DNA of 64,000 nucleotides from Eudromia elegans. Taxonomy: Eukaryota; Chordata; Aves; Tinamiformes; Tinamidae. Location of the stretch: contig PTEX01000055.1 in assembly GCA_003342815.1 (NCBI GenBank), positions 62,001 through 126,000 of the forward strand, read 5' to 3'. The position numbers and the translations under genes were made by a program. Below, piece by piece: positions 1 to 64,000 of this stretch. Position 1 is the stretch's first letter. Each line of letters opens with the position of its first letter. The notes beneath the pieces were generated by a model that saw nothing but the letters and a program-made list of their open reading frames with translations, did no database searches and had not been told where the DNA came from.

Positions 1-1952
1 TGGCCACTGAATTCTGTGCTGGTAGGATTGCACCCAACATGACCACTCAAAAGACATGCCCTCTGTTCACGTTGTTTACCAAATTTACCAAAGAGGGAAC
101 TTGAGGCAAGGTGGGGGCAGGGGAGATGTCCATTAACTTCAGAAAATACTGATACTTCTCTGAAACATGAGAAAAGGACATGCACGTGAAAGACTCAAGG
201 TAAAATCTTAGCTAAGCTCTGTGTGAATCAGAAACAGTCTTAGTCTACTCTATCACAAACGGTGGTCACAAGGACCAAACTATCACTTGTCCTTGAATTA
301 TTTATCCTACTCTGTCAATCTATCCCACCTCTGAACTTTCCCAGGCGTCCACAGACCTGCCCATGAAGGCATTTGAGTCCTGGAAACAACTCACACGTAA
401 GCTACTGTGATGGTCAGGTAGAGCAGGAACATGGGTCACCATTTTCATGGCCCATGAAAAACTCAGACACAAGAGAAATGACTGATCAGGAAAGTTTTCC
501 TCTTTTCTCTGCAGTTTATACTTCAAAGTTTGCTTTCAATTACTGTTGGAGATGTGATCAATTCAATTGCAGAGCTGCCTGAATCCCTCCCTGATAGAAA
601 GACCTCCCTGTCCAACCTCTGCCTCCTCCTCTTCCGTGGTGGGTTGCAGAAAGAGTCTGCCCTTCAGCAGACCTTCTGTAAGACCCTTTAAGACTTTTTT
701 AGCACATGTACAAACTATTTTATAGACAACTAGAGTTTATTCATAGTAGATTTTCCTTATTTTGCCAGTTACCCGTCTTGGATAATTTAAATTCAATTTC
801 CACACAACACTGTAAAGACAACTGCCACACCTCAAGAATGATGACAACAGGTTTGACTGACATAGATTTACCACCACCAATTTCCCAGGTCTCAAACGCT
901 TGTAAACGGTATGAAGCACAAAATGCATCGTGTTCAAATTTATGATAGTACAACACACAAAAGTACCAAATCTTCACTGATACTTCTTTAGAATGACTTA
1001 TTTGCATGACCTCTTTATAGTTAGCTACAGTCCTGAAAAAATGTACTTTTTTTCAGACCCAAACTGATAACATCTCAATAGAGATTTTCTTCAGGCTGAA
1101 GTTAACTGCTCTGGGTCTGGTTTAGAGTACACTGTACCTCCTTGCAGCTTCACTGACCTCTGGCAAACAGTTCTCTGCCTCTCAGAGAAGCAGTCTTTAC
1201 CCTTTGAATTTTAGATGTAGTCTTTAACCTTTAAATTTTAGGTAAGTAGTACATAAATAAATGCTTGTGGAATGGAGAAAACTAAGTTAAGTGACACTCC
1301 TGACACTCCTCCCCTCTCAGTAAAATACATCAATGAGTTCTCTATGTCTATATTTCTATTATTTTCAAAATAGATAACTCAAAGATGTCTGTATTTAAAA
1401 ATGGCATTTGTACAATTTTACTCAACTTTTACATTAATATTACATGCAACATTATACACTATAAACATTTTTAAAACTAAAGATACTGAAACAATGTGTG
1501 TCTATATCAGTAGGAATTTTGCACAAAAGGAAAAATAGGCTCTACAGATATTAGTCACCACAGTACTGCTTCAAACTATGAACTTTGTGGTTTTAAATAT
1601 ATTTAATACATTTCAAATACATTATGAACTAAATCTTTTCAGTGTAGTTTATACTTTACAATAGAGTTTATAATCTGGACATACTTGGTGTACCAAGCCC
1701 AATACTATACTAGACTGGTAAATTTTCAACGGGAGTCCTTTTGTCATTGATGTTATTTTTATTTATTTTGAAAAGATATAAAATTAAAAAAAAACCCTGA
1801 AAACATATGGTACACACAGCATAGCACTATGTAGAGAGATTAGTCTGATAACAATTCTAGTTACCTATTAGCATTTTTTTTAAAAATCATGCTATAGTAA
1901 TAAAACTCCTTTGTTTTGCTTATGGAAAACATAATAATCAAGGGAAACTTAC
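1..1952 (-). other. UTRN: Intron after exon 62 (partial)
   Basis: AT-rich intron sequence follows the exon 62 donor and runs off the window. I searched it for the next WW-domain exon (HQTQTTCWDHPKM-like) on the minus strand and found none. The Up71 short-isoform promoter is reported in this intron in mammals, but no CpG-rich stretch or convincing first exon is visible in the part present here. Confidence 0.85.
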
Positions 1953-2013
1953 TTGATATAGTAGGGCACTTTGTTGTGTGAAACAGATCTCTGCCATGGA
2001 AATTGTACTGAAG
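1953..2013 (-). CDS. UTRN: Utrophin exon (DMD exon 62 equivalent), hinge 4 and start of WW domain
   Basis: This 61 bp exon is the same length as dystrophin exon 62. After the split Thr codon it reads [19 protein letters not shown], ending two bases into an Asn codon. The acceptor is tttatttcctcag and the donor CAA|gtaagt. PW-(x)-R-(x)5-NKVPYYIN is the first strand and turn of the WW domain, which with the following EF-hand and ZZ regions binds the C-terminal PPxY motif of beta-dystroglycan. The second WW tryptophan would lie in the next exon, which is outside the window. In dystrophin the Dp71 promoter, and in utrophin the Up71 promoter, is reported in the following intron. Confidence 0.96.
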
Positions 2014-5011
2014 CTGAGGAAATAAACAGAAGGTAATTATTAGAAAACACCTGTCAAATAAAAAAGATCCAACTATCCTTGTTCCTTTTGTATAATTAAC
2101 AGAGCTATAATAAATTAAGTGGGAACAACTAAAATTTCCCAGACAAGCTTACAGTAATTAGAAAACCAGCTGGAGAAAACAAAGGCAATGTATCAAGATG
2201 ATTTTAGCCATATATTACATGCCAAGGTAAAAACAAAGCAAACGTGGTGATACTACTCCGAGGAAGGATAATAAATTCCACACACGCGAGCTATCCATCC
2301 TGAGCACACGGAGACACCAGTTCCCCTAAGTGTCTCCACTACTATAACTAAATTCCGTCAGCAAAACAAAAAAGAAAATAATCTACATTTTTATTAGTTA
2401 GAGCCTTTTTGCAACTCAAATTAATATTGATTAACATTGTACAACTGACAAAAAAGAGCATGTAAACCCTGTCTTTGTACCCTTTGCTGAACAGCAGTGA
2501 TCTCTGCAGGATTTATGCATGTCGGATACATCAACAGATCCCATCCATAACACCCGGAAGGCTTCTACATACTGAGATACAAAAGATACAAAGCTGTACA
2601 CTGCAACACAATTGTCCCTATTTAGAGATCTCAGGAGATCTAGAGAGGAAGAAATGTACAGGCCCACAGGAGAGCAGGTACACAACTTAAAAGTGGGTAT
2701 TTATTGAAGGTCTGCAGGTTCATATACATCCTATGGGGCACAGAAAAAAAATGCTATTTATAATAAGAATTAATTGGTAAGCAAAAACCATTAATGACTA
2801 AATGCTCAAATACGGCTAATATAAACTAAAAGGTTCCTCAAGTATTCATAATGATGAAGAGACACATGAAAATCAAGCAAATAGGTGAAGGAAATACCAA
2901 CTCTGGAGTTTCATTCTTTAATGCTGCAACTTGGCATCTATGGTTGCTGAGGTTCTACTGAACTAATTATGTCAGCTAACTAAGAAAATAATTCTGGCCA
3001 CACTTTGCTTGGAGTTGACTTATTTTCGATGAAGAACGAAAAGGTATTCTGCACCAACAGAATATGAACCAAACAACCTAACAAATTCATGTCAAATGTT
3101 AATTATTGCGTAGCAAGTGATATTATATTTATTTGGGAAAAACCTTCCTAAAACACTGCCAGTTTATTGTGCTGAATGAATTTCTGCAAAACGAAATTCC
3201 TGGTCATCTTTAAAATCAGTTTCACGATGAAAACTGGACGAGTAGCTACAGATTCTGGCACTCAGTAGGAGTGCTGCAGGCCTTAGTAAGAGGCTAGACG
3301 TTCTTCAGAGATGCTTAAGACAGGGCAGCTGAAGGCATGTGGTGGTATCTGTCTGTCGTTCTTTGCAATATCTACCAATATGCAGTCTAGACACCTTCCC
3401 TTAACTTTTGCATGTAACGGAGAAAAAAAAAGTCCTCTCAAGCCCCAAAGATGCCCTAAACAAGGCACACGATGGTCACTTTACAGTCTCTTTGGATGTA
3501 ACTCTATGTGCATTTTCTCCAGCAAAGAAAAAAACAATTGAGAAATTCCAGGTCTCCTTTGTCCCCCCTGCTGCTCATTCCAGCTTTTCCCAATGGCAGT
3601 CTACCCCTTTGCTCCATCCTGATAATATTATAAAAGATATTTGTAGTGGCATTTGGCTGTAAGCCAAATTAAGGAGATGATCCCAAGTCAGGGTAAACCA
3701 AATCAGCCATCCTGGCAAGCTTCCAAGTTTTATGTAAGGATCCATTCACGAACCAGACCAGTCACCCCAAGGCGATGCAGTGGTCTAGGTGAGGAGAGAT
3801 TATCAGGGCGCAGAACTGGAGGCAGGAACTTCTCAAATCAGCTCAGCTAGGGGAAACTACAACTTACTTCTGTTGCTTCCTAACCTCTATTAATTACACA
3901 ATCCAGACTGACTGGATTGCTAGCATTTTTTAATGGTGCCTCTATATACTTGCATTTGTAACTTATTACATAGGCGTACTTTACAGGTCAATATTACGGG
4001 TTTGAGAGGAAAAGTGCTATAAACCCACAGTAGCAACAGTACATTTCAAATCAAGTTTACATATACAAAAAAACCTGAAACAAAACAACAGAAGTATTTT
4101 TAAAGTTTTTGCTTTGTTCTGTCATTTAAACATGGGAATAAACCCTCCAAGAATTGCTTTGTGTAAGCCCTGCAGTATTTTAAATACTCTGCACATCATT
4201 TACCATGCTGTTCACCCAGAAGCTGCTTGTCAAATTGAAATAGGAATACTGTTGACACATAACTCAAGAAGAAACCAAGATTTACTTAATATGTTAAATT
4301 ATATTAGCTATTTAGCTAATACAGCACATATGGTGCTTAGGATATCTCTGGGACAAAGCTGCTCATTTTTATAGTCATTTTTCAAAACTCTTGAATTTCT
4401 TTTACCACTAATATTGAAGCACTCATTTAAAAATTGGAGAGCTGCCTGGGTTAACACCGTGTATCATAAACTTTGATGATGGCAGTTGTGCTAGACATTC
4501 AGAAAATCAACATGGATCTTGATATTACCATCTATCTATCTGTAATGAATAAGTCAAAATGAGAATGAGCAAGTTAAGCATCTGGTTGTGCCTTCTCCTA
4601 GGAATACTCATAGACAACAGGCTTATTTCTCTAAGAATTTCAAAGAATAAAAGAAAGAGAAGCAAGAATTTGTCTCAAGAGGAGATAAATTCAAGAGACA
4701 GCAGCCAGATCTTGCTGCAAATGCTGACCAAGAACAAACATAAGCAACCAAGGGTAGAATTATAACTCGGGGGATAAAGAGGTGGTCCCCTGAGGGAAGC
4801 ACATCAGTAAGGAGCTCAGCAAAGTTACAAACACAGAGGTTGAACCACCTCCACAGAAAGAAGGATGCAAATAATAACAAAGAGGAGGAAGAACCTTTTG
4901 TGTTTCAGACAGGGTGGAACCTGGGGGGCAGTGACTAAAGGAGATGCCATGTTTGAGATAGCCTTGGATGCAGACGTTTCTCAAACATATCAATTCATTC
5001 AAAGAACTTAC
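2014..5011 (-). other. UTRN: Intron between exons 61 and 62
   Basis: This is 2,998 bp of AT-rich intron bounded by a gtaagt donor and a tttcctcag acceptor. Open frames are short and resemble no known protein. I saw no repeat or regulatory element I can name. Confidence 0.9.
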
Positions 5012-5090
5012 TGGAAAGGAAGTGCTGTGATGCAGGCCCAAAATCTCTGTGTGCCTCCTGCAGCTGTTTAAGGCGATCCTCTACTGACAC
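5012..5090 (-). CDS. UTRN: Utrophin exon (DMD exon 61 equivalent), end of rod and hinge 4
   Basis: This 79 bp exon is the same length as dystrophin exon 61: 26 codons plus one base. It reads [20 protein letters not shown] then SQHFLS, with the last base joining the next exon to make a threonine codon. The acceptor is ttatttgtag and the donor CCA|gtaagt. The segment finishes the last rod helix ([14 protein letters not shown]) and enters hinge 4 ([12 protein letters not shown]), the flexible link to the WW domain. It was found by splice-site and homology reasoning. Confidence 0.96.
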
Positions 5091-6452
5091 CTACAAATAA
5101 ACACACATCCACAAAATTTACATCACATTTACTTTGTAACAGCAATAAATATAGTGGCTTATGTTTATTTTGGTTAAATGAAGTAAGGTTGACTTTGTGT
5201 CACTTTTTTTACCACCCAGCCATTCAAAGCTCTTTTTTTTGTTGTTGTTGCTTGACAAAAGTCTCTTGCAGTGTTCTTGTACAAGTAGTGCAGATCAATA
5301 ATGAACTGGTGACTACAGCTGACCACTGAAATTTCTGAGTCCCTTCCAACCCTCTCTTTGTCCAAACTTCCGTAGTCAGCAGGTCTCACTTTGATTGTAT
5401 TGATCTCACAGCTGCCTTTCCAACCTGGCACAATTCTGGAAGATACCGCTTCACTGGCTGATATGACTTCCTCCTGTTTACTAATTAAACTGCACTAGAA
5501 CATGCAAGGTTTTGGCTGCTTAATTAACTCTCTTTAAGGATATAAATTCCAATATCAAATTATATTAAGAGCGGGAAGAACAGATATGACCCGTTAATGA
5601 CTTTGTCTCTCAAGAGAGACTGATTCAGAACTACTAGCTCCAAAAGCTGACATGTGAGTTTTTGCAAAATTCTCTTCTACCACACAGGCAAATGACCCTC
5701 CAGCCACAGTTATTTCCAAGACTTTATATTCCCCTTAGGAGTCAGGGAAAGTGATCCACAAAAGTTGATACACAATAAATATTTACTACAAAAAGGAGAG
5801 TGAAAAAATGAAGATCTCTAACTGAACTTTAAGTGGTGTAAGCAGCTTTACTAAATCATTCAGTATGAAACTGTAAATGAGTTTTAACTGTAATCAGACA
5901 CATTTCAATTTACTTTTCTTCAGATCATTTTAACACCAAAGAACATAACCAAGCAATATGAATCTTGCTTGGACCAGCCCCTCTTCTGTTTTATAAAGCT
6001 AAACATGCTATTGCTCACATCTTGTTATAGCTCTTACTAATACTTAAGTCTCTTCAAGAGAAATTCCCTGCAGAAACTGTATAGTCAGGAACAAAACAAA
6101 CCGACTTCCACATAGGTTGGAAACAACAGAAATATGCAGGCTGGTTTTCAACAGCAATGATTTATGGAGTAAAAATACTACTATAAGGCTGCATAAAAAA
6201 AGCATGCAGCAGAAGTCTCCAGAGATTAATGCAGTCTCTTGAGTGAATAAACTGCTGAGGCAGCCAAAAAGGAAAGCTACTGGTCAAGACGGTGAAGGAA
6301 ACACGGCTCCCTTTGCCGCTTCTGTACTGCCAGAGTAACACCTTGAAGGGAGAAATATTGGAAACAGTGTAACAGCATCTCTTAGGGGAGCAGAAGGGTA
6401 GGAGTGGAGTGTTCCTGCCACCCACCCCGACCACGTGCATTCAGAAACGCAC
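5091..6452 (-). other. UTRN: Intron between exons 60 and 61
   Basis: This 1,362 bp intron is the shortest in the window and is bounded by gtgcgt and ttatttgtag. It contains a short T-rich tract near 5230. A brief run near 5338-5352 (gagtcccttccaaccct) recalls the 3' end of some CR1 copies, but it is too short to call. Confidence 0.9.
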
Positions 6453-6599
6453 CTGTAAAAGCTTCCACCGCATGTTAAGATCATCTAACTGACGAGACAT
6501 CTTTAATGATGGATAAAGGTCCAGTGGAGAGAGCTGACTGCACAAATCATTCACTGCTTTAACTTTCAAGTTGATGGGAGCAATTTCTTCTCTAAAAGC
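6453..6599 (-). CDS. UTRN: Utrophin exon (DMD exon 60 equivalent), last spectrin repeat
   Basis: This exon is exactly 49 codons (147 bp), matching dystrophin exon 60, with both ends at codon boundaries. It has no long open frame around it, so it would be missed by an open-frame length filter. It reads [20 protein letters not shown] and on to [19 protein letters not shown]. The acceptor is ctcttgtag and the donor CAG|gtgcgt. The terminal [12 protein letters not shown] is the hallmark of the last helix of the final rod repeat, before hinge 4. The stretch [17 protein letters not shown] differs clearly from dystrophin (SPYNLSTLEDLNTRW) and identifies utrophin. A cysteine replaces the serine I recall in the human protein at VNDLxSQL. 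Confidence 0.97.
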
Positions 6600-8614
6600 C
6601 TACAAGAGTAAGCATACATTTGTGCTCAGTCATCTCCCGAGCAGCAAGAAAGCCAGACTAAACTCTACGCAGTGCTGTCTAATGTGGCAGCTTATGCTCA
6701 CAACTGCACGCAGCTGCAAGGCTTCCAGCAGCGAAAGGTCACTTACCTCAGTACTTCGAATCCATCTCTGGAGCCCGAGATGGTATGAAAACTACCCAAC
6801 CGCCCACATTCAAATCAGGCCCTTAAATCAGAATGCTACAATTTAAATAAGGTATTTCATGCTGCCATATGGCTTTAGAGTCTTTTTATCCAAGTAGAAA
6901 ATGCAGCGCTCTGGTAGGAGCTTCTGTAGTACAGTCTCTGTCTAGCACTCTTAAAATAAAATGTATTTAATAAGAGTAACACAGTTTTCCACTGTAAAGC
7001 AACTGACAAAAATCCAATTTAAAAACTATTATTAAATTAGCAAAGCATGAAGAAATGTATCTTCTAAGGAAAAGGAGTACAGCATTTTACCTAATTAGAA
7101 TTATACAGTTAAAACTATTACAATTANNNNNNNNNNNNNNNNNNNNNNNNNNNNNNNNNNNNNNNNNNNNNNNNNNNNNNNNNNNNNNNNNNNNNNNNNN
7201 NNNNNNNNNNNNNNNNNNNNNNNNNNNNNNNNNNNNNNNNNNNNNNNNNNNNNNNNNNNNNNNNNNNNNNNNNNNNNNNNNNNNNNNNNNNNNNNNNNNN
7301 NNNNNNNNNNNNNNNNNNNNNNNNNNNNNNNNNNNNNNNNNNNNNNNNNNNNNNNNNNNNNNNNNNNNNNNNNNNNNNNNNNNNNNNNNNNNNNNNNNNN
7401 NNNNNNNNNNNNNNNNNNNNNNNNNNNNNNNNNNNNNNNNNNNNNNNNNNNNNNNNNNNNNNNNNNNNNNNNNNNNNNNNNNNNNNNNNNNNNNNNNNNN
7501 NNNNNNNNNNNNNNNNNNNNNNNNNNNNNNNNNNNNNNNNNNNNNNNNNNNNNNNNNNNNNNNNNNNNNNNNNNNNNNNNNNNNNNNNNNNNNNNNNNNN
7601 NNNNNNNNNNNNNNNNNNNNNNNNNNNNNNNNNNNNNNNNNNNNNNNNNNNNNNNNNNNNNNNNNNNNNNNNNNNNNNNNNNNNNNNNNNNNNNNNNNNN
7701 NNNNNNNNNNNNNNNNNNNNNNNNNNNNNNNNNNNNNNNNNNNNNNNNNNNNNNNNNNNNNNNNNNNNNNNNNNNNNNNNNNNNNNNNNNNNNNNNNNNN
7801 NNNNNNNNNNNNNNNNNNNNNNNNNNNNNNNNNNNNNNNNNNNNNNNNNNNNNNNNNNNNNNNNNNNNNNNNNNNNNNNNNNNNNNNNNNNNNNNNNNNN
7901 NNNNNNNNNNNNNNNNNNNNNNNNNNNNNNNNNNNNNNNNNNNNNNNNNNNNNNNNNNNNNNNNNNNNNNNNNNNNNNNNNNNNNNNNNNNNNNNNNNNN
8001 NNNNNNNNNNNNNNNNNNNNNNNNNNNNNNNNNNNNNNNNNNNNNNNNNNNNNNNNNNNNNNNNNNNNNNNNNNNNNNNNNNNNNNNNNNNAAAAAAAAA
8101 AAAAAACAAAGTTGCACAAGATGGTCTATTGGATCTGACAGCCCAGCACTACAAAAAAAAAGGGGAGCTTGCTGTCATCTGCCTGGACGATAAACTGACT
8201 CGGCTCATTCACACTCCGGTGTTTAGGCCAAGCTCCAAACACACCTACGGCCTAGGTGCAGGTTAGAGGCTTTTTCTAGGTGGAAACCATTAAAATCACG
8301 TTTAGTTACATGTCATACAAATCTGCAGCCACCTAATCACAGGTCCTTATGCAACCCCAGCTGACACGTGAATGCAAGCACTGGATTTTCTCTGAGACTA
8401 GCAACTACACCGTGGTAATATGTTTAAGGGTGAACTGACCTCAGCTCCAGACTCTAAAAACTGCTGCACAGTGACCTTGTCCCTAAATGCACTAGGCATT
8501 GCACATGAACATTTATGTATACGGTGCATACGTATTTCCCAAGATTAGGTGAAACAGAACGAGGAGGTGTGACTCTCACACAGGCTAAATATTTCCCAGC
8601 AGTTGCACACTTAC
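6600..8614 (-). other. UTRN: Intron between exons 59 and 60
   Basis: The apparent length is 2,015 bp including the assembly gap, so the true length is unknown. Sequence right of the gap begins with a poly-A run and a non-repetitive stretch to about 8580 in which I see nothing functional. Confidence 0.85.
7127..8091. other. Assembly gap (965 N)
   Basis: A run of 965 unknown bases lies in the intron between exons 59 and 60. The right edge is a run of 15 A (8092-8106), so the gap may cover a homopolymer or a repeat that failed to assemble. Because exons 59 and 60 join directly in phase with the same lengths as in dystrophin, no coding exon is expected inside it. Any open frame reading through the gap is an artefact. 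Confidence 0.98.
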
Positions 8615-8883
8615 TGCAGTTTTCTCGATATGATCCTGTAATGAATCTATGAGCAGGTCTCCCACAGGTTTCCAGCCATTCCTCACGTTTTCTGCCTCCT
8701 TCAAGTCAGCATCAAGGTCATCCATGGCACACTGCAAGTCCTTCAGTTTTTCCAGTGCTTTGTCCACTTGCTTCTGCCAGATGTTGGCACTGGCATTTAG
8801 GTTCTCCCATTTCTCCTTTACCTCTGAGGAGTGCTTACGCATAGCTTTGGCGATTCGCAGGGCCTTCTCCTCAGGGCTCAGTT
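8615..8883 (-). CDS. UTRN: Utrophin exon (DMD exon 59 equivalent), spectrin repeats
   Basis: This 269 bp exon is identical in length to dystrophin exon 59 and is the longest in the window. Two bases complete the Glu codon, then 89 residues' worth of coding runs from [20 protein letters not shown] through [20 protein letters not shown] to [16 protein letters not shown]. The acceptor is gtcctctgcag and the donor is GCA|gtaagt. The two Trp residues (EKWENLN and NGWKPV) mark the end of one spectrin-like repeat and the start of the last one. The [11 protein letters not shown] block is common to utrophin and dystrophin; the flanking [16 protein letters not shown] is utrophin-like. The exon ends on a complete codon. 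Confidence 0.97.
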
Positions 8884-11868
8884 CTGCAGAGGACAAAAGG
8901 AAAAAGTTTGGCTGCTTAGTTTTTGTCTTATTCGCATATAAGCAGATTAAACACTTACTAGGGAGAACAGTCAAGAAAGTTTGTATCTGATGAGCCCACA
9001 GTCAAGTGTTAATTTATATCAAATGGAACAAGGGAGCAGAAAGTCCACATAGCTGTAAATAAAGTAAACCTTAATTATTCTTAACAATAAAATACAGCTA
9101 TGCTAGCAACAGACAAAAATTCCTGCTTTGCATGTGTTATGATATGCATGAAACAAAGGCAGATTATTGCTGGTTTTGTTGCTTGGGAAGAACAGGAGAA
9201 ATAAAAAAGATGATTCTTCTCTATTGGAAACTGTAGTAGCAGTTTGGGGCCATTTCATGTAGAAAGAACAAAAATAGTGCTGCCTTTTTTTTTTTTTTTT
9301 CCCCCTGGATCAGTTACCATCTCCCCCACTCTTTTTTTTTTTTTAATTTTAGATGAGTTATCATCATATCTCCAAAATGTCTCCTATTCTACTGATGGGT
9401 AAAACACAACAGTAACAGTCTGAAAGCGCCATGGGGAGCACTCTGGTAATTCTAAATCTATTTTTGTGTTAACACTCCAAAGGCTGTTTAGGTATTTCAA
9501 ATCCAAATTGAAAGAGTTGATCTTCTGCAACACTGTTTCTCCCTGAGTTGCAGCTTAAATGCTTATATTAATTCTCCGTTCCCCAGGGAGCTGCAGGAGC
9601 CTGGACAGCGCTCCACACTCGAGACACGTCCGCCCTCTTGGACAAGCAGCAAGGAAGGGTCCCACATAGAGCCTTGGGACACAAGCAACACGGTAACACA
9701 AGGCACTGCCGCTGCCTCTCCCAGGTGTCTGAGACTGAGCAAGTCAGAAGGAGAAAAGAAAACCCCAGCAGGTCTTGCTCACTGACACTCAGGGTGGCCT
9801 TGGCACAGAAAAGTCACAGGGAGACCCTTTCATTGGGGAAGGGTAACTTCAGTAAAGGCAAACAAACAAAACCTGGCCCAGAAGGTTCCCTTTCTACGCC
9901 AAAACCTTGCAGCTTCTGAAGGCAGAGGAAAAAAACACGGAAAATGTGATATAGTGGAAAAATCTGGGAACAAAAGAGGGGGAGTGACATGGCATATACC
10001 AGAACTAAGCCAAATGTTTTCTAGTCACTCTCTAGCGAAGAGCTCAGCTTTTAAAAATGTTTTTTTGATTTTTTCAGGAAAAAAAAAATTAGAATGAAAA
10101 CATTTTTCAAATGTTGTCTATGAATAAATTAGGTACACAATAGAAAGATGAAAGCATCGCTTTTGTTAGAAGTCAAATGAGTCACACAACCTTCTATACA
10201 CTGATCTGTAGTGCTTAATGTTATCACCATAAATGATTGAACTTTGTCTAGCTCACCTTTGGAGAGAAAAAGCAGGCAGGGGAAACTGAAAATTTTAATT
10301 TTGGAAGGTTAGGTGAATGTTAAAGTAAAAACTACACTGTTATGAAAATCATATGACTAGGCATTTGATGATGAAATTATTGTTCCATAGGTCCCAATAC
10401 TGGAAAATACGTAGGAAACAGTTAATACAACATGCCTTTTTTTTACAGATGTAGAAGTAACATGAATTTGTTTGGATAAAAACAGAATTTCTGTCAACCA
10501 CTTCACACATTTAATTACTCTCAGCTTTTTCAGATCTTGTTAACCAACAGTCTTGATACCTGCGAGACTACGCACAGAATATTTAGCAACAGACTCTGGA
10601 AGCAAGCTGAGGAAAGAAATATGGGTTTGGATTTGTTTTTTTAAAGATGCAAGTGCTGCATGAAGGCACAAAACAACCTGTTAGGAAGAGAGTTCTTAAG
10701 ACGTTTTGCCTACGGTAACCAGATGAGAACAGGAGGCAAGAGCCATCAACAAGAGGAAACGCCACTGAGAAGACACCGACGGACACCTAGGCGGGAAGTT
10801 GTAGAGCACATTTTGAGATCTAGAATTGTAAAAGTTCTTCCAAAAAAGCTCCTGCCGTGCCCTGTGCTCACTGAACATAGCCATGCTCAGGGACACCCAA
10901 TGGCAAGAGGATGTTCAGAAGAGCAACTCAGGAGGAACAGCTATGACAGAAAGCTGTGATGCTCAACTGGATGCAGAGGAATATAAATTATGTAGGTAGC
11001 TCTGGAATACAGAGATACGGAAATAAAACACAATCTGTGACACTGACAGACCAGAATGAAGATTAAGACCAAAGATAGGCTGTGATAAATTGTGTCATGT
11101 CTCTCAAACTCCAGGAATTCACAATACAATAAACTATACCAACAGACATTACAGCCCTAACCTTTCAAAAATTTTGCAGATTTTGTAAAAAGTAAAAAAA
11201 ACCCAGAAAGCTTAAATTGTAAAAAAACCCAAAAAGCTCTTACAGATAAAAACTACTTTTTTAGACAAGGAACAGCTACAAAATGCTTTCTTAGCGATAT
11301 CAATGAAGTTACCACTGGATTTTATTTAGGAATCACTCCCAGCTATGAATACTAATATGCCATTTCTAAAGCAGTGATACCCAACTACAGCCCAGTGAGA
11401 AGGGGCCAGCTCAGGTGTGGCTGCAGGCAAGGGACCTGTGGTGGCAGCATTCAGCACAGGAGGACGCCTCAAGAGTAAAGGCTGCACAGCCCTAAACAGG
11501 GAGCAAGCCTGACACTGGGAAGCTCTGCACAAAGAAGGGCAATATTGGCCTTGTACAAATGCAACAGAAACACCGTGTTCCGTGCAAGTAAACACCACAC
11601 ATACGCAAACTGCACTCTGACACTTTTAATCAAATGTCATGCACTTCATCATCATCCTTCACCTGATACCAGACCCCAGAGCTAAGAGCTTTGCCTGCAG
11701 GATTAGCAAGTTAGAAGGCTTTAATAGTTCTAAATCAGATGACCAACAGGTCATGGAAGATCATAGTCCTCTTGACAAGGAGCATCTAAAATCTCTACTA
11801 AGTGCTGAATCTCTCTTCCTGCAAACACATTAAACTCAATGGCTGCTTCTCTCTCCTTTAATGAGAAA

Positions 11869-11938
11869 GAAGTAATAAAAACAAACAAGTAAGTAAGTAA
11901 GGAGAAGTAATAAAAACAAACAAGCAGTAAGTAAGGAG
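11869..11938. repeat. 35 bp tandem duplication (2 copies)
   Basis: Two adjacent copies (11869-11903 and 11904-11938) begin gaagtaataaaaacaaacaa and end in gtaagtaagga. They differ by a small change where gtaa repeats give way to gcagtaa. This is a recent local duplication within an AT-rich intron. Confidence 0.9.
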
Positions 11939-14210
11939 ACACAAGGGGAAGGATGACCTGGTTTTATTTGTCTGGCCAGCTCAAACAAGTCAGCACTTGA
12001 CAGACTATTTCTTTGGAAGGGAAAATTGGAGTCAACTAGGGTGATACAAGAATTCAAAGAGAACAGAGAACATATACATTCTTTATTTGTGGAAAGATAT
12101 TTGAGGTATGTTTGTCAAATCAATGTCACCATGCAAGGGTATCTGCTGCATATTTTATTTGAAAAATACTAATTATTGCAAGATGGTTTTACGAAAACGT
12201 TGAGAATGCTTGCAAATTTGCCTTAAAAAAATATTTACTGTGGAACTAAAGCCAGATGGAGTTTGTCACAAGCTGTAAAACCATTCAACATCTATCTGCT
12301 TGAGAGATAAATGACTGCAGGACTTGAGGCTTTCAATCATGGAAACCCAAGTTATTCATGAGCAACTCATGACATTTTTCAAGCAGAGATTCACAGACCA
12401 CATTCACAAAGAGGGTGGTTGCATGGCGTAGAAATGTACCCGGCTGCATGAAAAATACCTTAAAAGAAAAAAATGTCTCCTATGAGCATGGAATTCTTTT
12501 CATCAGCCCGTCATTACACAACAGACAAACACAGTTCCTTTATGCTGTGAAAGAAACCACTACACACTGGTCGCTGCTTTTTTGTCCCCACTTACTGTGA
12601 AGTCTTCTGATTGATCAGCCTTCCTTTCTTTTTTTAAATGGCACTTATTACATTATCTCCACTTCAGCAGCTGCTCAGAAAGTAAGAAAAGCCCATATTC
12701 ACTGGGCCATCTGTTTACCAGAGAGGAAAGATATTAACTGACCTTGGAGTCAGTCAGAAAAAGAAGGAAAAAAAAAATACTGCTTCTGTAAAGCAACAAC
12801 TTCATTTTAATAAGCACCTTTTGTCAGAAAGTGATGAAAGTATCAAGGTTTCCTGTGTCCCTAGCAGAGATATATTGCCTCAGAAGAAACATTTTCAAGA
12901 CTGAACTTTACAGCATGTAAGCTCCTTGTTTTTTCTTTTTTTTAAAACTTGCTTACATACATTCAAAATACCCTGGAAAGTTAAGTAAGGAGGAGGAAGG
13001 CGAATTAAGCTAGTCCTGGCTCTAGCAGTTTTGATTTTAAAGCAGCTTTCCCTGATCCTTAAATTCTGATCTCAGCTAGTGATCTCTTTCTGTTTTCCTA
13101 TAATTAAGCTAATTTCCTTTTTTTTTATCTACTTATTTTTACTATATTCTTAAATATTCCCTGTTTTTAACAAACGCAATGGAAAACCTCCTTATGTCCA
13201 AGTACCAAAGGAATAGGAAGTTTAAAGAACACAAAGCAAATTTGGAAACATAACAATTGGTTAGCACCCAACCATGCAAGGAACCATGCAAGATTCCAGC
13301 ACATCACCTTTTTTTCCTCTGCTTCAAATATCTATTACATATGCAGTCAATATAAACAAAAGGTACACTCATTTTCATCTACTTAGATGTTCTTTTAGCA
13401 AAACAGAGAAAATGAAATCAGAAATGTGATAAATATAATTCAATCAAGAGTGAAGGAGGGAAGTATCTGCAGGATAGAAGACCAATCACTGCTGTTCTGT
13501 AGAAGACAAGATTGCAAAAGCAGAGAAAATGAACACCCACAGCTATTAACTTCATGTAGTCATTTCTGGAAAGACTATTTCTGGAGTACAGTCTCCAGAT
13601 AAAGAGAAATGAGAACGATACTCACAAATACACATATCCCTTAAATAATGCATTTCTCAACGGCCACTTGTGGGAGGTATGCAAAACTTTGGCTGAAATA
13701 AAGAGTTAACTTCCATTTGAGAGAGAAAATTTAGCCTTCCTATAGCATCTACCCCTGGGAAGTTAAAGTGGAGTACAGCTACCCTGAGAACAGCGTATTT
13801 TTCAGTATAACCAGTGTAATAAATCAGTATAATCAAAACATATTTTTCAGCAAAAAGTAGCTGCTGTTTTGTTATGAATGATATGATTCAAAGCAACACC
13901 CAAACGTTTTTGCACAGTCAAAGTCTGATGCTAGCATTGCTCCACGAATTGTTACAGCAGAGCCAGTCACATAATAAGGAAAGAAAGAAAGAAACAAAGA
14001 AAAGAAGATAACAACAATGTTACAGAACCACCAAAGTACTAAGTCTTCTTCCAGTTCCTACGGAGAGACAATTCCTGCTAATGAAGACGGATGTATCATC
14101 ATCACTACATCCCAGTTAACTCCAAACTACCAAGGAAGCAATTGAATGCTCCTCTTCAAACACTGCAGCTGCAGATTGTAAGAGGCCTGTTATTCATCCA
14201 AAGAGCAGCA

Positions 14211-14251
14211 TTTTTTTTCTTTTTTTTTCTTTTTTTTCTCTTTTTTTTTTT
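14211..14251. repeat. Polypyrimidine tract
   Basis: About 40 bases of T runs broken by single C residues. On the minus strand it is a purine tract. Confidence 0.9.
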
Positions 14252-17200
14252 GCACAGCACACATGGCAGGGCAGGTAGACTGGAGAACGAGGAAAGGAGA
14301 GCACACATGCCCTAACCGCATTTCAAATAAAACCCCCCAAAAAAAATTTTACTGCAAAATAAAACAAAAGTAGAAGCTAAAAGGAAAAGCCAGACAAAGC
14401 AATAGACTCCGAGGCTTGATGATGGCCTTTAACAGCATTTGATTTTAAGAAAACATCCCTTCTCTGCACTTTTTGAATTGCTCACCAATTGCTTCTAAGT
14501 AAGTCTTCTCAGCACGTCTTCTCCTTTCTATATTTTACATTGTTTAATAATCTGCAGCTTCCAATTTGCTGTATCGATGCTCATTTACAATGTCATTTAG
14601 CAATGTTTGCTTTAGACCTTAAGAAGGGAATTTTCATCAATCAATTGTGGTGTCAGTAGCAACTGAGAAGACTTTTTGCCACCAAGGCTATGAGGGCTTC
14701 CACAGCCTTTAAAGGCAGGCAACAGTCAGCGTTTAAGAACGTGGCTTCCACCTGGGAAGCATCCAGTAGTCCAAATAAAACAAGACCATAACGGAGCATC
14801 TGTATGGGCAAAGAATGAGTACTTCTCTGGTCACATGAGGTTCTCGTGTATAAGACAAACAATAAAATTAACCACTATGTCCTCAGGTGGAATTTGCTGC
14901 TCTCTCATGCATCTCCTCTACTCTTCATACCCAGAGACTTTGTGTTCAGTCCAGGTGAGTAGCAGAAAGTATAGAATTATTCCAGCAGTGTGCAAGAGCT
15001 GTGTGCACTCACCTACATGGTTGGGAACAGAAATGACACCTCATATGTACATTAGAAAAAAAGAGATTACCTCTTTCTGCAAGTTCTCCCTTGCTAAGAG
15101 GGAAAAAAAAAAGCATCAGGGAAGGTATCTGAATGTATTCAATAAGCAAAAAAAAAGAGGTTCCAACTTTATGTCTGATACAGAAGACTGTGTTGCATTC
15201 CTGCTAGTGCTAATGAAGTACATGTATGTAATACACTGATACATATTAAGACATGACTCTTGTGAGACAGATGTGATTTATGAGATTTTCTGCACTTGTA
15301 AGTGCAGATAATTGTTGGCAAATACTTGCTTTCAATGATTTAAGTTTAAATTTTAAATGATACATTTACCACCTTCACTACCAATAAACAGCTTTCAAGG
15401 CTAGGAATCTGATGGCCTTACCAAGACTGGTAGCTACTAAAGTACATCAACAATACTGCAGACTCCTGGAAATATTCACTACCTCAGTGGGAATCAATGT
15501 AGTGCCTAATCTGCTGGGATGCAATTTATGTTATCTGCTAAAAAAAATTAGCTCCACTCCCCCACTACATCAATGGAATTTCAAGGACAGAATTTCAGTA
15601 AAGCTCTATGATTGATCTGTTGAACCCTAGGGATAGGAAATATTACTTCTAGTTTCTTGTGTTTCCCATGGCCTCTAAATTCACTAATAGTTCAGGGATC
15701 TGAAAAGCCAACTGTAGCTGTGCCATAGATCTAAAGATGTGCAAGCAGCTAATTACAATTCTCTAAGTTTTCTACGATACCACAGACAACTGAAAACAAA
15801 GCTGAAATCAGGAATATTTCCCATTTCCTTATCCTACTCATCTATAAAATTCAGCAGCTGCCCTGGTGGTTTATCAGTCAGCACCATTTAGATGCTCAAG
15901 TTCAAAGGCAAGAAAAGGGTAGAGCATATCATTTGTGATATGCTCCCTAGGAAATATGGGGTGGGGATCAGAAGGGAATACAGAAGAAGAATAAAATTAA
16001 CTCCAAAGCAAGTTTCTTGGACACAAAGAGAGAGTGTTTGAATGTGCCAGCTATTACATGGTACAGTACAAGGCCAAACCAGGAAAGAAAATGAAACCAA
16101 CGCTACTTGAAGACTTAACTTTCTTACCAACTTCTGATATCTCACAAATATATTCCCTTCCTCTTGGGATATAACAACGTGTATGTATGACAAATTCCTT
16201 AAAATAGGCCTTGTATAATCAAGTTCAAAAGTGATTCTCATCACTTTTTTTTTCTCCTAAATCTTTCCCACTGCTTCCCTTTCAGCAACAATATAATTTC
16301 CTGGTATGAAAAAAAAAATGGGAAAAAAAAAAAGCAAGAAGGTAAAGGAAAAGAATACTCAGAATCAGCAAGTAAGTCTACCAGTCAAGGACTGAACATA
16401 GAGAATTCTCCACAGCCAATCTACAATAAGGAGAAAATTAAGAAATTATTGAGTACTTTTGCCTAGACAGTATTATTTTCTACCTAACAGCCCAATTACA
16501 AATATGGTGAAATCAGACAACTGATACAAAGACAAAATTACAGTATGACTCAGTTTAATTTGCAGTGTGTGCTTTGTAAGGAAGCAGAGAAAGCTTCAAA
16601 GATGATGTCTGAAAAGGATCTGATAGGATCTTTTTTTAAATATTATGAACAGCTACGGGATGTTCTAATATGGTAATACTTTCTTCAGTTAAGTAGTGAT
16701 TGTGCATTTCAGAGGGCTGTGAAAAGGTTATTCAGATTGTCTTAGTTTATCACGGTGTTATATGAGGTTGAATTGATGCTGTGCTAGAATCATGTGGCAG
16801 GATTTCACCATTGTTTTGAAAACTCTGTAGAGAGAGATTGATGGATGTTGCAAGAATCACAGGACACTTAATCCAACATACTCTTAATTCTTGCAAAACA
16901 GGCAACAAAACAACAGCACTGTTTATGCTGTTGTGTATCTAAAAAGACTGTATGGAAAGTTGGATGTTTTCCACGCGTTTGTCTCTTTGGAGTAGCTAAC
17001 CTGCCACTCAAATGCTCCCGTAATTGTGATTTCTAAAAATAAAAGTTGTTTTTGTTTATAATATAGAGCAGCCCAAAGTACCCGTTTAGATAATGATTTT
17101 ACAGTGCTGTTTACTGCACAAGATCACTTGAAAAACAAACCATGAGTTTATAGTCTAAAGCAAGATTCCTTCACCCTTAGTAACACTGAGAGTACTTCAC

Positions 17201-18254
17201 TGAAGTTAATGGAGCTCCTTATATTTATAGCTAGTGTTGACAATACCAGTGACTGACAGTCTGAGAGAAAAAAACAAAAAATTAAACGTTTCCAAAAGCA
17301 AACACAAGCTCACAGTTCTCACTGAAAATGGTTAACCAGAAGAAAAAATGTGTCTCTCTGGATGTCTTCAAACACAGAGAAGCATCTTTCTGGAGATCAG
17401 CGGCATAACTTGCCATAAAACAGTTTACCAGACACAGTCCAGGGTGAAATTTAACTGCTTATGACACAGAGAATATCAGAGTTGACGGTGCCAGTGCCAT
17501 GGGGCTTTTTGGCCTGAAAGTCTGTTAATCTACAGAATGTGATAAATTGCTCAAAACAAGAACACCTACTGTGGAACTAGGACATATGGAAATCTGTGTC
17601 TATGAAAGGAAAAGTAAAATAAACCTAATGTACATCTAGGAAGCTTCCCAGTCTGATCGCATTCAATTGGTTTAGAAACATGATGAGCGAACAAGAGACA
17701 TTCATGTATCACCTGCAGACCATCTGCTTCATCACTATTGCTATGCAGCTTACTGTGGTCATCCGCTTCTCTGCTATCACATTCTTATTGCCATCTGTAT
17801 AGCACAAGGCTTAAATATATACATACAAAAACAATAACAAAACTGCATAACAAGAATTTACACTTGCTAGATTACTGAAGGTGACCCCTGCTAGTAAGCG
17901 AGCATTTTACACGGGTAACATATTAAATGCTCTGCCTTCGTTTGTTCTGGGTGTTTCTATGGCTCTTGAAAGAACTCTGTGGTTGAATGAATAAATATAA
18001 AATCAGCAACTGATAGCACCAGTGTTTTGAATCAATAACTTGAGAAGGAAATATAAGGGTTTTCCTTCTTGCTACATTAAAAACTTGGGTACTTCCAAAG
18101 AGTAATAATATTTGAGACAAAACCTTGAAATAAAAGCAATCAGTATATGGTAAAGCCTAAACAAGCAAGTGGGATAGAAAATATGTACAAAAGATATGTA
18201 AATATTTTTTCATTCCTTTTCACCATTCTGAACAGGAAGGGAATGTTTTCTGAC

Positions 18255-18384
18255 CTGTTTTTGAATGTAAGCTCCTTCTTGGTTCCTCAGGCCCCTCAAT
18301 GGGCTGGTCAGCAAGAAAAACCCGTGCCTGGTCCACAGCATTGAGAATGGTTTGTTCCTTATCCTTCAGTTCACGTCTCAGTGC
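18255..18384 (-). CDS. UTRN: Utrophin exon (DMD exon 58 equivalent), spectrin repeat
   Basis: This 130 bp exon has 43 complete codons plus the first base of a glutamate codon. It reads [20 protein letters not shown] and on to [23 protein letters not shown]. The acceptor is a T-rich tract ending gtaaaag; the donor is CAG|gtcaga, weaker than the consensus. The dystrophin counterpart is 121 bp, so utrophin carries three extra residues here, in the loop around [11 protein letters not shown]. Human utrophin, as remembered, has a very similar ADQPIEAPEEPRRNLQSKT stretch, which supports UTRN over DMD. It encodes the middle of a rod repeat and is isolated between a 22.6 kb intron upstream and a 9.4 kb intron downstream. 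Confidence 0.95.
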
Positions 18385-18615
18385 CTTTTACAAAAGGGAA
18401 AAAAAAGGCCATTTGTAGCCTGATGTTGTGACCAACAGACATTATCACATTTTCTCCATTTTCGCCTCTCTGATCGGACCTATCCACTGAGTGAATAATA
18501 GCCAACATTTAATTCAGAATGCAAGATAAAATTTACATTTTACAAAACAGAAATGTCAAGAAATAGATACAGGGTAGAGATCTTTCTAAAATTAACTTGA
18601 TGAAGTGAACACAAA

Positions 18616-18633
18616 GATGATGATGATGATGAT
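18616..18633. repeat. (GAT)6 trinucleotide repeat
   Basis: Six perfect GAT units lie about 230 bases upstream of exon 58 on the utrophin strand, inside the intron. Confidence 0.92.
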
Positions 18634-21600
18634 AGCTGAGTGTGTTAAAATCTGAAAGAAAATATTATACTCACCTTATGGAAAAAAAAGTAACTTCACA
18701 AGTTTCATTATTAGCATGATTGCTGATAGAGATTGCTACAACAGATTTCTGTTTTCTTTTTTTTTTTTTTAGTAGCTGGTGTAAGAGAAAATTGTTCCAG
18801 CGAAACTTCAAAAGGTAATTTCACAACTGCTAATGAGAATTACAAAAGCACTTTACATTCCTTAGAAAATGCTGCCGTTTATGCTGTTTCATTTTTAGTA
18901 ATATTTTTAAAACTTAGAACACATGTAATCAGAACGGGGATGATGAGAATACATTAAAAAAAAGACATTCTATAAAACAGGCAAAAATATTTTCAGCCTG
19001 GTACACAGAAGCAATTTCAGTTTTTCTTAGAGACACTTTTCATGCCACTGGAATTAAATTTCAGAATATTTTCTTCCCCAGTGCTTATGACTTCTTCTTT
19101 AAAAGCTAAGTGTAACTATCCTATTAAAAACAAAGTATTCACACATCATCAGCTGTAATAATGTTTTCTATAAGACATTTTATTCCACACAATTTTAAAC
19201 AGTATGAATCGATCCCAGATAGTAAGAAATGCTTGACATGAATTATTTTGTATTACTTTCTACTAGTTTGAGTACAAAAAATATTTAAATATTAATATAG
19301 TGTGCTGAAATTTTTCGACTTTTTTTTTCTTTTCACCTCTATTATTAAAAACAAGGTTTATTTACTGATAAAAATGCAGTCAGTCCCCATTCCAGATGAA
19401 CAAATGTAGCTCACAGCACTGTATAACAAGATGAACACTTTCCACTAAAGAAAACACTTCCTAGAGGAAAAATAAGGACACAGAGTAGAAAAGGTTTCTG
19501 TTCTACAGATTCCAACCCACGGTGTGAAAATGTCTGCAGCCAGTACTACTGGGAAGGAGGAAGAGCAGTCCTGGATGGCTCAACCTATTGATGCACAAAG
19601 AACAAGGGAAGTTGAACAACGTTTCTCTAGAACTAACTTCTTATTTTTCTCCAGATTCCTCGCTCCAGATTCTCCTGGGCTATTGCCATTTCTTTGCACA
19701 AAAGGAAACAGATTCTTTCCAACAGAGCATCCTCACGTTTTCGAGAATTGTTAAGGTGACGACAGGGCATCATGTGAATTTACTCATTGAAGAGAAGCAT
19801 CTAGAGCATGAAAAGCTCCACACGGATCCAGCAGAACTAGCAATGGGATTCCTGCCACCAGACTCTCCTATTACAAACAGTTCCAGACTGTGAAGAAGCT
19901 GCTGCAAAGTCGTGACAACTAAAGTCAGATAATCCTTCCCTGATCTTCTACCCAGGTTGCTTTCTGATTTCTTACCCATGCACAGGAAGTAGGTCTTCTA
20001 GGTGGAGTGAAACACAACAAAACACTACTGCCCTCCCCTCACTGTCTTTTCCATTCTTTTCTTGCATCGCTAGCACTACCCCAGAAATCCAAAGTATTTT
20101 CCCTAATGACACAGTGAAGCAAACCAAAAAACACCACACCAAGGAGCACAGGAAAGCCTCAGCAGGGCACTTCCTAATGGAGAAACGACCCCTAGCCGGG
20201 ATGTGATGCATGAGGGGCTTGCAAGGACTGGCGAGGCTGCACCCAAGCACCACGAGCAGGAGCAGCCTCCTCCTCCTCCTCAGGGGGCCTCAGCATACCC
20301 CACAAAGAACACATTATGTAACTTACAAACAAAGCCCTACCAGGATAAAATATGTATCTTAGAAGCTGAAGCACTTAAAAGCAAAAATCCTGAAGGAACA
20401 CAAGCCTGTGAATTAGCAGAGCACATATCAATATTTTGCATTCACGCAACGTACATCAGAATAAAGCTCTTCAAAATCATCCGTATTTTACAAAGCCTGA
20501 AAGTATTTCTCTCTGTAGCAATTTGTTCCAGGTTAAGAAGGAAGGTAGGAGGATATTAACACTATCGTGCAATTAAGGCTGCGTAATTCTTTATTTTGAT
20601 GCTTCTGGGTATTAGAATCCCCACAGAGGCGGAATTAAAGTGCAATCGTCACTTCTAATTTCAAAGATTTTGCCAATTTTGACAGTACTACTTGTGAAGT
20701 AAATCCTTAGAATAATCCCTTATTTTCTTTTAGTCCATGCAGCTTCTTAAATACCTGCAAAGCATAAAAGAAAAAGGAGGCAACAAGATTTTGAACCTGC
20801 TCAGAAATCCCCCCCAGCCAGGAATGACCCAGGGATGGATCTCCTCAGCTGCCTTGCTCCTCCTTACCTAAATATAGGTCTGTTCATTGTCCTCCTCTGA
20901 TGATGCTCAACCACATCTCAAGCTCGGTGGGAGGTGAGATTGGCTTTGGCTCTCTAACCAAGCACTACCCGGCCCTGGATTTAACTCTCAGACTCCCATC
21001 CCCACCACAGAGCTGTCCAGACTAAGGGCAACAATACAAAGATCAAGGCTACCCTGGCAGTGAACAACCTAAGGACTTTGAAAATATATAGTTGTCCTGT
21101 TTGCATCTTCTGTTCTACATCACCCACGCTATTCCTCATTAACACCTTTTGACAAAGAAAACTTTTAGTGTGAAGGGAACTTTGCATACAAAATATTCAT
21201 ATTGAATATTGAAATAATTTAGTAATGAGTGTCTTGAAAAAAACCCACAGACTTTCATACATTAGAGATTATTCATATCTTCTCATATGCTACAGACACA
21301 TACACACAAAAACAGTTTCAGACACAGCCACACTTTCCTTTTTTGTCTCTTTAGCATTACTCAATTTATTTCAATTTTTTTTCCCTTGACAAAGAAAGAG
21401 AATAGCAAGAAAAGACAACAAGCAAGAATAACCAAGTGTATCAGTCCTACGCCTTCCAGAGAAACCTCTCTTCAAGAAAACAAACAAAAAACCCCACTTT
21501 AATTCCTAGCTCAAATTTTATCAGTTCAGAGTTGACTGAAAATAGGATTTCATTGGAAATATCAGATCTACAAAGCAATACAGAGCAAAGAAGAGTCATT

Positions 21601-24600
21601 AAAAAGAAAAAAGTGAGGGGCATAAAGGCTGCAATACTGATTTTTATTAGTGTATTAAATTTTTTTATGCAATATTCAGGAAGCGCAATAATGCATTTTG
21701 AAGTTTTATTCAGTTTTGCAAAAAATACCTCCCAAATGGCTACTCAGAATGGACAGTTCTCTTTCAGCAGGTACTTACATGACTAGGTGCCCTCCTTTTT
21801 CCTTGTTTGTCACTCAAGAGTAAAATAGTTCAAACCCTGCTAGAGCTCTGCACATGGCACAGGCTGCACTTGCAGGACTATTTCCGCTAGCTGTACTTGA
21901 GCTAGAGGAATGTACATGAAAATTAGCACTAAAGTTTGGGCATAGATTAAATAAATAATAAAGTTAAAAGGCTTTTGGACTTTGAGTGTTAGTCTTCATT
22001 TCATACCTTCTGAAGCTGCAATTCAAAACTTCACAGCTAAACTATGTAATAAATAATTAAACACATAGATGTAATTTTTTTTGAGAGAGAGCCACAATAA
22101 GTATGCCAACGTGAACACTAATTGGAAATGAGAGCTCTGAGTACACATATAGCTCCTTTACCTAAATAAAAATACAGTGAGGCTGTAAAGACATATTGGT
22201 CATACAAAAAGAGACTTGATGCAATTTTAGTTGTAGTTCATACACACCATGTTTTATACTACAACCCTAAAGTGCATGACTACAATATGCTTTAGGCTGT
22301 GACTTAAAATGCAAGCTTTACTTGCCTTCTGGAAAGACCTATGACACATTGTCAAGTTAGATGCCTATCCTTTCAACAATTTCATTTGTAAATCCACTCT
22401 TAAATCCTATATAAGCCAGGACACAGATTTTTTTAAAAGACTCACTAATTAGAAGTTCTTGAATCTCAGAAAAGAAGAAAAAAAAATCACTAAAACCCTA
22501 AGATTTGGTATGCTGAAGCAGTATCACAAAAGCTGACCTTTAATAACACTAACCAAGAATGATTAATTCAGAAAATCCTCCTTCTGGCCCTGAAAAAACT
22601 CTCCTAGTGATAGGCAGAGGCTCACAAAAGCACACTCTTGAGGTACTTACGGCAGAATCCCACTAAGCAAGAACTGCTCAGCAGCATCAGAGCAATCACT
22701 CTGCAGATACGAGGGATACCTCCCAAACGTCTTGGAGAGGACAGAGCGCAATCCACGAACTACATACAATCCTTCAGTCATCTACTGCTGATTTTCTTAG
22801 GGAAGAGAATCTTTGATTCAATAAATCCCTCATTTCCTGCAATCATTAGTCAATGATTTGCTGTCCATTTTCATTTGTTCCTCATTCAGTTACTGTGCAA
22901 CTCATGGGGTTTTCCTATTACGACTTGGGAAATTGCATATCATTCATTGTTGTACCAAGAATATCTAACCCGCATGCCCTTTCTCCATTACAGGAGTCCA
23001 TGATCTCTCATATCAACTCAATTCTCCTTCTTTAAAGCTCGTGTTTTCTAACTTACTGCCTGAAGTTATACACAAAGAATTTGCTAAACCAAGGCCTTCC
23101 AAGACTTCTTTTGGGAATGCCTCATAGTTGAAGTTTTTCTACTCTTAAGAAATTACAACACTACAAAAACTCTGGCCATACATGGATTTTCACGTACTTT
23201 GTTCAGTTAGAACATTAAAATTATGTTTCAGTTTCCAAAATTATGTACTGTCAAGATTATGTACTGTCAGTTTATAGCCTCTTCTTTCCCCTTTTTAATT
23301 TGATAGGCTTGCATTGAATAATTAGAGGAGCAGATCAGCTTAATAGTTCCAGCAGATGAAGGCAAATGAAGGCAGAACTAATTTCACAGAAAACACGAGA
23401 TGTTTCTCAAAACCAGAATATATTTGAATCAGGTTTCATTACATACTCTTTCAAGGAAGAGAAGATGCACGGTACTGTAACTTCTATCTTTTTCTCACAC
23501 TGTAGCTTTTTACGCCCATCAGGAGCTCCAGTAGCTTTTCAGTCATCTCAGTTTCCATCATCTTTATTCTGCACCAGCTGCTTGAAACACTTCTGTTATT
23601 TTTATAGTCTAAACAGAAATGGTAAAAATCATCCATAGCATCCAGCAGGATGAGGAGAATGCAGTAGGATGAGTGAGAAAAGAGAACTAGGAAGAAGATC
23701 GTTTATAAAAATCATGCAAAGACCAAGGTTGTGACTGAACCTGTGCCCCCTGATGTATCATTGAATAATGAACTAGAAAGACCTAAGTAGGAATGTTTAA
23801 AAGCTCTTCCTTCACACCAGATGCTATTTAGTATAATATACCTGAAAACAAATTCAAAGTCACTACTTTAGTCTCTGGGCACTTCTCTGTGAAAGTCAGT
23901 GTTCTAATGCTCTTACCCCGCTGATAAAGTGTGCATTCAAATAAAGAATGCTCCATTTGAGATGGTACATTTCACTCTGCATTTACTTTCTCTTACTTTC
24001 CATTCAATCTAGATGGAAATAGAAAGATGGAAGGAGAAAAGCAGGACCCAATACACAGTGTGACACATGAAGACATCTGCAGCACACGTGGGGCTTTGCA
24101 GAAGAGCCCCAGTTTACAGCATGACCTGCACCAGAATAAGGAAAGGACAGCAAAGTTCATAGTGAAAAAGAAGCTGTTTGCCTCAACAATAAATGGGAGC
24201 ATTTCAGATTTTTATTTTAATTATTCTAAACAAAAGATAGTGTTGGAAGGTGTATCCCACATCACTGACGGAAGACTTGCCAAAAACGACTGAAGATGAG
24301 TGAATAGCAGAGACTGTGCCTTTCTACGCTCTCAGTTTGCTCTCTGCCACACTAACACTCTCTTGCTGAACAAAAACTGGAGCAGCCACACTGGGGTTCA
24401 TAAAGCATGGGGAAACCCAGGGATCAACCACGTCTGCACCAAATACCTTGTCCCTCCATGCACAGGGACACAAAAGCATCATCATCAAGCAGCAGAAACA
24501 GCCACAGGAATGTAAGAACCCAGGTATGGGCAAAATAAAGAATAAAAAGAAAGCAGTAAATTATGCTTACTGGTGGCAAGAAGATGCTTGCTGAAGTAGT

Positions 24601-27600
24601 TAAAAAAAATCTGAAATCATCGAAGACATTTTGAAACCTCTTTTGGCAAGTTTCCACTTAGAATAACCTTGCAGAAACTTTGAAAGGACTCTTGGGGCAC
24701 TAAGAGACAATCTGCTACTACATAATAATAGTAGAGATAAGCTGAATTTTAATATAGACAGGACATGAATGCATGCATTTTTTTTGCATTAATGAATACA
24801 TGGATAAATTTTTTCTTAGAGAATAAAGTAACCAAAAATAAAATAAAAATAAGAGAAGATTTCCACACACAGTTGTTTGCCCAAAGAGAACCTCTCAGCT
24901 CTATAGGAAGGGCTGCTACAAGCCTGCCTTCCCCGGAGAGGCTGCAGGATCTAAATCCAACTTGTGAGGAAGGAACACAGTGCTTCATTGAGCAAAGCTT
25001 ACAAAGAAAAGATGCATAATAATGTGCATCAATACGCCTTCCGGTACCAACAATGTTATGTAACTGGATTTTGTGTTTCCTAGCCCACTGAATGCAGACT
25101 TTATTAACTTGCGTTTCTAGGTCAATGATAACCATGAAAATGAAAAATGAAACAAAACTCTCTGCAGCCCTCAGTGGCTGCCAAAGTCATCAGAAAAAAA
25201 TAAAAGCAGACATAAGTTTTGCTGAAGTTTCCTAATTTTTTAACTTACAAGTAATCTGAAAAGATCTCAGTGTTAGCACAATTTCCTAGATGAACGAGCT
25301 GCTCAAGTGCTAAGAATCAAACCTGTGCTGGGTTTTTCCAAAAGGGTCAGTGGAGACCCTGTCTTGATCGTTCTCAGGTGTGCTGCATTCTTAGCACATG
25401 TCCTTCTATGTTACATTTTTTTTATCTCCTCTCTCTCCAAAAAAGCTACTTGATGAATATTCAGTACTCTACGTTTGGCTACACCTAGAGAGGTTTCCCC
25501 ATCCTATGGCCAAGTTTTCTCTCTGCGAATGACAATACCGACACAGACCTATTAACGACAGTAAACAAGACCACTGTCTCATTGCCATGCGCTCGAGTTC
25601 TTCAGTGCAGAAAAAACAAAAAAGAGCCAAAATACGATAAGAACAAAATTTGCTAAAATATAATGCTACTTTTGCTTATCCAGCTACTTTCTACGCTAAC
25701 TCAGCATATACTGGCCCAAAGTCATTATAATACGACAGCTAAAAAAAGGGCAGCAGAATCATTAAATTTGATAGCTGTAATAAAACTACACTAAAAAAAG
25801 GTATGAAAATATGCTCGTTTTACATTATTATACAAAGGAAATTAGAAATAAATAAATTTAATGATATCTTAAAAAATAATCTGTTTAACATCTCTAAATC
25901 AACCTTTAATACAAGAATTCATGTAGGCTGCACTCCACAGGCAACGAGAACATCCAGTATAGAGTACATCTATTGAAAATTGAAAAAGAACAATCCACAG
26001 TCCCTTTTAAAGGTAATAAGTCAGGTCTCCAGCAGATTTTTGAAGATCCATGGTGATACAGGGGAAGGAATGTTTTACCTTCATCCCCTTTCCATAGCTC
26101 AGTGCTGTCTTCATTAGGCTGGACAAATGAGTATAGAGAAACAGAAGCTCTTCAATCTTTTTGCTTCTAGGGTGGAGGAAAAAAGTATTCACTTTCACAC
26201 AGCAGCAGTAATCTAACAGCTAACATTGGAGCCAACTTTCAAAGGACCACATTGCTTGTAAGTGCACGTTCAGTCTTACAGCAAAGGAGCACAATGTGGT
26301 TTCCTGAAGGACAATTAATGCCACCAGCCTTTACTAGGAAAGCATGAGAACCATCCTGCATCAACAATCCCGAAAAGATGAAAAACATACACTTTTTTTT
26401 TTCTTTTTTCTATTTTGAAGAAAAGTCTGGTCTAGATTTGCAGGGCAGAAAAAGGAAAGAATATACAACTTTTCCAGGAAAAATCCAAAACAGAAAATTG
26501 CACAGTTAATGCTAAAATTATTAACCAGCAAGTTGTGATGCTAATCATATTTGCCTCAGCAATCACATACAATCAAATTTTCCATTTTATACCAGACCTA
26601 AGCATTTTAAAAGTGAAAGACACTTGAACATTAGGGCAAGGCTTAAAGCAAATTTGAAAAGAAAAGGCCATCATCTATCACATCATCTACCTAGTACATA
26701 AATATTTTCTGGTTTTCCTTCTATAAACCCACATGCAGCTGTAAAATAGACTACTGTGCCCTAATTTTGATGAATTATTAACAGTAATATACTCAATCAT
26801 ATAAGTCTTGCAATTCTCACTTTCCAAGCATGCAATAGATCGTTCTACATTAGAGATGCAAGCACAGGTTATTAGTACCCATGTGCTCCTTACTTCAGGA
26901 CAGATGCACTCAAGTATCCACCTCCATTGCTCAGGAAAAGTGAGAAATGAGTGGAGCTCCCTTTCTTATCCTTGACTTCATTACTGGTTTTAGAAATGCT
27001 ACTGGCAAGATACGCTCCCACAAGACCCAAACAATTTAAAAAATGAGCAGCGTAACAAAAATTACTTTCTTCCAGCTCCTTTCAGGCCCTCAGGCCTTGT
27101 CATTGACAAAAATTAGCAGACCAGAAGGACAACAAGCTGGGACATAGCAATCACTTTGGAATTACTCTGCAAGTCATGGCTTTTACAGCTAGATGAAAGA
27201 ACAGATGATGATGCCGGTCTAAATCGATTTCTACCAACTACCCTGCCCCAATCACTTGAGCAGGATACAGGGGTCACCTTCAAAAAGGTTCTTTTCTTGA
27301 CAATTCACTGGTTGACAGAATGGGCCTAAAAATCTGACAGGAGAAGCAAAGATTTTTTTTAAAAAAATCACTATATTAGACTTTTAATATAAGGACATGA
27401 CCTAGACATTCTTGAAATCACTTCTGGAAAATAAATTAAGCAAACAGAAATAATATATATTTACACTCAGGAAATGCCAGCATCTCCTCATACCTCCATC
27501 TTCAAAGCAGCCTCTCCTCTTGAGGAAGATTTGCTGGTTTCTATTGCTACCGCAGGTATTCAAAGCAGCGATGACAGAAAGCCCACTACTCGTCCAAAAA

Positions 27601-29239
27601 AAAGTATTTCACAACCTGCAACCTTTTTTTTTTCTTAAACACATGAGAAACAGTACCAGTCTTTGACCTAACTGTGAACTACACTGATTTTTTAATTAAA
27701 ATGTTGTTTTCAAGAAGAAAAAAGTTCACCAACCATGACAGTTCAGAGATGTAAGCAAACAGAAATAAAGACAGGTCTTCTGCCATTGAATGGCTGAACT
27801 CGGGCTCGTAAAACCAGCTACCATTCCTATTTGTACAGAGCTTTTGTTTAGTGTTGAGTTTTGGAAGTGTACATAAATGGAAGGTCTGTTCCAAAACAGT
27901 GGAAAACAAAAGTGATTTGAGGAACCTTTTTGTAGAGCTATTAGTGAAATACCAAAGTTGCATTTCTTCCACAGTCTTTGTTAAAGATGACATTTTGCCT
28001 CCTTCGAAGAAGCAAAGGAAATCTGTGACCTAAATCTCATCATCTTCAAACTGTAAAACTGTTACAGCATAACTTGGGAAAAATTTACTATTCAGCTCAC
28101 CCCAAAACTAGGCCGTACAGTGGGCATGCTGACATGGTGTCAAATTCACATCTCTTAGCTATGGTACAACCTCCATTTTTTACAGCAGAAAATATTCACA
28201 GGGAAAGGAGGCAAGGATATCCCTAAAAGAAGCACTACTTCTTCTGTATTCTAAACAAGTCAAGTCTCCAGCTGGACAAAAGACGTGCAAAAACATCTGC
28301 TGCATACTAAATACATTACTACTTAATTCTTCAGTAACACTGAAACATTCTGTTAGCAGCAGCACATTTCCCCAGCTTCTCACACTGCTTTCCTCCACCA
28401 TATAGAAGCAACCATCCACCTCTCCAACACAAGAGAGGGAAACACTTCCCCTTCCCTTGCCTGCCAGAAGCCAACCAGGGTTTGCTCAGTCTGCATCACT
28501 CCAAGCACTGGCAGGAGCCACATGAACCAGTTGTAGAAGTCCAGTTCCATACTGAAACAGCAACATCATTAACAGGCTGGGTGCTGCACTGCTCTTCTTC
28601 AAGCCGTTCAACTCAGGTCACCTGTTACTCTTTTGAGGGGACTGAAATTGCCTCTGCATTTCTTCAGGAAACAAATACCAGTGAAAAAGCCTTGCACTAG
28701 TGTGCTCAGGTTACCTTGAAGGGTAAGCATTCATTCTGCTTGGTCTCATAAGCTACCCTCCTATTAAGTGCTACCCATTGATATTATCACAGAGTTCTCT
28801 GGAAAGATGTATAACAGCTGCAGTTTAAACACTATACACTCCAGAGCAACTTTATGATACACAGCTCTATTTATTCAAGGTATGAAGATACAGGGGCTCT
28901 CTCAGAGCACGTCCACGTCTCCATGTGTGGGGGCAAATGCCATCACCAAGGTCAACCTCTCCTCCCAGTCCCTTTCTACTCTTCACTTTTCTCCCACAGC
29001 TTCTGGTTTTTGAAGCTTTCTACACTGAAGGAGGCTTCATAAAGCCTATACCACAGAGCTGGCTTCTGTGACATGACAAATTACACTGGCTCTGCAGTAT
29101 CGATTGCTCTCCCTTTTTTTTTCTAGCATCTGCTCAACATGGAGAAGTCACTGATGTTTGAGATGGGAAAAACTCCACTCTAGACAAATTACTAGCCTGC
29201 GGTGCCTGTGGCATCTCTTCGCTTGTATTTACAAGTATT

Positions 29240-29254
29240 AAAAAAAAAAAAAAA
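29240..29254. repeat. A15 homopolymer
   Basis: Fifteen A follow a short inverted repeat (cttgta-tt-tacaag). No target-site duplication or element body was recognised. Confidence 0.9.
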
Positions 29255-29759
29255 GCATGTTTACCTCTTTTAGACAGATTCCTATTAAGACCGTAATCAT
29301 CTTTGAACATTTCCAGAAGAGCATTAAGCGATGGGATTCACATCTACTGCTTTTCTTGGGTTGCTTTTGGGAGCAGGAGGGCTTGTTTTAAATATACCAC
29401 GTGTTCAACGGTCTGTTTCCATATACCATGCTGTGTTCAACACTGCTTACTCCTTCCTGTATGCTGATTCCACCAAGTTAGACCCAATGCTAAGAAAAAG
29501 CCCTTTCCCTCTGCCGGTGCTGCCACACCACCACCATGAAAAGCTGGAATGCAAAGACAGGGGCAAACAAATGGTTTGCACAGCTGAAGCTAAACTATGC
29601 TCAGATTAAGAATCTCTAAGCAAGCTAGCAGTGTCAGAAGGATTTATCTCTGTGCTGATATAGAAGAGCAGAACATCACCAGAAAATCGCCCCGAACAAA
29701 GCTGACCTGTTGTAAACAGCTATTGCAGTGCAGAACGAGTGCCTTGGTGCAGCAGACTC

Positions 29760-29960
29760 TTCAACGCAGTCTCTCCTCCTGCCCACGCCACCCGTGGTCA
29801 CCGGGTGCTCCCCCCGGCGTGGAGCTCTGGGCTACCTCAGCAGAGCAGACACACGGTGCCAGCGCAGCGCCCATCGCCCGCCCTGGCTGCTCGCGGAGGA
29901 GCTGCGGCCCTGGCAGCTCTTGCAGGGGCTCCGCGCAGCCACCAAGGCCAAGGGCAGAAT
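29760..29960. other. Small GC-rich, CpG-containing patch in the 22.6 kb intron
   Basis: About 200 bases are clearly richer in GC and CpG than their surroundings (for example ggcgtggag, cagcgcagcgcc, gctcgcggagg). Open frames cross it on both strands only because stops are rare. It may be a minor regulatory element or an unrecognised repeat. A similar but shorter patch lies at about 36000-36130. Confidence 0.4.
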
Positions 29961-31795
29961 GGATCCACCTCAGGATGGCAGAACTGGAGGGCTGAGACAA
30001 GCAGGGATGTTTCAGGGATGTATTTACTGCGCTCCCCTCCCCAAGAAAGGTTAGACCAAAGTACATGAGTTGGCACCTCTGCTAATGGAGAGGAGGAGCT
30101 GTAGAAGAGTTGAGGACTCATCTTCTTTCACTAGGGCTGGGCTTAGCCTAGGTATTTGTTAACTCCATAGGCATCTTTTCAGCCAGCAAATATGTTCATT
30201 TTTACCAAGGCCGTATAAGGGAATTGGTCACATTTTGTATGCAACTATTCTTAGCTTTTTGTCTTCCTCCCTCTTCCCTCACTTTTTACATTATAAACTC
30301 CAGACTTTGTTATAATTTGTAAATACGGCCTCACATTTATAAATAGCAAGGGTATGGTTTTAACACGTTCCAGTTTGTGTCACTCAAGTAACACTTCCTA
30401 AACAAATCCTGAAATCCTGCATACAGCTTCATTCCTCCCTACTACCAAAATAATGCTCAGAGTGGCCTTAACTCTTCATTTCTGCCAACAGTCAAAAGAG
30501 CGTCACTGGGCTTTGAAATGCTATAGAAAAAATTAAAATGGCATTTTTTTGTCAACACAAGAGTAAATTAGCTAAATTAGCTCCAGACACTTTTGAGAAG
30601 TAACCGCATAATGCTTTTGTCTACATTCGTTTTGTCTCAACCTTGAAATCATTAGCAGTTTGAAGTTAAATTCTCTCTCAAAACCATGACAGACTTTCAC
30701 ATTTAAAAACTGCAACAGAACTGTGGGATCGCTACAATGAATATACATGAATCCCTTCTTTGTGCATTTAAGCAGAAAAATAGATGAATTTTTAAGTGCT
30801 GTTCACCATGAACTAGATCAATAGTCCCCCACATAGGAAAACCAAGCTCAGTCTCTCTTAACGCCTCAAGCCTAATGGCTTTCTAAATCTTCACAATTAA
30901 AAAGTATTTTTATTCACACTGAAAAGTAGCCAGGACTGTCAAGCACCCAACTTTGAGAGACTACGGGAGACCCAACTTCTAAGAGACAATATTTACGCTA
31001 CCACTTTGCAGTAATAACTTTTGTTCTGAACCGAGAGTGCACTGAGTCACTGCTGCAGCAGGGGCAGACAAGCCAAAAAGTCGCTTGAAGTCACTCCTTT
31101 AGTCAGAGCACAGGGCCTGGCTCCTGGATCACCCGACAACGAGGCCTGTGGACGGATGCAATGCACACGCCACCCCAGCGGCACCAAACACCGCACAGGG
31201 TCACCCTCATTGGGGTTAAAAAAAATGCCTGCAGAACGTGTGGGCACAAGCAAACACCATCATTAACTACTTAGGAATAGTGGAGTAATTCGAAAATTAC
31301 AGCACACACCCCCACGCTGCTGACCATGAAAACTGACCGAGTAGAAATCAAGCTACCTCCCACCTCAAACAGCTGTGCGTGCTACTTGGGGAGCCCTAGG
31401 GCACTAAAGAGCAAAGCTGAAAAGCTTATAGAAGCCCCAGCCTCAGCGTGGAACTTTTGCTTCCACTGGTTTATCTTTTTGCAAGCTTCTCTCAGATCTC
31501 TCTTAGGAACCTGACTTCCAAAGAGATTTACCAAAACAGCTCTTCCCTATGAGCTCATTTTGTAAGGTACTAAATCAACTTAGCCCCTACCTGGCAAAGA
31601 AAACAGAAAAAAAATCAAAAGCACACAGAATTTGCAGGGTCCTACAGCCAGGTACATGGTTATCATGGCCAGCTCGCTGCCCTCTCTCCTCTCGGAGACC
31701 TCCAACTGTTGAGTTTTTAGCATTTCTTCACTTGGGGCAGTTTTTCTCTCATTAGAATCTGAGACAGTTCATCACTCAGGAAGGACGCACACCAG

Positions 31796-31829
31796 TCATA
31801 TATCAGGCTACCTTCATATATCAGGCTAA
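31796..31829. repeat. 18 bp tandem duplication (2 copies)
   Basis: tcatatatcaggcta occurs twice with a period of 18 bases. It is a small local duplication in intron sequence. Confidence 0.9.
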
Positions 31830-32250
31830 TCCCCAAGTGAACAAATGTAGAGCGTGCAAAAAGCCCTACAGAAGAAAAAGTATTACAAGATGACATAAAG
31901 CAATATTTAACCGAAAAATAATGTATGCCTTCCAGTGATTTCCTTTAATCTGTCTCACTTGCTCTTTTCTTTGTTTACTGCTAATCCTAAACTCTCACTG
32001 ACCCTTTTCACTGACTGAAGGAACACAAACCACTAAAAGTAATGATTTTACTGAATCTCTGAAGTCTCTGTTAATACAGAAAAATAAAATACACTCAAGT
32101 GAATCACACATTTATAGAGTATCTTGTTTAAAATGACTGCAAAGTTGTAAACGTAGTTCTTTCATTAATCAAAAGGTCCCATTTTATCTTTCAGAAATGT
32201 TCTCCAAGCCCGTAAGGAGCAAAACAGTTGTTTCAAGGGGAGGAGAAGTC

Positions 32251-32305
32251 TTTTTTTTTTTTTTTTTAATATATATATATTTATAAATATATATATATAT
32301 ATATA
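32251..32305. repeat. T17 tract followed by AT dinucleotide repeat
   Basis: A run of 17 T (32251-32267) is followed by an interrupted (AT)n tract to about 32305. It is a simple-sequence repeat, likely polymorphic. Confidence 0.93.
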
Positions 32306-32634
32306 GTGGTGTGCACTGAGTCACTGCTGCTGCAGTAGACAAGATTAACAACTCTTTACGACACCAAACTCCAGCCCAAATCATTCTTTCCACACTATAT
32401 ATCCATTTAACAAGAAAGGTCCACAAATTAGAAGCGCCTTGTGAAACTCATGCGTTACTAGCACTGGCAAGCTGCTGCAAAGCAGCCCTTGACGAGAGCT
32501 GACAAGGTTTCGTGTTGAGCAGGCCTTGCCTGTGTGTTCAGTGACCACTGGCACTAGTTCTGTTCCTCCCGTGCAGCCTCCCAAAGGCGCCCTGCAGAGG
32601 AAGGGGACACAGAGACGTGCAAACAGCCCCTTGC

Positions 32635-32668
32635 CTTAACACAGCAACATGCTTAACACAGCAACACG
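32635..32668. repeat. 17 bp tandem duplication (2 copies)
   Basis: cttaacacagcaacatg is followed directly by cttaacacagcaacacg, one mismatch apart. Confidence 0.92.
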
Positions 32669-34582
32669 TCAGCAGCAGTGTGACGCGTCCAACAACCAGA
32701 AACTACCATTAAGACTAATAATCATGCACTGAAGAATCAGAAGAGGCTGCTCCTGTCACAGAAGTTACTGTACAAGTGTTCTCTACCTGATAGAGCAGGC
32801 TACACAGCCATTAATACACAGGACTTGCAATCAGTTTAGAAAACAGCCACTTCACGACCAGCCTTGACATCGCATTACATCATCATCAAGCCAGAAGATA
32901 GAAATGACCTTCAAGAAATCTCCAGCTTTCTGCAACTTTTAAAATGTTCTATCACATTACAGATAGTAAATTATAAGTAACATCGAGTAAACACGTACAA
33001 TAACTTTTCAGTACTAAATGGGTGGTTGTGAGAACAACATCACACTCTTCATAGAAAAAGATGCCTAGAAGCACAGGAGCAATCAACACACACATGACAT
33101 CTTGAACAAGCCAACACTTCCCATCCACATTTTCCTCAACAGAACTTACTGTCTGGAAGTCAGTAAAGTGTCTACTAAAGCAGACCTTCCTCAGTAAATC
33201 CACGAGGAACGTCTGAAGACATGGACTTAGTAGGCACTGTTCTCTACGGTGAACTGTCCTCATTCATTACTGTTGTGCAGACACAGGACAGTCCTCTGAT
33301 GTGGCCGACCCATTCACGATACTTCAGGGGTTATCAGAAAGGAGCCTCAAAAAGAGGAGCGCTCGAGCTCCAAATCTGATTAAAAGAAGCAGTGCTATCT
33401 TCTTCATATCAATTAACCAGCTTCAGTTTATGAGGTTACTTTCCTCATTCTTCAAGCAACACTGATCTGAATCGTATGCTGCCGTTATTTGGTGACTACT
33501 CAAACTTTCTCCATACATTTTTCATACAGATTTGAAAAGACTCTGCTAGAAAGAAGCAGATTATAGCAAAGAACTGACTTTTTGATATAGAATTCAGATA
33601 AGATCTCTCTTCAGGATAAAAAAAAATAGCTCTAGATAACTTCACTGAGAATTCAGATAAGGCTCCACATGCACACGATGTCCAATAAAAAGGTCAGATT
33701 TAAGTTAACTGGATGATTTAAGAGCCTCAAAATAATAATAGAAAAAAACACACTCTCTTCTATAGGTAGAGATAGTAAGTAAAGACTTCTAGCAGCTGAA
33801 AAGCAGAAGTAGAATCTAAGATATGGTATGATATCTTTTTGAAGCACAACACTGAATTTAACTTCAGGCAGTTTTTCCCAAAAGAAAGCTCCTAAGTACC
33901 ATGATAAATTGAGATGCCTTTTGGCTGCTAAATTGAAAGATCAGAACTTCACAAAGCTTCTTCAGCAATAAATAATTATTTCTAATAATAGCTCCCCAAT
34001 GTGTCAAGCTAATCAGAACGGAAGAGATTTGCACTTAGTCTAGGTCAGAACATACACCTATATGTATGGTAACATCTGGGAACTGCTAAGGGCTGAGATT
34101 AGGAGCTTCTTTAAACGAGTAAATAAATAACCATGCAAGTTTACTGCTCCTTAAACTAAGGCACTCTTTCATTTCATTGTTGTTTTAAAAAAGAAGTAAA
34201 ATTGACTATAAGACTAATAATAAAAGAAAAAGGCAGAAAGTGCTTCCTCCTCTGTTTCCTGCATAGGTTTCCAGGTCCAGGCTTTAATCTTGGGGATCTG
34301 AATGAGCAAGGAGTGGGCGGCTGTCATGGCAACACAGTTCTTCCCATCTCCTGCAACTGTTCCTAGGGTGGATTACTGCCTGTAATAACAAGGGATTGAG
34401 GACCCAACAGCTCAGGAGTTAACTAGAACAAACCGTGTTCTCCTCTAAAGAGCCCACCTGCAGCAACAGGAAGTAAAATCTAGATAAAAATACCTTAAAA
34501 AAATTGGATTCTTTGACAGGCCAGGTCTGCAGCTGCAGTCCTGCCTCACACCTGAAGTTTCAGGGGGCTTTTCCTGTGACAA

Positions 34583-34630
34583 CAGTTTTCTTTTCTTCCT
34601 TTTTTTCCTTTTCTTTTCCTTTTTTTTTCC
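34583..34630. repeat. TTTTC-rich pyrimidine tract
   Basis: About 48 bases of T with regular C interruptions (ttttcttcc, ttttcc, ttttctttt). It is simple sequence, a purine tract on the utrophin strand. Confidence 0.85.
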
Positions 34631-35349
34631 CATTTAAGTGTATGGATCACATTATATAAACTAATGCTCCTGGCTCTGTTTTGTCCAATAACAAAGACAG
34701 AGGTGAAAGTCTATCCTGTGAGAATGCAACAGGAAAGAGGGTAACGCTCTCTAGCACTTGCACAATATCCGTAAGGAAAAGCACCCGTCACGTAAACAGG
34801 TTTTCCTAAGATTTGGAGCAATCCCTGCAAGCTCTGGTCCAAAGACTAGGGATGAGCTTTGCTAACCCCCCCACCCCGGCTCTGCTCCTCTGTATCAGAA
34901 CAAGTCAGACAGCAAAGAGGGAAGATTCTAAGGTTCTATAGGAAGCACCTCACGCTTGTTTCAGTACAGGAAAGGGAGGAGCGGCTCTGTCCCGGTGCAG
35001 ACTATTAAATCTCCTGAAAAAACATGGCAGCAGCCACTGAATCCTAGTGGCTCTCCAGTGGCTCTCTGCAGCTGGACAAACAGATTCTCTGCTGCTCGAC
35101 TGTTGAGTTTTGCTGTTGTTGTCATTTTCCTGGCTCTCTGAAGTTGGAAAAACAGATTTCAGGAAAAAAAAAAATTGCATTCAAGAAATGTCCTGCCCCA
35201 TTTCCTTGTACCAGTCTGTATTTCCATGCCCCAAAGTGAGGGCTTATCTGATAGGTTTCAGATAACATCTACCATTTTCTAACAGTTGACACACAACCTC
35301 ATCCTACAAAAGCATACACAACAGGCCAGGCTGAAGCTCCTAAACACTT

Positions 35350-35706
35350 TCGAGCAGTTCCAGCTTAGAAAAAAAGAGCTGGGGGGGTCTCACTGCCAGC
35401 TCTCTGAAATCACTGGTTCAATACGCAGCAGCAACCAAAAAAGCCAATAAAATATTGAGCATCATGAGAAAGTTGCTGAGGACAAGACACAGAGCCATTA
35501 CTGTGTGCAGCATAAAATGCTGGTATCTAAAGTACAGTGTGCAGCACTGGTCACTACCTCGAGAGAAGCTGGAACTTGCCCAGGGAACAACAGAGGGGTT
35601 TAAGGGAATTCAGCAGCAGTCTTATGAGAAGAGATTAAAAAGGTTGGGGTCATGCTGGGAGAGGAGAGAGTGCAAAGGAGGGATGATCAGGGCTTCCAAG
35701 TCATGA
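35350..35706 (+). mobile_element. Decayed CR1-type LINE fragment (ORF2 C-terminal part)
   Basis: On the plus strand, opposite to utrophin, lies an old fragment of a chicken-repeat-1 family non-LTR retrotransposon. It begins near a gagctggggg motif typical of CR1 and continues through cagcaaccaaaaaagccaat. The frame around 35455-35706 shows MSIMRKLLRTRHRAI, then KYSVQHWSLPREKLEL, then QSYEKRLKRLG, which aligns with the usual CR1 pattern of IRK, LEYCVQFWAP, LERVQ and LSYEERLRELG just downstream of the reverse transcriptase core. Many substitutions and small indels show it is ancient and inactive. The 3' end is not clear. CR1 elements dominate the repeats of birds and other sauropsids, which supports the taxonomic call. 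Confidence 0.75.
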
Positions 35707-38700
35707 AGTGAATCCCACTGTACTAAAACCAAAAGCCTCCAAGAGATCAATCAAGAATACAAAGAGTAGGGGGGTGGTTCTGTTCTGCTTTTACTGCTGC
35801 CTGGTTTGCTGGGGGAGGCTGGTTAAACAGAATTGCTGACGAGCATCTGGCACTTACACGGCTGTGGGAGAAAATATCAGCAATGTCAAGAAGATATTAG
35901 ACAAATTAATTAGAAACAGGTCCAAAACAAGAGAGATCCTTTATCCCATGCCAGCGGATGCCCAAGCAGCAGGGTGGCATCTGCAGCTACGAAGCCTGGA
36001 TGGGGTGCGAGGAGGCTCCCTGACGGGCCCGCACGTGGTCGCCTCCGCTTGGCGGAGCACCCGGATGCAGCTCGGGACCCGCAGAGCAAGGCCCCCGCTG
36101 CCTGCTTTCAAGGGTGACCCGAGCACGGTCTGCCAAGTTTATAGTGAGTCTGTGAGTGAAACAACCTAGACAAGGTATTCATGGAAAGGAGAACATGAGA
36201 TGAATATACTTGTGTCTGTGCAGAGAAGATGGCATTAAGACGGCTATCCCATAGAAATATTTTTTTTTTATTGTACTGAAAACGTGCCTATCAATTGCTG
36301 CCACCACAGCAAGACAACCTGCTTTACTCTGGCAGGATGTCTGTTTCTTTCACTATCAGAGTTGTTTTATTTTTAAGTCCTGGTCCATTGCACCTTTCTT
36401 GACTTGTCACAAAACACAGAACTACAGCACTTTGAGAACAAGTTGTAACATAGCCAAAAGCGGCTTTTCTTTTTATTCATGTTAAAATGCACTGCACTGA
36501 CATCTTAATTTAACACTCAGTTTGTGACATGCTTCTGTTTACACATCATCCCTTTGGAGAAATTGTCCCGGAGAGCAGTTAGTGATCCACACCTGAACCA
36601 TTCATGTAAAACTATCAATTCTAGGAAACCCTTAATGAGCAACAGCTAGAAATCAGACAGGTCCATTGGGAGGGTTCTCGTTTAATTCCAGGCATCAACT
36701 ACACCTTTCCTTTCCCAAAATATCCTCACTCACAATTTCAACTTCTCCTAATCACACCTCAGAAAGAGAGGGAAAAAAAGTTTCCTTTAAAGATAAAGAA
36801 ATTGTCCTGAGCTTGTGAAATCTTTCTTTTTCACGAGTAATCACCATCCAGGATTCTCAAACGCGCAGAACACTCAAAGCCGCCCAAGTCCTTAAGAACC
36901 TACTCCTAACGCCCTACGAGGTTAGCTCAGCAGCTGTCGCACTGCTTGGCAGTGCTGAGGCTGCGTGACCAGGGGGATGGTCACTCTGCCCCTTCCCTGA
37001 GCGCACCGGGGCAGGAACTGCATCCCTGGGAGCACCAAAGCTCCTGCTTCACTTGCACCTTAGTGTGTAGGACCAGACTGAAGCTCCTCTTCTAAGGGAA
37101 AGGCTCTGCAGATTCCCCTCTTCCTGCCACAGGCTCTTTTTAATCTTTCCTCCAAAGTTTGCATTTTTGGTCAAAATTAGTATTTCAGCAACACAGCTGA
37201 GCACCTCTGCCTGATCCAGATTTTGCCTGTTTTGTTATGAGATGTACAACATATTAACCTCCCCCCACCACACCTTTCTAGTCTATAATTAAGAGCACAG
37301 ACTAAAGTAGCTTTGAAATGATCAAATACTACTGTCTTTGTTGTTGTTGCTGCAAATAATTGATTATAACTGTAAGAATAATGGAAACAAGGTTTAATAT
37401 AAAGGAAAAAGAAAAACAAATCTAGAATAATTAAGAACAAGGATTTAAGAATAAGCCCATTGCCCAAAGTCAGTCAGACATATCAAAAGAGGATAGAGAA
37501 GTCAGGGCTGGAAAAATGTTTTTCCTCCGTCTTTTCCGGCTGGCACAGTAAACAATGGAATTAGAGGCACCCTGAGGGGATGACAACAAGCAGAAAGTAG
37601 TTTCCAGTTGGCTACGCTAATGCTGTTGATAGCAGTGGCAATAGCTAACGAAACCTGGAAGAAATACATCCAACTTTCACTGTCTGCATGGTTCAGCAAA
37701 CCAACTCGGAAGCATTAAGTACATTGACAGCAGCCCCCAAACGTCTGATGAGGATCTGAAATATTAATGATCCAGCTACAGATGTAAAAATTACTAATGA
37801 AACACTCAGAGCTCCCAGCCCGATTCAGTCTGGACTTGAAGGAAGGCAACTTAAGCACCCCTGTGATTCAGGACGCATGCATTATTTAGCATTAGCTAGA
37901 CACTCGCTCGCTTCCACGGACAGACGCTGAAAGGATCTGTAAGACAGAGCACCCGATCCTGCTCAATCTGAAACAGAGCAGGGAGAAGCCCCAGGTGAGG
38001 TTCCCTGTGCGTCTCCAGGGACCAGGAGGTCACTGCACCTCCTGTGCTTTCTCCCAGGCACAACCTCCACATGCACAAGCCTGGCCCACTGATTCTTCAC
38101 AGCACTTCTGCACCATTTCTTCTATGGTGGAATAAAATATCCACACCAATATTCTTTAGCATGACCTAGGCAGCCAACAGATAAGCAGTATTACGTCAGA
38201 CTCTTCAGAATCCTAAATGAATATTCATAAAGCAGGCTGAAGAAGAGCAGAATGAAATGCAAAACCAGAGCTCACGTGGATGGGCACCAGAAACCATGAA
38301 ACATGGAATCAGAGGAGGAAGCAGGCCCTAGAGGCAGAAATGCCAGCTGCCTCCGCACTCTTCTCCCTACAGCTCTTTGCCTCTTCAGTTGCTTTGCAGT
38401 AGAGTTTTCAGTACTTCACGAGTATGAAGACAGCCTCAGGTACAGGTACATTAGGCTGATTTTTAATTCAAGTATTTTAAGCTTCTTCTCTATTTCTTGG
38501 TACCCCTTTCTACAAAACATTTTTGAGTTTTCACTCTTGGGGTATCGTCACAGCCCACACTCAAAGAAATGCTGAGAATGGTTAAAATGTGAAATTCCAA
38601 GTCCGTTATTTCAATGAGATCCTCCTCCAGCCTTGCTCCTCCCAAGATACAGACCATAACTCATAGTTCCTTTTCAAGATTTCTAAAACAGCAGCCCTGA

Positions 38701-40948
38701 AGCACTTTGCATGAAACAGTCACATCTCACTCTCCATGTAAAGCTTCCATCTTAACCCAGGAGCTGGGTGTGCATTCTGGAGAGAGCAGCCTCAGTGCAG
38801 AGCAGGTGACGGCGGCCAGCGACCCCAGCGCAAGGCACGGCAGCACCCATAGCAGGGAAGGAGTCAGCTCAAATGCTTTATAAAGCAATCTGCCAAAGGG
38901 GCACATTTGGCACAAGAGTTCAAAACCAAAAACAACAAAAAAAGGAAAGAAAGAAAATATCACAGGCATAACATTTACAGGGATCCCTCCCAAAAGGGCA
39001 CATTTATTCCACATCCAAACCATACCAAGCACCTAACTATACAGAGGAAGGGGAAGAGGTAGCTGCAAAGTGTTTGGGTACCTTTTCCCTCTCTCCTTTC
39101 CCTTTCAGTTTTCACTTTCAACCTGAGAATATACAACTTTTCAACTGGATCCAGTTTACTAGTAAACTGCAGCTTCAGTGAAGCAGTAACAGTGCCTGTT
39201 ACTGAAGAGCCGCCCTACAGAGAAGCAAATCAATGGAGAGATTCAATCTATTTTCCCTCCTCTGTGAATCAGTGATCAGCACCAGCTCACAGGAGAATGC
39301 TTCATTCATGAGACAGCACATGCTGGCGGTTGGTACCTGGCACAACCCAGAAAAAAATCATATGACACAGTGGAATCCCCGCATTCCTGAAATAATGTTT
39401 AGAAAAGAATTGTCCAGTCTCTGTGTCAGAAATATCTGCAACCAAATACTGCACACTTGCCCACCGAAATGTACAGAAAACACGACAAATGCACAGGGCT
39501 ATTTTAACTTTGTTTTGTTGCAGTATATTGATAGGGCTCCTATTAAATACTGGACTGGGACATCTATAATCTAATGTTAACAGTAAATGCAAAAGCCAAG
39601 TGACAAAAGAATATGGTCTTTCTCAAAAACAAAAGGATAATCTCTTGGAGCTCCTGAATGCATGTATTCCACACGTATTCCACAAGGTATTAGCTTTACC
39701 TTAACCTATAACAAAAATCGTCCAAAATATTCCTCTTTAAAACAAAAGAATAGAGACAAAAGAATAGGGCTTTTCCCTCCCTCCCACTGCTGCAGTTCAC
39801 TGGCATCACCCAGGAGCCATCTAGCATCCTTGTTCCTACAATCCTTGAATAAGAACAACCATTTCTGAAAATCAGTTTGAGGTCTTTAAATGAGAGCCGC
39901 CAGCAGTACTTTTTGTTATGATCAGCTATATACTATAATCCAGCATGAGACATGCACAGACCCTTAGAAAAGGATCTGTACAGACCCACCATCTCTCACT
40001 GGATCTGTTCCAGTCTTTTAATACTCTTCCACAATAATAAAACAATGTCTGATCATTACAAAAAGCTCAGAGCAGATGTGCCTACAAACTGAGCGTGATG
40101 ATTTAAGTGGAAAACAGGAAGTGATGAGTTCTCAAGAAACAGCAACCCTGTGTTTATGATAATAATTCATTTTAAAAGAATAAATTAGGAAGAAACATAT
40201 GCAGATTTCTTTAAACTCTTGTATGTTGGAAGTAAGCCTCAAAAACATTGCTTATGAATGAAACTGTCCAGTGGCAAATATGTCCCTACTTGATTATTGA
40301 TTAGAGTTGGTTACACAGACTTTATGTTCTACATAAATGAGAATACATTTTAGATGCAACACAGATTTTGCTGTCAAAAGCAAACTTACAAATTAATAGT
40401 GTAACATGAAGCATGGTGGCACGGCATTAGCAAAACCAGACAGCTGAAACACCAGTACAGGTAAGCCTGAACTTACTTCTTCAAACACTTTTGAGTCATC
40501 TTTGTAATATAAATCTGCACTTGAGGCTGGGGAGACCCTCTAATACTGCTGATATTACTAAAACATAGAGGCCATCTTGCATAATTCTACTGAATTTACA
40601 TTCACGTTGTTTTTGTAACTCATGTTCATTTCTAACTTACACAGGTCTTTTTTAGCCTTACTTGGACAACATCTATGCCTGCTGGGCATCCAAGAAGATC
40701 AGCAAACAGGTCACAAAGCAGTTTTGAGCTAAGCATATGCATCAGAAACTATTCTGAAACATTTTTAAAGGAGATATCTCAGTTGCGCTTTGGTGAGAAG
40801 CTAATGCAAAAGGAGTGAAGATCTACAGCAAAACATTTTTCTAAAAAATAAACACTATGCTAAACTGTTTATCATCTCTTCCATATGTAAATCCACTTCA
40901 TCCTATCCTTTACAGTAGCACTTCTATCAGTACATTTTAAGAACTCAC

Positions 40949-41105
40949 TTTGCAATGATCATACTGTTGCTGTAAGGTTGGAACATCCCCTCCAATGGGC
41001 ATTTGCTTTTTTAATTCTTCATCTTTTGTATTCAGCCATTTGATTAACTCTTCCAGGGATGTCAGCAATCTGTTCCATTTCTCCGCACTAGCCTCCAAGT
41101 GAGCC
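40949..41105 (-). CDS. UTRN: Utrophin exon (DMD exon 57 equivalent), spectrin repeat
   Basis: This 157 bp exon is identical in length to dystrophin exon 57. Its first base completes the arginine codon begun in the previous exon, and it then reads [20 protein letters not shown] and on through ...[18 protein letters not shown]. The acceptor is gttttgcag and the donor is AAA|gtgagt. The Trp in AEKWNRLL and the heptad-like leucines mark helix A of a spectrin-like repeat; PIGGD is a motif shared with dystrophin (QAPIGGDFPAV). It forms part of the distal rod, which in utrophin and dystrophin spaces the actin-binding end from the dystroglycan-binding end. The exon ends on a complete codon, so the next junction is phase 0. 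Confidence 0.96.
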
Positions 41106-44100
41106 CTGCAAAACAACATAAAAACATTTTTAAAGCCTTGAGTGTCATAAAAAAGAAAGGGATTGAACTAAAAAATAAGAACATTCTATCATTAGGGTAG
41201 GAAGGTTTCAAATATTTAACTGCAAAGAACGTTTGATATGTTAAAAGAACCTACATTTCTAAACACTTTCCACAGAAAACGAAAGTAAGCAGGGAGAGGA
41301 AGAAAAACCAGGATAACAAACACACAAATATACACTTGCTGTTTGGACCTACCTAAAACCTTGCAGACTCCACACCTGAGCAACACAAAGTGATTTCTTT
41401 TATTAGGAACCCACTCCTGCAGTGCACAAAGCATGAGCATCATTTTGTGAGCTGAAGCAGCACAAAACCAAACTCTTTAAAGCCAGAACCTGACTCTCCA
41501 GTGCCGAACGGGAAGATTCCTGAGGAGCGAGTTCACTGTGCTGCTGCAAACATCAGCATCCCGTTATTTAACACATCCCTCTAGCTGACAACTTGTTACT
41601 GAAGAAGTAACTCAGGGCACATCTGTCCCCCGGTGAAGTGCACAGCCTTTCCAAACTTCAGCACACTCATTTCAAGCATATTCAAAACTACCTTGATTAA
41701 ATGGTTTCCCTGCAGCACTATCTTTGGTCAGGTCCAGCCATCCCACTTCACTTATTCAGTGCTCTTATGGATTTCATTTGGGGACCAGAAAACGTATTGT
41801 TAGCTTGTACCAGTACAAAATGACTGATTTTACCACCCAGGCGATGGAGAAGACCTGACTCTTTTTCAGCATAGCCTGACACTGACTCTGCACCTTCCTG
41901 TCTGCTTCTGAAGGCTGAATGAACCCAACTTTTCTATTTCGTCCCCTCGATTTTCTCTTTTCTGTTTTACATGTCACTTTTTATTCTTTTTCTGAATCAC
42001 TCCAGCTTGCATTTCGGCACTTTCAACTGCTCTCTCTGCTTTTATCTGCTTAAATGGCTGCTCCAATGAATTTGCAGCTGGTTTGAAAGGCTGCTGCAAG
42101 GCTTACTTCAAGGCAAACTTACGTTTGGGTAGGCTGGCATTTTTCTGGGATAGATGAACAAGTAAGTAGGCAGTAAGAGTGTAAAAGAGTAAAAAGGACA
42201 TACAGAGAAAAAAAATACATCACTGTAACAGTAAATGAAGAACTAGCTTCTGCAAGAAGAACCCATTCTCCTGCTCTGCTCTGTTCAGGAAAGTATGTAG
42301 GTAGTTACTTGAGAAAAAATTTACAAGTAAATGCTGGAGGTGATGTTCTTTTGCATACAGGTTTCTGCAAAACTGTTTCTATCTTCCCTTGTTTCTGCCA
42401 CTAGTATCTTTCTCTCTGCTTGTAGCCATGGGTTAAAACCAGCTGAGCCAGAGTCCTCCCTTCTGGCATCTTCTGCACAGCCGTGGTCCAGGGTGTCTCA
42501 ATTCTAGGGTAAAAATGGACTTTCTCAGCTCTCTTCTCACCTCTTTTCAGCTCTTCAATGCTTCCTAACCAGAACTGCATTCAAGGCACCTTCCTTGCTG
42601 TGCTCTTAACCACATCCGTGCAGGCAGTCACTGCACAAGGTACTTAACTCCACTGAAAATTTACACCCTGAGCATTCGCAATAATTAGACCCTCCAGCTA
42701 CCCGCAATAAAACATGATCATACGATTTTTTTAAAAAAACAAACCAAGATTAATATGTTTATATCCAGAGTTCTGCATACATCTGAAAGTAAAATCTCTT
42801 CCTCATGACTTCTGACTGTATCTAGGAAGGGGAAGGAAGCAGCTCTCACCTCTAAAACCTGGCACGGTCTGAAGCTGCATGATTCCGTTCTAATTATTTG
42901 GCTGAATTCTTGTATACAAAATGAATTAAAGTTTTGAAAGGGCAGAGGGGAAGTGGAACTGTTACTAGTTAGGTGTTTAAAGAACTCTGTAATGGTGGCT
43001 CACTGTTAATTTAACATTCCCTGCAATAACGTTAACAGTGAACAAACTAATTTGGCATTAATGTGAAGGATGCAGCATATAATACTAAATTAAATTCATT
43101 GTAATTTACCCTGATGAGTATTCATGTACCCATCAGATTAACAACAGAAGCAAAACACTAGTTTATAATTTCGAAGCCCTCTGCAAAGCAGCCTTCAGGG
43201 GGCAGAGAGGGGGTGCAGGAGAGCAAAGGGACTGCAAAACCCTGCTCTGAAGACACAGCACCACCCGGGCCAGAAAAGTTAGTAAAGGGGGAACCCCAAA
43301 TATCAGCTTGTACCTTGCCCAAATGGTGCCCTTCCAATCTTATCCATGTGACAGTGAAAATAAAAGAGAGAGGCAAGAGCAGCAGCAGTTGAGCTGAGCA
43401 AATGTTCAGTGCTCCCGAGGGACAGGCATGGATCTGCCTAGGAGAAAGGGTCCCTAGATATCCTCCAGACTACATTTCAGTGCAATGTGTTAGTGGCATG
43501 TGTACGTTTGTGATACAGGCATTATCACAGAGTGAGAGTTAACAAACTATGCCGAAGTTGGGAAATGTTTCCTTCTCTGCTTTGGAAAAGCACCTTTCTT
43601 GCCTTGTTTAGACATCGGGGCTTCTATCAACACACAGTCTGCAAGCAAAGCTTCAAGTGCTCGTGTCCCTGTGACAAATAAATTGCCAATTTTCAGGGAC
43701 TTGCCGGGTGCAGTGATGGCCTAACAGTCTGTCTACTTTGATAAAAAGCTATGTTTTGAGCACCAGTTGCAGCAATAGTATTCCCCAGCATCACCCTCCC
43801 TGTATTTAGAAGCACTCCTAGTAGCATCTCAGCTGAGCAGGAAAAATCCAGGCTCTCCAACAGGCTGGCCAGACCCAGAGCACCCTCTCTCCATCCCGTG
43901 TGCCCGGGCAGAACAGGACCTTGTAGAGCAGCAGCACTGACACGGCTCCCCTTGGGCTGACCCTTGACAGCATGCACCCTCAGCTTTGGCTTCTCCTATT
44001 TTGGTAACACTCTTCCTGCTAAGCGACAAGGGAACACATGGACTAGGAAAGGTTGGTGGCTGGATGGTCTATATCTAGAGAATCCTCTGCTTCCTCTCAT

Positions 44101-45611
44101 ACTTTTAGCTCTATCTTGCTCTCTAAACCACATGCCACACTGGAGAAGAACAGGGCATGCACCAGTTCTGCTGCTTGTTATTTCCCAGCAGAGACTTTCA
44201 CCGCTCTTGCCTAAGTTAGAGAACTGAGCTGCAACAAACAGGTGAAAAAACATGAAATCAGAAACCTGCCTCTGTTCAGAGGCAACAACAATTGGAAAGG
44301 TTAATTTATTTCTCTCGCATTTGTTTCCAGTCTTCTTCTCCCTGCCCTTCACTCGCTGGCACATGGCTCAGCAGCATTACACACAGCAGCAGAGCAGCAC
44401 AAACACGTGCACGCTGCCCAGTGGGCCACGTTTCAGACCGCCACAGAAAGCACCGAGTGCAGGCTGCAGTCTAACAATTGCTCGGGTATATGGTTGGAAG
44501 GCCATTTCACCATCAATTTCTCCCAAATTACAGTTAACCCCATGAAGGGTCAATCAACTGAATTGTTATTGCCAGACTTTACACTTGCTGATTAAACTAT
44601 TAACATACGAACATGCTTTAGTCGCTCTCGCAGGTTGATTTACTTGTGAACACAGCTCATAAAAGCCCTAATTTAACACCTGTACTAATGGCCTTGTGAG
44701 GTGGCAGGGCTGTTCATGATAAGCTCTGCTGCCCACGTGCTCAGGTCCTCTGGCCCCAGCTCTGCCCTTGGGCTGGGCCTGAGTAGATTCTGCCAACTAC
44801 GCTTAGGCGTCCAGGAGGCTGGGGACGGGATGAGTGGAGATGAAAAGCACACGTCACAGTTTGCCTAAATTCCAGGCTCAACTCGTTTTCCTGGCCTTTG
44901 GAAAATTAATATGAGAGGTTACCATTGTTCTGCTCTAGTAAAAGTACAATTTCCTTTAATCAACAGGAAGGCAGTAGCAATTAGAAGCTCTATACAGGCT
45001 TTGCTGTGTAGTTAACTTTAATGTGGAATTTTATTGACATTAATGAGTATGGTAATATCTACTTCCAGAATGACATTGTAAAGATTTTATTAGCGTCTAC
45101 ACTTGGACAAACATTGAGCTCTTCACTTAGCACTGCTCGGGTCAAAAAATTTAAAAGACTTTTCCTGATTAATATATGCTTTTAAACATGTTTTTAATTG
45201 AAAAGCTGTCAGAAAAGTCTGCTAGCAATATAGATATAGACCCTCGTGATGCGTTATCAAAGTACTCGTTTCAGTGGTAAAAACAAAAAACAACAACAAA
45301 AAACCACTGATTTTTCCTCGCTAATTTTAACTTCACAGTATTACTTCAATGACATTGCTTTTGATATGCAATAAGGAAAGAGCCAACCTACTTTTCTGGA
45401 AGATTTAGCACAAATTAGCAAGTTGCAAATGCACAGCGTTGGAGAGAGCAGAACAAGTAGCTGAGCTTCCACTGCCAGCAAGCACATCAGGTTTATGCTC
45501 GAGGTCCCTTAGCAGAAAACCCAGATTTCACCTCAGTGCCAGAGTCAAGCTCCGGAGCCTTTCCAAAGCAGCAGCCATCGCCACGCGTGTACTGGTGTTC
45601 CCACTACTCAC
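41106..45611 (-). other. UTRN: Intron between exons 56 and 57
   Basis: This 4,506 bp intron has no recognisable repeat. Two stretches (about 42.95-43.15 and 44.62-45.11 kb) are non-repetitive, AT-rich and free of homopolymers, and could be conserved non-coding elements, but this cannot be tested from one sequence. Confidence 0.88.
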
Positions 45612-45784
45612 CTGATGTTGGCTGACTTGGCCTTGAGGTCGTTCCAGCGCTGGTTCATGTCGTCAAGGCGGTGCTGGAGCAGAGCCGCTTCCTCGGAGTT
45701 TCCCAAGGCTTTCACCATCTTCTGCCTGTTTCCGTCAATGCTTTTGAAGATGTCATTGTGGGCATCGATCTCAGCCTGGATGTC
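45612..45784 (-). CDS. UTRN: Utrophin exon (DMD exon 56 equivalent), spectrin repeat
   Basis: This 173 bp coding exon is the same length as dystrophin exon 56. It begins at a full codon ([15 protein letters not shown]...) and ends two bases into an arginine codon (…KAKSANI-R). The acceptor is a pyrimidine-rich tract ending tttcag and the donor is CAG|gtgagt. The peptide is alpha-helical and includes [19 protein letters not shown], with the Leu/Trp pattern of the third helix of a spectrin-like repeat. It belongs to the distal rod and corresponds to DLQGEIEAHTDVY... in dystrophin. It is the first common exon that a G-utrophin/Up113 or Dp116-type transcript would use, because promoters for those isoforms sit in the intron upstream. 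No anomaly is seen. Confidence 0.96.
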
Positions 45785-48700
45785 CTGAAATATCAAGAGG
45801 AAAAGCCCAGACATCTTAGGTCTGTGTTTAAAGCATGACAGATGTTATTCCTACTGCACTTCTTAAACCACGAGGCCACAGCGAATAATCTTTCTTTCTT
45901 TAATCTCTCTTCCAAGGCGTACAAAATCTGCAAAAGAGATACAAAAACCTGCACTCATTTACTTCGTTATAAAGGTTCCCCTTTTTTAAACGTGACAAAA
46001 GGAGCTTTTTCATACTCTGCTGTGAAACAGCACTTATAAACAAGAATATGATTTTTTAAAAATCACTTATGGTATTTAATTTCCTACTGTTTTCCACGTT
46101 TCCAGCCAGTGCTGTTTGCAAATGCACTAGAAACCTCCCTGTTCAGAAGCTGCACACACTCAGCCTTAACAACGTTGTTTCGTTCCTCTTTGAAATAAAC
46201 CATTGCAGAAACTTCACACAACTAAGCAAATCATATAGTATGGTTTTTTGACATATGTAATGAATGTTTTTAACTAAAACTTGTGTCCCTAAGGCACAAT
46301 TAAATGACCATAGTGAACTCAAAACCTACTTCTACAATTCAAGTATCTCATATTACATGTGATATGTAGAGAGGTAGACACACATTTTGCATTTCGTGGA
46401 AAAAAAAGAAAAAAAAAATAGCACTCTCAGTTACATCTTAAGTTGCTCGTTTTTCTGCCCTTTTAAATTCAATGTTTTATTCTCCCAATCTCATTTCTAC
46501 CTCAGAAAACACATTATAGTAGCTGTCTTCATTTACCCAGAGCCAGTATTATTTTTAAAACATAAGATCCTCAAACAAAATCTCCTGTACCATTGCCAGT
46601 GCTTTCTGTACCTCAGTCTAACAGAGAAATAAGAACATGTGAGGAGCCAGGCTGTACACTGGCTCTCTCGGTGGGATTAATCAGCAAAGAGCATGACAGA
46701 AACCTGATGCAGGCGCAAACAAACTTCTTTGCAAGGAAGAAGCTCAACAACCCCGGTGTCCCGTAAAGGGTCTATCCCTGTAGGCAGCCCCCGGTGCCTT
46801 TTGGCCATCTCCAGGGCCAAGAGGAGGCAAATGGCGGGGTTCTGTCACCTCCTGTCCTCAAGTTGTGGGTCTGCCTCAAACCACAGCTGCTATGCACTTC
46901 TGCTATGGATAGCTGCAAACAGGAGCCACGATGGCATCGAATCTTTTGTTGGTTAGGGAATTAAAATCCAGGTACATGTAGAGCCAGGGTGATGGGGAAG
47001 CAGGGAGGCAGCGAAGCTCTGCCTCTGCAGCTGAGCCACGACACAGCACTGGGCAACTGGGTTCTTTGCCCTCAGCTTCACTACTCCACATGGGAAAGAT
47101 TTCCCAAATAACCTCCCCCGCCCCCACTTCAGAAAACAAATATCTAATAATCAGCAACCTCTCGTAAGAGAGCAGAGCCCCCATGAACGCACTTGCTTGT
47201 AGGACTTGTGCAGAACGTGATCTGTCAGCTCCAGCAGGCAAGCGGAGCCCTGCGAAGCAGCCTGAGTCCCAACAGCAGGAGATAAAGCAGCACAAAGCAG
47301 AGTTTAACTCTGCTAATTAACTTCGCTTCCTTGTTTGCGATTTCTCTTTTCCAGGAAGAAAAGGCACTTTCGGCTGATGGATAAACAAAACAGAGCTGCT
47401 ACTGAAGTCAACCAGTGCTACCGCATCAGAGCCCTCAAAGACAAAGGCAGAAAAACCCAAACGAGGCATCTCAGTTCGGCATGTGCATGAAAGAAGTGCA
47501 GCAGGCACGTGTAAGGGGAGAGATGGCTCATGGCAAGAGACAGATAAAGGAGAAGCCAATTATCCCCAGTGACAACGATAATAAAAAGATCTCGAACGTT
47601 TTTATAAAGATATTTTATGTGCAGGAAGCCCAGTACAGATGAAGGGCTCCCATCTAGACCACAGGGAAGGATAGGGTCCGGAGAACCTTCTAATGCCCTC
47701 AACTCTACTATTTTTAGTTCTACTTTTTCAATTTTATCTGTTGATACATTGCCATCACAGGCAAAATATTTTCTCCTTTAACAGCCCTAAGCCCTTCATT
47801 TGAAGATTAAAAACATGATTGAAGAAAACTCCATATTCTCACCCAAAATTAAAGTGGAATAAACAAGATGCATCTTAAAACATGCAAAAATTTGCATTAG
47901 TCCATTTTGACTATAAAGAGTACTTGAGATTTTACTTGAGGTATATAAAGATATAATGCAGAGAAGTTATTTTATTATGTAAAATGAATAAAAAGATGTT
48001 CCCATCATGTTACAGATTCTATCATCAAGATCCCTTAGTCAAGCTTCTACTATATTCTATGCTATGCAAAACACAATTTCCTCTCTTAGGAGAATGGTCT
48101 GGAACATTTTAATCTAAATAACTACTTTTTTAAAAAACACAATTACATCAGAACAATGTAAATCAACAATAAACAATTAAATCGCTACGTATGGCAGTAT
48201 TATGGATTACACTCCAGACTGAAGGGGCGCGTGTCCCCAGTGAGGAGTCTCCAGGCCATGCTGCCAGGACAGCTTTTGTGTTCCTCAGACCCACAACAAG
48301 TCACGGCCCGTGGCTGCAGCGGGACGGGCACCTGGGTGCAACTGGAAGGACATGCAAGTCTCCCAAGAACAACGGCCCATCTCCTTCACTGACAACGTGC
48401 AAGCCAGCATGATCAAAGTTACAAAGTGCGACTTTCGCTGCCTTCCTCTACAGAGCAGGACTGCCCAGGGAAGCATCTGCAGAAGCTCCTCCACTGAAAC
48501 GGCTTGGAAGAAAAACCGCAGTGGCAACCAGAGGACAGACACCAGCCAGCCCACCCTTTCTTGAGCTCTCCTAGCAGGTAGCAAGGCCACGGCAGCTTTT
48601 TATAGCAGATTGCTTATTCTGTTTTGAATCAGATATATTTTACCTGCTGCTGCCAACTGCCTCCGAGGACACTGCTGCGTCAGACGTTTCCTTTAGCCCG

Positions 48701-51159
48701 TGCTCCACTTGCAGCGTTCACTTTCCAATAGCCCTCAAGGAGGGAGCGAGAATTAGGGCACGAGACGGGCATATGAGGGCGGCTGTTGCCACAGGAATGG
48801 ACACTTTCAGTGCTCTCTCCTTTGGAAAGCAAGTGATGGGAGGGAGAGGGAAGCAGTTGTAAAGAAGAGACTGTTAAAAGGAATTCCCTTGTGTGGGGGG
48901 AATTCGGGTTTCCGTGTCAGCCAGGGAGCCTCTCCTCTGGCTTCAGGAGAGGCTCACAGCCCTGCAGTGAGTGCCAGCTTCAGAAAAGCTCACCCCATGT
49001 GCTGCACCACGCGGGGGCTCTCGCTGCTGGGCAAGGAGCTTACGCAGAATCCACGCTCAGGAGAGCAGCCGAGATGCAAAACACTTGGGCAGAACTGCCC
49101 TCATCATAAATCCACCGCTGGCAGAACCGTGCTTAAGGGAAGGCATTAAACCTCTCTAAAACGACAGATGTGGGGCCACACTGCCCCTCAGCACAGCCAC
49201 TGTGCCTACGGGGTAAGAAGGACCAAAGCAACCTGCAAAAGCAATTGGGTTGAGAGGTGGCAGAAATTCAATCACTACTTACGTTTTTACACAGTCCAGG
49301 AAGAAAAACACCTTTTTTTTTTTTTTTTTTTTTTTTTTGGATTTGGGGGGTGGGGGGCCAGGGATAGGGAGGGAAGCCTTCGGGTATTTCCCATGTCTGT
49401 TTTTCACACGCTTTTATTACCAACAGTCTTGCACTGCAGCTCCAGGTTTCCAAAAAGCTGTCTTGACTTGCACTTAAATTTAATAGAAAATACCTTTACA
49501 GGTGACATATGGTGTGGGCAAGGGCTCTTTTAATCATGAGGACACCCATGCACTTAAGGCTGAGAATGGCAGCCTGTGTTTGACAGCTTCTGTGGCTGAG
49601 TCACACGGCAGAGCCCGAACATCTGAAGGGCATCATAAAGCCATTAACACTAATTGCAGCAGGCACGCAGTGGCACAGAACAAAGCCGGGCAGCCCAGCC
49701 CACTGGAACGTAACACGACTCTGCTTTTGCATAGGAAGGGGGTGTCCCACACGCTTGTGCAAATGCCATCTGGCTCTGCACTGCAACCACAGGAACAGCA
49801 CTTGTAATTCTCTCCTTACGACATACATTAATGGATACCAAAAGTTAGGGCGAGCTCGCGAGCCGGAATCACTGCCATAAAGCTGTTTCTCCTGGCAGCA
49901 AACGCCGCAGCAAGAAGGAACAGGATGGGTGTGTGGGAAGTCATGTGAGGGAGAGACAAGGCAGGGGAGAGGGGAACTTGCTCAAAAAAATTAAGAAAAA
50001 AATATGGAAATCTTGCTCAATAAGCAGTTTCTGATCAAAGTTCAGCAACAAAAATGTTAACATTCTTCTCCAGCACCAAAGCATTCTCCTAAATCATGTT
50101 ACAAACTCCAGCACAATAGGCAAAACGACAGTAAGCTTTAGGCTAAAAACCACGGCAGTTGTGAGATTTGTAAGTTGTGCTTTTGTTGAGAATTGCTACA
50201 ATCAGTTCCTTTGACAAGAAATAAGACTCTGGCGTATCCAGAATCACAGAGGAGAGCCTGGAATTTGTAAACGTCAGGGCTTTGTATAGTACAAAGCAAT
50301 TAAGAACATTGGTAGCAAACCTTCTCGACAGCACAGTGTTAGGAAACGGCTGCAGCTTCGAGACACGGGAGGAAGATTTAAAAAAGAAAGAAAAATAGCA
50401 CCCTGCCCTCTAGCAAGTGACCCAATCTTCAAAGACTAAGAGCAGCGATGACAGGAGGACAGGGACGCCCGGCTGACAGAGTGGGGAGAGGAGAAAGCGC
50501 CTCACCCAGCAGGGAGGCATTCACGCCGCACGTGTTTTCACCTGCTGTTACGTTGGAAAACACCGGTGTTTAGCACAAGACCATTTTTGGTAGAGAAGCG
50601 TACTGCAAAAGAAACCAGAGAATACAGCATGGAAAACTAACTAGAGGATTACAGATTCACGACTCGGGTCTCCTCTGAAGTGCTGACAAGTGGATGACGG
50701 CAACGTGCCTGAGAAGCTTCCTGTCTCCATCCCTGTATCTAGTCAGTGCAGTCGCTGCACAGCCAAGGCTCCTGCCCCTCAGCACTCCTGCTGCCAAGCC
50801 TCCTGGCAAGAGGAGCAGCACTAGACTGGAGAAGGCAAGAACAGAGGGAAGACGTGGAGACCTGGCACACTCGGGGGAAGTTACTCTACTTATAAAACCA
50901 GCACATCTTCCAATTCAATTAAGACACTTTTCAGACAAATTTAACAGCAAATTATGGAACTCCTTCTTTGTGTGAAGTGATATCACCAACACCTTGGAAA
51001 GCCCCCTTCAATTTATGGCTCAGCAGAGCCCCAAACCTTCCTTCACTCGCTTCAAGGAAGGGTCATGATCGGAGTAACTGCTCTAGGATGAATCCTGTGG
51101 GACTTGAAATGGGCAAGGAGGGCAGCATGAGCCTTCCATGCGCGGGAGGCAGTCGGAGA
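45785..51159 (-). other. UTRN: Intron between the CpG island and exon 56
   Basis: This is the 5' flank of exon 56. If the candidate first exon at 51276-51326 is real, this stretch is nearly all of its 5,491 bp first intron. It is mixed in composition and becomes more GC-rich from about 48.2 kb towards the island. A 26-base T tract lies at 49313-49338. No spectrin-like coding segment was recognised. Confidence 0.8.
49313..49338. repeat. T26 homopolymer
   Basis: Twenty-six consecutive T are followed by a G-rich stretch (gggtggggggccaggg). On the minus strand this reads as C-rich sequence followed by poly-A, which might be a retroposed tail, but no element body was recognised. Confidence 0.93.
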
Positions 51160-52680
51160 AGGGGCGCGCAGGCACCTCCGCCACAACGCTGAGAACAAAC
51201 GCAGGGCTTTATCGCGGCCTGAGCTCGTCGCTGCACGCGTCTCAAGGCAGGTCCGTGGCAGGGCCCCTTCCGTACCTTCTCAAACCGCGCCAGCAGGTCC
51301 CGCAGGCTTAAGGTCAGGCCGATCATGACGAAGCGTCCCGCGCAGGCCGCATTCTCGCGGAGCGCCTCGCGGGCCAGCTCGGCAGCGTTGAGGACGCGCA
51401 GCCGCCCCGCAGCCCGCCGGCATGGCGCCCCGCGGCACCCGCGCGCGCCCCTGGCCGAGCCGAGCCCGGTGGGCGCTAGCCGGCTCCCATGGCGCCGCGG
51501 GCGGCCACGTGGCCAGGTCGGCCCCCGGCCGCAGCGCCTCGGCCGCGGCCTCGCGGGCTCCGCGCTCTGCTCTCAGTTACCCTGCCTAAGAGCGGCGACG
51601 CGCTCGCAACGTGCTGAGGAGGAGCCGCTCCATCCACGCCCAGCCCATGTAAGGGAGGAACGAAGAAACGAAACAAAAACGCCCCAGGAAACTCCTGCAC
51701 GTGGAAAGCTCCAAAGGCAGCGTCGCAGGGCAGCCCCGTCTGGATGGGGCAGGCGCCAGGCCGGCAAACGAGGCAGTAGCACTGGACTGGAGGCCACCTC
51801 GTCCCTCCGTGCCGGTCCCTTCCTGGGCCACGCGCCGGCTGGCGGTGCTAGGGCAGTAACCAAGCCGCGTCCCAGCTCCTCGACGGTGTGCTCAGCCCAA
51901 GGGATGCTGCAGCTCCGGAGGAACCAGGCCCAGCAGAACGAAACTTCAGCAGTTGCTCCCTTTGTGCAGGCAGGAGTCTCCCGCGCAGGATCACGCCGCC
52001 ACCGCTGAAATCCTCGCTGGGGACCTCACCCTTTGGTCCTTGCTGCTCTGGCAGCAGCGCAGGAATCTATTCCCAGCATTTGTTTATTATTGTAGGCGGC
52101 ATCCTCCCTTCCCGCACCCCCGGTGCAGGCTCCAGCCGAGCGCACTCCCACTTCCTGGAGGCCTCCCTCGCGGAGCAGCCTCCACGGCCGCCTCCGTGCC
52201 GCTGGGGAGGCCGCTCTACACACCCGGGCCCGGGCGCTCGTCCTGCGCCCGCAGCAGCGCGGCACGGCCGGGCGCTACCCGGCCTTCAGGCTGCAAAACC
52301 CAACGCGCGCTCGCGGAGCTCGCGGCTCGTGCCCGCGCCGCGCGGCTCCCCACACGCGCAGATTGTTTTCATATGAGGCCTTTGCACTCCGTCGGGCAGG
52401 AAACCCGACACCTCCGCGTTGGCTACTAGGAAATCACTGGATTTCAAATCATTCCCACTGGAAAGCGCGTGTGCTTCCCGCACGAGCGCGGCGCTCCGCT
52501 GGCAAGCGCCCCGCGCGCTGTCGCCAGCCGCCACGCAGCGGGAGCGGAGCAGGGCGCCCCGGCACCCTCGGGGTGCGCGCGCTGCCTCTGCTCTCCGTGC
52601 CCCTCACCACAGTGTTGGTGAGGGAACGAGTAAGGTCCCGAACGACAACGCGGGCTTCAAAACCCTTCCCGGCTAATGGA
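51160..52680 (-). promoter_or_regulatory. CpG island, probable internal utrophin promoter
   Basis: About 1.5 kb of GC-rich, CpG-dense DNA stands out sharply in an AT-rich intron. It has two cores, roughly 51.29-51.90 and 52.10-52.68 kb, separated by a less GC-rich stretch. No TATA box is obvious. A GC box (gggcgg, 51499-51504) and an E-box (cacgtg, 51506-51511) lie about 180 bp upstream of the candidate ATG on the minus strand. Its position between exons 55 and 56 (dystrophin numbering) fits the promoter of a short isoform of the Dp116/G-utrophin type. Several long open frames on both strands in this island are a by-product of few stop codons in GC-rich DNA. Bidirectional transcription is possible but not shown. 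Confidence 0.65.
51276..51326 (-). CDS. UTRN: Candidate alternative first coding exon (G-utrophin/Up113-like)
   Basis: A 17-codon open frame starts at an ATG (51326-51324), reads MIGLTLSLRDLLARFEK, and ends at a splice donor AAG|gtacgg. It stops at a complete codon, so it joins in phase 0 to exon 56 at 45784 (…FEK-DIQAEI…). It sits at the downstream edge of a strong CpG island, 5.5 kb upstream of exon 56 and in the intron where dystrophin carries the Dp116 promoter; G-utrophin is the described utrophin counterpart of Dp116. Codon use is coding-like: third positions are mostly G or C and second positions are often T or A. I do not remember the published G-utrophin N-terminus, so sequence identity is not claimed. 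The frame stays open upstream of the ATG, so the true start is uncertain. It could also be a non-coding leader. Confidence 0.5.
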
Positions 52681-55269
52681 TTACACCCGCGCAGTCAGTA
52701 CGGTTTGAGATCTTAAGGATAGGCTTTTTGGGAAAAAAAGTATATACATAGGCAGCAGGATTTTACTTTCCCAAGTTATACTGATCAACATGTTGGTATG
52801 GGTTTTTGCTGGCACACTGCACAAACTGCAAATGTGCTTGCCGGATTAGCTAGGAAGCGTCCTCTCAGAAGAAGGCACAGCTAGGATAATTTTACCGCTC
52901 AGCTGACAGGCAGTCCCAAGCTGTCGGAATTTATTCCACTGCTGACGGAAGCAAACAGCCCCGCTATGAGTACAGCAGGAGTTAATCCTGCAGCAATCAC
53001 GGATGATTTTACTTGCTCCACATATAACCTCACTCACAGGCTTCATCTCTCACCCGCTTATTTCACTTGCAGCATTTGCTAAATGTTCGTGCTCTGACAC
53101 TTCCCCAGCAACTCAGGGGAGTTACTAACAACAGCGACTGCCCGTGCAGCTGCAGACGCCAATGTACTTCTCTCCCTCTTCTCTGTTCTGTACATCCCAT
53201 ACGTTTTATGTTCCTCAGAAGATTTGAAAAGCTTAAAGGAGAGCCTCTTAAAATCACCACCCAGTAAAGTCTCTTTCCAGGCCTCTGAAATCCGTGACAT
53301 CTCCACTCTGAAACGAAATCTACACTGTGACTCCCAAGTGACTGCGAGTCCTGGAGGACTCTACTCCAGCCCAGAGCAATCTGCCGAGGTTTGCAGGTTA
53401 GTGACAGGAGCAACCAGGCAGCTGCTGCTCTTGCTACAGCATCTTCCAAGCAAACTGAAAACCCACAGGTCTCTGTATTGGAGAAGAGAACAAAAACTGT
53501 CGCACACAGTAGGAACAAACTCCGATGTTGTCTGGGCTATTCCCGGCGCACCCGCTCTGGCAGGGCGCGTGGGGACGCATGCCACGCCGCTGCAATTTCA
53601 CCTGATTTGTCTCCAAAATACCATCCCCTCCTCTCACACTATCTAGAGGCGCTAAAAACACATCACTAGGAAACACTTCCCAGTTAAAATGAGCACAATG
53701 CCTGCCCCAGTTCCCCAAAGGATCATCCTCTGTACATCCTTTTTTGTTTTTCTTCTCCCAAAAGTGATCTCATGCATTTTGCAGCACCATGCAAGCACCT
53801 CAGCGTAGAGACCTGGCGTGCAGCACACCCACCAAGCCCAGTCCGGGCACCGCAGGCCAGCAGAAGGGCCGTTCCCTCTCTACGAACCATCACAGGATGG
53901 TCACAGGAAGCCCAAACAGGAGCAAAGAAAGCATGCAGGCAAAGCACAACATGCCGCCTCCCAGCACACCTCGCAAAACCCCCTCAGCCCTCCCTGCGTT
54001 CGTGTAGTCCCACCACGGTCAGTATGAAAACCATGCACTGAAAATTAAAGTCATAAAACCACTTCTATAAAATACAGCAAGTTTCTCCTCTTTTTAAAAT
54101 GAAGGCTCATTTTAAACTCTGTAACGTCATGTAGTGGTCCCTCCTAAGATTGAAAACATACACTAGACTAAAGCAGTGAATTAACCAAGGTCATTCTTCT
54201 CTTTTCTATATTGACCCTTTAAGAAGCCAAAATCCTATTAGAGTGGAAGAATAAGTGTCCTGAAAAGATGTAACTATTTGAGAATCCCTCTTTTCTCTTC
54301 CTACAGGAGGGATAACAAAGCTCTCATCCACGCCAAGGCTCCTTTCTGCTCTTCTGCCAGCAGAGAGATGTGAAACAAGCAGCAAGCTGCATTTAAGTGC
54401 ACTTGCGAGTTGCCATTACACACAAAATGAAAACGGATGTTGGACTGGATTATTATGAGGCTACACTGACTCCAGGACTGTATCCAAATATTCACATGAA
54501 TTTTATGTTTATTCTCATTCTTCATCTTTAGAGAACTGTAATATGTTTCCCAATTTCCTATGTTATTAAACAAAAAACAACTTACATTTCAGATCCTTCG
54601 AAACTGCAAGTTGTAATGGTAAATACCCTCTGAGGTGGATGGTTACCCTTCTGCAGAATTTTATAAAGATTTTCAAATATCTACCTCACTGGATTAACAC
54701 TTCCAGCAAAACGGCTTTGAAGACTGCATTAAATAACAACTGTTCCATAGGCTTTTTTTTTTCCACATAAAAAAGAACCTTCAGTATTTAGAGAAATTCT
54801 ATATTTGTGGAAGCACAGCTAAAATAAGCTCTATGTTGACAAGCGTTTCATACAGCCCCTACAAGCAAAGCAGTTCTGTGACAACGTAGGATCCAAAGCT
54901 CCTGACAGCATAAGCTCTCATGCAAGAACACACCCAGATAAAAGCAAGCTCACCAGCAACATACTCGAAGAGCGTTTACTTCCAAAATACTTTTTGCGAT
55001 ACTAAAAATCCGCAAATGGAAATTAATCCAGTGAAGAGTAAATTTCTACAACATTTTAACACTACTGCAGAGGATGGCGCATTATGGAACTTTCTAATCC
55101 GTTTTGATACCAGACCATTTTCTCTAGCAGCTTAAATAATAGTATGAAGTAGGATAAAAATAATGTAATCAGCTAACAGTGTTTTATATCCATTGGTGAC
55201 ATATCTAAAGAAAAACTACTTAATGCAGAGATCATGACAAAAAAAAAAAGGTATTTTTATCAATGGTCT

Positions 55270-55287
55270 AAAAAAAAAAAAAAAAAA
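55270..55287. repeat. A18 homopolymer
   Basis: Eighteen A, with a second A run about 20 bases before it. Intronic simple sequence. Confidence 0.9.
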
Positions 55288-56780
55288 GCCCAGTATAAGT
55301 TTTTAAGAATTCTGATCTATGCAGCATGTTTCTAAATCCAGGCTTAAGAGCCTCATCACTTAGCACAACTTAATGCAGAGATTCTAAAAATAGCAGCAGG
55401 ACAGTATCCAAATACTCAGTACTGTGATGAATCAACTAAAAAATCCTGCTTTTATCAAATATAAATCCAAAAGTGAGTATTAGAGAACTGCACACATGGG
55501 AAGCAGAAGAATCAATGAAGCCAAATCTGAGAAAAAAGAACAAAACTTTTATTCCATTATCTTTGAAAGGAAAGAGATCTGATTGTCTTTGACATGATCT
55601 CAGTATTCAAAAGTTCACTTTCAGAATATCAGCAAGTCTTGCAAGACAGATAACACTCTCTGCAAGACTACATTAAGTGCAAAGATCCTACGAAGAATAT
55701 GGTGTGCAAAAATGCAAGAAAACTGTTATTCTAAGCACTATTTGACTTTGGAATCCAAACTGAAAAGAAAGGTGGAAAGGCCATTTTAGAAGAAAAACAT
55801 GAAAAAAACTGAAGAGCAGTAAGTTTTATGAGTGAATGAGTCAGGTTGTAAACACACAGGGCATAGTTACGTCTTATGTGACTCACAAAACCAAGTTAAT
55901 AAGAATAAGAAGACCAAGTTAAGCAGGAGAGTTCCTTACAAAACTCGAGACTTGAAGCACCTGGAGGTCAACACGTGGTTACAACAAATCAGGACCTCCT
56001 GGTCCCATTCAAAATATGTGACTTCGGGCAGGACCATGAGAAAGTTTACTTGTTCAAAAACACTGGGACTTTTTCTCCTGCCCAGCAAAATACGTAATGT
56101 CAACCTGATCAGCCCGGGAAGGAAAGCTCTGGACTAAGAATTCATGATGCACAAACCAGCTCTTGCCACAAAGAGAAACAAATGGCAGGAAAAGACAATC
56201 AGAAGTCATGTAAATAGAGTAGCCTGAATACCCTCTTAATTGTGGTAGCTGCTAGGGTAGTGATTGCAACACAGATGGTAATTACATGAAAGGATTTGCA
56301 ATGTTCTTCTTAAATCCTTCCACTGGTTAGCTGCTTCTTTCTTTCCTACCTTCTTGGGAATGTATTTTTCTTGAAACAACAAGTCACGTACAGTAGCCAT
56401 CTCTCTACAGTATCTGCCATATTCACTGACACAATATCCTTTTTATTTTGGGGGAGTTAGAACAGATAGACTTGAGGCCTTCTTCAGAAAGAGACAGGAG
56501 ATAAGATCTCAAGAATAAAATTTGCTACCATTATAGATGGGAACAACACAGTCCTGGGGCCAAGCAGTGCTGCACTGCCAGAAAGATTAGTAAAAGGATT
56601 TGGTGGCTTGGTGACGTGATACTCGCGCTCCTCTTTGCGAGGGTGTTTGCGCAACCCTGGCTTTCAGCTTTCTGAATCAACCCTAGCATGCTAACTGCTG
56701 GAATTAAATACACATCAGATGTGTGGTTTAAACTTCTTCGACCTTCCCAGAAGTATCCATCCCTAATGACAAAATATTTT

Positions 56781-56834
56781 AAAAACAAACAAACAAAACA
56801 AAAACAAAAAAAAAAGAAAAAAAAAGAAAAAAAA
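56781..56834. repeat. A-rich simple repeat
   Basis: About 54 bases of A runs broken by single C or G (aaac units, then aaaag units). It forms a polypyrimidine tract on the utrophin strand. Confidence 0.9.
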
Positions 56835-59038
56835 TCAGTAATTTTCCATACATGGCATATACCTAAACGAAATCCTGTTAAAGGTATGTATGCAGGGAAT
56901 AAATTCACTGAACAAGAGAATGAGATTTAACTGCACCTATAAGATTGACCAAAACATTAAGTATTGCACAAAAAGAGGAAAGCAACAGAGTATGAAAGAA
57001 AAATGACTCATATGGTGGGTAGGAATTTCATCATCAAGGTTCACCAGGAGCAGGAAATCAGGAAGCCATATGGCACTTCATGATAGTCTTTCACAGTATC
57101 TTTCTGCTGACTGTGAACAGAAATGAAGCAAGCCATGTTCTCTTGGATGTGTTTATTTTTATTCAAAATGTTAAGCGTAAAAGAGGGAGATTCCTAGTGG
57201 CAATATAATGTGATACATTTCCAAAGCTGCAGACCTGAGGCAAAGATTTTAGAGCTTGTGTTAACCCAGCCCTAGAATAAATGTCAACTTTCCCACATTA
57301 AAAATATAGGACTTTAACATTCCAGTGCTGAAAATTGGAGTGTTACATATTATTTTTTGTTACTTTCAGTGTTCCCTAGTGGCTTGTAGTTTTGGGAAAA
57401 AAAAACTCATTATACCTACAAACAATGCAAGCACAACTAAAAGCATCTAGTAAATTATTTTCTATAATGGCATATATAGGGCTCATCTATCATTTATTAC
57501 ATGGTAGAGAATACCTGTCTCAAGATTTTAAAACTAACCAATGAAAAGCTGATCAGTAATTTAAAAGTAAATTAAAATTTCTTAGAAGTTCTCAATCTAA
57601 CCCCTAGAAAAACCATGAAAATAGTGTTTTAATTTTAGCATTCATCATTAATTGTTGATGCAACACCTTCAATTTTACAGCACTGACTCAGTACTTGTGG
57701 ATTAAAATCTCATTCCAAATGCATTTTGCAATCTTTTCCTACTCTGCTTTCAAGCAAAGACATCATATTCAAGCACTGGACAAGGTTACAGTGCCATTAT
57801 TTCTGTCCTACAGTATCAGGACAGGATAATGTGACAATAATCACACAATCACACTGCAAAGACAGGCCACCTAGACTCAGTCTGCCCATATTTTATCCTA
57901 CCTGCTCAGTTAAGTAAGTGGCCTTATCTCTCGTGCAGCAGAAGCATCTCCTGGATCCAATTCTTCTCTAAGTCACAGTCATTTTTCGGTCCAGTGCTAA
58001 CACTAAACTCAGTGGTGAAAATTTGCTTTACCACAAACCATAATTCAGCCACAAACCTTTAATTCCACAGTTGAATATGGGTCAGACACTTGCTATATTA
58101 AAAGAAACATGTTTTGGAATTCTAGCAGAGCCACTAGCATCATCTTTTCTGTATTTAAGACAAAAATAAAATATATGATTTGTATTATTCTAAATACTTT
58201 TCATCTTTGTATCTAAAATCTTCCCAATCTATATATAGGGAGGGTGCTATATCCCATTTCACAGACCATAGCAGAACAGCCTTAAGAAACCAATCTTTTG
58301 AATGTAGTAAATGAACAGACAAATGGACAGCAAAGTTTTATGAAACTGCAGGATGTCACTCACAAACTAGCAAGAAACATCAAAGAATACTATTCTATTT
58401 ACAAAAGCCAAGGTTTTAAAAGTTTCTTAAGAAAGACCAATGCCAGTGATTACAGAGATGTCTCATTAAGACTTAAAAATACCATTAAATCACTTCAGTG
58501 CTGTGAGCGCTGCACCAAATGGGGAATGCAAGGAGCCTCACTAGTCAAGCTGGATGAGACTTCTTGTTGGGAGTGCATGAAGAAAAATGAAGTCTGATGG
58601 TTTACTTTAAAAGCTTATGACTGGACATAGGGCAACCTTGCCTTCATCAAGATTAATTTTCAAAACATAGGATCAAATCCTAAAAACTCATCATGTCACT
58701 AAGTTTAAGGGTTGGCATTCAGAAAGTATTGATTATTTTTAGTAACTGTGTAATGATCCCCAAAGCCAGCTTTCCAGGTATGTTATTTAAACAGAGTAAA
58801 TGATCTTCCTTTCTCCTACATCTAGCTTATAATGCTAGAACTGAGGCTGTTGGCTATACCTAATTATTGATTAGCTGCACCTAAATGAGAACAGAACCAA
58901 ATCCAGGAGGTTTCCCTTCCCTTTACAGAAACCCTGTGAAACGTGGCCGGGGCTTTGCTGAAGGGAGGGAACACACTGCCCACGCAGAGCCCGCAGACGA
59001 TGGACGAGGGGCCAAGAGCCACTTCCACCATGGGGCCA

Positions 59039-59056
59039 CTGCTGCTGCTGCTGCAG
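59039..59056. repeat. Short (CTG)5-CAG repeat
   Basis: Five CTG units end in CAG. The number of units is small and it lies in intron sequence. Confidence 0.9.
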
Positions 59057-60010
59057 CCCCGAGCTGCTCTCACCGGGCACGTCTGCACACAAGAGAGGGT
59101 GAGAAACCACCTCTTCCCCAAGCACAGGGCAAGGGAGGGAGCCGACTTTGAAAAGACACCGGATTTCCACAGCTATCAAGAAGTGCAAAGCAATACAATC
59201 AGAAAATGAAGAAGCAACTGTTGAAATACTTAGGCACTTTCAACCAATTAATTTCCTTTTTTTTCTATTTGGTTTGCTTCCATATAGTAGATATAGTATA
59301 TATCTATATCACAGTTTACATTTACATCTTCATTCTGTTCACTGTACACATATACAGAAACTATGAGAATGTTCTCAGTCAGAAGAATCCTCTCGCCTTC
59401 AAGGTTAAGCCATATAAAAAGGAAGCAACTAATCTGATCCCTCCTGAAGTCAGCAATTCTTTTCATTGATAAGGAGAACAGGTAAACTAAATGTCATTAA
59501 TCAAGTCACCAACCAGCAACTAGGACATCAAAGTCCTGCATTGTAAATAACCACACATAGCAATCAGCACGACAGACCTGGAACCAGGCAGAGAGCTCTG
59601 CATCTTCTTGGCAACTTTATTTCATTCTTTCTGCAAAAGCCTCTTCGGTAACAACAAGAGCACCTCATGCCTTCTCTCCAGGCTGCTGCTGAAGTTAGAT
59701 TTGGCACTACAGATAAATACAGCGCACAAGACAGCAACATTTGCCTCTAGAGGTTTAACATACAACGTTACCAGTACTTCAAGTATTCTCTCCAATTTTT
59801 TTTTAAATACACATTTTATGATTTCTAGGAAAGTTGCATTATGACTTCTAGGAAACTTATAGCTTCTAGATAATTTTCAAAGTTCCAGGTTTTCTAGCTT
59901 TGGTCACCAAAAGTCCTACAGGAAGAGAACAAGCACCAATCCAAACGCTTCCCAAGCAACCTCCCAAAAATGAAGGAGGGGATCTTATTGCCCAAGCCTG
60001 CTTATAACAA

Positions 60011-60046
60011 ATATACATATATATACACACACACATATATATATAC
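60011..60046. repeat. Mixed AT/AC dinucleotide microsatellite
   Basis: The stretch alternates (AT)n, (AC)n and (AT)n blocks: atatacatatatata, then cacacacaca, then tatatatata. Confidence 0.9.
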
Positions 60047-61779
60047 TTTGAAATCCCAAGACATCTTCTGGTTCATTTGTCACCTTTTGATATTTGACTC
60101 ATCAACTCCCTAAAGTCTGAGTCTCAAAGGCAGCATAGAAAGGTAAGAAAATATATTCCTAATAATAATAATCCATGCTAGTAAATAATTTGACGATATA
60201 CAAAGCAATAAATACTAAAATAATTAATCACAGAATCTCATTATATGGTTGACCCATAACAACCTCTGCTGAGCAAGGCAAGGCATGCTGCAGTCAGTTG
60301 TTTGGCAGCCAGAACAGCACCTACTGCTATCAGCTAAGCCATGCTACATAAAACGAAGGTTCTTTTAATTTTTTTTTCCATAGCTAGCAGGCAAATAAAG
60401 TGAGCAGGACTATCAACTATCAAGCAGACCTTCACAAAATATTTTGTGCATCAAAAGCAGAAGGAAAATTAGATGGTTCGGGGCTCACTGGGTTTCTGAT
60501 TTTTGAACTTTAAGTAATTGGATTTTTCCAATTAGCTTGTCTACTTCACATCATTTCTCATGTGCTTACCTGCATGTGCACTGAACACGTAACAAGATAA
60601 AAATGCTTGGATTATATAAAACTGCTTTTTGAAAATGGAAACAGTCACAGTACAGAAATGCTTAAATGAATGTATTCTAAATAGCTCACGTAAAAAGCCT
60701 TAAAGGGCCAAGTTGTGATCAAGGACCATAAATGCTCAATGCTGATGAGCAATGCTGTTTTTAACCAAAACAAAAACGGGCACAATCTTTTTCACCTTCA
60801 TTGGCTCACGCACACAAAGGAACAAGAACATTTCCAACACAGGGATAACATGTTGCTGCATTACACATCTCTCTTTATATGTATGCACACTGTCAATAAG
60901 CTAATTGTATTTTGATACGTGAGACAAATGCCAAAAAAGTAATGCAAAACTTCAGGTTAAATTTAAAAAGGTAGCGTCCAAATTGCTCAGATCAAAAAAT
61001 AATTTTGTCCCTAAATGAAAGTCAGCTTGCACAGCAGTTGTAAGGTGTGAGCACAGACAATCCCCACTCAGAGACGGACTGTGGTGAGCTGGCAGAAGGT
61101 TCTTTCCACTTTACTGTTCCTTTTTTGCTTGCTTTTGCCTTCTAGGTTTACTGCCTTCGGCCTAGCTTCTCTGAGCAGCATGTAAAGGAGAGATGGAAAG
61201 TGCCTGGCCAGAGTCCACTCTTAGTTAGACTGAGGAGACACTTCTGGGCTCATCAGGGTTTGGATTTACGCACATAGAAAGCCTGTATTAATGCCTGGCT
61301 TATAAGCAGGCTTTCTCTTCTGTAACTTACTCCAATAACTGTAGCCAGTTTACTGGACTCCTTTTCTGGCCATGGGTTGCTCGGTGCAGAACCTAGAAAA
61401 CAGAGGGGTCCCAGAGATGAAGGCTGGGCGACCTGCAGCACTTGGAACTCAGCCCAGGTAGGAAGAGCAGCGCTGGGGCTACTGGAGGCTTTTGTCAAGT
61501 CCCTCTGCAAAATTCCTGGGAAACTAAAGCCTGTTATAGGACGAGAGAGGAGAACTAGCATGAGTTTTCTCACCACATTACTAAATGCAGAAAGTCGCTG
61601 GCAATAAATACTGTTCCAGGCATACACCCATGAACGGTTTAGAAGCTGGAGGCGAGCAGAGCAGTTGGAGGCAAGGCTGCTTATTCAAAGAAGAAGGAAC
61701 AGAGAGTGGGAAAACTGGAACCCTACTCTTGCACACGTACGAAAGGGGAAGGGAAATGCCCAAAGCCGCTGCACCCGCT

Positions 61780-62100
61780 GTCTCTGTGGGCCCCAAAGCC
61801 TTGGGGCACGCCATGGACGTTGCTTCCCGGCTCTGGGACGACGCCGACGAGGGCAGTGCTGGTGAGGAAGGCCCAGCAGCTCGGATGGGCCCGGCGCAGG
61901 GAGGCTGCCTCGAGCTGCCCTGGGGCGCAGCCTCTCCCTCCGCGTGTCCCGCGCGCCGTGGGGCGCCCGGCACTGCCCAGCCCAGCGCGCCCGTCCCTCC
62001 GCACCGCTGCCCAACCGCAGCCACCCGATGCGCCCGTCACCTCCGCGCACGCGGCACCAACCAGGAGGCTCACACGGAGACCCCATCCGGGGCCCGCTGA
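61780..62100. promoter_or_regulatory. Second small CpG-rich patch
   Basis: Roughly 300 bp are rich in G, C and CpG (for example around 61840-61860 and 61940-62060), surrounded by AT-rich intron. Open frames cross it on both strands, but none resembles a family I know. It could be a weak CpG island acting as promoter or enhancer, or a fragment of a GC-rich repeat. No splice donor with a convincing coding frame was seen on the minus strand. Confidence 0.35.
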
Positions 62101-64000
62101 CACGAAGAGGGAGCATTTACAATCGAAATTATGGTAACACGGTCTTCACTCTTGAAACAAATTGTAAGCTGCATTATCCATAACCACAGCTCTAGATTTG
62201 GTGTGAATAAGGAGCTTATTTAAATACAGCATGCCTAAGGCTTCTCTAGCCCCATTTTATTACTGGTTACTTTACAAGAAATAAATAGGTTTTCCAAATT
62301 TATTCAAGGGAGTGCTTTCTTTGTTTAACATTGCTCATAAGCTCCATTTGCATTAAATTACTGTATATTTTCATTCCCATTTGAGTCTCATTTAAAGTCA
62401 AGGAATCCACCCACTCTTTGCAAGGGCTGGGGAGTTTGTGTTGGAGGACGGAGGCTTGGGATGCGCAGGGAGAGGCACGGAGTGAAGGGCAGAGGCAGCT
62501 GCTCCGGGACACACGTGCATCAGGTCACCTTACTGCACTGGCATCACCCAAGCATGCAGCAGCTTCCTGAAGGTTGCTTTGCCTTTTAAAACGTCATTAA
62601 AAAATGGCAGGCCCTGAAAAAGAACCCCTTTTGGGCAGCGTACAGTAAAAATACCCAGCGGCTTATATGCATTCATAGCTTGTTTAAAAAGCAACACTAT
62701 TATTGTGTAAGATACAGCAAGGAGGAAGAAATTAAAAAAATGAAAAAAATGAAAAAAGAAAAGGAGGTCTCTGTCTATCCAGCTGTAGAAAAGCCCTGTT
62801 TCTTTAGCAGATTGAACTAAGAGCAAGCTATAAAAATTCAATCTGGTAGAATGAGGCAAATGTGCAAGCTATGTTTATTTCTAACACTTACCCCATCTTG
62901 TTTTTCTACCTTTTCCTACAAAAAAAAAATGGGCTTTGCTAAAGGCAGTGACTAACATATTTAGCTATAATACTGGTCTTTGGTTAGTTACCAAAAAAGT
63001 GTTTTGTATGCTTACTAGCAGGATGCAAATTCCGACCTTTTGTGCTGAGCCATTCTTTCTTTAAAAAGAAAAGCAAACGAAGGATGTTCAGAGATATAAG
63101 CCCTGAGTAGGTTCTTCAGGTTGCCAGCATTTCTAGCAAATACTTCTTGCCAGCACAGACTAAAACTGAACCGCTCTTTGACACTCCTCATTAGCTACTA
63201 AGTAATACACAATACTTATGCCTTTATACTCACAGGTTTTGCCTCTCCTGCATTGCTTCTTACTCCCTACATAAAAAATGGCATGCAAAGAGAGAACATA
63301 TTTGTAAAGATTTGTTATCACAACCTGGCATCATCTCTCAAGGGCGCAGAGTAGCTGCAGCCCCCCCTTAAAGGCAGGAAGCACCTCAGTAAAGCCTACT
63401 GTTTATATAACTAAAGCCAAGAAAAGCACAAGGGAAAGACATCGCCTGCAAGGAGCTAAAGCCCACCAAAGAACGATATTCTATAGCTCCAAAAGGTCAC
63501 TGTAAGTGACAAATGCCTCTTTTTATTGTGTCCGACATCTCGGACAACAAAGAAGCCTTCACTGTTATTACTGCAACTTAACACCTGCTACAGGAATCTC
63601 CTCCCATAACGGGTTGTACCTTTTCCTCTGGCACTTGGTAAAAGCCGCGCGTTCCCTTCTCACACCTCCTCAGGGAACAGGCACGGCTTTGGCTGCCATC
63701 ACAGTTTAGGAAATGTATGAATTTGATGTTGAATGAACAAGTTTTGAGCAGGCCCTACGGCCCTACTCAAGCCCTGTGGCATAGGAAAAATAATTATCAT
63801 TACATACCTCAATTGTTCAACATTAAGAACTCATGCAGCACATAGGCCATATTGTCTGGCATGCTCATAAACACTTCAACACACAGCTACATGACATGTG
63901 GACAGTACCTGAACTGCAAAACTTTCACACAATGTCCGCCAAACACGAGAGAGAAAATACCTTCCTCAAGAACAGCCAGATAGCTTCAATGCATGACTTT

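Follow-up and report, generated by a model that had tools for sequence, protein, structure and literature searches.

Utrophin is a leading stand-in for dystrophin in research on Duchenne therapy, and the short utrophins have the same C-terminal partners as the full-length protein. Short utrophin isoforms have reportedly been described, in a paper from 2003, in mice without full-length utrophin. Among the closest described systems are two short proteins, one encoded in each of the two genes. According to passages of PMC5664101 and PMC1790709, dystrophin Dp116 is produced from an internal promoter in the intron equivalent to utrophin intron 55, and its first exon, S1, splices to exon 56; an earlier sequence-only reading of the locus described here had correctly named the Dp116 promoter in that intron. 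The utrophin counterpart is G-utrophin (Up113), for which a passage of PMC5664101 gives a leader of 48 residues. In PMC1790709, the first exon of G-utrophin is described as exceptionally conserved across vertebrates and as related to the first exon of Dp116, and the leader peptide as strongly helical. The lists of short utrophins differ between sources, with Up140, Up113, Up109, and Up71 in the passage of PMC10789850 and only Up140, Up113, and Up71 in that of PMC12664987.

The stretch of DNA analyzed here, which is referred to as the window, comprises 64 kb of a bird genome and contains utrophin coding exons on the minus strand from exon 56 to an exon which we take to be the start of the WW region (Table 1). 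Exon 56 is identical in 58 of 58 residues to the bird utrophins P0012 and P0013; its first codon, GAC, begins at 45784 and is preceded by ...GATATTTCAG. Six exon translations from the window are closest to the kiwi Apteryx owenii among ten proteins compared (314/321 residues), followed by Bubo and Callipepla (both 308/320), which hints, short of a phylogenetic placement, at a palaeognath. Between the utrophin exons there is an assembly gap of 965 N at 7127-8091. Neither exon 55 nor the sequence further upstream in the goose record P0031 had a match in the window by tblastn; intron 55, with its upstream bound taken from the gene structure, therefore spans from 45785 to beyond the end of the window, which is more than 18 kb.

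Table 1. Features of the utrophin locus in the window.
Feature	Position	Strand	Basis and remarks
Upstream ATG	51490	minus	4 codons, strong Kozak context
Upstream ATG	51423	minus	47 codons, out of frame, overlaps leader
Upstream ORF	51323..51352	minus	9 codons; its TGA overlaps the leader ATG (ATGA)
Alternative first exon, coding part (MIGLTLSLRDLLARFEK)	51276..51326	minus	Best profile match in window; ends in phase 0
GT splice donor AAG/GTACGG	51274..51275	minus	4.11 bits
CpG island (putative internal promoter with 5' UTR)	50851..53000	none	GC 0.63, CpG o/e 0.91, 191 CpG
Utrophin exon 56, acceptor exon	45612..45784	minus	tblastn and sequence; phase 0 at start, ends KSANIR
Next utrophin coding exon downstream of exon 56	40946..41107	minus	tblastn span, approximate edges
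Utrophin coding exon	18256..18387	minus	tblastn span, approximate edges
Utrophin coding exon	8615..8917	minus	tblastn span; true 5' edge probably nearer 8885
Utrophin coding exon	6450..6599	minus	tblastn span, approximate edges
Utrophin coding exon	5010..5090	minus	tblastn span, approximate edges
Utrophin coding exon	1955..2017	minus	tblastn span

Within intron 55, the minus strand from 51326 to 51276 reads ATG...AAG, encodes MIGLTLSLRDLLARFEK, and is followed by GTACGG. The sequence-only reading had described this frame of 17 residues with a GT donor at a codon boundary, together with a downstream exon 56 on the same strand that starts at a codon boundary, and both descriptions are borne out. 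The leader exon ends, and exon 56 begins, in phase 0, so that the two exons join in frame. At this place, a profile built from 12 distinct leaders in the database scores 51.6, compared to 22.3 at the second-best place in the window; the best scores in simulated sequence were 32.1 for 40 first-order windows with the composition of the window and 36.8 for 40 sequences of 60 kb with the composition of the CpG island. With a simple donor matrix, the leader-exon donor reaches 4.11 bits versus 8.47 bits for the donor of exon 56, in agreement with its previous description as usable and not strong. Its score is equaled or exceeded by 0.85% of the 3861 GT sites on the minus strand of the window, and among the 18 GT sites in 51000-51600 it is the sole one to reach it.

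The leader exon lies in a CpG island of 2.15 kb. While the island itself had been recognized from the sequence alone, it had been placed directly upstream of the leader; the exon is in fact located inside 50851-53000 and not just downstream of it. By analogy, this island would have internal promoter activity. The upstream ATGs at 51490, 51423, and 51352 could damp translation if transcription begins upstream of them. The overlap of the upstream ORF starting at 51352 with the leader ATG is a reinitiation-like arrangement. A second, weaker CpG-rich stretch is present in intron 55 at 61471-62360 (GC 0.54, o/e 0.73, 48 CpG); among the tblastn matches listed, none in this stretch is a credible match to a G-utrophin leader.

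In database proteins, two distinct leaders precede exon 56, one of 17 residues (MIGLNFSLRELLTKFEK-like) and one of 48 residues (MQILRCLQKCGKLKMM...KLCK). A first protein search, in which the query consisted of the upstream frame, the leader, and exon 56, yielded 84 proteins from 1079 candidates, which were grouped by the sequence preceding DIQAEID. The 48-residue leader MQILRCLQKCGKLKMMAVVRTSLQKVVVLLHRLQRMAVSSPRYQKLCK or variants of it, some of them shortened, were found in 41 of these proteins and the 17-residue leader MIGLNFSLRELLTKFEK or its variants in 15, three of which carry a few extra residues in front; the others have exon 55 (7 proteins), other sequence (9), or no exon 56 start (12). 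A second search for shorter proteins (21 from 32 candidates) added four with the 17-residue leader and three with the 48-residue leader, one of the latter being shortened. Of the resulting 19 records with the 17-residue leader, those other than P0173 are from a marsupial, a bat, a marmot, teleosts, a sturgeon, a gar, a ray, and a chimaera, and some of them are numbered predicted isoforms, namely X7 of Sarcophilus harrisii (P0002), X7 of Mobula (P0009), and X5 of Callorhinchus (P0014). The 48-residue leader occurs in mouse, birds, a lizard, and fish. Salvelinus alpinus (P0006, P0044), Lepisosteus oculatus (P0011, P0050), and Paramormyrops kingsleyae (P0017, P0187) have one record of each type, which indicates that the two leaders are alternatives within a species.

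The window leader belongs with the shorter type. It is a MIGL leader of 17 residues directly preceding DIQAEID, has the same length and phase as the 17-residue leaders, and is identical to them at 9-13 of 17 positions. M1, I2, G3, L8, L12, and E16 are invariant in all 19 of these leaders and L4 is present in 17 of them; all seven residues are retained in the window. The bird leader is unlike at least 17 of the 19 at positions 5 (T, mostly N in the others), 6 (L, mostly F), and 10 (D, mostly E). Isoform X7 of Sarcophilus harrisii thus resembles the window exon in its leader of 17 residues, the phase-0 joint to exon 56, and the six invariant positions, and a computed size near 109 kDa would likewise be in common with the MIGLNFSLRELLTKFEK-like isoforms; the bird leader differs from them by T5, L6, D10, and A13. 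The proposal of an alternative first coding exon for a short utrophin at this locus, before exon 56, is supported by the 17-residue leaders found at the same junction elsewhere. Its assignment within utrophin can be made with high confidence on these similarities: the window exon would be orthologous to a second alternative first exon that lies in intron 55 of utrophin and is distinct from the exon of G-utrophin. The locus is very probably a real and anciently conserved alternative utrophin start in a bird. No 17-residue leader was found in records named as bird, reptile, or amphibian across three protein searches, in which clustering at 90% could hide such records. This absence says little, since the two forms, of 955 and 986 residues with a shared body, could merge in 90% clusters. 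The bird case for the 17-residue leader rests on this single window.

A few features would also be expected of an ancestral exon that has decayed and is out of use in this bird lineage, namely the departure of residues 5 and 6 (T, L) from the usual N and F, the suboptimal donor, and the presence of upstream ATGs. Such decay is nevertheless improbable, because nothing is broken in the ATG, the frame of 17 codons, the exact length, the phase, or the donor, conservative changes (E to D, K to R, F to L) account for several of the substitutions, and the CpG island surrounds the leader exon.

The sequence-only reading had assigned the exon to the avian start of G-utrophin (Up113), and this assignment does not hold. 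Both would be alternative first exons in utrophin intron 55 that splice to exon 56 in phase 0 and lead into a nearly identical protein body; the leader of G-utrophin, however, has 48 residues, is unrelated in sequence to the 17 residues found here, and is missing among the tblastn matches judged in the window. Short utrophins with the 48-residue MQILRCLQKCGKLKMM...KLCK leader include those of the birds Pipra (P0013), Bubo (P0012), and Apteryx (P0020); its sequence does not differ between Pipra, Apteryx, and Elgaria, and the mouse record P0176 has a leader of the same kind with one difference near the start. When the window was searched for this leader by tblastn, at least the strongest matches were judged and none was taken as real. 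The best candidate for the 48-residue exon among the matches listed covers 13/29 identical residues with gaps (E 0.018) and lies on the other strand at 28 kb; the remaining ones were weaker. Insofar as the 48-residue exon is absent from the matches in the window, the known G-utrophin first exon maps elsewhere, an outcome which the sequence-only reading had itself named as speaking against its assignment; judged from these matches, the G-utrophin exon must be located further upstream or be missing from the assembly. An avian G-utrophin first exon in which the bird leader has been replaced or shortened would agree with the intron as given by the gene structure, the acceptor exon, the orientation, and the CpG island. 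It is very improbable in view of the different leader of Up113 length in Pipra, Bubo, and Apteryx, the failure of tblastn to find that leader in the window, and the three fish species with a record of each leader type.

That the leader is longer, with the upstream frame RLRVLNAAELAREALRENAACAGRFV being translated from a non-AUG start or the ATG at 51423 starting a related product, is hardly credible: the frame stays open upstream as far as the stop at 51575-51573, but it contains no in-frame ATG between this stop and 51326, and long open frames arise by chance in the GC-rich island, for example one of 261 residues on the other strand. BLAST against 191 proteins gave best E values of 5.1 for the upstream frame as a coding extension and 0.85 for the 51423 ORF, and both candidates were dropped. 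Three BLAST coverages of 87-93% (P0025, P0051, P0071) extend into the upstream stretch without real similarity.

The preferred reading, a second start in intron 55, has a parallel in dystrophin at the level of gene organization. Like Dp116, the window exon would be served by an internal promoter in the equivalent intron and be spliced to exon 56. Dp116 leaders of the MQQDQCCSPRFKLKMLHRKTYHVK type have MQ, C6, and KLKM in common with the 48-residue utrophin leader, whereas the window leader lacks such an MQ...C.....KLKM-like pattern. A search with the MIGL leader joined to dystrophin exon 56 yielded 87 proteins from 165 candidates, of which all but the bat utrophin P0004 were new. None of these 86, 21 of which start within 80 residues of exon 56, has a MIGL-type leader; a leader of the Dp116 type is present in 19, and exon 55 stands before exon 56 in 54. 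By these sequences the MIGL start looks specific for utrophin, within a search whose reach is reduced by the small number of proteins starting near exon 56 and additionally by clustering at 90% and by short-word seeding. Dystrophin exon 56 itself starts with E (ELQAEIDA) in several neoavian records, such as P0096, P0102, and P0126, and with D in the tinamou records P0101 and P0106 and the duck records P0110 and P0121.

In the proposed course of expression, the CpG-island promoter within intron 55 would start a transcript whose first exon encodes MIGLTLSLRDLLARFEK and is spliced in phase 0 to exon 56. Transcription in birds is presumed, and the analogy with Dp116 and G-utrophin suggests an internal promoter producing a short protein without the actin-binding domain. 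At about 955 residues and about 109 kDa, the resulting short utrophin would have neither the actin-binding domain nor the greater part of the rod, but would keep the last spectrin repeats as well as the WW, EF-hand, ZZ, and C-terminal parts. The leader would take the place of the start of the cut repeat. From what is established for dystrophin and utrophin, such a protein could become part of complexes with dystroglycan, syntrophin, and dystrobrevin while not binding actin through an N-terminal domain. With the body of Pipra P0013 placed behind the window leader, the computed mass is 109.3 kDa, with the exons beyond the window not being from this bird, and that of the 48-residue form is 112.9 kDa. 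These values fit Up109 and Up113, and the MIGL-type isoform is accordingly taken as probably being Up109, by computed size alone. Judged by titles and passages, Up109 was recognized as a utrophin name, among the papers listed, only in PMC10789850. The passages of PMC12664987, PMC12641824, PMC11967788, PMC10039851, PMC6032923, and PMC5547154 name no further start in intron 55. No paper was found that prints the leader strings, in a search that covered mainly papers available without subscription, and the exon may well have been described.

Further claims of the sequence-only reading concerned the structure of the leader. The leader alone is no more amphipathic than shuffled sequences, as 1255 of 5000 shuffles equal or exceed its value, and the claim of amphipathicity fails for it; when the opening residues of exon 56 are included, amphipathicity is mild (295 of 5000 shuffles reach the value). 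The idea that the leader extends the helix of the truncated first rod repeat is weakly supported by a model of P0002, which draws one helix over residues 2-44 at very low confidence (pLDDT there about 31-52, pTM 0.31). In a model of P0013, which represents the 48-residue form, the N-terminus is no better.

Primers for bird G-utrophin designed at this locus would target the wrong exon. With a second conserved start in intron 55, probes, antibodies, and knock-outs ascribed to 'G-utrophin' may mix two proteins. The MIGL leader is found from chimaeras to mammals and is apparently kept in a bird, which suggests a separate role for it. There is about an even chance that two alternative first exons, independent of each other, have been present in intron 55 of utrophin since the jawed-vertebrate ancestor, of which only that of G-utrophin has a counterpart in dystrophin, while the MIGL exon would be a utrophin-specific and hardly studied start with its own CpG-island promoter in birds.
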